A DNA stretch of 44,896 nt from Burkholderiales bacterium (GTDB taxonomy: Bacteria > Pseudomonadota > Gammaproteobacteria > Burkholderiales > Burkholderiaceae_C). The translations under genes and the position numbers were made by a program. The stretch lies in assembly GCA_018969975.1 (NCBI GenBank), contig JAGWXI010000012.1:1-44896 (forward strand), given 5' to 3'. Below, in pieces: positions 1 through 44,896 of this stretch; the first letter of the stretch is position 1, and every line of letters begins with the position of its first letter. Under the pieces are notes generated by a model. The model was not told the origin of the DNA and did no database searches. It worked only from the letters and a program-made list of their open reading frames with translations.

Positions 1-109
1 CCACCACGTCATGCAAGACCCAACGCCAAGTCTGCCAACGACCCATAGCCCCCGGAACACGCTCGCGGCGCATGATGACGGCTACTTGCAAACTGGGGCG
101 TGAAGTCAT
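1..109 (-). CDS. DUF3305 family protein, N-terminal fragment (cut by window edge)
   Basis: Only the first 36 codons are in the window; the gene continues past base 1. The start codon is the ATG at 109-107. The visible peptide begins MTSRPSLQVAVIMRRE and goes on with a Trp-rich stretch (RWQTWRWVLHDVV). As I recall it, this is the opening of the DUF3305 family of Burkholderiales, small proteins usually found beside a DUF3306 protein and formate dehydrogenase genes. The role in formate dehydrogenase metabolism is known only by association. No clear Shine-Dalgarno sequence is visible in front of the ATG. The gene diverges from the repeat-protein gene at 381. Confidence 0.75.
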   Translation of the reverse strand, partial: MTSRPSLQVAVIMRRERVPGAMGRWQTWRWVLHDVV

Positions 110-380
110 GAATCAATGGTAACGGGAGCAAACTTTGTTTTGGGGAAATAGACGTCCGCCAATTTCGTTTTCATAGTCCCTAGCTATTTCCAATCTAAGC
201 CCTCTTCGCAGCTGAAGCAAAAGGAATAATTTGATATAAGTCAATTGATTACTATTTAGTTACTATTGAAATTAATTTTCATAAGTTACTACTTATAAAA
301 AACCTGTCGGTAAACAGACGAATTACAACTGGCATCTTTGTTGCTTACCTGGGGGTAGATTTATTTAAGGGTAGCCCAAA
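110..380. other. AT-rich intergenic region between DUF3305 and the repeat-protein gene
   Basis: I see no gene in these 271 bases. From about 225 onward the DNA becomes strongly AT-rich and carries repeated TTACTA words at 249-254, 260-265 and 286-291; the first two lie 11 bp apart, one helical turn. The region must hold the promoters of both divergent genes. A ribosome binding site AAGGG lies at 367-371, nine bases before the ATG at 381. Confidence 0.6.
272..299 (+). promoter_or_regulatory. Candidate promoter of the octapeptide-repeat gene
   Basis: A -35-like TTAATT at 272-277 and a -10-like TATAAA at 294-299 are separated by 16 bp. This would give a leader of about 75 bases before the ATG at 381. 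The -35 match is weak, so the AT-rich context and the TATAAA box carry most of the weight. TTACTA repeats just upstream could be activator sites. Confidence 0.35.
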
Positions 381-3300
381 ATGCAAAATTCTTCAGTAAC
401 TTCGGTTAGCAGTTCTAGCGCTTCTGTTGCGTACAGCACAACCTTGCCTGATGTTTCCACCGACATTGCGACCCTCAACTCGGATGGCATTAAAGCACTC
501 AGTACGGCCACGATTGCGTCTCTGACAACTGCGCAGCTAGCACTCATTCAACCGGAGTCCATTCCTGGGTTGACCACTGTTCAACTCGGGGCGCTTCCGA
601 CAGGCTCTATCGGCGCCCTCAGTACAGACCAATTACCTTTTTTAGGAACCGCCCAATTAGCCGCCCTTACTACTTTGGCACTACAAGAATTTAAAACCAG
701 CCAAATTCCGACACTGTCAACTCTGCAAATTAGTAGCTTGTCGCAAACACAAGTTGGGGCATTAAAAACAGACCAATTAACCAGTTTGACGTCAACACAA
801 ATTGCCGCCCTCACTAGCCAGCAAGTTATAAGTTTGACGCCGTTGCAGATCGCCGCCCTCACAACTTCTCAATTCCAAGCCATGACCACAGCGCAGTTAT
901 CGGCGCTCACAACAACGCAAATAGCCAATATTGAGGTGGCAGATTTACAAACTTTAGCCGCCAGCAATACACAAATTCAGTCACTGAGTTCGAGCCAACT
1001 TGCTGCACTCAGCACACAACAGGTCTCCACCTTATTTGCCCTGAGCTCGCTTGGATTGACCAATAAACAAGTTGCCGTTATCTCCACTACTGCCCTGTCG
1101 GCGCTGACAACGGATGAAATTAACCACCTCTCTTCCGCACAAATACAAGGATTGACCACCGGCCAAGTTGCAGCGCTCTCATCGACGCAAATCAACAACC
1201 TCAGCACCGACCTGCTCCAAGCGCTGACAAGCACCAGTATTGCCGCCATTCCAACAGCGACGCTGGTGGCCATCAGCACTGCACAGATCAGTAATTTCAA
1301 TTCCTCACAAATTGACGCCTTGACCAGTTCGCAGATAACTGCTTTGACATCAGACCAGTTAGCCAATTTAACTTCCACACAAATCGCGGGTCTAGGTGGT
1401 CCGGGTGTGGCACTTCTGAGTTCAAGCCAAATTGCGGGACTGGGTTCTAGCCAGATTGCAGGCCTAGGTACAGAACTCGTCAAGTCTTTGACAACAACAG
1501 CGATCAAGAATTTGTCGTTGGATCAGGTGGGCTACCTTAGTTCGGGACAAATTGCCGCACTAACAACTGCCCAAGTCAAATCTCTCACATCTGAACAATT
1601 AAATAGCCTGTCTGCTGAAAACCTCGGGGCAATTGAAACTGCGGATATTGCATCCATCACAACGCCTATATTGAGTAGTTTCACGCAGATTTCCAATCTG
1701 AGTTCACAGCAAATACAAGCGTTTACCAATGCGCAAATTCGCTCGCTCACTACGTCGCAATTGCAAAGCCTCTCTGCTGATCAATATGCCAGTTTGACCG
1801 CTGCAGAAATTAGTAACTTGAGCGCCTCACAAGTTGCCAGTTTCACCACTGCAGGGATTTTTACGCTGAGTTCATCGCAAATTCAGGCAATTTCCTCAGC
1901 AGCAGTTACCTCTTTAGACTTGAGCGCACTGAGCACCGATCAATTGAGTGCACTCACTACCAAACAAGTCAGCGCACTGAGTGCAACCAAAATCAATAGC
2001 CTGACAGCTACATCCTTGAGTGCGCTCAGCGGTACCGCCATCACCGCTATTGCAACTGCTGTAATAGCTGCGCTCAATACAGACCAAATCAGTAGCCTCT
2101 CCAATACACAAGTTTCAGCCTTAACCAGCGCGCAAATACAGGCCCTAAGTACTACACAGCTGAATGCTATGAATGCGGATCAAATTGCCAGCATTTCTGT
2201 AGCAGGTGTCTCCGCATTAACCACCGCGCAAATCACCGGGCTTACTGCTGCAATAGATTTGTTAGCAGGATTGAGCACAACGCAAATACCAGCGCTGAGC
2301 GCAGCTAACGTAGCCATACTGACAACGGCACAACTCAATGCTCTGAGTACCGCGCAAATCAACAGCCTCAATGCAACGCAGGCTAAAGCTTTAACTGGCG
2401 TTCAAATAACTGCGCTGACTACAGAAAACATAGCGGCGCTTAGCTCCACTGCAGTTGCCAACCTCAGCACCGCAGCTATCAGCACTATTAGCACCTCGCA
2501 GTTGCAAAACATCACTTCTTCACAATTTCAGGGTTTAACCTCGACTGCCTTGCGTGCCTTGACAACTGACCAGATCGCTGCGCTCACGACCGTACAAACA
2601 TCTTCTTTAAGTACGGCACAGATTTCTGCATTGACAGCGCTGCAAATCAACAAGTTACCCACCGCCAATACGGCTGCTTTGTCTACGGGTCAAATCAAAG
2701 CGCTAGGCTCTGCACAAATTGCAGCGATGACTAGTGCACAAATAAACAACTTAACGTCTGCGCAATTGCAATCTTTAAGTACCGCTGGGGTGGCATCCAT
2801 TTCAACCACCAATATTGCTCTTCTAAGTACCGCTGTCATTTCGAATCTGTCAACTTCACAAATTCAAGCGCTTACTTCCTCGCAATTTGCCAATCTAACT
2901 ACCGATGAAATAACTGCGCTCACAAGTACGCAGTACGCCGCCCTTACGACCAAACAAATTATGGGCTTGGACGTTACACGCGTTTTATCCTTATTTGGCG
3001 GGGCATCCGTCTCAACCAAGATCAGTTCAATTCCAGCCAATGCGCTGACTAAATTAACCACCACGAATACAGCCACGCTCACCAGCGCTCAGTTAGGTGC
3101 CCTAACGACTGCGCAGATTCCTGGCCTCAGTGCCAATGTCATTGGTAGCTTTACAACAACTTCTACAGGGCAAATAAAAGGGCTTACGAACGCTCAAATA
3201 TCCGTTCTGACGCAAGCGCAGGCTAAGGCTTTGAGTGCAGCTCAGCTTGGAGCGCTGACAACGAACCAAACAGCATCTTTATCTACCTACGCAATAGCTG

Positions 3301-3773
3301 CATTAAATTCTGCCGCCGTACCTAGTTTGCAAGTTGCTTCGTTGACTTCAACACAGGTGAAGTCTCTCAAAGCGGTTCAAATTAAATCGTTTACCGCTAG
3401 CAGTCAAATTCCAGCTCTTACTACCGCCCAAGTTTCTTACTTGTCGGCAGACGCCATAAAAGCACTTACGAACACACAAGTTGCAGCGCTGACGGTAAAT
3501 CAAGTGACAAACTTAACAGCTACCCAATCTGCAGCACTCTCTGCCACCCAGCTCAATGCCATGTCAACAGACAGGCTGGTAAAAATAACTCCGTCTAACT
3601 TGCGTTCTGTAGCACTCGCTGGAATGACGGAAAGTAAACTAAGAGCATTGTTTGACTCAACCAGAGCGACTATCAACAACACAGTGACCTTAGATCAGTG
3701 GAACATGCTTGGAAGCACTAAGCGAGCATTGCTCAGGGGGTTGGGAAGCAGCTTATTCGCGGTTCCTACTTAA
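381..3773 (+). CDS. Giant octapeptide-repeat protein (about 128 units of L-[ST]-[ST]-x-Q-[ILV]-x-x)
   Basis: I do not recognise a named family. The 1130-residue protein is almost entirely an eight-residue repeat from about residue 40 to 1065, with units such as LTTAQLSA, LSSSQIAG and LTSTQIAA. Position 1 is Leu/Ile/Phe/Met, 2-3 are Ser/Thr, 5 is mostly Gln, 6 is Ile/Val/Leu and 8 is small. I count about 128 units by eye, with a few of 5, 6, 9 or 10 residues. There is no Cys and charge is very low, as in secreted or surface repeat proteins. The first 40 residues are Ser-rich with no signal peptide, and the last 60 or so are non-repetitive and basic (RALLRGLGSSLFAVPT at the end). The [ST]-x-x-Q pattern resembles a helix N-cap box; a beta-solenoid is the other obvious fold. 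A surface, adhesin or matrix role is only a guess. AAGGG at 367-371 supports the ATG. Confidence 0.9.
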   Translation: MQNSSVTSVSSSSASVAYSTTLPDVSTDIATLNSDGIKALSTATIASLTTAQLALIQPESIPGLTTVQLGALPTGSIGALSTDQLPFLGTAQLAALTTLALQEFKTSQIPTLSTLQISSLSQTQVGALKTDQLTSLTSTQIAALTSQQVISLTPLQIAALTTSQFQAMTTAQLSALTTTQIANIEVADLQTLAASNTQIQSLSSSQLAALSTQQVSTLFALSSLGLTNKQVAVISTTALSALTTDEINHLSSAQIQGLTTGQVAALSSTQINNLSTDLLQALTSTSIAAIPTATLVAISTAQISNFNSSQIDALTSSQITALTSDQLANLTSTQIAGLGGPGVALLSSSQIAGLGSSQIAGLGTELVKSLTTTAIKNLSLDQVGYLSSGQIAALTTAQVKSLTSEQLNSLSAENLGAIETADIASITTPILSSFTQISNLSSQQIQAFTNAQIRSLTTSQLQSLSADQYASLTAAEISNLSASQVASFTTAGIFTLSSSQIQAISSAAVTSLDLSALSTDQLSALTTKQVSALSATKINSLTATSLSALSGTAITAIATAVIAALNTDQISSLSNTQVSALTSAQIQALSTTQLNAMNADQIASISVAGVSALTTAQITGLTAAIDLLAGLSTTQIPALSAANVAILTTAQLNALSTAQINSLNATQAKALTGVQITALTTENIAALSSTAVANLSTAAISTISTSQLQNITSSQFQGLTSTALRALTTDQIAALTTVQTSSLSTAQISALTALQINKLPTANTAALSTGQIKALGSAQIAAMTSAQINNLTSAQLQSLSTAGVASISTTNIALLSTAVISNLSTSQIQALTSSQFANLTTDEITALTSTQYAALTTKQIMGLDVTRVLSLFGGASVSTKISSIPANALTKLTTTNTATLTSAQLGALTTAQIPGLSANVIGSFTTTSTGQIKGLTNAQISVLTQAQAKALSAAQLGALTTNQTASLSTYAIAALNSAAVPSLQVASLTSTQVKSLKAVQIKSFTASSQIPALTTAQVSYLSADAIKALTNTQVAALTVNQVTNLTATQSAALSATQLNAMSTDRLVKITPSNLRSVALAGMTESKLRALFDSTRATINNTVTLDQWNMLGSTKRALLRGLGSSLFAVPT
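498..3575 (+). repeat. 24-bp coding repeat array (octapeptide solenoid)
   Basis: The DNA has a 24-bp coding period through almost the whole gene at 381-3773. Units are conserved as protein but diverge strongly as DNA: synonymous codons such as CTC/TTG/TTA/CTG alternate at the same position. The array is therefore old and held by selection on the protein, not freshly expanded. Units that break the Gln-5 rule cluster in groups roughly every 13-18 units, suggesting a larger period near 130 residues. Confidence 0.8.
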
Positions 3774-3794
3774 ACACCCAAGCATTGAATTCGG

Positions 3795-4886
3795 TTAAGT
3801 ATCCTTGCTGACTTTGATAGAAGGAAACTTAGAAGAAAAGTCTTTCGCCTTGGCGGCAATCTTGACCGCCACTTGCCTGGCCATTGCTTTGTAAATAAGC
3901 GCCACATCCCCCTCAGGGTCTGCCACCACGGTGGGCTTGCCGCTGTCGGCTTGCAAACGAATTTGCATGTTCAATGGCAAAGCACCTAAGTAATCCATGC
4001 CGTAGGTTGCGGCCATCTTCTTGCCGCCATCTACACCAAAAATATGTTCCGTGTGGCCGCACTGGGTACAGATGTGCACCGCCATGTTTTCCACCAATCC
4101 CAAAATTGGTACGCCCACTTTCTCGAACATCTTGATGCCTTTTTTGGCGTCGAGTAATGCAATGTCTTGCGGGGTCGTCACAATCACAGCGCCAGTCATG
4201 GGCACGCGTTGGCTCAATGTGAGTTGTATATCACCTGTGCCAGGCGGCATATCGACAATCAAATAATCCAAGTCACGCCAATTGGTTTGGCGCAACAACT
4301 GCTCAAGCGCTTGGGTAGCCATGGGCCCCCGCCAAATCATGGCTTCATCTTGGTCCACCAAAAAACCAATCGACATCACTTGCACGCCGTAGTTTTCTAA
4401 GGGGTCCATGGTCTTGCCGTCTTCACTTTCGGGTCGACCTTCGATGCCCATCATCATGGGCTGGCTAGGACCGTAGATATCGGCATCCAACAGACCAACA
4501 CTGGCACCTTCTGCGGCTAAGGCCAAGGCTAAATTAACAGCGGTGGTGCTCTTACCTACGCCGCCTTTTCCTGAAGCCACAGCGATGATGTTCTTGACTT
4601 GCGGCAAGAGTTGAACGCCGCGCTGCGCTGCATGCGCCACGATCTCTGAGCTGATATTGACCGACACATTAGCAACTCCAGCAATAGTTTTGGCAGCAGC
4701 GATCAATTCTTTTCGCAAAGCTGGCAATTGACTTTTAGCGGGATAACCCAGCACTACATCGAAAGAGACATCGTTGTCTTGGATGTGCAAATTTTTAAGA
4801 GATTTGGAACTAACAAAATCTTTGCCCGTATTCGGGTCGACAACGGTTTGTAAGGCGGCTTGTAGCGCCTGCTCGGTCAGTGCCAT
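3795..4886 (-). CDS. apbC: Iron-sulfur cluster carrier protein ApbC/Mrp (NBP35-like P-loop ATPase)
   Basis: The 363-residue product binds and transfers Fe-S clusters to target apoproteins in the cytoplasm. An N-terminal DUF59/MIP18-like domain (about residues 1-95) precedes the P-loop domain, which has the deviant Walker A motif GKGGVGKST, the DADIYGPSQ switch region and a CTQCGH pair that is the expected bridging-cluster CxxC. I chose the ATG at 4886 (MALTEQALQ) because homologues start there; the open frame runs 39 codons further upstream into the metG promoter region. No good Shine-Dalgarno site is visible. The gene diverges from metG across 115 bp and converges on the repeat-protein gene with 21 bp between stops. 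Confidence 0.95.
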   Translation of the reverse strand: MALTEQALQAALQTVVDPNTGKDFVSSKSLKNLHIQDNDVSFDVVLGYPAKSQLPALRKELIAAAKTIAGVANVSVNISSEIVAHAAQRGVQLLPQVKNIIAVASGKGGVGKSTTAVNLALALAAEGASVGLLDADIYGPSQPMMMGIEGRPESEDGKTMDPLENYGVQVMSIGFLVDQDEAMIWRGPMATQALEQLLRQTNWRDLDYLIVDMPPGTGDIQLTLSQRVPMTGAVIVTTPQDIALLDAKKGIKMFEKVGVPILGLVENMAVHICTQCGHTEHIFGVDGGKKMAATYGMDYLGALPLNMQIRLQADSGKPTVVADPEGDVALIYKAMARQVAVKIAAKAKDFSSKFPSIKVSKDT

Positions 4887-5001
4887 GGGGAAGAAGCTTT
4901 CTAGAAAATAAAGACGCGACAGACTGTAGCGCGGCCGAGATTTTGTCACGCACAGAGCAGGAACTAAAATTAACCCTTTCGCCCCTACGGTCCTTTGCAC
5001 C

Positions 5002-6732
5002 ATGTCTTTGCGTCAGATCTTCGTTACCACTGCCCTTCCTTATGCCAATGGCAACTTCCATATTGGGCACATCATGGAATACATACAAGCCGACATTTGG
5101 GTGCGGTTTCAACGTATGCAGGGCCATGCCGTCAACTTTGTAGGTGCTGATGACACGCACGGCGCGCCGATCATGATCGCCGCGGATAAAGCTGGTCTAA
5201 CACCGCAACAGTTTGTTGCCAACATCGCCGCGGGCCGACAACAATATCTAGATGGTTTTCACATCAGCTTTGATAACTGGCACAGCACCGATGCTGTTGA
5301 AAACCACGAACTTGCTAAGCAAATCTATAAAGACTTACGAGATATTCCTGATGCCCAAGGCGGTTCACTGATTGCGCGCAAAACGATTGAACAGTTCTTT
5401 GACCCAGAAAAAAACATGTTCTTGCCAGACAGGTTTATCCAAGGCGAGTGCCCCAAATGCCACGCCAAAGACCAATACGGCGACAACTGCGAAGTGTGTG
5501 GTGCTGTCTATGCCCCGACGGATTTGATCAACCCGTTTTCTGCTTTGTCTGGCGCCAAACCTGAGCTCAAATCCTCCGAGCATTTCTTCTTCAAATTATC
5601 TGACCCACGTTGCATAGCGTTTTTACAAAACTGGACGCAAGGATTGGATGAGCAAGGTAAGCCCCGCTTGCAACCAGAAGTCGCAAACAAAGTCAAAGAG
5701 TGGTTTAGTGTTCGCACCAACCCCGACGGCACTACCAGCGAAGGCTTGGGTGACTGGGATATTTCGCGCGACGCGCCCTACTTTGGTATTGAAATTCCAG
5801 ATGCGCCTGGTAAATATTTTTATGTGTGGTTAGATGCACCCGTGGGTTATTTGGCATCTCTAAAAAACTTGCTCGATAAACGCCGTGTTGCTGATTCCAA
5901 GAGCCCCACTTATGAAGCCTATATGGCTGATCCAACTCTGGAGCAATACCACTTCATTGGCAAAGACATCGTCACGTTTCACACTTTGTTTTGGCCTGCT
6001 ATGTTGCATTTCAGTGGACGCAAAGCGCCCAACAATGTGTTCGTGCACGGCTTCTTAACCGTCAACAACGGCGAGAAGATGAGCAAGAGCCGAGGCACAG
6101 GACTCGACCCATTGAAGTACCTCGGACTGGGTATGAACCCAGAATGGTTGCGCTATTACTTGGCCGCCAAACTCAACGGGCGCAACGAAGATGTGGACTT
6201 CAATGCCGAAGACTTTATGGTGCGGGTCAATGCAGATTTGGTGGGTAAATTTATCAATATTGCAAGCCGCTCTGCCGGGTTTATTACCAAACGCTTTGAT
6301 GGCAAGCTAGGTGTTATGTCTGCTGATGGGAATGCTTTGTTGTCCCAGTTACGCAATGCGCTTGCGCCGATTGCGCAACATTTTGAGACACGCGACTTTG
6401 CGCGTGCTGTCCGCGAAACCATGGCATTAGCTGATCGTGTGAACGAATATGTGGATACCAACAAACCATGGGAACTCGCTAAGCTTGCTGGGCAAGAAGC
6501 CCGCCTACATGATGTTTGCACCACCTGTTTAGAAGCGTTTCGGCTTTTAAGCACCATGCTCAAACCCATCCTTCCTTTGCTTGCAGAGCAAGCCGAAGCC
6601 TTCTTAAAAGTTTCACCACTCACCTTTACCCAAGCAGCGAAACCCCTACCTGCAGGACACGCCATAGGCGAATACAAACACCTGATGCAACGCGTAGATA
6701 TCAAAATGCTCGAATCACTCTTTGAAAGCTAA
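5002..6732 (+). CDS. metG: Methionine-tRNA ligase, short form without C-terminal tRNA-binding domain
   Basis: Charges tRNA-Met with methionine in the cytoplasm. The class I signatures are clear: FHIGH near residue 19, KMSKS followed by RGT near residue 355, and a zinc knuckle with two CxxC-type pairs (CPKC and CEVC) near 150-165. The anticodon-binding alpha-helical domain follows to about residue 575. At 576 residues it is shorter than the roughly 680-700 residue MetG usual in related bacteria. The alignment-like text stops right after the HLMQRVD region, where the long form continues through a linker into an EMAP-type tRNA-binding domain. The TAA stop at 6730-6732 overlaps the first bases of a REP-like palindrome at 6731-6751, so the tail may have been lost by recombination or insertion. 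The catalytic core looks intact. Confidence 0.96.
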
Positions 6733-6751
6733 TTGGGGTCAGAACCCAATT
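6731..6751. repeat. REP-like palindrome at the metG/sulP junction
   Basis: Arms AATTGGG (6731-6737) and CCCAATT (6745-6751) are perfect inverted repeats around a 7-base loop GTCAGAA. The word TTGGGGTCAG is shared with the larger palindrome at the other end of sulP. Its first two bases complete the metG stop codon. Short GGGGTCAG palindromes of this style resemble REP elements spread by Y1-family (RAYT) transposases, an assignment from memory. Confidence 0.65.
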
Positions 6752-6758
6752 AATTGCA

Positions 6759-8402
6759 ATGCACTTCAGGCCCAAACTCATCGAAGCGCTGATTGGCTAC
6801 AACCGAGAGCGGCTGTTTAAAGATATTGCTGCTGGTATGACTGTGGGCGTAGTCGCTTTGCCCTTGGCGATGGCTTTTGCGATTGCTTCTGGACTGACGC
6901 CTGAAGCGGGATTGTTTACGGCGATTTTGTCGGGGTTCATGATCTCCGCATTAGGCGGCAGTCGGGTACAAATTGGCGGCCCTGCAGGTGCTTTTATTGT
7001 GATAGTTTATGGAATTTTGACGCGCTATGGGCTGGCGAATTTGATAATTGCCACCGCTATGTCGGGCGTCATGTTATTGGCGATGGGGCTACTGCGATTG
7101 GGCTCTCTCATTCGATTTATTCCGGTGGCAGTGGTGATTGGTTTTACCAACGGTATTGCGGTGTTGATCATGGTCTCGCAGATCAAAGATTTTTTAGGTT
7201 TGCGTATCAATGCAATGCCCGCTGATTTTTTTGGAATTCTCGCCACACTCTCGCAACATAGTGCAAGCATCAATATGCAGGCTTTTACTTTGGCTCTGGC
7301 TTGTTTGTGCTTACTAGTGGCGTGGCAACAGGTTCTACCTCGCGTATTGGGACAATATGCGCTAACAAAGAAACTCTCGCTTATCCCAGGCTCAATGCTG
7401 GTCTTGGTTTTAGGAACATTGGCAACAAGTTCTATGGGCTTAGAAGTCGAAACCATTGCATCGCGCTTTGGTGGCATTCCCAACCAACTGCCTGCATTGG
7501 TCTGGCCCGACTTCACTTGGCAAAATATCCAAGCACTCTGGTTGCCAGCTGCCACATTGGCACTTTTAGGTGCAATCGAGTCTTTGCTGTGCGCGCGCAT
7601 CGCCGACCAAATGATGGCGCAAACGCCTTATGGAGATCGCCACGACGCCAACCAAGAATTGATGGCGCAAGGCATAGCGAACATCGTCACCCCCTTCTTT
7701 GGCGGAATGCCTGCGACTGGAACGATTGCACGCACGGTTACGAATGTGAAAAACGGCGGCAATTCCCCCATAGCAGGCATCGTCCATGCGCTGACCTTGC
7801 TGATGGTGGTCTGGGTGGCGGCACCTCTTGCAGGCGGCATTCCGTTGGCGGTGCTCTCTGCCATATTGATGTTCGTTGCATGGAATATGGGAGCGTGGCG
7901 CGAGTTTGTGCACTTGCGTCAATTCCGCTTGCCCTACCGAGCTACCTTGTTGGCCGTATTCGTACTTACCGTGGTGGTCGACCTCACCGTCGCAGTAGAA
8001 GTTGGTTTGGTTGCAGCTTGTCTGACATTTATCTTTCGCATCTCTAGTTTGAGTCGGGCTGAAGCGATCGATGTCTCTATTCCCGATGTTCACGCATACC
8101 GCTTAAACGGTGCCTTGTTTTTTGCGGCAGTAGCTTTGGTGGAAAAGATTGAAGACAAACTGCCCTCAAAAGCTGTGGTGTTAGACCTGTCTTCGCTCAT
8201 TTACATCGACTCATCCGGTGCAGACGCCTTACAAGCCTTGGCACGCACCTGCGAGAAAAAACAAGTGCGTCTGATTGTTTGCGGCATTTCGCACCAACCA
8301 TTGGACATATTGAAACGTTGCGGCTTGCTGGCCGCGCCAAGCCTTGAAATAGCCTCAGATTGGGCGGATGCAATGGAGAAATGGGGGTCAGGGGGCCCCT
8401 GA
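6759..8402 (+). CDS. SulP family inorganic anion transporter with STAS domain
   Basis: A 547-residue inner-membrane transporter of the SulP/SLC26 family, moving sulfate, bicarbonate or a dicarboxylate; the substrate cannot be read from the sequence. The N-terminal sulfate-transporter region (about residues 20-390) shows many hydrophobic spans, beginning with the typical AAGMTVGVVALPLAMAFAI stretch and a conserved GPAGAF segment. A cytoplasmic STAS domain occupies about 420-540, with the anti-sigma-antagonist-like motif VLDLSSLIYIDSSGADAL. The ATG at 6759 lacks a visible Shine-Dalgarno site. The last residues (WGSGGP) and the stop codon are encoded inside a long palindrome, so the C-terminal tip is probably repeat-derived. 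The gene sits between core genes and is flanked by REP-like elements on both sides, suggesting it was inserted or rearranged. Confidence 0.93.
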   Translation: MHFRPKLIEALIGYNRERLFKDIAAGMTVGVVALPLAMAFAIASGLTPEAGLFTAILSGFMISALGGSRVQIGGPAGAFIVIVYGILTRYGLANLIIATAMSGVMLLAMGLLRLGSLIRFIPVAVVIGFTNGIAVLIMVSQIKDFLGLRINAMPADFFGILATLSQHSASINMQAFTLALACLCLLVAWQQVLPRVLGQYALTKKLSLIPGSMLVLVLGTLATSSMGLEVETIASRFGGIPNQLPALVWPDFTWQNIQALWLPAATLALLGAIESLLCARIADQMMAQTPYGDRHDANQELMAQGIANIVTPFFGGMPATGTIARTVTNVKNGGNSPIAGIVHALTLLMVVWVAAPLAGGIPLAVLSAILMFVAWNMGAWREFVHLRQFRLPYRATLLAVFVLTVVVDLTVAVEVGLVAACLTFIFRISSLSRAEAIDVSIPDVHAYRLNGALFFAAVALVEKIEDKLPSKAVVLDLSSLIYIDSSGADALQALARTCEKKQVRLIVCGISHQPLDILKRCGLLAAPSLEIASDWADAMEKWGSGGP

Positions 8403-8416
8403 CCCCAATTTCTCCA
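8374..8416. repeat. Long REP-like palindrome over the sulP stop codon
   Basis: Two 21-bp arms (8374-8394 and 8396-8416) are inverted copies with one mismatch around a single central G at 8395. The inner part is GGGGTCAGGGG against CCCCTGACCCC, sharing TTGGGGTCAG with the palindrome at 6731-6751. It would form a very stable hairpin in RNA or a cruciform in DNA. No T-run follows on either strand, so it is not a classic intrinsic terminator, though it may protect the mRNA 3' end. Confidence 0.8.
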
Positions 8417-8454
8417 GCCCGCTAAAATCCCCAGTTGCCTTTTTTAGAGCCGCT

Positions 8455-8658
8455 ATGTCCCTATTCCAACGCCCCGCCTACAAGTCTGAAGTGACCCAAT
8501 TCATCGAGCAGATGAAAAGCAGCAAACCTGAGCTTGAAAAGAGCCAGCGCGATGGACGCGCCCTGCTGTGGGACAAGGCCATCAACCGTGAAGTTGCGCA
8601 AGACATCGCTGCAGGCCGCGTGGCGCAAAAGCCCTACGTTTACCAAACCAACGCGTAA
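8455..8658 (+). CDS. DUF3460 family small protein
   Basis: A 67-residue soluble basic protein that matches the DUF3460 family, short proteins of betaproteobacteria of unknown function that as I recall lie just upstream of scpA. It begins MSLFQRPAYKSEVTQFI and has the family's LLWDK segment near residue 42. An in-frame ATG upstream at 8368 lies inside the sulP gene and palindrome, so I use the ATG at 8455. It ends 5 bases before the scpA start, suggesting one transcript with scpA, panB and panC. Confidence 0.88.
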   Translation: MSLFQRPAYKSEVTQFIEQMKSSKPELEKSQRDGRALLWDKAINREVAQDIAAGRVAQKPYVYQTNA

Positions 8659-8663
8659 TTTCC

Positions 8664-9482
8664 GTGTCTGACTTGCAATCCGCCATGCCGGAGGTGATCG
8701 ACAACGTGGCTGTGGCCAAGTTGTATGGCGAACCGCTGTTCGCGATGCCGCATGACCTGTACATACCGCCCGATGCGCTCGAAGTTTTTCTAGAAGCCTT
8801 TCAAGGCCCCTTGGATTTACTGCTCTACCTCATCCGCAAGCAAAACTTCAATATCTTGGACATCCCTATGGCGGCGCTGACCCGCCAATACCTGAGTTAT
8901 GTCGATGAAATCCGCACGCGCAACCTAGAGCTCGCTGCCGAATACCTGTTGATGGCAGCCATGCTGATTGAAATCAAGTCACGCATGTTGTTGCCGCCTA
9001 AGAAAGTGGCCGAAGGCGAAGAGCCCGAAGACCCGCGCGCAGAGTTGGTACGTCGCTTGCTCGAATACGAGCAAATGAAGCTTGCTGCCGCCAAGCTCAA
9101 CGAAATTCCGCAATTCGGTCGCGACTTTCTCAAAGCGCAGATCTACATCGAGCAATCGTTACAACCGCGTTTCCCCGATGTACATGTGCTCGACTTGAGC
9201 CAAGCCTGGGCCGATATATTGAAGCGCGCCAAATTGGTTCAGCACCACAAGATTTCCCGCGAAGAGTTGTCTGTTCGCGAATACATGAGCCAAGTGCTCA
9301 AGAAGTTGCAGGGTCAGCGTTTTGTCGAATTCGAAAAGTTGTTTGACCCTGCCCAAGGCTTGCCCGTGCTGGTAGTCACCTTCATTGCCCTGCTCGAACT
9401 CGCCAAAGAATCGCTGGTAGACATTACCCAAGCAGAGGCTTATGCTCCCATCTATGTTCGTCTGGCTTACACGCCCAATTAA
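8664..9482 (+). CDS. scpA: Segregation and condensation protein A (kleisin)
   Basis: ScpA is the kleisin subunit of the SMC-ScpA-ScpB condensin, which compacts and helps segregate the chromosome. The 272-residue product has the diagnostic N-terminal motif FQGPLDLLLYLIRKQ at about residues 47-61, followed by ILDIPMAALTRQYL and the helical region AAEYLLMAAMLIEIKSRMLLP that binds the SMC neck. A winged-helix C-terminus (about 200-270) follows. The start is a GTG at 8664, five bases after the DUF3460 stop; an ATG lies eight codons further in. A short extension precedes the kleisin motif. The stop codon TAA is directly followed by the ATG of panB, implying translational coupling. Confidence 0.95.
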   Translation: MSDLQSAMPEVIDNVAVAKLYGEPLFAMPHDLYIPPDALEVFLEAFQGPLDLLLYLIRKQNFNILDIPMAALTRQYLSYVDEIRTRNLELAAEYLLMAAMLIEIKSRMLLPPKKVAEGEEPEDPRAELVRRLLEYEQMKLAAAKLNEIPQFGRDFLKAQIYIEQSLQPRFPDVHVLDLSQAWADILKRAKLVQHHKISREELSVREYMSQVLKKLQGQRFVEFEKLFDPAQGLPVLVVTFIALLELAKESLVDITQAEAYAPIYVRLAYTPN

Positions 9483-10316
9483 ATGTCCGCCACCACACCC
9501 CAACGCCCTTCGATCACCCTGCCACGCTTAGCCGAGATGCGTGCGCGTGATGAAAAAATCACCATGCTTACCGCATACGACGCCACCTATGCGGCCGTTG
9601 CCGATGCTGCAGGCGTTGAATGTATTTTGGTTGGTGACTCCTTAGGTATGGTCTGCCAAGGCCTACCCAGCACGGTAGGCGTCACACTGGAGTCGATGTG
9701 CTACCACGTGCAAAGCGTGGTGCGCGGCTTAGAGCGCGTGCAAGGACGCGCTTGGGTCATTGGGGATTTAACTTTTGGGTCGTACCAAGCGTCTAAAGAG
9801 GAAGCAATTCGAAGCGCAGTAATTCTGATGCAAGCCGGCGCCCAAATGGTCAAACTCGAAGGTGGTGGTTGGACGACTGACACCGTCCGTTTTTTGGTGG
9901 AACGCGGTATTCCTGTGTGCGCACATTTAGGTCTCACACCACAAACTGTGCATGCATTGGGTGGCTACCGCGTGCAGGGCCGCAACGATGACAGCGCTTC
10001 GCAACTCACCACACACGCCCTAGAGCTGCAAGACGCAGGCGCTTCTATGGTGGTGCTAGAGATGGTGCCTGCCGCTTTGTCAACCCAACTCACCCAGCAA
10101 CTACCCACTTGCCACACCATTGGCATAGGCGCAGGCAACGGCACAGCAGGCCAGGTGCTGGTCATGCCAGACATGCTGGGCGTCAACTTGGGCAAGACAC
10201 CTAAATTTGTGCGCAATTTCTTGCAAGGCCATCACAGCGTACAAGAAGCCTTTGCGGCCTATGTTGCGGCAGTCAAAGACGGCAGCTTTCCAGACAACAC
10301 CCAACACGCTTGGTAA
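9483..10316 (+). CDS. panB: 3-methyl-2-oxobutanoate hydroxymethyltransferase
   Basis: First committed enzyme of pantothenate (vitamin B5) synthesis: it transfers a hydroxymethyl group from methylene-tetrahydrofolate to 2-oxoisovalerate to give ketopantoate. The 277-residue product has the family's ITMLTAYD start, the metal-binding GDSLGM motif near residue 51, KLEGG and the HLGLTPQ loop near 148, and the GIGAG segment near 218. The length fits the TIM-barrel family. It starts at the base after the scpA stop, and panC follows 12 bp downstream, so both pantoate-branch steps are made together. Confidence 0.97.
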
Positions 10317-10328
10317 GCGTCGCCTGCC

Positions 10329-11192
10329 ATGCAGATCGCGCATTCGATTGAAGACCTACGTCGCTTACTCAAACCCGCCAAGCAACGCACCTTCGTTCCC
10401 ACCATGGGCAACTTGCATGCAGGGCATTTGGAGTTGATCAAAGTTGCCAAACAAACACTGCCTGAAGCGATCTCTGTTGCCAGTATCTTTGTCAACCGAC
10501 TGCAATTTGCACCGCATGAAGACTTTGACTCTTACCCCCGCACCTTTGCCAACGACTGCGCATTGCTAAAAGCGCAAGGCTGCGACGTCTTGTTCGCACC
10601 CCAAGAAAAAGACCTCTACCCTGAGCCCCAGGTATTTAAGGTGCACCCACCAGCGGAGTTGGCAGATATTTTGGAAGGCGCGTTTCGTCCTGGTTTTTTT
10701 GTGGGTGTAAGCACCGTCGTGCATAAGCTGTTTAACTGCGTGCAACCCGATGTCGCCGTTTTTGGCAAAAAGGATTACCAGCAGTTAATGGTCATCAAGC
10801 GCATGGTGCAACAAATGGCGTTGCCCATACAAATCGTAGGTGTGGACACCTTGCGCGCAGACGACGGTCTCGCCTTAAGTTCGCGCAATGGTTATTTGAG
10901 CTCAGACGAACGCGCGCGCGCTGTTGAACTCTCTGGCGCCCTCAAACAAATGGCCGCTAACGTGCGCGGCAATTTGTCCAGCAACTTATCTGGCGAAGCT
11001 TCCAAAGCGATTGCCCAGATAGAAGAACAAGCGATGCAGTCTTTGCGCGATAAGGGCTGGCAGCCAGACTATTTAGTAGTGCGACACCAGCACGACCTGT
11101 CGGCTGTCACGCAGTTTTCTGATGCGCCTTTGGTTGCTCTAGGTGCGGCGCGATTGGGAAGCACGCGCCTCATTGACAACTTAGAAATCTAG
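10329..11192 (+). CDS. panC: Pantothenate synthetase (pantoate-beta-alanine ligase)
   Basis: Condenses pantoate with beta-alanine, using ATP through a pantoyl-adenylate, to make pantothenate. The 287-residue product has the nucleotidyltransferase motif PTMGNLHAGH at about residues 24-33 (the HIGH-like element), FVNRLQF near 57, FGKKDYQQL near 148 and SSRNGYLS near 185 (the KMSKS-like loop). FVNRLQF has Arg where many homologues have Pro, which I believe is common in Burkholderiales. It is the last gene of the DUF3460-scpA-panB-panC run and meets gpsA tail to tail with only 4 bp between stops. Confidence 0.97.
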   Translation: MQIAHSIEDLRRLLKPAKQRTFVPTMGNLHAGHLELIKVAKQTLPEAISVASIFVNRLQFAPHEDFDSYPRTFANDCALLKAQGCDVLFAPQEKDLYPEPQVFKVHPPAELADILEGAFRPGFFVGVSTVVHKLFNCVQPDVAVFGKKDYQQLMVIKRMVQQMALPIQIVGVDTLRADDGLALSSRNGYLSSDERARAVELSGALKQMAANVRGNLSSNLSGEASKAIAQIEEQAMQSLRDKGWQPDYLVVRHQHDLSAVTQFSDAPLVALGAARLGSTRLIDNLEI

Positions 11193-11196
11193 CGAT

Positions 11197-12195
11197 TCAA
11201 AGCTCTTGCTTAGCGTCCCGTCCCATCAACTGGGCAACGGCTTGCTGTGGACTCCAGACACCGTCTAACAAGCCAACTACCGATTGCGCGATCGGCATCT
11301 CAACGCCTAACTGCTTAGCTCTTTGCACAACCGTGCGCGCGCTGTTCACGCCTTCTGCAACATGGCCAAGCGCCTCCACAGCCTGCGCAACCGTCAGACC
11401 CTGCGCAAGCGCAATACCGACTTGTCGGTTACGGCTCAAGTCACCCGTAGCTGTCAGCACCAAATCACCTAAGCCAGACAAGCCCATGAATGTCTCAGCT
11501 TGGGCGCCCAAAGCAACACCTAAGCGCGTGATCTCTGCAAGGCCTCGGGTAATCAAAGCGGCTCGGGCGTTGAGCCCCAACTTCAAACCGTCGCACAAAC
11601 CTGTGGCGATGGCCAAAACGTTTTTAACTGCGCCACCCACTTCTACACCCACGACATCTGCATTGGCATACACACGCAAATTACCGCGATGAAAAGCTTG
11701 CACCAAGGTCTCTCGCACAGAGGCGTGCGCACTCGCCGCTACCAATGCAGCGGGTTGCCCCATCGCCACCTCTTGCGCAAAGCTAGGACCACTCAAAACA
11801 CCGCCCAACAACGTTGGTGCAACTTGGGCGCACACCTCGTGCCCCATGCGCCCCACACCATCCGCGCCCGCCTCAAAACCTTTGCACAACCACACCACCG
11901 GCACACGGGCTTGCACCCATGGGGATACATCCGTGAGAACTTGCCGCAGTGCGCGCATGGGCGTTGCAATGACGACCAAGTCCATGTCTCGCAGCCAAGC
12001 GTCAAGGGGTGTTGCAGTAACCGTGAGTCCATCGCTGAAAGGGCAGTCGGGCAAGTAGCGTGCGTTCACCCGATCGGCTTGCATGGCCTGGGCTTGCGCT
12101 GCATCGCGCGACCATAAGCTAACAGCGTGCTCACGCCCCGCATGGATGGCGAGTGCACTGCCCCAAGCGCCAGAACCTAGTACAGCGATCTTCAA
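11197..12195 (-). CDS. gpsA: Glycerol-3-phosphate dehydrogenase [NAD(P)+]
   Basis: Reduces dihydroxyacetone phosphate to sn-glycerol 3-phosphate, the backbone for phospholipids. The 332-residue cytoplasmic enzyme opens with the Rossmann motif GSGAWGSAL (residues 7-15) and has WSRD, the LCKGFE segment near residue 104, [11 protein letters not shown] near 140 and the catalytic-lysine region [12 protein letters not shown] near 187. It is the last gene of a minus-strand set running rhodanese, grxC, secB, gpsA; secB ends 13 bp upstream. The arrangement is common in Comamonadaceae. Confidence 0.97.
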
Positions 12196-12208
12196 CGGCG
12201 CACCGCCC

Positions 12209-12643
12209 TTATTGGTTAGCGGCTTGCTGCTGCTCGTACATCGCCTGGAAATTGATTTCCGACAAGTGCACGGGCGGAAAGCCAGCGCGTTGGATCATGT
12301 CCGCCACATTGCTGCGCAAGTAGGGGTAAATGATTTGCGGGCAGGCAATGCCGACCACAGGGCCCATTTGGTCCTCTGGCAAGTTGCGAATCTCAAAAAT
12401 ACCGGCTTGTTTGACTTCGACCAAGAACACCGTTTTGTCTTCGATTTGGGTTTTCACTGTTGCAGTCACCGTCACTTCGACGATGCCTTCAGCAACTTGC
12501 TCCATGCCCATGGCGAGTTGGATGTCGACTTCAGGCTGCTGCTCGCTGGCCAGTATGGCAGGGGAATTGGGTTGCTCCAGCGACATATCTTTCAGATAGA
12601 CGCGTTGAATTTGAAACACGGGAGCTTGTTGTTCGTCTGACAT
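12209..12643 (-). CDS. secB: Protein-export chaperone SecB
   Basis: A tetrameric cytoplasmic chaperone that keeps precursor proteins unfolded and hands them to SecA. The 144-residue product has the SecB core: [17 protein letters not shown] near the start, then SPAIL, and [23 protein letters not shown] in two adjoining stretches near residues 105-128. I start at the ATG at 12643 because AGGA lies a few bases upstream; the open frame extends 15 codons further, but that stretch lies across a terminator-like hairpin. The hairpin at 12665-12698 sits only about 21 bp before the start, an unusual place for a terminator. Confidence 0.96.
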
Positions 12644-12664
12644 GGCAGTTTTTCCTAAAGTCAT

Positions 12665-12698
12665 AAAAAAGCCCGCTTCGGCGAACACCGAATCGGGC
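12665..12698 (-). terminator. Intrinsic terminator-like hairpin between grxC and secB
   Basis: On the minus strand an 11-bp stem with one mismatch (GCCCGATTCGG pairing with CCGAAGCGGGC, loop of 6) is followed at once by six T residues. This is the form of a rho-independent terminator downstream of grxC (stop at 12730). It ends about 21 bp before the secB start codon, leaving little room for a separate secB promoter, so partial read-through or attenuation is likely. Confidence 0.7.
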
Positions 12699-12729
12699 GG
12701 TAAATCGGGATGGGCTGAATTATCTCAGT

Positions 12730-12987
12730 TCAAGCCTGCAACAAAGGCATCAAGCCACCTTGGCTGTCTAAGGCCATCAAATCGTCGCAGCCGCCCACGT
12801 GCGTGTCACCGATAAAGATTTGCGGAACCGAGCGACGGCCAGTGATTTCCATCATCTTGACGCGCTCATCGGGGTTCAAGTCGACACGCACCTCTTCGAT
12901 ATGGGCTACGCCCTTGGCCTGTAAAAGTTGCTTGGCGCGCACGCAGTAAGGACAAACGGCGGTGGTGTACATCTTGACAGCTGGCAT
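12730..12987 (-). CDS. grxC: Glutaredoxin 3
   Basis: A small dithiol glutaredoxin that reduces disulfides and glutathionylated proteins with glutathione. The 85-residue product carries the active site CPYC at residues 12-15, the cis-Pro segment SVPQIFI near 53 and the GGCDDL glutathione-binding motif near 65, in the usual thioredoxin-fold order. It lies 12 bp downstream of the rhodanese gene and upstream of secB, the common order in Burkholderiales. A terminator-like hairpin follows its stop. Confidence 0.96.
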   Translation of the reverse strand: MPAVKMYTTAVCPYCVRAKQLLQAKGVAHIEEVRVDLNPDERVKMMEITGRRSVPQIFIGDTHVGGCDDLMALDSQGGLMPLLQA

Positions 12988-12999
12988 GGCGATCTTTCA

Positions 13000-13407
13000 T
13001 CAGGCTTTGGAGAGTGGAAGGTTAGCTTCTTTCCAAGCTTTGAGTCCTCCCTGCAGCGAATGGACCTTTTCATAGCCAAGTTTTTGTGCAACAGCTTGCG
13101 CACGTTTAGACCGGGCACCGCTTTCGCACACCAAGATGAGGGGAACGCTTTTATTTTTAGCGACGGCTTGTAGTCGGCCCTCCAGCTCTTCAAGCGGAAC
13201 GCTCAAAGAGGTTTTGATGTGCGATGCGGAAAACTCCTCTTTGCTGCTGACATCGATAACCACACCACGTTCACGGTTCATGCACTGCACCGCCTCGGTA
13301 GGAGAGATGCCGCTGGCAGATGCGTTTTGCACAACAGGCAGCAGCAAAAAGAAGCCGCTACTGAGGGCAATAGCAATCAACATCCAGTTATCAAGAATAA
13401 ATTTCAC
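13000..13407 (-). CDS. Membrane-anchored rhodanese-like protein
   Basis: The 135-residue product has one N-terminal hydrophobic segment (about residues 7-27), either a membrane anchor or a signal peptide, then a single rhodanese domain. Cys94 in the loop VCESGARS is the expected sulfur-accepting catalytic residue, and the CESGARS loop is typical of single-domain sulfurtransferases. The physiological sulfur donor and acceptor are unknown. It is the first gene of the rhodanese-grxC-secB-gpsA set and diverges from gpmA over 98 bp, which must hold both promoters. Confidence 0.92.
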   Translation of the reverse strand: MKFILDNWMLIAIALSSGFFLLLPVVQNASASGISPTEAVQCMNRERGVVIDVSSKEEFSASHIKTSLSVPLEELEGRLQAVAKNKSVPLILVCESGARSKRAQAVAQKLGYEKVHSLQGGLKAWKEANLPLSKA

Positions 13408-13505
13408 GAATTTGTCCAGTTCACAAGGGGTTCAAAAATTGGGGCGAAGCTAGCATTCTAAAATCAAGCAATACCTTTTTCTCGGAATTTGTCAATTAAG
13501 CCCGT

Positions 13506-14204
13506 ATGCACAAGCTTGTTTTAATTCGCCACGGCGAGTCCACTTGGAATTTAGAAAACCGTTTCACCGGATGGACCGACGTCGACCTCACCCCCACAGG
13601 CGTCGCCCAAGCCCAGCGTGCAGGACGCCTGATCCAAGAAGAAGGCCTTGATTTCGATGTCGCCTACACCAGCGTCCTCAAGCGCGCCATCCGAACGCTC
13701 TACCTGAGCTTGGACGAAATGGACCGCCTGTGGTTGCCCGCCATCAAGCACTGGCGACTCAATGAGCGCCACTACGGCGCCTTGCAAGGGCTCAACAAGG
13801 CCGAGATGGCCAAAAAATATGGTAGTGAACAGGTGTTGCTGTGGCGCAGAAGCTATGACAACCCGCCACCAGCCTTGAGCCCCGATGATGAGCGTTGCGA
13901 GCGGGGTGACCTGCGCTACGCCAAGCTCAATCCCACTGACGTTCCGCTCACAGAATGCCTCAAAGACACTGTGGCCAGGGTAATGCCCTTGTGGCAAGAC
14001 TCACTCGCGCCAGCCATCAAGGCAGGTAAGCGGGTGGTTATCGCCGCCCACGGCAATTCCATCCGCGCGCTGGTCAAGTATTTGGACAATATTTCAGATG
14101 ACGCCATCGTAGGAGTCAATATCCCCAACGGTATGCCCTTGGTCTATGAACTAGATGCCCAACTTCAACCCATTCGCCACTATTACTTAGGCGACGATGC
14201 ATGA
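13506..14204 (+). CDS. gpmA: 2,3-bisphosphoglycerate-dependent phosphoglycerate mutase
   Basis: Interconverts 3- and 2-phosphoglycerate in glycolysis and gluconeogenesis through a phosphohistidine. The 232-residue cytoplasmic enzyme has the RHGES motif at residues 8-12 with His9 as phospho-acceptor, the ENRFTGW loop, LNERHYGAL near 86 with the acid/base Glu, and a second catalytic His in AAHGNS near 182. Length and motif order match bacterial dPGM. It diverges from the rhodanese gene and is followed after 86 bp by ctpA. Confidence 0.97.
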
Positions 14205-14290
14205 AACCATTTGCACCTACTTTGGGGGGCTTGCAGAAAACCCTTGCCTGCACCACCACGGCACTAGCGTTGTATATTGAGGAGATATAA

Positions 14291-15772
14291 GTGTTCAAGT
14301 ACAAAATATTTATGGGACAAAGACTCAAAATTGCTGGATTGATTGCCCTAGGCGGTTTAGCCGGCGCGCTCACCACCGTATCGGTTCAAACCGTTGCGCG
14401 CTCCAACATGGCGCCCTTGCCACTCGAAGAGTTACAACAGCTTGCCGCCGTCTTCAGCATGGTCAAAACCGACTACGTAGAGCCAGTTGACGAGAAAAAG
14501 CTCATCAGTGACGCCATCACCGGCATGGTTGCCAGCCTAGACCCTCACTCCCAGTATTACGATAAAAAGACTTTCAAAGAGTTCCGTGAAGGCACCACCG
14601 GCCGCTTTGTCGGTGTTGGTATCGAAATAACCCAAGAAGAAGGCTTGGTCAAAATCGTCTCCCCCATCGAGGGTTCGCCAGCATTTCGCGCTGGCTTGAA
14701 ATCAGCCGACTTGATCACCAAAATTGACGACACCGCTGTCAAAGGACTGTCGCTCAACGAGGCTGTAAAACGCATGCGTGGAGAGCCCGGAACCAAGGTC
14801 ATGCTCACCATCTACCGCAAAGACGAAAACCGCACCTTCCCTGTGAGCATCGTGCGCGAGGAAATCAAAACCCAAAGCGTCAAGGGCAAGGTCATGGAGC
14901 CAGGTTTTGGTTGGATCCGCTTGAGCCAATTCCAAGAACGCTCTGTTGATGACTTTGTCAAAAAACTCGAAGAGATCTACAAACAAGAACCCAAGTTACG
15001 AGGACTGGTGCTCGATTTGCGTAACGACCCTGGTGGTTTGTTAGACGCTGCGGTTGCTGTTTCGACAATCTTCTTGCCGGACAACGTGGTGGTGGTTTCT
15101 ACCAACGGCCAGTTAGCTGAAAGCAAGTTCGCTTACAAATCTTCCCCCGAGTTCTACCGCCGCTCTGGTGGTAATGATCCCGTTGCTCGCCTGCACCAAG
15201 TGTCCAAGGGGATTTACAAATCGGTTCCGTTAGTTGTGTTGGTCAATGAGGGCTCCGCATCGGCCAGCGAGATTGTTGCCGGCGCCTTGCAAGACCATAA
15301 ACGCGCGACCATCATGGGAAGTCAAACCTTTGGCAAAGGTTCCGTCCAAACAGTGCGCCAGTTAGGCTCTGACACCGCCCTCAAGATCACCACCGCCCGC
15401 TACTTCACCCCTAACGGAAGATCCATTCAAGCCAAAGGCATCATGCCGGATGTTTTATTAGACGATACGGCAGAAGGCAGTCCCTATGCTGTTTTGCGTA
15501 TGCGCGAGGCTGATTTGGACAAACACTTGGAGAGCGGTCAAGGCAACACCAGCAAAGACAAGGCACAAGACAAAGAACGTGAAAAAGCCCGTGAAGAGGC
15601 TATGAAACGGCTTGAAGAAGAGTCTAAAAAACCCAACAGCGAGCGCCGCCCACCTGAATTTGGCAGCGATAAAGACTTCCAACTCGAACAAGCCATCAAA
15701 CGCCTCAAAGGCCAACCCGTCTTGGCCAGTAAAACACAAAGCGAACGCCCCACGGATAAGAAAGACCAGTGA
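14291..15772 (+). CDS. Carboxy-terminal processing protease (S41 family)
   Basis: A periplasmic or membrane-attached S41A protease of the CtpA/Prc group that trims C-termini of envelope proteins. The 493-residue product has an N-terminal hydrophobic segment (about residues 12-33), a PDZ domain (about 100-185, with GRFVGVGIEI at its start), then the catalytic core. Ser324 in the GSASASEIVAG run and Lys349 in FGKGSVQT, 25 residues apart, form the Ser-Lys dyad. The tail from about 410 is highly charged. AGGAG at 14280-14284 sits six bases before a GTG at 14291, which I take as the start; an ATG at 14312 is the alternative. moeB begins 7 bp after its stop. Confidence 0.95.
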   Translation: MFKYKIFMGQRLKIAGLIALGGLAGALTTVSVQTVARSNMAPLPLEELQQLAAVFSMVKTDYVEPVDEKKLISDAITGMVASLDPHSQYYDKKTFKEFREGTTGRFVGVGIEITQEEGLVKIVSPIEGSPAFRAGLKSADLITKIDDTAVKGLSLNEAVKRMRGEPGTKVMLTIYRKDENRTFPVSIVREEIKTQSVKGKVMEPGFGWIRLSQFQERSVDDFVKKLEEIYKQEPKLRGLVLDLRNDPGGLLDAAVAVSTIFLPDNVVVVSTNGQLAESKFAYKSSPEFYRRSGGNDPVARLHQVSKGIYKSVPLVVLVNEGSASASEIVAGALQDHKRATIMGSQTFGKGSVQTVRQLGSDTALKITTARYFTPNGRSIQAKGIMPDVLLDDTAEGSPYAVLRMREADLDKHLESGQGNTSKDKAQDKEREKAREEAMKRLEEESKKPNSERRPPEFGSDKDFQLEQAIKRLKGQPVLASKTQSERPTDKKDQ

Positions 15773-15779
15773 TTCGCCT

Positions 15780-16532
15780 GTGAACGACGACCAACTGCTG
15801 CGCTACTCGCGCCATATTCTTTTAGACGATATCGGTATTGAAGGCCAGCAGCGATTACGCAAGAGCCATGTGTTGGTGGTAGGTGCCGGCGGTTTAGGTT
15901 CTCCTGTTGCCATGTATTTAGCTGCTAGTGGCATCGGACACATGACCTTGGCAGACCCGGACAAGGTAGACCTTACCAACCTTCAACGCCAAATTGCCCA
16001 CACCACGGATCGCGTTGGGTACACCAAAGTAGCGTCTGCCGCAAAGGCTTTGCACGCTATCAACCCTGAAGTGCGTCTGACCCTATTAGAAAAACAACTG
16101 CTCGCCATCGATCTCGACCAACTATTGCCTGACATCGACGTGGTAGTCGACTGTTGCGACAACTTCTCCACCCGACAAGCTGTTAATGCCGCATGCGTCA
16201 AGCACCGCGTCCCTTTGGTCTCTGGTGCTGCATTGCGTATGGACGGGCAAATTGCTGTTTTTGATGCCCGTGATCCGCTCTCGCCCTGCTACGCCTGTGT
16301 CTTTCCTCCAACACCTGCACCACCAGAGACCTTGTGCTCGACCATGGGCGTATTAGCGCCCTTAGTGGGTGTGATTGGGACCATGCAGGCGATGGAGACA
16401 GTCAAGTTGCAGTCTGGTATGGGGTCGCGCTTAGTTGGCAAGTTACTCATGTTGGATGGTCGCGATATGGCTTGGCGTGAAATGCACCTTTCTAGACACG
16501 CAAATTGCCCTGTTTGCGCATCCAGGGGCTAA
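15780..16532 (+). CDS. moeB: HesA/MoeB/ThiF family adenylyltransferase
   Basis: An E1-like enzyme that adenylates the C-terminal Gly-Gly of a ubiquitin-like sulfur carrier (MoaD or ThiS) for molybdopterin or thiamine synthesis. The product, about 250 residues, has QLLRYSRHILL at the start, the nucleotide-binding GAGGLGS near residue 37, and two zinc-binding pairs: CYAC near 171 and CPVC at the C-terminus. The choice between MoeB and ThiF cannot be settled here because no moaD or thiS lies nearby. I start at the GTG at 15780; an open frame reaching back to 15612 overlaps ctpA and is not family-like. It converges on the nuclease gene. Confidence 0.92.
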   Translation: MNDDQLLRYSRHILLDDIGIEGQQRLRKSHVLVVGAGGLGSPVAMYLAASGIGHMTLADPDKVDLTNLQRQIAHTTDRVGYTKVASAAKALHAINPEVRLTLLEKQLLAIDLDQLLPDIDVVVDCCDNFSTRQAVNAACVKHRVPLVSGAALRMDGQIAVFDARDPLSPCYACVFPPTPAPPETLCSTMGVLAPLVGVIGTMQAMETVKLQSGMGSRLVGKLLMLDGRDMAWREMHLSRHANCPVCASRG

Positions 16533-16540
16533 TTGCAGAT

Positions 16541-17035
16541 TCAAGGACACGCGCCAAATCGCCTCCTGAAGAATCTCGGTTGCATTGCATTTGATAAACC
16601 AAAAAGCCCAACTTGCCTGCTTTGCGCAAGCATTTGTTCTGCGTCATAGAAGCCGCGGCGCGACCTAAAAGCGTAAGACCACGCGTGTCCATGCACCACC
16701 ATCCAAGCGCCCACGTCTTGCCCCTGTAAAAAAAGTTGCCCTAATAAACGGCCATAAGTGTCCGTATGCGAACCAAACACATGGACATCGCGGCCCAGGG
16801 CAACCGATTGCAAAGCACGCAAAGACTGCTCGCCCCATTGCTGGCAAATTTCAGGTGCATCAATTCCCAGAATTCGAACCTTGACTACCTTGTGCCGTGA
16901 GAACGGTTGCACCCACAACGTATCACCATCACTCACGTGCGTGACAACGCCTTGCCAAGCCAAGCAAGTAGACGCGCAAAGCCAAATAACAGCAACTATG
17001 AAACGGTAAATAAGAATCAAGCAGAAACAATCCAC
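16541..17035 (-). CDS. Secreted thermonuclease-like (SNase family) nuclease
   Basis: A 164-residue protein with an N-terminal signal peptide (hydrophobic core about residues 7-24, likely cleavage after CLA) and one staphylococcal-nuclease OB-fold domain. The catalytic set is present: SDGDTLWV, then R-x-L-G-I-D-A-P-E carrying the equivalents of Arg35, Asp40 and Glu43, and YGRLLGQLF carrying the Arg87 equivalent. It should cut DNA or RNA in the periplasm or outside the cell with calcium. The start overlaps the end of the DUF429 gene by 19 bp, so the two are probably co-transcribed. It ends 8 bp from the moeB stop. Confidence 0.9.
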   Translation of the reverse strand: MDCFCLILIYRFIVAVIWLCASTCLAWQGVVTHVSDGDTLWVQPFSRHKVVKVRILGIDAPEICQQWGEQSLRALQSVALGRDVHVFGSHTDTYGRLLGQLFLQGQDVGAWMVVHGHAWSYAFRSRRGFYDAEQMLAQSRQVGLFGLSNAMQPRFFRRRFGACP

Positions 17036-17838
17036 CCCTCTAAAGAGTCAAACACAGGCAGCCCGTAACAAGCGTGCCCACCCAAATGCTGCTCAAAAGC
17101 CCAAGCCGCCTGCACCATGCACAGGACTGCATCCAAACAATCCCCCGAAGCATCTGCCACCAAGGTGTCGTGCTGGGCGTGGGTGAGTTTGAGTCGCAAA
17201 CCCAAACGCGTCTGCCCAAGCTCTAAAGCTTGGAGCAATTGTTTGCGCGCAATCAGTCGCTCTGGCGTTTGCTTTAGCTTGTCGTCACTTTTATAGCTCT
17301 GGTTTCCAATCAATTCGCGCGCCAACAAGCCGGGATATGCCTCTAAGGCAGTACGCTGATAAGCAGCTACAGCAGGTACACACATTCCAGGTAGCGTCAC
17401 CCCCGTTGCAATCAACCGTGGAACTCCTGTATGCAGCATGTAAGCCACCGGTGGATTCACCCATTTCATGGAGGGGCTCGAACCCGCAGGCCCATCGGTT
17501 TGACGGTGGGCGAATTTTTGTCCCACAGGCCGTGCATCGCAAAAGGCTTTAAATTCTTGGCGTATCTCTTCGCGTGATAGCGAAGCATAGTGATGCATGC
17601 AAGCTAGCCACTCTGTCGGCCAATCGAGCGTTTCCACCAAAACACGTGGCAAGCCAAAAGGCAGATCAAATCCGCCCACCCACTCCAAAGGCTGTTCTAG
17701 CCAATTTGCCCAAGCGTCTAGGGTGGGAAAACGTAAAAGCTCACGCAGTAAAACTCTGCCCTGCTTGACAGAGCCGAGCGCAACAACGATGGGTTTGCGT
17801 TGCGTGGGGCTGCTACTGAAGTCACAACCCACCAGCAT
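17017..17838 (-). CDS. DUF429 domain protein (predicted RNase H-like fold)
   Basis: A 273-residue cytoplasmic protein of the DUF429 family, predicted to have an RNase H-like nuclease fold; no function is established. The acidic positions expected of the fold are visible: GCDFSSSP at the N-terminus, GFDLPFGLP near residue 55, EAYPG near 190 and ADASGDCLDAVLC near 228. It lies between the BLUF gene (19 bp upstream) and the secreted nuclease (overlapping downstream), making a four-gene minus-strand array with folE. Confidence 0.85.
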   Translation of the reverse strand: MLVGCDFSSSPTQRKPIVVALGSVKQGRVLLRELLRFPTLDAWANWLEQPLEWVGGFDLPFGLPRVLVETLDWPTEWLACMHHYASLSREEIRQEFKAFCDARPVGQKFAHRQTDGPAGSSPSMKWVNPPVAYMLHTGVPRLIATGVTLPGMCVPAVAAYQRTALEAYPGLLARELIGNQSYKSDDKLKQTPERLIARKQLLQALELGQTRLGLRLKLTHAQHDTLVADASGDCLDAVLCMVQAAWAFEQHLGGHACYGLPVFDSLEGWIVSA

Positions 17839-17857
17839 GGCCGTGTGCGCTAGGGGC

Positions 17858-18283
17858 TCAAGCGCGGCCGATGATCGAGGCAGTGGCCATCAACTCTTCA
17901 AGAAGTGCAAATGACACGCCACCCGATACAGAGTAGGGGTCTAAATCCGCGGTCTCGGAATACTTCAAGACTATGGAGGGGTTGAGTTTGTCTAAACGAA
18001 CCTGACCCATAGTCCACCCCCCAAACCGCCGTTCGGTGATTTCTTCATAGTCGAGCAACACCACATCTTTGTGGCGCGGGTCTTTGACGATGATGCTGTA
18101 GAGCGCATTGACTTGTTTGCGACCACCCTCTATCGCCTGCAAGTAGATACCCCCGCCGTAGCAAAGCACGCCCGTGATGCCATTTTGGTTGTTGTGCTCT
18201 CGCGCACTGCTAAGAATAGATTCTGTAGCGTCACTCGACTCTGGGTTGACCGATCGACTCACATATAACAAGCGCACCAGCAT
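17858..18283 (-). CDS. Short single-domain BLUF blue-light photoreceptor
   Basis: A 141-residue FAD-binding blue-light sensor with no fused output domain, of the PixD/short-BLUF type. The photocycle residues align with AppA numbering by spacing: Tyr7 (LLYVSR), Asn31 with GITG following, and Gln49 (YLQAIEG); Trp89 and Met91 (GGWTMG) match the switching Trp/Met pair within one residue. A short C-terminal helical tail follows, as in PixD-type proteins that act through a partner. The gene begins 4 bp after the folE stop, so the two are probably co-transcribed. The downstream partner is not evident; DUF429 follows. Confidence 0.95.
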   Translation of the reverse strand: MLVRLLYVSRSVNPESSDATESILSSAREHNNQNGITGVLCYGGGIYLQAIEGGRKQVNALYSIIVKDPRHKDVVLLDYEEITERRFGGWTMGQVRLDKLNPSIVLKYSETADLDPYSVSGGVSFALLEELMATASIIGRA

Positions 18284-18287
18284 GGCA

Positions 18288-18989
18288 TTAATCCTTTTGG
18301 GGAATTAGAGACAAGAATTCACGGCGCAAATTGGGATCTTTCAAAAAAGCGCCCCGCATCACCGAATTGATCATTTTGCTATCCATGTCTTTGACTCCGC
18401 GCCAAGACATACAAAAGTGACTTGCCTCCATCACAATGGCCAAGCCATCAGGCTGGGTCTTTTCTTGAATCAGGTCGGCCAATTGCACCACCGCTTCTTC
18501 TTGGATCTGGGGGCGCCCCATGACCCATTCCGCTAAGCGGGCATATTTGGAGAGGCCAATCACATTAGTGCGCTCATTGGGCAAGACGCCAATCCAAATT
18601 TTTCCGATCACCGGGCAGAAATGGTGACTACAGGCACTGCGCACTGTAATAGGCCCAACGATCATTAGCTCGTTCAGATGCTCTGCATTTGGAAACTCGG
18701 TAATTGCAGGGGCTTTGACGTAGCGGCCTTTGAAAACCTCATTGATATACATCTTGGCAACTCTACGGGCGGTGTCGCCGGTGTTGTGGTCGTTATCTGT
18801 GTCAATAACCAAACTATCGAGCACACCCTTCATTTTTGCCTCTACCTCGTCAAGCAAAGTTTCTAACTCACCAGGCTCGATGAAGTCGGCAATGTTGTCG
18901 TTGGAGTGGAAGCGCTTGCGGGCTGCGGCTATTCGCTCTCGGATCTTGACCGAAACCGGAGTGCCCTGAAAGTGGTCTTTTGCATTCAT
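18288..18989 (-). CDS. folE: GTP cyclohydrolase I (type IA)
   Basis: Opens GTP to 7,8-dihydroneopterin triphosphate, the first step to folate and other pterins. The product (about 233 residues) has an N-terminal helical extension, then the T-fold domain with the zinc ligands in SACSHHFCPVIG near residue 130, GLSKYARLAEW near 155, and the CMSWRGVKD motif near 200. I prefer the ATG at 18989, which has AGGA about 8 bases upstream, over the ATG three codons earlier at 18998, which has none. It heads the folE-BLUF-DUF429-nuclease array and diverges from the subtilase gene. Confidence 0.95.
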   Translation of the reverse strand: MNAKDHFQGTPVSVKIRERIAAARKRFHSNDNIADFIEPGELETLLDEVEAKMKGVLDSLVIDTDNDHNTGDTARRVAKMYINEVFKGRYVKAPAITEFPNAEHLNELMIVGPITVRSACSHHFCPVIGKIWIGVLPNERTNVIGLSKYARLAEWVMGRPQIQEEAVVQLADLIQEKTQPDGLAIVMEASHFCMSWRGVKDMDSKMINSVMRGAFLKDPNLRREFLSLIPQKD

Positions 18990-19039
18990 GGGCCGCATCC
19001 TAGCAGTGATGTAACGCCATGCGGTGTAGCAAGGGCATG

Positions 19040-19060
19040 TTTGTAAGTGCGACTTACAAA
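19040..19060. promoter_or_regulatory. Perfect inverted repeat, candidate operator between folE and the subtilase gene
   Basis: TTTGTAAGT (19040-19048) and ACTTACAAA (19052-19060) are perfect 9-bp inverted arms around a 3-bp centre. It lies about 50 bp upstream of folE and about 20 bp before the subtilase -35 box. It has no T-tract and a very short loop, so a dimeric-regulator operator fits better than a terminator. Confidence 0.55.
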
Positions 19061-19078
19061 GAAATTAATCTTTTATAG

Positions 19079-19107
19079 TTAATAATAGTTATTTAATTTG
19101 TTATAAA
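19079..19107 (+). promoter_or_regulatory. Candidate promoter of the subtilase gene
   Basis: TTAATA (19079-19084) and TATAAA (19102-19107) with 17 bp between them form a good sigma-70-like pair, about 30 bp before the ATG at 19137. Direct repeats ATAGTTA at 19075-19081 and 19085-19091 (10 bp apart) and inverted arms AATAATAG (19081-19088) and CTATTATT (19111-19118) surround it and may be regulator sites. Confidence 0.5.
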
Positions 19108-19136
19108 TACCTATTATTTGTACTTAAGGATTGCTT

Positions 19137-21206
19137 ATGTTGCCCATTTTCAAACAAGCGTTAGGCTTACCAAGGGTTAGACGTGTCGGTTTTTTCACTG
19201 CAATAAGTATGTTGTTTTTACTCTCAGCCTGTGGTGGTGGAGGCGGCAGTAGCAGCTTATCTTCAGGTGCCACCCCCAATACGGTACTTGCAACCCAAAT
19301 CGCAGAGGTCCAACCCGACAACGAGGTTGAAACAAGTTCTGTTTTTGTTCAACTCGGCAGCCCCAATTCGCCCGTTGCTGGCGCGCAAGTATCCACCGAT
19401 ATTTACCGCGAACAAATTCAAAACCAATTTCTCGCTGATCTTGAGGCCGCAAACAAGCCCAAAGTACTTTTTGGCATCAGCACGTCGGCTCCTTGCGATG
19501 CCACAGGACTCGCCCGCCAAATTGAAAACGCCCATAAATTCACCACTGGCACAGTGGTTCGGCTGGACCTCACTGCTTGTCAATTGGACCTCCTGAAGTC
19601 CATTCCCAACGTAAGAGGCGTTTATCCAGATATCTTGCTCGATAAACAAGCCATCGTTGCTCCCCTAGCCTCTCATTTTGAAAACTTCAACAACGCTGCT
19701 GATTTTTCTTTCAACGGTACCAACTCAAGACAAATCAATACCTCTGCTTTGGGTTCAGGAAATCCAAAATCAGCGGATGGCAATGGAACGGTCATTGCAA
19801 TTCTTGATAGCGGTGTTGATGACCAACACTTGACACTCAACGGTGTAAAAGTGGTGCCTGGTGCGTGCTTTTCTACGCCCAGCAATGGTGGTGCTAGTTT
19901 TTGTAATAGCGCAAACGTATTGATTGAAGCTTCTGACAACTCAGACCCTAGCAAAAGAGTTGCCCGCAGTTGCGCAGACGCCACTAATTCTGGCACTCCA
20001 GTTTGGAGCCCCAGACAACTAGGAATCACCGCAGGTTGCAGCCATGGAACTGCCATGGCTGCCGCATCCGCAATGGCCATCCACCCTGCCTCCAGCAGCA
20101 CAGCCCATGTTTTGGTAAGGGGCGGACTTGCACCACGAGCAAAAATCCTTCCGATTCAAGTTTTCAATAGATTCGGCAACGCCATATCCGCATCCTCCAG
20201 CGATATTTTGGCCGCCTTGGAGTGGCTCTCTAGAGAGGCGGATAGACGCAAAAAGAATGGTCTCGAGCCCATCGTGGCCGTCAACATGAGCTTAGGCGCT
20301 GGCAGCTACTCAGGATATTGCGAGAGCATCGTAAAAGATGATCGATTTGACCTATTTACCAATGTGTTTGCCAAGTTACGTGCGCAGGGCGTATTGCCTA
20401 TCGTGGCAGCTGGAAACCTTGGGTCAAGAAACAGCATCTCATTTCCAGCATGTATTCGCAACTCCGTGAGCGTGGCTGCAACCCAACTCGATGGCCTGAA
20501 CTTGGCCAAATACTCCAACTTTAGCAAGCAAGTGAAATTATTAGCCATTGGGGGTGATGACAACGGCCAGTATTCTCTACCTACTTTATGCACGGACGCC
20601 AATAATTTTGACTGTTGGAGCAGCATAACGGGCACCTCCCCAGCGGCAGCTTTAGTGTCTGGTGGTGTGGCGGCTCTGTCGAGCCTGAAGCCTTCTGCCA
20701 CTGCTGATGAGATTGAAAACGTCTTAACTAGCGCCAACGGAGCAAGCTCCAGAGAAGTCACATTTCAAGATACCAAGAAACCAGCCCTACGCCTGACTTC
20801 TAGCGGGTACAAGCTAGTTGGTTTAACGGAACCAACTCCTGCGCTTCCTAAGCCTCCCGTTACTGCTCCTTCCCCTGCCCCTGTTACGGTAGCTACAAAA
20901 GGCAGCGTTTGTTTCTACCCGAAAACCAATTACCAAGGTGACCCAACATGTGCGAATTTTCTCTACGCTGGCACAAATTTGTGGCACGTACTCTTTAAAA
21001 AGGTGGGTTCCATCAAAGTACAACCAATCGATGGAATCGCCCCTGGTAGCAAGGCCAAAGTTACTTATTTCCATTTTGCCTTTGACTTTATTTTCAACCA
21101 AAGAGGGGTCTCCTCGCTCGAAAACATACCCAACACAGCAGCACTAGGTTTTTGGGCCAAAGATGGCATCCCCAGAATCTTTGGTATTCGAATTGAATCA
21201 CCCTAA
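19137..21206 (+). CDS. Lipoprotein subtilisin-like serine protease (S8) with C-terminal beta/gamma-crystallin-like domain
   Basis: A 689-residue secreted protease. A lipoprotein signal ends in the lipobox LSAC with Cys32, followed by a Gly/Ser linker, so it is probably tethered to a membrane. Residues about 95-180 look like an inhibitor-I9-type prodomain. The S8 catalytic triad is Asp224 (ILDSGVD), His303 (SHGTAMA) and Ser501 (GTSPAAA), with the oxyanion Asn427 (AAGN). Four or more Cys in the domain may form disulfides. After a Pro-rich linker near 575, residues about 588-689 (VCFYPKTNYQGDPTC at the start) resemble a beta/gamma-crystallin fold, often calcium-binding. AAGGA at 19126-19130 supports the ATG at 19137 over the TTG at 19131. 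The gene stands just upstream of the type I secretion genes and could process surface proteins. Confidence 0.92.
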   Translation: MLPIFKQALGLPRVRRVGFFTAISMLFLLSACGGGGGSSSLSSGATPNTVLATQIAEVQPDNEVETSSVFVQLGSPNSPVAGAQVSTDIYREQIQNQFLADLEAANKPKVLFGISTSAPCDATGLARQIENAHKFTTGTVVRLDLTACQLDLLKSIPNVRGVYPDILLDKQAIVAPLASHFENFNNAADFSFNGTNSRQINTSALGSGNPKSADGNGTVIAILDSGVDDQHLTLNGVKVVPGACFSTPSNGGASFCNSANVLIEASDNSDPSKRVARSCADATNSGTPVWSPRQLGITAGCSHGTAMAAASAMAIHPASSSTAHVLVRGGLAPRAKILPIQVFNRFGNAISASSSDILAALEWLSREADRRKKNGLEPIVAVNMSLGAGSYSGYCESIVKDDRFDLFTNVFAKLRAQGVLPIVAAGNLGSRNSISFPACIRNSVSVAATQLDGLNLAKYSNFSKQVKLLAIGGDDNGQYSLPTLCTDANNFDCWSSITGTSPAAALVSGGVAALSSLKPSATADEIENVLTSANGASSREVTFQDTKKPALRLTSSGYKLVGLTEPTPALPKPPVTAPSPAPVTVATKGSVCFYPKTNYQGDPTCANFLYAGTNLWHVLFKKVGSIKVQPIDGIAPGSKAKVTYFHFAFDFIFNQRGVSSLENIPNTAALGFWAKDGIPRIFGIRIESP

Positions 21207-21317
21207 AAGTAAGCAGACGCGGCGTCTCAATGGCTCAAACCACACCAACCTACTGCGGGAGTAAATAGAACGGGCTTCACAATAACCTAAATTAATACTC
21301 AAGTACTAAATTAACAA

Positions 21318-21345
21318 TTTACAATATTGTTAGTTTTGATACTAT
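21318..21345 (+). promoter_or_regulatory. Candidate promoter with overlapping operators for the type I secretion operon
   Basis: TTTACA (21318-21323) and TACTAT (21340-21345) are spaced by 16 bp and lie directly before the TolC-like gene. A 7-bp inverted repeat TAACAAT / ATTGTTA (21312-21318 and 21326-21332) covers the -35 box, and the perfect 10-bp palindrome TACTATAGTA (21340-21349) covers the -10 box. AGTACT words also flank the region at 21302-21307 and 21346-21351. GGAG at 21357-21360 is the ribosome binding site. Confidence 0.55.
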
Positions 21346-21366
21346 AGTACTAATTTGGAGATTAAA

Positions 21367-22662
21367 ATGAATCCTTTCTCAAAACTGTACCTATCCCCTT
21401 TCACCCGAGGTCTGCAAACAATAGCGGTGTCAAGTGTAATACTTTTTAATACTTCTTTTGCCCAAAACTTACCGCAGCTAATGAATCTTGCCCTCCTTAG
21501 TCATCCAAGTATTGCATCACAAAGGGCGCAAGCCCAGGCAGCAGAATTGGGGATTGAGACCGCGAAATGGCAATATTTCCCGACCCCCTCTATCAGCGCT
21601 GAACGAGTAGGTGCAGGCACGCGTGACCCTTTCTACGGCGGCGATAAAAACGTCACGACCGTTCGGCTACAGCAACCCTTGTGGACCAACGGGCGATTAA
21701 CAGCAGGCAAAGAAAAGGCCCAAGCCACGCTGGCCTATGAAATCGCTGACCTCAATGAAACCAGCTTGCAACTCAGCCTCAAGGTCGCACAAGCCTACGC
21801 CGACGTACTTGCTTCGCATTGGCGCATGAAGTCAACCGAACAAAGCCTCGCTACCCACCAAAAATTACTTGAACAAGTGCAACGCCGAGTCGAGCTTGGT
21901 GCGCAATCTGATGCCGATCTGCAACTAGCCCAAACCCGATTGGATTCAGTGAAATCTGAGCTCAGCGCAAGCCGCTCCCGCGTTGAGAGCCACGCCGTTC
22001 GTCTGAAGCAACTCATCGGTCAACCGGTCAATTTAAATGAATTACTCAAGAATGTATCGACTCCACTTTTCTTGGCCACTGCGCAAGAGCTCGCTCTAGA
22101 AAATGCGTTAGCTATCCACCCCACTATCCAAAAAGCGCGGGCGCAATTACAAATCCAAGAGTCCGCGGTAGAAGAAAGCCGCTCTGCCCTCTACCCAGAC
22201 GTCTATGCAAGGGCAGAGCGGCAATACGGTGCTTTCTCCATGCTGACCAGCAAACCGTTTCAAGACCGCATCTTTGTGGGTTTAAGCACCCAACTTGGCG
22301 CAGGACTCTCCGTCTTAACCAATATCAAAGCAGCGCAAGCAAGAAGTCTCGCTGCACACGAAGAGGTGCAATCACAAACCTTGTCTGTCAGCGAACAAGT
22401 TCTCACCGACTACGCCCAAGTAACAAGACTTGCAGAGCAAACCCAGGCGCTTGAATCGGCCCTCCAATCGCAAGAGCGCGTGATGCTCTCACATGACCGC
22501 CAGTTTTTAGCGGGTCGCAAAAGCTGGACTGAAGTCTTGAACGCGGCCCGCGAACTCGCCCAAGCACAAGTTCAGTTGACGGATGTGAAAGCCAATCACA
22601 TAGCAACGTCATGGCGATTAGGCCTCTTCATCAAGGGCCTAGAAATCGTCAACAACCCTTAA
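21367..22662 (+). CDS. TolC family outer-membrane efflux/secretion channel
   Basis: The outer-membrane component of a type I secretion system. The product (431 residues) has a Sec signal peptide (hydrophobic core about residues 18-30, likely cleavage after SFA) and the TolC pattern of two related halves rich in long coiled-coil helices: NLPQLMNLALLSHPS near the start, QARLD-type heptads (LQLAQTRLDSVKSEL), then ALENALAIHP in the second half. Type I outer-membrane proteins of the LapE/AggA sort look like this. The ATG at 21367 is supported by GGAG six bases upstream; the TTG four codons earlier overlaps that site. The stop is directly followed by the ATG of the exporter gene, so translation is coupled. 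Confidence 0.93.
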   Translation: MNPFSKLYLSPFTRGLQTIAVSSVILFNTSFAQNLPQLMNLALLSHPSIASQRAQAQAAELGIETAKWQYFPTPSISAERVGAGTRDPFYGGDKNVTTVRLQQPLWTNGRLTAGKEKAQATLAYEIADLNETSLQLSLKVAQAYADVLASHWRMKSTEQSLATHQKLLEQVQRRVELGAQSDADLQLAQTRLDSVKSELSASRSRVESHAVRLKQLIGQPVNLNELLKNVSTPLFLATAQELALENALAIHPTIQKARAQLQIQESAVEESRSALYPDVYARAERQYGAFSMLTSKPFQDRIFVGLSTQLGAGLSVLTNIKAAQARSLAAHEEVQSQTLSVSEQVLTDYAQVTRLAEQTQALESALQSQERVMLSHDRQFLAGRKSWTEVLNAARELAQAQVQLTDVKANHIATSWRLGLFIKGLEIVNNP

Positions 22663-24822
22663 ATGAAAACGGGAAAAATCATGGAAGACCTCAAGAACAT
22701 ACAACTCTTAGCTTGCTTGGTTCGCCTAGCGCAATTGCAATCGGACAACCTCGACCGCCTCGCACTTCGCGAAGCAGTGGTGAACGCTCAAGAAAAAAAT
22801 CCCGACGATGCCAAAGCGCAAATTCGCCACATCACCAAACAACTTCGCTTGCCGCAGGCACGCTGGAAACCAGAGCCCCAACAAGACAGCGCTCCAGCAC
22901 TTCTTTGTCGCATAGAGCCGTTTTTTGGAATTGAATGGGGTTTATTACGCGGCAAAAATCCCCAAAACCAATGGGTCAGTGAATGGTGGGATAGCACCTC
23001 GAATCGCTGGGTCGAACGCGCCGACGAAGCACTGCCAGATCACCATGCCATTTCACTCAAACTCAGCCAACCGTACGTAGCGAGTAAGAGCCCCGTCTTT
23101 CGCCTTATCTTGGACGAACTGCTATCGCATCGCCGCATCCTGCGAGAGACAGTCTTAGCAAGTCTTATTGCCACTTTATTGGCCCTCGCAATTTCATTTT
23201 TTAGCATGCAAGTCTATGACCGGGTCATTCCATCGGCGGCCATGCAAACACTGCTGGTGCTGACTTTAGGCGTCCTCTTAGCACTCTTTTTTGAATGGCT
23301 CATCAAACATGTACGCAGTAATTTATACGAGGAGTTGATTGACCAAGTCGACCAACGCCTTGCGCGCATGGTGTATTTGAGGTTTCTATCTGTCCGTCTC
23401 GACCAAATGCCACACAGCGTCGGGGCCTTGGCTTCACAAATGCGCGGCTATGAAACCATTCGCGGATTCATGACATCGATGACCACCAACCTCATGGTCG
23501 ATGCACCATTTGCGTTATTTTTTGCTGTTGTCATTGCGTTCATCGCGGGGCCTCTTGCGCTGATACCGACTTTTTTCTTCCTTCTATCCGTGTCTATTGG
23601 TTTGCTTTATCGCAAGCGCTTGGAAAATATTGCAAAGCAAGCCTTGGCTGCTGGCAATCTAAAAACGGGTTTGTTAGTCGAAACCATCGAAGGAGCCGAA
23701 ACTATCAAATCAGGACAAGGCGGCTGGCGCATGCTTAACCGCTGGATGCGCACCACCAACGAAGCGCGCGAAAGCGAATTGGAAATGCGCAACATCAGCG
23801 AACATGCCCAACACCTCGCTGCGTCCTTTCAACAAGTCTCTTACGTATTGATGGTGGCATTCGGTGCCTACCTTGTCACTCGCAGCGAAGTCAGTCAAGG
23901 AGGCTTGATTGCTTGCACCATTCTTGCAGGCAGGGTTTTGTCTGCAGTTGCCATCATTCCAGGACAAATCGTTCAATGGTCCCATGCAAAGGCTTCACTA
24001 CAAAGCCTCGACAAGCTTTGGTCATTAGAAGACGACCACCATGGGCAAGCGCAACCGATTGCGCTTGAAAACATCCGTGGTGAATACAAATTAGAAACAG
24101 TGACCTCGCACTACCACGGTAGCCGCGCCCTCACTGTGCCGCAACTCATTATTCGTCCTGGTGAAAAAATTGGCGTCTTAGGGCCCGTAGGCTCAGGCAA
24201 AACCACCTTGCTTCGTATTTTGTCTGGCATGTACAAGCCACAAGAAGGTCGTGTATTACTTGATGGCATTGACATTGCACACATCGATAAACACCTACTG
24301 GCAGGACACATTGGCTATGTGCAACAAGACGGTCGGCTTTTCTCGGGCACTTTAAGAGACAACCTCATCTTGGGCCAAATCGATCCTGGCGACGAAGTCA
24401 TTTTGGAAGCAGCCCGTCAAACCGGCCTCATGCAAGCCGTCATCACGCCACATCCACATGGCTTACAACGTTTGATCTATGAAGGCGGCACTGGTCTATC
24501 AGGTGGTCAACGCCAATTGGTCAATCTGACACGAACCGTTCTGCGCAAGCCCAGCATCTGGTTGCTAGACGAACCTACCGCATCGATGGACAGAAACACC
24601 GAATTGCACATGACGCATACCCTACAAAAAGCCATAAAGCCCACTGACACCTTGGTCTTGGTCACCCATAAACAAGAAATGCTCAGCCTGGTAGACAGAT
24701 TGATCGTTGTCTTAAACCACCAAATTGCGTTAGATGGGCCCAAAAAAGAGGTGCTCGACCAACTCAGCGGCACAACCAGGTCCGCGCCCAACAGCAATTC
24801 CATGCATTTACGACAAGCCTAA
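22663..24822 (+). CDS. Type I secretion ABC transporter (LapB/HlyB type)
   Basis: The inner-membrane ATPase of the exporter. In 719 residues it has an N-terminal cytoplasmic domain (about 1-150) where a C39 peptidase-like domain would sit but with no obvious catalytic Cys-His pair, as in RTX-type exporters; a six-span membrane domain (about 160-440); and an ATPase domain with Walker A GPVGSGKTT near 507, signature LSGGQRQ near 612 and Walker B IWLLDEPTA near 632. The ATG at 22663 abuts the TolC stop; an ATG six codons further in (MEDLKN) is possible. The HlyD gene follows after 15 bp. A degenerate C39 domain implies that substrates are not cleaved at a double-Gly leader. Confidence 0.95.
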   Translation: MKTGKIMEDLKNIQLLACLVRLAQLQSDNLDRLALREAVVNAQEKNPDDAKAQIRHITKQLRLPQARWKPEPQQDSAPALLCRIEPFFGIEWGLLRGKNPQNQWVSEWWDSTSNRWVERADEALPDHHAISLKLSQPYVASKSPVFRLILDELLSHRRILRETVLASLIATLLALAISFFSMQVYDRVIPSAAMQTLLVLTLGVLLALFFEWLIKHVRSNLYEELIDQVDQRLARMVYLRFLSVRLDQMPHSVGALASQMRGYETIRGFMTSMTTNLMVDAPFALFFAVVIAFIAGPLALIPTFFFLLSVSIGLLYRKRLENIAKQALAAGNLKTGLLVETIEGAETIKSGQGGWRMLNRWMRTTNEARESELEMRNISEHAQHLAASFQQVSYVLMVAFGAYLVTRSEVSQGGLIACTILAGRVLSAVAIIPGQIVQWSHAKASLQSLDKLWSLEDDHHGQAQPIALENIRGEYKLETVTSHYHGSRALTVPQLIIRPGEKIGVLGPVGSGKTTLLRILSGMYKPQEGRVLLDGIDIAHIDKHLLAGHIGYVQQDGRLFSGTLRDNLILGQIDPGDEVILEAARQTGLMQAVITPHPHGLQRLIYEGGTGLSGGQRQLVNLTRTVLRKPSIWLLDEPTASMDRNTELHMTHTLQKAIKPTDTLVLVTHKQEMLSLVDRLIVVLNHQIALDGPKKEVLDQLSGTTRSAPNSNSMHLRQA

Positions 24823-24837
24823 ACCAGGAACACCATC

Positions 24838-26007
24838 ATGAAAGTATTGAACTTCAGAAAATTTTCTACCCTACTCACTTCAACCAACATCATTTTTCTG
24901 CTCTTGATGGTGTTCATCATTTGGGCTGCTGTCTTTGAAATTGATCAAACCGTTCGCGGACAAGGCAAATTAATTCCTGCAGATCGCACCCAAATCATCC
25001 AAGTCGCCGATGGCGGAGTACTCTCACGGATCTTTGTACAAGAAGGCGATATCGTTGAAAGTGGTCAACCCTTAGCCGAACTAGAAAAAGACCGCGCCAG
25101 CGCATCCTTCACGGAGAGTCGCGCCAAACTGGCCTCCCTTGAGATCGCGCTTATTCGAGCCCAAGCCGAAGCCAATCAAACCGCTCCCGTCTATGGAAAA
25201 GACTATGCAGATTTTTCGCAATTCCAAGCACTGCAAATGGCTTTTTATAACCAACGCAAACGCAGTCTTGCGCAAGACATAGAAAACCTCAGCGAAAGCC
25301 TTCAGTCAGCGCAACAAGAGCTCGAGCTCAACAAAAAATTATTCCTAACAGGAGACACTAGCCAACTAGAAGTCATGCGTGCACAACGCCAAGTAACAGA
25401 TATGCAAGGGCGCATCAACAGTACGCGTAACAAATATTTGCAAGATGCGCGCGCAGAGGCGGCAAAAATAGCAGAAGAACTCTCGACCAACTTCTATAGG
25501 CTAGAAGAGAGACAAAGCGTCCTAGACCACACCACCATCACCGCACCCGTGTCTGGCATTGTGAAATACCAGCGCATCACCACTATCGGTGGTGTTTTGC
25601 GGCAAGGCGACGAGCTGATGCAAATATCACCCACCGACGCCGAACCGGTATTTGAAATCAACATCAATCCAACCGACATCGGACAGCTGAAAAAAGGCTT
25701 GCCAGTCACCATCCGGCTTGATGCCTTTGATTACTCCATCTATGGCGTATTGCACGGAACGCTCAGCTACATCAGCTCGGACACGCTCACCGAGCAAGGT
25801 CCCAATGGTCAAGCCAGCACCTTCTATCGCGCCCACGTGCGCTTGCATGCAGATGCACCCAAGGCCGCCCATTCCAAACTTAACTCCACCATGCTCAAAC
25901 CCGGCATGACAGCCACGATAGACGTCAAAGCGGGAACCCGCTCGGTACTCAAATACCTCATCAAACCTATCTACAAAGCATTTGGTGGCGCGCTCACCGA
26001 ACGGTAA
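24838..26007 (+). CDS. HlyD family type I secretion periplasmic adaptor
   Basis: The membrane-fusion subunit linking the ABC exporter to the TolC channel. The 389-residue product has a short cytoplasmic N-terminus, one membrane span (about residues 18-37), a split lipoyl/barrel-sandwich domain (VRGQGKLIPADRT on one side, ITAPVSGIVKYQ on the other) around a long coiled-coil hairpin (about 85-225), and a C-terminal beta-barrel region with LKPGMTATIDVK near 355. It is typical of HlyD/AprE/LapC adaptors. AGGAA at 24826-24830 lies seven bases before the ATG. The first giant substrate gene starts 37 bp downstream with a perfect ribosome binding site. Confidence 0.95.
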   Translation: MKVLNFRKFSTLLTSTNIIFLLLMVFIIWAAVFEIDQTVRGQGKLIPADRTQIIQVADGGVLSRIFVQEGDIVESGQPLAELEKDRASASFTESRAKLASLEIALIRAQAEANQTAPVYGKDYADFSQFQALQMAFYNQRKRSLAQDIENLSESLQSAQQELELNKKLFLTGDTSQLEVMRAQRQVTDMQGRINSTRNKYLQDARAEAAKIAEELSTNFYRLEERQSVLDHTTITAPVSGIVKYQRITTIGGVLRQGDELMQISPTDAEPVFEININPTDIGQLKKGLPVTIRLDAFDYSIYGVLHGTLSYISSDTLTEQGPNGQASTFYRAHVRLHADAPKAAHSKLNSTMLKPGMTATIDVKAGTRSVLKYLIKPIYKAFGGALTER

Positions 26008-26044
26008 TTTTTTAATTTTTTGAACCTGCACAGGAGGCTTTCTT

Positions 26045-29000
26045 ATGAACAACAACTCTGTAAACAACGGCACAAATAGTGTCTCTACTGAATCGTTTAA
26101 AAGTCAACTCAAAAGACTGTCTACAAAAAAAATGGCGAAACAAACGCCTAAGAACTCTTTAGAGCTCGGTAAAGAATTGGTCTCGTCTAACAAAGACGCA
26201 TCAACTACTGTTCAAAAAATAAAAGGCAAATTTCGCCCTGATGAAGATGGGCAAGAGATAACGACTGACGCTGCAACCACTTCCACTCCCGCACCACAAG
26301 ACGTACAAATTGCAAGCCTGTCTAGCGAAATTACCCAAGTAGCCGAAATAACCCAGACAGTCGCTATGGCGCCTTCTGTGGCTGCAGTCGACATAGTCAC
26401 AGCTTCGGCCACCGCCTCTGCACCTTCATTTAGCCTAGTAGGCTTAGGAGCCGGGGCTGGTGCAGCAGTTGCTTTGGGGTCGAGTCAAAGCGGAGGTCAA
26501 TCAACAAGCCCCAGCCAAGCTTCTTCATCCTCAGTTCAAGGATCTTCCGCAGGCAATAAGCCAGCGGGTGCCGCAAAAATCAAATTAGATGGGTTGATCG
26601 CATTAGGTCCGATCGTCGATGCAAGGGGTTTACAAATTGAGGCCCAGGATAAACAAGGAAGAAGCTTAGCGAAAACGACAAACATTAAAAATGATGGAAC
26701 TTTCTCTATCGATGTACCAGGCGATTACACGGGCACCATTATTTTAAAAGTCAGCAATACTCTTGAGGGTGCCACACACTATATTGATGAAGCCACATTA
26801 ACTCCTACAAGCCTTGGCAACAAAGAGTTGTATGCCGTTTTCAATGTCGCACCAGGTCAACCTAGCCTAAAAATAAATGTCAACCCACTCACCTCCCAAG
26901 TGGCGGTCCATTTATTCGGTTCAGCCACCTATAAAGCTTTAACTGACGCTGAAATTAGCGACGCCAATATTCTTATTGCAAGAAAATATGGCATCTCTAC
27001 GGACGATGCCAGCGCCATCGCCACTAAGGTGCCTCAGCTGTTAATTAACGCAGATGGAACCGTAAACCCCAACGCCAATATTGTGGGCCTTGTACTTGCA
27101 ATGCACTCGGTTTTAGAAGCCAATCCAGAAATGAGAGCTGCCGATGCACTAGCAAGGCTTAAAGAAATACCAGCTTACAAAGCTTCACCAAAGTTAATTG
27201 AATTGATTGACAACAGTGCTGGCAGTTTTCATGACAATGCGCCCACCGGCTCTGTCACCATCACCGACAGCGCTGGTAGTGCACTCGCAGCCAACGCCGC
27301 TGTAGCAGAGGGCGCTGTGCTCACAGCCTCCTCCTCCATCGCAGACGCTGATGGCATTCCTGCTTCTGGTGCTGGTGCACTCTCTTACAAGTGGCAAGCC
27401 TCTGCTGATGGCGGCCTCACTTGGGCGGATATTGCAGGCGCTACTTCCGACACTTTCACCACCACACAAGCGCAGGTCGGTCAACGTGTGCGCGCTGTTG
27501 CTTCTTACACCGATAACTTCGGCACTGCTGAGACAGTCAATAGTGTTGCCACAGTTATAAATAGCGCGGGTGTCATCACTAATCCTGCAGACATGCCCTC
27601 TTTAAGCCCCACAGCTATAGGCGATGCAGAAGCGGGAACTGCGCGGGCCGGCATGAAAGGGTTCGCCTATGCAGCAGGCGACGTCAATGGCGACGGACTC
27701 GATGATTGGATGACTGCAACAGAAAAAACCGATTTATCAGATAACCAAGTCAATATTTATTACGGAAATACTGCAGGCAGTTTTGATACCACTGCTGATC
27801 ACAAGCTTCCGGGGGTGCTACCCCCTCCCGATATAGAGTGGCCATATACAGTACCGTTTAACCAAGGAAGGCTAAGAAATACAGATTTAATAAATCCCCA
27901 TAAGGTAGGTGATTTCAATGGCGATGGTGTTGAAGAAATCGCTTTCACATCCTGGCAAAGGCCACTGCAAGCTGATGCTGACCACTTAGGGTTTGGGATA
28001 AAGATTTACTCTCCTACAACTTCAATCTCATCTCCTATCTTTACTTTATACAGCGTAGATTACAGTGATCTGTTTATTGACAGTCATCTCAATATTGAAG
28101 GGGGAGACATCAATGGAGATGGGCTATCTGACATACTCGCTCTTGCGCGTTATGAAGCAAGCGTTTATATAAAGCTTGGTGAAAAAAATATAGCGGGCAC
28201 AGAGGATGTCATCAGGCAACCAAACACAAGAACTATCAAAATATTCGATAGCGATATTGCAGAAAAGAGCTTGATAGCATTTACTGGAGCTGCCGTCATA
28301 GGCGATGTAAATGGTGATGGCTATGGAGATTTTGCAGTTGCGGTAGGGCCAAGTACTGGTATCGCCCCGAATCTCGATAGAACTCCAAGTAAAACATACA
28401 TCGTTTATGGCAGTTCTGGTCTTGCCAATTTAGATCTTAAGAGCTTAAGAACAGCGACTCCTGCGGGAGAAACCGCTAAAGGATTTGTAATCAATGCAGA
28501 TTCAAACTTACCGCGAGTTGGGCAAAACCTTGCCTTTGATGGAAACAAGCTAATAGATTTCAACGGTGATGGTTTAAACGATGTAGTTTTAACGGGTGAA
28601 GCCTATGTGCAAGATGCTGGTAAACCGAATACGCATGTTGTTGACGTCGTTTTTGGCAAAACCAGTTCTGCCCCAGTAAACATCAATGCAGTTAGTGCTT
28701 CGTTGCGAATTATCTTGCCAGAATTGATAGGCCTAACAAGGAGTTCCAATAATCGAATAACAACTTCCAATGCTGGTGATGTCAATGGCGATGGATTGGA
28801 AGATTTATTGATTACTGCATCCTGGCGAACGAGTGATGTTTATGCGGCAGGAACGGTGTATCGAAAATCTTATGTTGTCTACGGTAAAACCGACTCTGCG
28901 TCTATTGATTTAACAACTAGTGGTGATTGGGGTTTCAACGTTGTCGACGACAGCAAGTTAGTTTCCGCGCTACCAGCGAATTATTTCTGGGTCCCTATTG

Positions 29001-29818
29001 TTGAAGGTAATCTTGCTTTAGGTGGCAGTGTCATTGCTGCAGGCGATCTCAATGGCGATGGACTATCCGATTTAATCATCGAAGATATTGAGGCAGGTGG
29101 AGGCACTGAACCAGGAAGTAGTAGCGCCACAGACCCCCAAATAGTTTTTGGTGGCTCTGCTATGCAAGGTTCATCGAGCGCTCAACCGAGCTCGCAATGG
29201 AAGCTTAATTATTTGGGTACCTCTGGTAATGACACGATAACAGGCACAGCCACTTCCGAGACCTTTGCAGGGGGCGTGGGCGACGATGTAATGGTTGGAA
29301 ATGGTGGTGCCGATGTCATGTTTGGCGGTGCGGGCAAAGACGCCTTCGTGCTCAATGCAAACAACGTAGCGCAACTAGCAGCAGGCGTTGATTCCAGCGG
29401 ACGCTTAGCTTCTATTCGTGGAGGTGCTGGCATAGACACCTTGAGCTTGCAAGGCTCAACAGGCATCACACTGGACTTTACTTTGATAGACGACACGCGC
29501 GTGCAATCGGTTGAAGTGCTCAATTTAGCCAGCAACAACCATCTCAAAATTTCATGGAAAGACATCCAACACATGGCCAGCATGAACCTCTTTAATGCCA
29601 ATTCAGGTTGGTCTGGCTTTAACAGCGACGGTTCTGAATCAAAGTTTCACCAAGTTGTGGTGGAAGGCACTTCATCTAGCAGTTTAAATTTTTTAACGGA
29701 AGGAGGATGGGTAAAGAAAACGGAAAGCGTGACTCACTCAGGTGCAAATTACGCGGTCTATAGCAATGATGCACATGCAACGCAATTGTTAGTCAATACG
29801 GCTATCACCATTATTTAA
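26045..29818 (+). CDS. Giant FG-GAP/RTX protein, putative type I secretion substrate
   Basis: A 1257-residue protein with no Sec signal, next to a type I exporter. Parts seen in order: a polar basic N-terminus (1-110); a Gly/Ala-rich hydrophobic stretch (about 128-150) and Ser-rich linker; a domain of unknown type (about 178-395); an Ig-like or cadherin-like repeat (about 398-505) with SYKWQASADGG; and seven DxNGDGxxD motifs near residues 545, 623, 687, 753, 837, 912 and 1000, most followed by a Y-G or F-G strand as in FG-GAP repeats, enough for a seven-bladed integrin-type propeller. An RTX-like tract with GNDTITG, GDDVMVG and GGAGKDAF lies near 1058-1098, and a tail of about 150 residues probably holds the secretion signal. 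Calcium binding is expected. A perfect AGGAGG (26032-26037) precedes the ATG, implying strong translation. An adhesion or matrix role is inferred. Confidence 0.88.
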   Translation: MNNNSVNNGTNSVSTESFKSQLKRLSTKKMAKQTPKNSLELGKELVSSNKDASTTVQKIKGKFRPDEDGQEITTDAATTSTPAPQDVQIASLSSEITQVAEITQTVAMAPSVAAVDIVTASATASAPSFSLVGLGAGAGAAVALGSSQSGGQSTSPSQASSSSVQGSSAGNKPAGAAKIKLDGLIALGPIVDARGLQIEAQDKQGRSLAKTTNIKNDGTFSIDVPGDYTGTIILKVSNTLEGATHYIDEATLTPTSLGNKELYAVFNVAPGQPSLKINVNPLTSQVAVHLFGSATYKALTDAEISDANILIARKYGISTDDASAIATKVPQLLINADGTVNPNANIVGLVLAMHSVLEANPEMRAADALARLKEIPAYKASPKLIELIDNSAGSFHDNAPTGSVTITDSAGSALAANAAVAEGAVLTASSSIADADGIPASGAGALSYKWQASADGGLTWADIAGATSDTFTTTQAQVGQRVRAVASYTDNFGTAETVNSVATVINSAGVITNPADMPSLSPTAIGDAEAGTARAGMKGFAYAAGDVNGDGLDDWMTATEKTDLSDNQVNIYYGNTAGSFDTTADHKLPGVLPPPDIEWPYTVPFNQGRLRNTDLINPHKVGDFNGDGVEEIAFTSWQRPLQADADHLGFGIKIYSPTTSISSPIFTLYSVDYSDLFIDSHLNIEGGDINGDGLSDILALARYEASVYIKLGEKNIAGTEDVIRQPNTRTIKIFDSDIAEKSLIAFTGAAVIGDVNGDGYGDFAVAVGPSTGIAPNLDRTPSKTYIVYGSSGLANLDLKSLRTATPAGETAKGFVINADSNLPRVGQNLAFDGNKLIDFNGDGLNDVVLTGEAYVQDAGKPNTHVVDVVFGKTSSAPVNINAVSASLRIILPELIGLTRSSNNRITTSNAGDVNGDGLEDLLITASWRTSDVYAAGTVYRKSYVVYGKTDSASIDLTTSGDWGFNVVDDSKLVSALPANYFWVPIVEGNLALGGSVIAAGDLNGDGLSDLIIEDIEAGGGTEPGSSSATDPQIVFGGSAMQGSSSAQPSSQWKLNYLGTSGNDTITGTATSETFAGGVGDDVMVGNGGADVMFGGAGKDAFVLNANNVAQLAAGVDSSGRLASIRGGAGIDTLSLQGSTGITLDFTLIDDTRVQSVEVLNLASNNHLKISWKDIQHMASMNLFNANSGWSGFNSDGSESKFHQVVVEGTSSSSLNFLTEGGWVKKTESVTHSGANYAVYSNDAHATQLLVNTAITII

Positions 29819-29846
29819 TATTTTTAATTGAAAGGATTTTTCAAAA

Positions 29847-32800
29847 ATGTCTACTACTGAATTTTTATCTGGGGGTGTTGTCGCGCCCGCACCTGGTCGG
29901 GAGTTGCAAGCTCATATAAAAACAACATCGACAAGAACCACACTACCAAAGACAACACTTCAAGGCAGTACGTCAGCCGCGTTCACAAATGAAACTAAAG
30001 AGACTACAGGGATTACGAGTTTTCCGCTTACCACCACAACGAATACAACCACCGCCCTGGTAAATACATCCACGGCAACGGTTCATGTCCTAACAGAACG
30101 GTTAAGCATGACAACAACTACAACCACGCCGACTAAGACTCATAGCAATGCCACCGCCACAGTCACAAGTTCAGGCATGACAGTGATGGAAACTCTAACT
30201 ACTGAGACAACCACTAAAACATGGACTACACCAACTACAACAGTCACAGCAGGCGGAACAATTACCTCTTCCAATACCACTGTGACTAAAACCACTTCTA
30301 CAACAACTAGCTCGCTAACATCGGCCACATCCACTACAACACTCACTACAACGAATACCACGTCAACGGATGGACGAATTGGAATTACTACCTCTACCAC
30401 CTCCACGCAATCGACATCCGCAACTGGTACGCAACATTCTGAGAAACACACCACCACTACCACCACTTTTAACAGTGATCCCGCTTCGACCACAACGTCA
30501 TCGACCACGCCCACTTCAACTACGCCTACTACCACGGGCAATATCACTATAACTGTGGAGGAAGTGCGCAATAGAACTAATGGCACCACAACACAAACCG
30601 TTACTACGCAAACAACGACGAGTAGCGGCAGCACAACTACAACGACTTACACCAAAGACTTTCCATCATCGCTAACTACTACCACAACTACGTCAACCTT
30701 TAAAAATTTGACAGATGCAACTACAAGCAATTTGTTGCTGTCAGACACCACGACCACTACAACCCTTGCCAACGATACGACAATTTCGGGGGTTATCCAA
30801 ACCAATACAACTTCGACCCACACAGCATCATCTACAACTTTTGATGCTATTAGACATGCCACTAACACCACACAAAATGGCGACACAACAACACTAACCA
30901 CAACTTTTAAAGGTAATTTCTTAACAACAACAACAACGACTGGTGCTATTACGACAAGTGTTGAGTCGCAAACAAGTTCATCCAGTGCTCCAAATAATTT
31001 TTTTCTAGCTCCTGCAACTACACTAGTTGTAAATGCATCAAGTTCATCTAGCAATGCGCCACCACTAAGTCCGATGTGTACTGATGAAAAAACAATTATT
31101 CCTGGACTTTCTGATGCTTCATTTTTTGGTATTGGCGGAGGATTACTTTCTGTCGCTGGTTTAGCGATTGCTGTTTACTATGCCAGGAGATCCATACGTC
31201 ACGGGGATGAAGCAGCTGGTTTAAATGTGTACAACCAACAAAATATAGCCATAAGAAATATTATGGAAGGAAAAGTATCTGTAGAGACCTTAATGACTGA
31301 TATAGAAGGGGCTAGAGAGAGACAGAAAATAGTAAAGCGATCTAATTCAAATACTGAGCTAAACTTTGTTCAAGCAGTAATTAACGCATTTAACACTGCT
31401 TATAAGGACCGTTATTTAGTTAAACTTGTAGGCAAGACATATGAAGTTATTGATTGCTTGACTGATAGCGCTGTAGAAAATAAAGCTACGTGCTTAGTTA
31501 AGCCAGTAGCAATGCTTGCAGTGGAAGCTGGTGCAGAAACTTTAATGAGCGCATTGCGAGGTGCTGCTTACGAAGTTGCTGATGAAGGGGGTACACCACC
31601 AACTGAAGTTAATCCACCACCTTGGAGTGTTGTTCCAGTTCCTGGTGGACGCCGCCAAAAAGATTCCCAAGACGGAACATACTCAGTCATAGATTCACTG
31701 TGTGAAAAGCTCTACGAATCGCATGAGATGTTGTTTGTCAATCCTGACAAGTTAGACCTACTCAACTATGTAAGCCAAAATCTGTCTGTGCTGCTCAACT
31801 CTCCTAATCTGTCTGCTGCTGACAGGCGGATGATTGATGAAGAGATTTTGCCGCAACTGCGATCGGGATACCTCTCTATATTCGCTTACGAAGTCACCAC
31901 TAAGGGAATAAGCAACGTCATGGCGAGCAGTACTCTTGCCGTTGATGTCTCCAATATCAATACTTGGATCAACAGAGACCATTGGACAAAAACCTCCTAC
32001 TACACCAACAGTAATTTTTTTGATACAACTGTTGATGCAAATGGAAAAATGAATATCCTCATTGCACAAAACTCTGGCGGCCAAACGCGCTTTGTTACTT
32101 TAGTGGGTACGGACACCCAATACAGTGAGGGGCTTGCAGACGCTGCTATTGATATCGTTGCGTTAGCAGCTGAAGCAGGCCGCAAATACAACATCAGCAC
32201 AGGCGCGTCTGACGATGTGCTGATTGTTGACTTCTCATCTAATAGCGATGCCAACACTGCCGTTAACTTGTTAGGGGGAGATGGGCGCGACACCTACATC
32301 ATCAAGGTTCGCGACGGGCATGGCCGAGTACCAGGCAAAGTCACCATCCTTGATTTCAATCCCAATGAGGACAAAATCATTTTCGATACGGGCATAGACA
32401 ATTATCTGAAACCCAATATCAAACAAACTTGGAGTGGTTACATCTTTGCCGCGCCCCGCATAGATTCGACCAAAGGTGATGGAACGGTTCAGCTTTATGC
32501 CCAAACACCATATAGTCGTTGGCATGATTGGTGGATTCCCAACCGGGGCCGTATAGACACGCTCGAAGGCACGGGCATTCCCATGGTCGAAATTTGGTCG
32601 GCGAGGTCAGGGCTAGGGGGCAATATGCTCGCGCAAAACAATAATGCCATTCAAACGACCTATAAGGGTGACCTCTCCCCTGACGCTACAACCACCGCCG
32701 TGTTGATTCCCACAAGCACATACCAAAGCACTTACAGCCAATTTGAAAACGCCAACGATAGGGACTGCTTCAAGGTGGGGTTACTGGCAGGTAACTTCTA

Positions 32801-33746
32801 TCGATTCCGCATCATTGCAGATCCTTCTGCTACTCACATCATCAGTGATACGGGTCCGATTACCAAGGTGCAACTCACTGTGAAAAGGCAATTGGAAAAC
32901 GGCCAAGAAGTTACGGTTGTTACTTCCGCTACACCAACAGCTTACAACCATGACTATGAAATAAGCTTTTTTGCGCAGTCGGACGGCTTGCACTATTTGT
33001 ACGCTGGCAGTGATCTTCAAACACCAATTGGGAGTTACGATATCAAATACAGGGAAGCCAAGCCGCAAGATGTATTCTCACAGGCAAAACCTATAGTAGA
33101 AGGTCAGTTTAAAGGGGGCGACGACTTCCAAGTGTTCACCGCCGATTTAACTGCTGGGCAGTCCGTTCGCCTGACTGATTACGCAGACAGAGCAAGCCTC
33201 AGTATCTTTGATCCCAGTGGCATAAAAATCAACCCTCGGTTTAGTCACGCTAGGGACGACACCTACACATTCATGGCCAATGAAACAGGTAAGTACCGCT
33301 TTGTTGCCGAAGATAAGGTGAAACAATGGCCTGTACAAGACTTCAAAATTGGGTTTGCCCACATACTTGAGGTAGATGAGAACGTCAAAACCCACGCTGA
33401 TTTAAAAGTAAATACACGCATCAACAATGATCTTTGGACCAACCGTGACCACGACTGGTTTAAAGTGGAGTTAAGCGGTGGCAAGACTTACCAATTTGAC
33501 TTGAACAAAGCCGCTGGCACCAGTCTTGACACCTACATCTGGTTGCGTGACGCAAGTGGCAATGTACTTGGAAAAGATAGATTGAACCGATTTGCGTATG
33601 ACGACGATAATGGCGGGAGTGCTTCTGCCCCCTACGACTCCCGCCTCATCTACGAAGTAGCCAGCAGCGGAACCTACTTCATCGATGTGGGCTCATGGCA
33701 AGGCCGATCAAACGGCAATTACGCACTGGGCTACACAGTCATCTAA
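29847..33746 (+). CDS. Giant Thr-rich (mucin-like) protein with RTX-like and PPC-type domains, putative second secretion substrate
   Basis: A 1299-residue protein I cannot place in one family. Residues about 25-400 are extremely Thr-rich (runs such as TTTTTTPTKT), resembling an O-glycosylated stalk. A membrane-type hydrophobic segment follows (about 424-446, GGGLLSVAGLAIAVYYARR) with an Arg-rich flank. Residues about 450-780 are an unrecognised, partly helical domain containing a few Cys. RTX-like sequence (GASDDVLIV, LLGGDGRDTYII, then ILDFNPNEDKIIF) spans about 784-852, and the C-terminus has two or three pre-peptidase C-terminal (PPC) domains at about 970-1070, 1092-1170 and 1200-1299, the last ending NYALGYTVI. 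There is no signal peptide. AAAGGA at 29831-29836 lies ten bases before the ATG, and only 28 bp separate it from the FG-GAP gene, so both share the exporter transcript. Its stop lies 20 bp from the convergent aspS stop. Confidence 0.85.
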   Translation: MSTTEFLSGGVVAPAPGRELQAHIKTTSTRTTLPKTTLQGSTSAAFTNETKETTGITSFPLTTTTNTTTALVNTSTATVHVLTERLSMTTTTTTPTKTHSNATATVTSSGMTVMETLTTETTTKTWTTPTTTVTAGGTITSSNTTVTKTTSTTTSSLTSATSTTTLTTTNTTSTDGRIGITTSTTSTQSTSATGTQHSEKHTTTTTTFNSDPASTTTSSTTPTSTTPTTTGNITITVEEVRNRTNGTTTQTVTTQTTTSSGSTTTTTYTKDFPSSLTTTTTTSTFKNLTDATTSNLLLSDTTTTTTLANDTTISGVIQTNTTSTHTASSTTFDAIRHATNTTQNGDTTTLTTTFKGNFLTTTTTTGAITTSVESQTSSSSAPNNFFLAPATTLVVNASSSSSNAPPLSPMCTDEKTIIPGLSDASFFGIGGGLLSVAGLAIAVYYARRSIRHGDEAAGLNVYNQQNIAIRNIMEGKVSVETLMTDIEGARERQKIVKRSNSNTELNFVQAVINAFNTAYKDRYLVKLVGKTYEVIDCLTDSAVENKATCLVKPVAMLAVEAGAETLMSALRGAAYEVADEGGTPPTEVNPPPWSVVPVPGGRRQKDSQDGTYSVIDSLCEKLYESHEMLFVNPDKLDLLNYVSQNLSVLLNSPNLSAADRRMIDEEILPQLRSGYLSIFAYEVTTKGISNVMASSTLAVDVSNINTWINRDHWTKTSYYTNSNFFDTTVDANGKMNILIAQNSGGQTRFVTLVGTDTQYSEGLADAAIDIVALAAEAGRKYNISTGASDDVLIVDFSSNSDANTAVNLLGGDGRDTYIIKVRDGHGRVPGKVTILDFNPNEDKIIFDTGIDNYLKPNIKQTWSGYIFAAPRIDSTKGDGTVQLYAQTPYSRWHDWWIPNRGRIDTLEGTGIPMVEIWSARSGLGGNMLAQNNNAIQTTYKGDLSPDATTTAVLIPTSTYQSTYSQFENANDRDCFKVGLLAGNFYRFRIIADPSATHIISDTGPITKVQLTVKRQLENGQEVTVVTSATPTAYNHDYEISFFAQSDGLHYLYAGSDLQTPIGSYDIKYREAKPQDVFSQAKPIVEGQFKGGDDFQVFTADLTAGQSVRLTDYADRASLSIFDPSGIKINPRFSHARDDTYTFMANETGKYRFVAEDKVKQWPVQDFKIGFAHILEVDENVKTHADLKVNTRINNDLWTNRDHDWFKVELSGGKTYQFDLNKAAGTSLDTYIWLRDASGNVLGKDRLNRFAYDDDNGGSASAPYDSRLIYEVASSGTYFIDVGSWQGRSNGNYALGYTVI
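29919..31050 (+). repeat. Low-complexity ACN-rich tract encoding the Thr-rich stalk
   Basis: About 1.1 kb made largely of ACN threonine codons mixed with serine codons. All four ACN codons are used, so the tract is not a simple microsatellite, but short perfect runs such as repeated ACA occur (near 30925). The reverse strand reads as spurious Val-rich frames. Such DNA may vary in length between strains. Confidence 0.75.
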
Positions 33747-33766
33747 TGGATGACAACAGGGAGTGG

Positions 33767-35584
33767 CTAAGAGGCGGCTCTTGCGGCCTCTGCATTACGC
33801 AAACGAATATGCAACTCGCGTAATTGCTTCTCATCCACTGGGCCCGGTGCTTGCGTAAGCAAACACTGGGCTCTTTGGGTTTTGGGGAATGCGATAACGT
33901 CGCGAATCGATTCAGCGCCAGTCATCAAAGTCACGATGCGGTCAAGCCCAAACGCCAAACCACCGTGTGGTGGCGCACCGTATTGCAGTGCGTCTAACAA
34001 GAAGCCAAATTTGAGTTGCGCTTCTTCGGGTGTGATTTTTAAAGCATCAAACACTTTTTGTTGCACATCGGCACGGTGGATACGCACAGAGCCGCCACCC
34101 ATCTCCCAACCGTTGAGCACCATGTCGTAGCCTTTGGAGATGCATTTCTCGGGCGCTGTGGACATCCAATCTTCGTGTCCGTCTTTGGGTGCGGTGAAGG
34201 GGTGGTGGACTGCGGTGTAACGTTCAGTTGCATCGTCGTATTCGAACATGGGAAAGTCCGTAACCCATAGGGGCGCCCATCGGTCTTCGAATAATCCGTT
34301 TTTACGGCCAAATTCGCTGTGGCCAATTTTGACGCGTAATGCGCCAATCGCGTCATTGACGATTTTGGCTTTATCTGCACCAAAGAAAATCAAATCGCCA
34401 TCTTTTGCGTCAGTTCTGGCTAACACTTCATGGAGTGCGCGATCGTGTATGTTTTTCACAATCGGACTTTGCAAGCCATCGCGGCCTTTGGCGATTTCGT
34501 TTACTTTGATATAGGCTAGACCTTTAGCGCCATAAATTTTGACAAACTCGGTATAGCCATCTATATCACCGCGACTCAAGCCTGTTTCATCTTGCGCACC
34601 ACCTGGTACGCGTAGTGCTACGACACGTCCATCTTTCATTTGTGCTGCACCAGCAAAAACTTTGAAGTCAACGTCTTGCATCACTTGGGTGACGTCGATG
34701 AATTCCATTTTGACGCGCAGATCTGGTTTGTCAGATCCAAACTTGAACATGGCTTCTTGGTAGGTCATGATTGGGAAGACCCCTAAATCCACCCCAATCG
34801 TATTGCTGAAAACCGTTTTGATCATGCCTTGGAATATTTCACGTATCTCTTCTTCCGTCATGAAAGACGTTTCAATATCTATCTGTGTAAATTCGGGTTG
34901 GCGGTCGGCTCGTAAGTCTTCATCGCGAAAACATTTGGTGATTTGGTAGTAGCGGTCAAAGCCAGCGACCATCAGTAACTGTTTAAACAACTGTGGTGAT
35001 TGCGGTAGCGCAAAGAATTGGCCATCGTGCACGCGGCTGGGAACTAAATAATCGCGCGCACCTTCAGGCGTGCTTTTGGTGAGCATCGGTGTTTCTATGT
35101 CCACAAAACCATTCGCATCTAAAAACTTACGTACCTCCATGGAAACGCGGTAGCGCAACATGAGGTTGTTTTGCATGTAGGGACGGCGCAAATCAAGCAC
35201 ACGGTGCGTTAATCGGGTGGTCTCGGAGAGATATTCGTCGTCAATTTGAAAAGGCGGTGTGGTTGACGCATTGAGCACGATGAGTTCATGGCACAGCACT
35301 TCAATCTTGCCGCTCTTCATACTGTCGTTGGTCGTGCCTTCGGGTCGTAAACGCACCAAGCCTTTGATCTGCACACAGTACTCATTGCGCACGTCTTCAG
35401 CTATCTTGAACATCTCTGCACGGTCTGGGTCGCACACCACTTGGCATTGGCCTTCGCGGTCTCGCAGGTCGATGAAGATCACGCCACCATGGTCACGGCG
35501 ACGGTTTACCCAGCCACACAACTCGACGTTTTGCCCGTTGAGGGCCTCGGTCACTAGACCACAGTAATGGGAACGCATAGCCAT
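33767..35584 (-). CDS. aspS: Aspartate-tRNA ligase (bacterial type)
   Basis: A class II synthetase that charges tRNA-Asp, or both tRNA-Asp and tRNA-Asn if the cell uses the indirect pathway; this cannot be decided here. The 605-residue product has the N-terminal OB-fold anticodon-binding domain ([14 protein letters not shown] near 22), motif 2 ([16 protein letters not shown] near 220), the bacteria-specific GAD insertion (about 290-410) and motif 3 ([10 protein letters not shown] near 540). Length fits the bacterial form. The start is the ATG at 35584, with a second ATG two codons in. It is the last gene of the long minus-strand train; DUF502 ends 2 bp upstream. Confidence 0.97.
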
Positions 35585-35586
35585 TT

Positions 35587-36225
35587 TTAATTTCTCTTTT
35601 CTTCAATCTTGAGAGTGCTGGAAGGCGCCACTGCGCCCATAGAAATAACGTAGGTCAACGCTTCATCCACGCTGAGTTCGAGCTCGATCACGTCTTTGCG
35701 TTGCATCAATAAAAAGAATCCGCTTGTCGGGTTGGGCGTGGTGGGTACATAGACGCTGATGTAGTCGTCGCCTAATTGAGAAGCGACCTCACCACTGGCA
35801 ACGCCTGACTGAAAACCAATCGTCCAACTGCCCGCGTGGGGGTACTGCACCAACAGGGCTTGACGAAATGCCGTGCCGTTGCTGGAGAACAGTGTGTCGG
35901 AGACTTTTTTGACGCTGTTGTAAACCGTTTTAAAAACAGGAATGCGGGTAAATAGTTTGTTCCATTGGCGCAACCACCAACGTCCGGCAACGTTGGAGAC
36001 CAAGGCTCCAGAGACCATCAAGCCTAGGAACACAATGACTACGCCCAAGCCAGGCATTTGGCGCAATGCAGAAACTGTTTCAGATGACACCAAGGGATTC
36101 AAGCTCGAGACAGCGCTAATAAATATGCCGTCCATGACGCCGACCAACCAGGTAAGCACCCAAACGGTAATGGCCAAAGGCGTCCACACCAACAAGCCAG
36201 CGAAGAGGTATTTTTTAAATGGCAT
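35587..36225 (-). CDS. DUF502 family membrane protein
   Basis: A 212-residue inner-membrane protein of the DUF502 family, function unknown; relatives occur in bacteria and plants. Two hydrophobic spans are clear (about residues 7-30 and 55-78), followed by the conserved [18 protein letters not shown] segment near 100 and a soluble beta-rich C-terminal half with [14 protein letters not shown] near 160. The ATG at 36225 ([10 protein letters not shown]) is preferred over the TTG at 36240. Position just before aspS is common in Burkholderiales. The 93 bp upstream show no further gene. Confidence 0.92.
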
Positions 36226-36318
36226 CAGTGGCAGGCACAACTAGCGATGCGTTTGTAAGCGTAAGTAAGCATGGCAGGCGGTGGGTAAAACCGTCCATTA
36301 TAGGTCGAGCGCCTGATT

Positions 36319-37761
36319 TCAAGTCCCAGAGAGCTTGTGGTGGCTTGCGTGCGTGTTGTGGATAAATTGGGGCGCTAGTGAGCCGACAACCATGCCCAAC
36401 AGACTTGCCAACAAACCCGCTAACTGCGCAGGAAATTCCTCGCCTAAAGGGGTGAATAACAACACCACCCAAACTGAGAGGCCTAGAACAATCGCTGCAA
36501 TCGCGCCTTGGGTAGAGGCCCTCTTCCAATACAAACCAAAGGTCAAGGGAACGAAGGCGCCAACAAGTGGCACTTGGTAAGCGCTAGAGACCATTTCGTA
36601 AATCGAGGTGCCTTGCATCAGGATGGCATAGCAGAGCACGATGGCACTAAAACCCAAGACGGTGACACGCATGGCACGCAGCTCCTGCTGGTCGCTTTGG
36701 TGCGGGTTGAATTGGCGCCATATATTTTCCGTGAAGGTAACACTGGGGGCTAGCAAAGTAGCCGAGGCGCACGACTTGATGGCCGACAACAAAGCACCAA
36801 AGAAGAGCACCTGCATGACAAACGGCATTTGCTCCATCACCAAAGTGGGCAATACTTTTTGTGGGTCTTCGGCTATCAAGCTTGTGGCCTTCTCGGGCAT
36901 GATGATCATGGCACTGACCACCAAAAACATCGGCACAAATGCAAACAAGATGTAGCAAATGCCGCCGATCACCGGACCATGCGTCGCGGCCTTAACACTG
37001 TTGGCGGACATCACGCGCTGAAACACATCTTGTTGCGGGATAGATCCAAACATGATGGTGACCGCAGCTGCTATAAAAAATGCAATCTCTTTGAAAGTGG
37101 GTTCAGGCCAAAACTTGAACATGTCTTGGCTGACTGCCAAGGCCACGACCTTGTCTGCGCCACCCGCTTGGTCAGCGGCAAACACAGCCAACACCGACAA
37201 GCCCACCACCAAAATAATCATTTGGATAAAGTCAGTGATAGCGACCGACCACATCCCGCCAAACAAGGTGTAGGCCAAGATAGAGACAACACCAATCACC
37301 ATGCCCCAAGGCACGCTGATCGCCCCACCAGAGAGCACGTTGAACACCAAACCCAATGCGGTAACTTGCGCAGAGACCCAACCCAAATAACTCAGCATGA
37401 TGATGAGTGAGCAAGCCACTTCCACCACGCGACCGTAGCGCTCGCGGTAGTAGTCGCTGATGGTCAAGAGTGTCATTTTGTAGAGCTTACCCGCAAAGAA
37501 CAGACCCACAAAGATCAAACAAAAACCCGCACCAAACGGGTCTTCCACCACGCCATGTAAACCACTGTTAACAAACTTAGCTGGAATTCCTAATACTGTT
37601 TCAGAACCAAACCAAGTGGCAAAGGTTGTCGTGACGATCATCACCAAGGGGAGATGGCGTCCCGCGATCGCAAAATCTGCTGAGTTGTGAACCCGTTTGG
37701 CTGCCAATAATCCAATAGCGATGGTGAAAAACAAATAAACAAAAACAAGTGTTAGCAACAT
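36319..37761 (-). CDS. Sodium:solute symporter (SSS family)
   Basis: A 480-residue inner-membrane symporter of the SSS/SLC5 family with about 13 predicted spans; the substrate is not evident. Family features seen: ADFAIAGRHLP near residue 28 between spans 1 and 2, TTTFATWFGSETVLGIPA near 45, the signature GGMWSVAITDFIQM near 168, and SIPQQDVFQRVMSA near 240. The gene begins 3 bp after the ubiB stop, so it is probably co-transcribed with the ubiquinone genes. The hydrophilic His-rich tail (HNTHASHHK) is short. Confidence 0.93.
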   Translation of the reverse strand: MLLTLVFVYLFFTIAIGLLAAKRVHNSADFAIAGRHLPLVMIVTTTFATWFGSETVLGIPAKFVNSGLHGVVEDPFGAGFCLIFVGLFFAGKLYKMTLLTISDYYRERYGRVVEVACSLIIMLSYLGWVSAQVTALGLVFNVLSGGAISVPWGMVIGVVSILAYTLFGGMWSVAITDFIQMIILVVGLSVLAVFAADQAGGADKVVALAVSQDMFKFWPEPTFKEIAFFIAAAVTIMFGSIPQQDVFQRVMSANSVKAATHGPVIGGICYILFAFVPMFLVVSAMIIMPEKATSLIAEDPQKVLPTLVMEQMPFVMQVLFFGALLSAIKSCASATLLAPSVTFTENIWRQFNPHQSDQQELRAMRVTVLGFSAIVLCYAILMQGTSIYEMVSSAYQVPLVGAFVPLTFGLYWKRASTQGAIAAIVLGLSVWVVLLFTPLGEEFPAQLAGLLASLLGMVVGSLAPQFIHNTHASHHKLSGT

Positions 37762-37764
37762 AGT

Positions 37765-39324
37765 TCAATGCATATAAGTGAAGAATTGCATAGCAGCTAA
37801 GCCTACAACAAAGCCTATTGCCGCCCACAACAAGCGTTGCACAAGGCGCTGAGTTTGGCGCTGAGATTCGACCATTGCGTCCACCAACGCATGGTTGTTA
37901 TTTTGTCGGTGCTTTAAGAATTCATGGATCAAACGGGGCAACTCCGGCAATAGCTTGGCATAACGCGGCGCCTCGTCTTTGAGTTGTTGCCAGAGCTTTT
38001 TAGGGCCAACTTGGTCGAGCATCCATTTTTCTAAGAAAGGTTTGGCGGTGCTCCAGAGGTCTAAATCCGGATCGAGTTGACGCCCCAAACCTTCTATATT
38101 GAGTAAGGTTTTTTGTAATAAAACCAACTGTGGTTGTATCTCCACATTGAAGCGACGCGAAGTTTGGAACAAACGCATCAACACCAAGCCTAAGGAAATT
38201 TCCTTCAATGGGCGATCAAAGTAAGGTTCGCATACCGCACGAACAGCAGATTCAAGTTCATCTACGCGTGTGTCTGCTGGAACCCAGCCCGACTCTACAT
38301 GCAACTGCGCCACCCGCTTGTAGTCACGCCTGAAGAACGCGGCGAAATTTTGCGCCAAGTACTCTTTATCTGACTCGGTGAGTGTGCCCACAATTCCGAA
38401 GTCGAGCGATACATAGCGCCCAAAAGTGGCAGGATCTACGCTGACTTGGATGTTGCCCGGATGCATGTCTGCATGGAAAAAACCATCGCGAAAAACTTGC
38501 GTGAAAAAGATGGTCACCCCATCGCGCGCAAGTTTTGGAATGTCGACCCCTGCTTCGCGCAAGCGGTCTATTTGGCTAATGGGTATGCCCTTCATGCGCT
38601 CCATCACCATCACGTCGGTGTGGCAGAAATCCCAAAACATTTCTGGAATCAAGACAAGATTTAAGCCGTCCATATTGCGACGCAGTTGGGTTGCGTTGGC
38701 TGCTTCTCGCACCAAATCTAATTCGTCGTGCAAATACTTATCGAACTCTGCCACCACCTCTTTAGGCTTGAGACGCTTGCCGTCAACCGACAAACGTTCT
38801 ACCCAGCTGGCCAACATGCGCATCAGACTCAAGTCTTTGTTGATCACCTCCAGCATGCCAGGTCGTAATACTTTCACCGCCACTTCCCGGCTGACACCAT
38901 GGCGGTCGACGATAACAGCAAAGTGCACTTGCGCGATCGACGCACTGGCGACGGGTTGCAGGGTGAATTCCGTGAATATCTCACCCAAGGTCTTGCCAAA
39001 TGCACGCTCGATGATGGCAACCGCTTGTTCTGAAGGAAAAGGCGGCACGCGTTCTTGCAACATGGCCAACTCGTCTGCAATATCAAATGGCAATAAGTCA
39101 CGGCGGGTAGAGAGCACTTGCCCAAACTTCACAAAGATGGGGCCCAAGTGCTCTAAGGCTTCTCGCAAGCGTTGCCCGCGTGGAGCAGAAAGATCGCGCC
39201 CTATCGAGACAATGCGGGCTAGCAAGCGCAAACCGGGTCTTTGGAAGCTGGTTAACACCAACTCATCTAGACCATAGCGCAAAATAATGAAAACAATATA
39301 GATACCGCGAAACAAACGGGTCAT
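37765..39324 (-). CDS. ubiB: Ubiquinone biosynthesis regulatory protein kinase UbiB
   Basis: An atypical protein-kinase-like (ABC1/ADCK) ATPase of the inner membrane needed for ubiquinone synthesis, acting with the UbiJ-UbiK-type assembly. The 519-residue product has the hallmark KxGQ motif in [18 protein letters not shown] near residue 68, [10 protein letters not shown] near 127 (the Ala-rich loop), HADMHPGNI near 288 (catalytic loop) and [10 protein letters not shown] near 310 (metal-binding DFG). Two hydrophobic spans at the extreme C-terminus anchor it. Its ATG overlaps the ubiJ stop by 4 bp (ATGA), so translation is coupled. Confidence 0.96.
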
Positions 39325-39827
39325 ACAGACGCCTTTGGTGCGGAATTAGCAGACATCTTGGCAAGCACAAAACTGCGCAAGGCATCGATCACCTTCCTAG
39401 CGTTTTGCGTCACCACATGCGCCGGTGCATCGCCGATGATGCGCGCGAGGTCTTCTTCGGCATCCCAACGCACGTGGTCTATCAACCAATTGACCTCTGC
39501 CGCCAACTGCACGTCACCCTCAATGCGAATCGGTGGCTTGTCGCCTTGCAAGACAGCCTTGGCTAATACGAAGGGTGAAGGCTCGTTGACCTGCAAAATC
39601 AAATCTGGTTTTGTTGAATCGCTGGACGGCATCCACTCCAACAAGCCTGCTGGTGTACAAATGCATTGAAAAACAAAATCACGCCACACCAGTTGAATGC
39701 TGCGACCTTTTTGGCGCTGCAAACGATCACGTGCGGCTGGTTCTTGCATCAACACATGGTTGATAAATAGGATGACGCGTTGTTGGGCCTCGTCAAGTAG
39801 CCACGGAAAGGGGAACTGTGTTGCCAT
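39321..39827 (-). CDS. ubiJ: Ubiquinone biosynthesis accessory factor UbiJ (SCP2-like domain)
   Basis: A 168-residue protein with an SCP2 sterol-carrier-like domain thought to bind the polyprenyl chain of ubiquinone intermediates and scaffold the soluble Ubi complex. Diagnostic segments are [20 protein letters not shown] near residue 22, the LEW stretch, and [27 protein letters not shown], read in two parts, near 105-130. I use the ATG at 39827; the TTG three codons earlier is the alternative. Position directly before ubiB and near ubiE, with a 4-bp overlap, supports the name. Confidence 0.9.
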
Positions 39828-39847
39828 AGCCCCCAATTATTCCTTGT

Positions 39848-40798
39848 TTATTGCAGCGCTTGTACGCCAGCAACCAACCATCCAACGCTGCCGTCTTTGG
39901 GCTTGGACATATTCCAAACTTCTCTAAAAGGCGTTGGGCCAGAAGACGGCTCTTCACGAATCAAGCCAGAGAACTCCACACTCGCCATGAAGTGGGTGGG
40001 GAGTTCTTCAATGCCAAGCATTTTGGCTTCGAGCATGACGACATCTGTCTGATTGGGCTGACCGCCAGCTGTGGACTCTCGCTCTGCGAGTTGGGTTTTA
40101 ATTTCTTCGACCATGGCGTCCGTCATCATGGTGCGCAATGTAGGTATGTCAGAGTTGTCCCATGCGCGTTGCAAAAGCATAAAGTTTTGCTTTGCCGCAC
40201 TAACAAATCCTGCAATATCAAACCCAGCAGGAATGCCCCACGTGTGGTCTGCGGTCAACGCTGATCCAATCATGGCGCCTGATCGGGCTGTTGAGACAGG
40301 TTGGTAGGAGGGGTCTGTATCGATGGGACGAGCGGATGCGTCATTACCAACATTTTTGGGGTTGTATTGCGATGGCGTACGCGGTTCAGATGCGCCCTGC
40401 GATCCATCAAACGTGAAAGGACTTCCTTGGGTGATAGCAGCGGCGGGTCGTCGTCTTAGAAAGAATCCCACCACCATCCAACCTACCAAGGCCATCAAAG
40501 CAAACATCAGAAATTGTCCGAACTCAGCGCCTAAACCCAGCGAATGCGCAAGCCATGCAAGCCCAAGTCCAGCAGCTAGTCCCCCTAACATGCCACCCCA
40601 CCGATTGCCTTGTGGTTGGGTAACCGAGGTTGGCGTAGTGGGCGAAGTATTTGGCGTTGCAGGCTTTGCCGCTTCCCGTTGGCTAACTTGGTTGGACTGC
40701 TGACCCATGGATTTACCACTGCCCAGACGTTTTGCCGCATCAACTGGCATGCAAATAAAAGTCATGGACATCATGGCGATTGCGATCCACTTTTTCAT
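39848..40798 (-). CDS. Tim44-like domain membrane protein
   Basis: A 316-residue envelope protein. It has a signal peptide (likely cleavage after VDA at about residue 21), a low-complexity Ser/Thr/Pro/Gln region (about 28-65), two hydrophobic segments (about 70-90 and 94-113) ending in an RRR stop-transfer, a linker, and a C-terminal Tim44-like domain (about 195-316, beginning AGFDIAGFVSAAKQNF). Tim44-like domains bind membranes or proteins; the bacterial role is unknown. Location between ubiE and ubiJ is conserved in Burkholderiales as far as I recall. Confidence 0.9.
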   Translation of the reverse strand: MKKWIAIAMMSMTFICMPVDAAKRLGSGKSMGQQSNQVSQREAAKPATPNTSPTTPTSVTQPQGNRWGGMLGGLAAGLGLAWLAHSLGLGAEFGQFLMFALMALVGWMVVGFFLRRRPAAAITQGSPFTFDGSQGASEPRTPSQYNPKNVGNDASARPIDTDPSYQPVSTARSGAMIGSALTADHTWGIPAGFDIAGFVSAAKQNFMLLQRAWDNSDIPTLRTMMTDAMVEEIKTQLAERESTAGGQPNQTDVVMLEAKMLGIEELPTHFMASVEFSGLIREEPSSGPTPFREVWNMSKPKDGSVGWLVAGVQALQ

Positions 40799-40840
40799 GT
40801 CAACTCCCTATTTAAAGTGTTGGTTACTATAGATTGTGTG

Positions 40841-41572
40841 TCAGCACTTGATGCCTACATGTAACGCCACCACACCCGCGCTCATGTTGTGAAAATCAAC
40901 ATGGCCAAAGCCACATTGTTTCATCAGTTGTTTAAGTTCTTTTTGGCCAGGATGCATGCGTATCGACTCAGCCAAATAACGATAGCTTGCGTCATCGCCC
41001 GCGACCAAATTGCCAAGCTTAGGCAATATGTTGAAGGAATACCAGTCGTAGGGTTTTTCCAAGGGCTTAGCAACTCTAGAAAACTCCAACACCAACAACT
41101 TGCCGTTGGGTTTGAGCACGCGGCACATTTCTTTCAAGGCCACATCTTTGTGCGTCATATTACGCAGACCAAAGGCAACACACACCACATCGAAGTGGTT
41201 ATCTGAAAAAGGTAATTTCTCTGCGTCACACACCAGGGTAGGTAAGTTGAAACCCTTATCCACCAAACGGTCGCGTCCTGTTCGCAACATGGCTTCGTTG
41301 ATGTCGGTATGCACCACACGCCCAGTGGGGCCGACTTGCTTGGCAAAGGCCATGGACAAATCGCCCGTGCCTCCCGCAATATCCAAAACTTGGTAGCCAG
41401 GGCGAATGTCTGCCACGGTGGTGGTGGTGTGCTTCCAAAGTCTGTGCAAGCCTAAAGACATCAGGTCGTTCATCACGTCGTACTTGCTGGCGACCGAATC
41501 AAACACGCGTCGCACGTGTTGGGATTTATCTTGCTCGTTTACCGTCTGAAAGCCGAAGTGGGTGGAACGCAT
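40841..41572 (-). CDS. ubiE: Demethylmenaquinone/2-methoxy-6-polyprenyl-1,4-benzoquinol methyltransferase
   Basis: A SAM-dependent C-methyltransferase of ubiquinone (and menaquinone) synthesis, soluble or loosely membrane-bound. The 243-residue product shows the UbiE signatures: [22 protein letters not shown], read in two parts, near residues 24-45, the SAM motif [10 protein letters not shown] near 64, DINEAML near 90 and [10 protein letters not shown] near 134. DUF971 ends 3 bp upstream, and the Tim44-like gene starts 42 bp downstream. Confidence 0.97.
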
Positions 41573-41575
41573 TTT

Positions 41576-42004
41576 TTAGTGTCCGTGGCTGCTGCACGCA
41601 CCGCCATTACCGCTAGCAGCACTTGGCATAGGTGTATCGCGCGTCACGCCGGCATCGGCTAAACGTTTTTCGTAGTCTTCCCACAAGCCGTCTTGTTCAG
41701 ATCCTAAGAAGTACAAATACTCCCAAGTGAACAAACCGCTGTCGTGGCCATCGGTGAAGGTCGGTTTGATGGCGTAGTTACCTACAGGCTCAATGTCGAG
41801 TAATCCGACATTACGCTTGCCAGTCTGCAAAACCTCTTGCCCAGGGCCATGTCCCTTGACCTCGGCCGAGGGACTATAGACGCGCATCAATTCAAATGGA
41901 ATGCGAAAGGCTGCACCATCAGAAAACTTCACCTCGAGCACACGACTTGCGCTGTGCGCTGTGATGTCCTCGGGTGTTGGGTTGTTAGTTTGTAGGCGAG
42001 ACAT
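41576..42004 (-). CDS. DUF971 (gamma-butyrobetaine hydroxylase-like N-terminal) domain protein
   Basis: A 142-residue cytoplasmic protein with one DUF971 domain, the small beta-rich zinc-binding fold also found at the N-terminus of gamma-butyrobetaine hydroxylase. Seen: VLEVKFSDGAAFRIPFELMR near residues 23-42, then GNYAIKPTFTDGHDSGLFTWEYL, read in two parts, near 75-97. The tail is Gly/Ser/His-rich with one Cys (GACSSHGH) and could bind metal. Standalone forms have been linked to Fe-S cluster metabolism, but no function is shown here. It sits with no gap after the FAD/Fe-S oxidase gene and 3 bp before ubiE. Confidence 0.9.
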   Translation of the reverse strand: MSRLQTNNPTPEDITAHSASRVLEVKFSDGAAFRIPFELMRVYSPSAEVKGHGPGQEVLQTGKRNVGLLDIEPVGNYAIKPTFTDGHDSGLFTWEYLYFLGSEQDGLWEDYEKRLADAGVTRDTPMPSAASGNGGACSSHGH

Positions 42005-44896
42005 TTAGACCAATACCCTTTCTATACCGCCAGCATTGGCGCCCTCGACATATTGCTGCATCCACTCTTTGCCCAAAATTTTGTTAGCCATCTCGACCAC
42101 GATGTAGTCGGCCTCTAGCAAACCATTTTGCAAATCGTTGCCATAGCGGCTCAGTCCTTGCAAGCAACTGGGGCAACTGGTGAGAATTTTTAAGTCGCCC
42201 TTCGCCTCGCCTGTCATGGCGCGCAATGCAGTTTCATCGGCGCGCAGCTCTTCTTCTTTGCGAAAGCGCACTTGGGTCGCAATATCAGGTCGGGTCACGC
42301 CCAAGGTGCCCGACTCGCCACAGCAACGCTCGCTTTTTAAGATTTGGTCGCCCATCAAAGCCTTCACAGTCTTCATCGGGTCTTGCTGCTTCATAGGGCT
42401 GTGGCAAGGGTCGTGGAACAAATAGCCGGCCTGTTGGCTGGCGTTGAGTTGGATGCCCTTCTCCAACAAGTATTCGTGGATATCGACGATGCGACAACCC
42501 GGGAAAATTTTGTCGAACTGGTAGCCCTGCAACTGGTCATAGCACGTACCGCAACTCACCACCACGGTTTTGATATCGAGGTAATTGAGCGTGTTGGCCA
42601 CACGGTGAAACAACACACGGTTGTCGGTGATGATTTTTTCTGCCTTGTCAAACTGACCACTGCCGCGCTGCGGATAACCACAACACAAGTACCCAGGCGG
42701 CAAAACCGTTTGCACGCCCGCATGCCACAGCATGGCTTGGGTGGCTAGACCTACTTGACTGAACAAGCGCTCTGACCCGCAACCAGGGAAATAGAACACG
42801 GCCTCGGTGTCTGCGTTTGTGGTTTGTGGGTTGCGAATGATGGGCACGTAGTCTTTGTCTTCGATGTCCAACAAAGCACGTGCGGTTTTCTTGGGCAAGT
42901 TGCCCGGCATTTTTTTGTTGATGAAGTGGATGACTTGCTGCTTAACAGGCGCTGCGCCTACTGTGGCAGGAGGAGCGTTGGTTTGCTTGCGCGCGACCAC
43001 ACGCAACACATCGTTGGCAAATCGTTGCAGCTTCATGCCCACATCGACCATGGCACTGCGCGCAAACTTGATGGTCTCAGGGTTGGTGGCGTTGAGCATC
43101 AACATCGCCGCTGCGTTTCCAGGCCTGAAAGACTTTTGACCCATCTTGCGCAAGAGGTTGCGCATATTCATAGACACATCACCAAAGTCAATCTTCACAG
43201 GGCATGGCGAGAGGCACTTGTGGCAGACGGTGCAATGGTCGGCCACGTCTTCGAACTCTTGCCAGTGCTTGATGGATACACCGCGACGGGTTTGTTCTTC
43301 GTACAAGAAGGCTTCAACCAACAACGACGTCGCCAAAATTTTGTTACGTGGGCTGTAGAGCAAGTTCGCGCGTGGCACATGGGTGGCGCAGACAGGCTTG
43401 CACTTGCCGCAACGCAAACAATCTTTGACGCTGTCGGCAATGGCGCCAATGTCAGACTGTTGCATGATGAGCGACTCGTGGCTCATCAATCCAAAACTCG
43501 GTGTGTAGGCTTGACTCAGGTTGGCATCACGCACGCTAGGCTCAGATGCATCATGGCGCATCAATTTACCTTTGTTAAAGCGTCCTTGCGGATCAACCCG
43601 CTTCTTGTAGTCAGCAAAGGGTTGTAACTCTGCGTCGCTCAAAAAAGCAAGCTTGGTGATACCGATGCCATGCTCTCCAGAAATCACGCCATCTAACGAA
43701 CGCGCCAGCACCATGATGCGGGCCACCGCCTCGTGGGCAGTTTGCAGCATCACATAGTTGTCGCTGTTGACGGGGATGTTGGTGTGCACATTGCCGTCGC
43801 CTGCATGCATGTGCAGAGCAATCCAGACACGGCCTTTGAGTACGCGTTGGTGAATGGCGTTGCATTCATTCAAGATGGGTTGGAACTGTGCGCCAGTGAA
43901 TACGTTCTCAAGCACAGCACGGATTTGCGTTTTCCAACTCGCGCGCAGGCTGTGGTCTTGCAGTTGCGGAAAAAGCGCGTCGCAGTTGTCCAACCACTGC
44001 TGCCATGTGCCGCGCACATCGGCCAACACCGCACGCGCTTGTTGCACGCGCTCTTCTAATAACTCAGGAGAAGGCACATCATTGGCGTCGTCTATTGCGC
44101 CCAACGGCAAATTGCCTTCAGCAAAAAATGCGTCCAAAGCGTCACACAAGTCGAGCTTGTTGCGCAAAGAGAGTTCGATGTTTAAGCGCTCGATGCCGTC
44201 GGTGTACTCGGCCATGCGCGGCAGGGGAATGACAACGTCTTCGTTGATCTTGAAGGCATTGGTATGGCGACTGATGGCCGCTGTGCGTTTGCGATCAAGC
44301 CAGAATTTTTTGCGCGCTTGTGCGCTGATAGCCACAAATCCTTCGCCACTGCGCGAATTGGCCAGACGCACGACTTCCGAGGTAGCACGCGCCACGTCGT
44401 CCGCGTTGTCGCCAGCGATATCGCCGACCAACACCATCTTGGGCAAGCCACCGCGCTTGCTTTTGGTGGCGTATCCCACGGCCTTGAGGTAACGGTCGTC
44501 GAGATGCTCCAAGCCCGCCAACAGGGTGTTGGTGCGCTTTTGTTCAGCGAACATAAAGTCTTTGATTTCAACAATGCTGGGTACCGCGTCTTTAGCATTG
44601 CCAAAAAACTCCAAGCAGACCGTGCGCGTGTGCTCGGGCATGCGGTGCACGATCCAACGCGCGCTGGTGATCAGCCCATCACAGCCTTCTTTTTGGATGC
44701 CGGGCAGGCCACTTAAAAATTTGTCGGTAACGTCTTTGCCCAGACCTACTTTGCGAAAGCTTTGTCCTGGGATGTCGAGACGCTCTTGGCGAACCAGTGT
44801 TTTACCGTCGGCTTTGAAATAGCGCAACTCAAAACTTGCCACATCTGCGTCATGGATCTTGCCCAAGTTGTGCCCCACGCGTGTCACCTCTAACCA
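42005..44896 (-). CDS. FAD-linked oxidase/Fe-S oxidoreductase (D-2-hydroxyacid dehydrogenase type), C-terminal part, cut by window edge
   Basis: At least 963 codons of a longer gene; the frame stays open through base 44896, so the FAD-binding PCMH domain lies outside. Visible parts: the FAD-oxidase C-terminal domain with HMHAGDGNVHTNIPV near residue 365 of the visible frame and SGEHGIG near 400; two 4Fe-4S motifs, CLRCGKCKPVC near 490 and CTVCHKCLSPCP near 555; then two CCG-type cysteine-rich domains (FYFPGCGSERLF, CCGYP, and later DPCH, CCGESG). This matches the roughly 1280-residue fused dehydrogenases of Burkholderiales that oxidise D-lactate, glycolate or a similar 2-hydroxyacid and pass electrons to the quinone pool; the substrate is not determined. 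Placement upstream of ubiE/ubiJ/ubiB fits a respiratory role. Confidence 0.93.
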   Translation of the reverse strand, partial: WLEVTRVGHNLGKIHDADVASFELRYFKADGKTLVRQERLDIPGQSFRKVGLGKDVTDKFLSGLPGIQKEGCDGLITSARWIVHRMPEHTRTVCLEFFGNAKDAVPSIVEIKDFMFAEQKRTNTLLAGLEHLDDRYLKAVGYATKSKRGGLPKMVLVGDIAGDNADDVARATSEVVRLANSRSGEGFVAISAQARKKFWLDRKRTAAISRHTNAFKINEDVVIPLPRMAEYTDGIERLNIELSLRNKLDLCDALDAFFAEGNLPLGAIDDANDVPSPELLEERVQQARAVLADVRGTWQQWLDNCDALFPQLQDHSLRASWKTQIRAVLENVFTGAQFQPILNECNAIHQRVLKGRVWIALHMHAGDGNVHTNIPVNSDNYVMLQTAHEAVARIMVLARSLDGVISGEHGIGITKLAFLSDAELQPFADYKKRVDPQGRFNKGKLMRHDASEPSVRDANLSQAYTPSFGLMSHESLIMQQSDIGAIADSVKDCLRCGKCKPVCATHVPRANLLYSPRNKILATSLLVEAFLYEEQTRRGVSIKHWQEFEDVADHCTVCHKCLSPCPVKIDFGDVSMNMRNLLRKMGQKSFRPGNAAAMLMLNATNPETIKFARSAMVDVGMKLQRFANDVLRVVARKQTNAPPATVGAAPVKQQVIHFINKKMPGNLPKKTARALLDIEDKDYVPIIRNPQTTNADTEAVFYFPGCGSERLFSQVGLATQAMLWHAGVQTVLPPGYLCCGYPQRGSGQFDKAEKIITDNRVLFHRVANTLNYLDIKTVVVSCGTCYDQLQGYQFDKIFPGCRIVDIHEYLLEKGIQLNASQQAGYLFHDPCHSPMKQQDPMKTVKALMGDQILKSERCCGESGTLGVTRPDIATQVRFRKEEELRADETALRAMTGEAKGDLKILTSCPSCLQGLSRYGNDLQNGLLEADYIVVEMANKILGKEWMQQYVEGANAGGIERVLV

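Follow-up and report, generated by a model that had tools for sequence, protein, structure and literature searches.

The gene at positions 381–3,773 of the window (the whole stretch of 44,896 nucleotides analysed here) encodes a protein assigned by sequence to the ALTTAQ repeat family (PF20080), on both its profile match and its tandem 8-residue units. Our preferred reading, to which we give a probability of roughly 0.4, is that it is an exported repeat rod O-glycosylated by a cytosolic GT41 enzyme; glycosylation, export and adhesion are suggested by genome context. The features discussed are the following.

2–109, minus strand: 5' end of a DUF3305 gene, starting at 109 and truncated where the window begins (Pfam, on the L027 copy)
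381–3,773, plus strand: ALTTAQ-repeat (PF20080) protein of 1,130 aa; reading frame with ATG and no internal stops, Pfam match
381–452, plus strand: N-terminus, residues 1–24, Ser-rich and predicted to be disordered (pLDDT <50)
453–3,650, plus strand: repeat region of about 116 8-residue units, one predicted short helix each, with low confidence at residues 196–233
2,271–2,966, plus strand: stretch of 29 uninterrupted units that was modelled (pLDDT 96.3)
3,651–3,773, plus strand: C-terminal end with two further predicted helices, partly of low confidence (full-chain model)
3,795–4,886, minus strand: apbC (Mrp-type P-loop NTPase), the other flank (Pfam, on the L027 copy)
21,355–22,662, plus strand: TolC-type outer membrane protein of a type I operon, putative exporter (PF02321)
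22,663–24,822, plus strand: type I ABC transporter, LssB-like (TIGR03375, 631.6 bits, below the cut-off of 693.1)
24,838–26,007, plus strand: HlyD-type membrane fusion protein of the same operon (TIGR01843, 281 bits, over the cut-off)

The initial annotation described a 1,130-residue reading frame built of an 8-residue repeat, and this was borne out. Self-identity has its maximum at lag 8 (0.291, compared with 0.064–0.105 at lags 1–7 and 9), and the unit consensus is L-[ST]-[ST]-x-Q-[ILV]-x-x. The strict motif L[ST]xxQ[ILV]xx[LIMF] matches 53 times, against a mean of 0.3 and a maximum of 3 in 200 shuffles, and a loose motif 81 times (shuffled mean 1.7, maximum 7). A lenient profile finds 116 units, together 82% of the protein, with 98 of 115 successive spacings exactly 8, a count that is lenient taken alone because the same profile yields a mean of 53 and a maximum of 63 units on 50 shuffled proteins. 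The 128 units and about 90% coverage first proposed are slightly high but fair, the helix–turn pattern of the full-chain model (pTM 0.41) extending over residues 25–1090 or so.

The repeat had also been said to belong to no named domain, a claim that falls because it is already in Pfam: PF20080 matches at E 1.3e-145 and 473.2 bits (gathering cut-off 26.4), in 39 stretches. The protein has no match in NCBIfam and none at 1e-5 in the phage collection, but it does match a single PHROG, of unknown function, at 1e-15. The best PDB sequence match is HeliScrew4 (9zem; E 3e-12 with the single sequence, 6e-26 with a profile), whose 8-residue units, L-[ST]-P-x-[QK]-[IVF]-x-x, are of the same kind, a likeness seen by sequence only. 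HeliScrew4 differs in being short (120 aa), more charged and mostly proline at position 3 (8 of 9 phased units in the matching piece), where the natural protein has Ser/Thr; 9zem is absent among the best 50 matches of either PDB fold list. The family is named and one solved chain (9zem) resembles its repeat in sequence, which goes halfway towards the refuting hit that the initial annotation had specified; literature searches by name and by the repeat letters, judged by title, found no function for it. The profiles CAAP1 and EndoS-LRR score 43.6 and 30.2 bits (cut-offs 25 and 27.9), but no single stretch passes and we judge these matches compositional. The leucine-rich repeat matches in the Pfam and PDB sequence searches also look compositional.

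The gene is under strong purifying selection, as the initial annotation had proposed for the repeat at the protein level. No tandem repeat is present at the DNA level, and codons for the same amino acid agree between units in 30.4% of cases, compared with 30.7% expected under random synonymous choice; the units are therefore old and maintained as protein. Relative to an 83%-identical gene (L045), dN/dS is 0.063 over 1,129 codons, with 0.041 for the neighbouring apbC and 0.009 for glutamine 5, the most constrained unit position, although these ratios are rough because synonymous sites are near saturation.

Structure prediction separated the two folds that had been put forward for the repeat. 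The AlphaFold model of the 29-unit stretch is all alpha at pLDDT 96, with one helix of 4–6 residues per 8-residue unit, which does not support a beta-solenoid with three 8-residue sides and 24 residues per coil. The proposed helix capping box is reproduced in the model, with the S/T of position 2 as N-cap and the Q of position 5 at N3. The predicted stacking of consecutive units gives a long alpha-solenoid with almost no charge, the core of which is likely formed by L1 and I6. A fold of leucine-rich repeats, which have a beta-strand in each repeat, is not supported, since the 29-unit model contains no strand. The top Foldseek matches (E 2.7e-4) are mesothelin and armadillo-type alpha-solenoids, which may have in common with the ALTTAQ model a superhelix of helices; a viral structure library gave four matches at E ≤0.001, with TM at most 0.33. 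Of 119 non-redundant segments, 60 were used alongside that of the window.

The placement of the gene between DUF3305 and apbC was correct, and comparison supports its being an accessory gene there: among 16 genomes of the genus, two carry an ALTTAQ gene at this site, three have the two flanking genes overlapping with nothing between and 11 have other neighbours. The DNA upstream is AT-rich, as noted before (GC 0.40 at 251–500), but the promoter ascribed to it was not recovered, a scan for sigma-70-like sites upstream of the gene being negative. No GT41, flagellin or type I secretion gene adjoins the window copy, and the sole GT41 gene found in its genome (C46) lies beside flagellin. For this copy, the enzyme and the exporter would be encoded elsewhere, the former by this GT41 gene and the latter possibly by the type I operon at 21,355–26,007.

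The link to GT41, an O-GlcNAc-transferase-like class, comes from co-occurrence and adjacency. Within the genus, GT41 was found in 32 of the 37 genomes that have ALTTAQ and in 7 of the 24 that lack it (Fisher p 8e-6), whereas FlhA, taken as a control, shows no such difference (34/37 and 22/24). Among genomes with a completeness of 90% or more and a contamination of 5% or less, the GT41 counts are 17/18 and 4/8 (p 0.02), and at 80–90% completeness 8/10 and 3/7 (p 0.16). All 21 genus genomes with at least 20 repeat matches contain GT41; five of the 37 have no GT41 match, one of them (G047) being 100% complete. In the phylum sample, 13 of 20 ALTTAQ-positive genomes carry GT41 compared with 84 of 279 (p 0.002). 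Of those 13, however, 11 belong to a single family (f44), and outside it only 2 of 9 ALTTAQ genomes have GT41, which is no better than the 84/279. The wider phylum sample thus gives no ALTTAQ–GT41 link outside one family. GT41 lies near the ALTTAQ gene at 9 of 21 genus loci, which were chosen from the strongest matches rather than at random and are in several cases on short contigs, at 12 of 21 plasmid loci, about 1.3 of those 12 GT41 genes being expected so close by chance, and at at least 6 of 22 phylum-sample loci, whose 'no GT41' labels rest on the matches listed and may in some cases be wrong. The remaining 9 plasmid loci have no GT41 within the stretch read. Five loci (L077, L086, L087, L101 and L030) were counted as GT41-near in the position-3 comparison given below, L030 being a continuation of L029. 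L031 and L032, each cut off by a contig edge within an ALTTAQ gene, may represent opposite ends of a single locus.

The same pattern could arise if the protein were an unglycosylated exported adhesin or matrix rod whose GT41 link reflects shared islands of surface-structure genes such as flagellin and polysaccharide genes, a possible but doubtful alternative. Many loci also carry flagellin, methyltransferase and other glycosyltransferase genes, and in the genus of the window GT41 often adjoins flagellin, the window's own genome included. A GT41 enzyme encoded close to flagellin may have flagellin as its substrate. Enterobacterial flagellin glycosylation islands contain GT41 as well, according to the excerpts consulted of one report (PMC4875605). 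The plasmids argue against this explanation: GT41 is directly next to the ALTTAQ gene in 10 of the 12 loci where it is present, and similarity searches of the 21 plasmid loci gave no flagellin.

Under the preferred reading of a glycosylated rod, cytosolic GT41 would in many lineages O-glycosylate exposed Ser/Thr, at unit position 3, before export. Per locus, the S/T fraction at this position is 0.788 near GT41 (n=26) and 0.624 otherwise (n=36; p 0.0008), whereas position 2 is not higher in GT41-near loci (p 0.37); the comparison covered proteins with at least 12 strict and 30 phased units, after removal of duplicates recognized by one 60-residue stretch. The effect is carried by Rhizobiaceae and mixed lineages and may be phylogenetic: it is absent in the window's genus (0.731, n=11, near GT41; 0.724, n=14) and reversed in one genus of family f44 (g96; 0.826, n=4, compared with 0.882, n=3). 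A stronger version, which we offer tentatively, would make ALTTAQ proteins dedicated acceptors of the large bacterial GT41 (OGT/SPINDLY-like) class, with one sugar per unit at the first helix position, forming a mucin-like alpha-solenoid with exchangeable secretion routes.

As for export, ALTTAQ proteins would be surface or matrix rods released through whichever pathway is available, be it type I secretion, two-partner secretion (TPS) or possibly the flagellar exporter, and the outcome would be a periodically sugar-coated rod serving surface coating or adhesion. Type I secretion genes lie beside the ALTTAQ gene in 11 of 64 loci (1/21 genus, 5/22 phylum-sample and 5/21 plasmid), and a TPS domain (PF05860) is fused in two ALTTAQ proteins (L039 and L103). 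Pfam gave no match to PF05860 or RTX nonapeptides (PF00353) in the window protein; residues 1–24 are a possible export signal, with no signal peptide evident there by eye. Downstream of the ALTTAQ gene, at a distance of 18 kb, the window contains a type I operon. Its ABC transporter is 43% identical to the one beside the ALTTAQ gene in L103; the operon likely adjoins substrates of its own at 26,045–33,746, and the neighbour at 26,045–29,818 has an RTX (PF00353) match. Type I HlyD does not discriminate, being over the cut-off in 15/19 genomes with ALTTAQ and 5/9 without, and a C-terminal type I target domain suspected by eye in Pseudomonas relatives was not found by NCBIfam.

If the protein were instead part of the flagellum, as a sheath, cap or filament decoration, and left the cell through the flagellar type III system, this would fit the disordered, Ser-rich N-terminus, in which no signal peptide is evident by eye, and the flagellin within the stretch read at 9 of 21 genus loci. 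Such a role is unlikely: the window copy is not close to flagellar genes, and the plasmid loci without flagellin weigh against it too; FlhA does not track ALTTAQ (34/37 positive and 22/24 negative genus genomes, 56/61 overall), a weak test because nearly all genomes carry FlhA. An intracellular scaffold that is not exported, slightly less probable again, agrees with the window protein's lack of an evident signal peptide and of an RTX match, but not with the relatives that have TPS domains or adjoining type I secretion genes. An ice-nucleation or ice-binding role, suggested by the regular Thr arrays and by the 'ICE nucleation protein' label in some relatives' records (annotation only), is highly improbable, as PF00818 scores 13.6 bits against a cut-off of 27 and the model is all alpha, whereas ice nucleation proteins fold as beta-solenoids.

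The repeat family being already named, the new lead is the ALTTAQ–GT41 link, and an ALTTAQ–GT41 cassette would provide a candidate substrate whose site recurs regularly. One example is plasmid pA of the laboratory strain Cereibacter sphaeroides 2.4.1, on which genes for HlyD, an ABC transporter, an O-linked GlcNAc transferase and an ALTTAQ protein adjoin one another. The predicted repeat, a single helix every 8 residues, is unusually small and could serve as a scaffold. Among known systems, HMW1C is a GT41 enzyme and HMW1 a beta-helical adhesin. The likeness to ALTTAQ lies in the pairing of GT41 with an exported adhesin, and the differences in the N-linkage of HMW1, as against the presumed O-linkage and alpha repeats of ALTTAQ. 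In Haemophilus, one report describes the enzyme as paired with a two-partner-secretion adhesin (PMC3012730). FlmG of Caulobacter, a TPR and glycosyltransferase protein, O-glycosylates flagellins in the cytoplasm, and differs, in the parts of that paper available to us, in its flagellin substrate, its sugar (pseudaminic acid) and its domain, which is termed GT-B rather than GT41 (PMC7591256).

The frame at 381-3773 (+) of the window is unbroken over 1130 codons and composed nearly throughout of the eight-residue unit L-[ST]-[ST]-x-Q-[ILV]-x-x, as the initial annotation had described: self-identity of the protein is 0.291 at lag 8 vs 0.064-0.105 at lags 1-7 and 9, and the strict motif occurs 53 times, compared with 0.3 times on average and at most 3 times in 200 shuffles. 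No DNA-level tandem repeat was detected in the gene at the threshold of the tool, and between aligned units the agreement of synonymous codons is 0.304, with 0.307 expected by chance. Measured against locus L045, a relative 83% identical from a Burkholderiales MAG, dN/dS is 0.063, similar to that of the neighbouring apbC (0.041); by unit position, it is lowest at Q5 (0.009), followed by positions 8 (0.034) and 1 (0.041), and highest, i.e. least constrained, at positions 4 and 6 (0.13 and 0.12), all these ratios being rough owing to nearly saturated synonymous sites (pS 0.68). The repeat is thus maintained by selection at the protein level, as had also been proposed.

The unit, previously thought to match no named domain, is the ALTTAQ repeat of Pfam PF20080 (E 1.3e-145, 39 stretches). 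The window protein adds one member to this already known family, for which we found no function in the literature; the prediction of the ALTTAQ fold is strong. A single ALTTAQ gene was found in the window's genome (89% complete), and the repeat is present in 37 of 61 sampled genomes of the genus, 20 of 299 genomes of the phylum sample and 62 of 72,556 plasmid records, most commonly from Rhizobium (17), Shinella (13) and Cereibacter (11). Names such as 'ICE nucleation protein' and 'heme utilization protein' in the records of some ALTTAQ plasmids are unsupported by the modelled fold. The longest ALTTAQ open frame in the genus has 6361 residues (G022:C29), and one of 6436 residues occurs in the phylum sample (G165:C1). 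Proteins of about 3500-4150 aa with only 21-22 phased ALTTAQ-like units, which carry more charge and have a Pro-rich position 3, are encoded at L092, L097 and L098, near genes that we take to resemble a type III secretion cluster.

In the window, the ALTTAQ gene lies between apbC and a DUF3305 gene, as initially annotated. Using similarity to the L027 copy (Pfam-checked) to call DUF3305, we found an ALTTAQ gene at this site in 2 of 16 genus genomes (G049, G032), overlapping apbC and DUF3305 with no gene between them in three (G057, G047, G040) and other neighbours in 11. The gene is accessory at this site; it may have been inserted, as had been claimed, or lost elsewhere. At L045, apbC lies on one side of it and, on the other, a gene encoding shikimate-kinase and HTH domains.

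We covered 64 loci: 21 from the genus (the window, L103 and L025-L044, of which L030 continues L029, and L031 and L032 are possibly two ends of one locus), 21 from plasmids (L105-L113, L122-L133) and 22 from the phylum sample (L076-L102, continuations merged). GT41, an O-GlcNAc-transferase-like glycosyltransferase, is encoded in nine genus loci (L025, L026, L029, L031, L033, L034, L036, L037, L038), in 12 plasmid loci, immediately adjoining ALTTAQ in 10 of them, and in at least six phylum-sample loci (L077, L084, L086, L087, L090, L101). Flagellin is found in nine genus loci (L025, L026, L028, L029, L031-L034, L038). Type I secretion genes occur in one genus locus (L103), five plasmid loci (L105, L106, L109, L111, L112) and five phylum-sample loci (L084, L086, L087, L100, L101), four phylum-sample loci having them together with GT41. 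A single query detected GT41 on 88 of 72,556 plasmids, and 23 of 40 listed ALTTAQ plasmids, eleven of them Cereibacter, were among 60 listed GT41 plasmids. In two genus proteins (L039:3889-10011, L103:4820-10753), a two-partner-secretion domain of the filamentous haemagglutinin type precedes the repeats.

Other genes recur at these loci. The ALTTAQ gene adjoins that of a metzincin-like protein, about 850-870 aa long (called by Pfam in L026 and L031 and by similarity in L033 and L040), and in L031 and L040 the metzincin-like gene is sandwiched by two ALTTAQ frames. A small protein carrying MTLIQELMNQ or a similar sequence close to its start recurs by flagellin and GT41 or ALTTAQ genes (L026:2387-2893, with a TPR_14 match; L032, L033, L038), and also at L134, a stretch of the window's own genome without an ALTTAQ gene. 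In Shinella zoogloeoides (L107), the ALTTAQ gene is directly 3' of an annotated RNA polymerase sigma factor/anti-sigma pair, and GT41 is absent from the stretch covered.

Within the genus, GT41 was present in 32 of 37 genomes with ALTTAQ vs 7 of 24 without it (p 8e-6), a difference of 4/6 vs 0/8 below 80% completeness (p 0.015), 8/10 vs 3/7 at 80-90% (p 0.16) and 20/21 vs 4/9 at 90% or more (p 0.005), kinship being ignored throughout. All 21 genomes with at least 20 repeat matches encode GT41, as do 11 of the 16 with fewer. FlhA, the flagellar export control, was unlinked to ALTTAQ (34/37 vs 22/24). The phylum sample gave 13/20 vs 84/279 (p 0.002, kinship ignored) and is not independent support, since 11 of the 13 genomes belong to one family and GT41 occurs in only 2 of 9 ALTTAQ genomes elsewhere, several of which have just one to five repeat matches. 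Among 14 control genomes, PF20080 was detected only in Caulobacter vibrioides, also one of two with GT41.

The helix cap requires position 2 of the unit and not position 3, which could hold any helix-start residue; in the analysed piece of the ALTTAQ-resembling HeliScrew4 (PDB chain 9zem), 8 of the 9 phased units have Pro there. If a sugar were attached at position 3, Ser/Thr there should be higher near GT41, with position 2 unresponsive. Per locus, position-3 Ser/Thr is 0.788 near GT41 (n=26) vs 0.624 otherwise (n=36; p 0.0008, kinship ignored), and position 2 gives 0.719 vs 0.686 (p 0.37); per protein, with the initial GT41 labels, position 3 gives 0.776 (n=24) vs 0.612 (n=48; p 0.005). By lineage, the values are 0.835 (n=5) vs 0.643 (n=9) in Rhizobiaceae (p 0.019) and 0.785 (n=8) vs 0.166 (n=3) in the mixed remaining lineages, with no effect in the window's genus (0.731, n=11, vs 0.724, n=14) and the opposite direction in g96 of family f44 (0.826, n=4, vs 0.882, n=3). 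As a sign of glycosylation at position 3, this sequence pattern is suggestive only.

As to candidate partners of the window copy, one GT41 gene was found in its genome, adjoining flagellin on a different contig (C46), and the window contains the following features:
19131-33746: a subtilase-family protein, followed by TolC, LssB-like ABC, HlyD and a pair of large proteins
21355-26007: type I operon of TolC, LssB-like ABC and HlyD
26045-33746: the two large proteins, one of 1257 aa with FG-GAP and RTX repeats, the other of 1299 aa with no Pfam match at E 0.001
The ABC protein is 43% identical to that beside the L103 ALTTAQ gene. The large neighbours are likelier cargo of this operon than the ALTTAQ protein; with GT41 on another contig as well, we infer the partners of the window gene rather than observe a linkage.

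Taken together, the ALTTAQ protein may be an exported, O-glycosylated surface rod, a reading to which we assign a probability of about 40%. It is more doubtful that these bacterial GT41 enzymes would have ALTTAQ rods as their dedicated acceptors. The clearest cassette is that of Cereibacter sphaeroides 2.4.1 plasmid pA, which encodes HlyD, a peptidase-domain ABC transporter, an O-linked GlcNAc transferase and an ALTTAQ protein.
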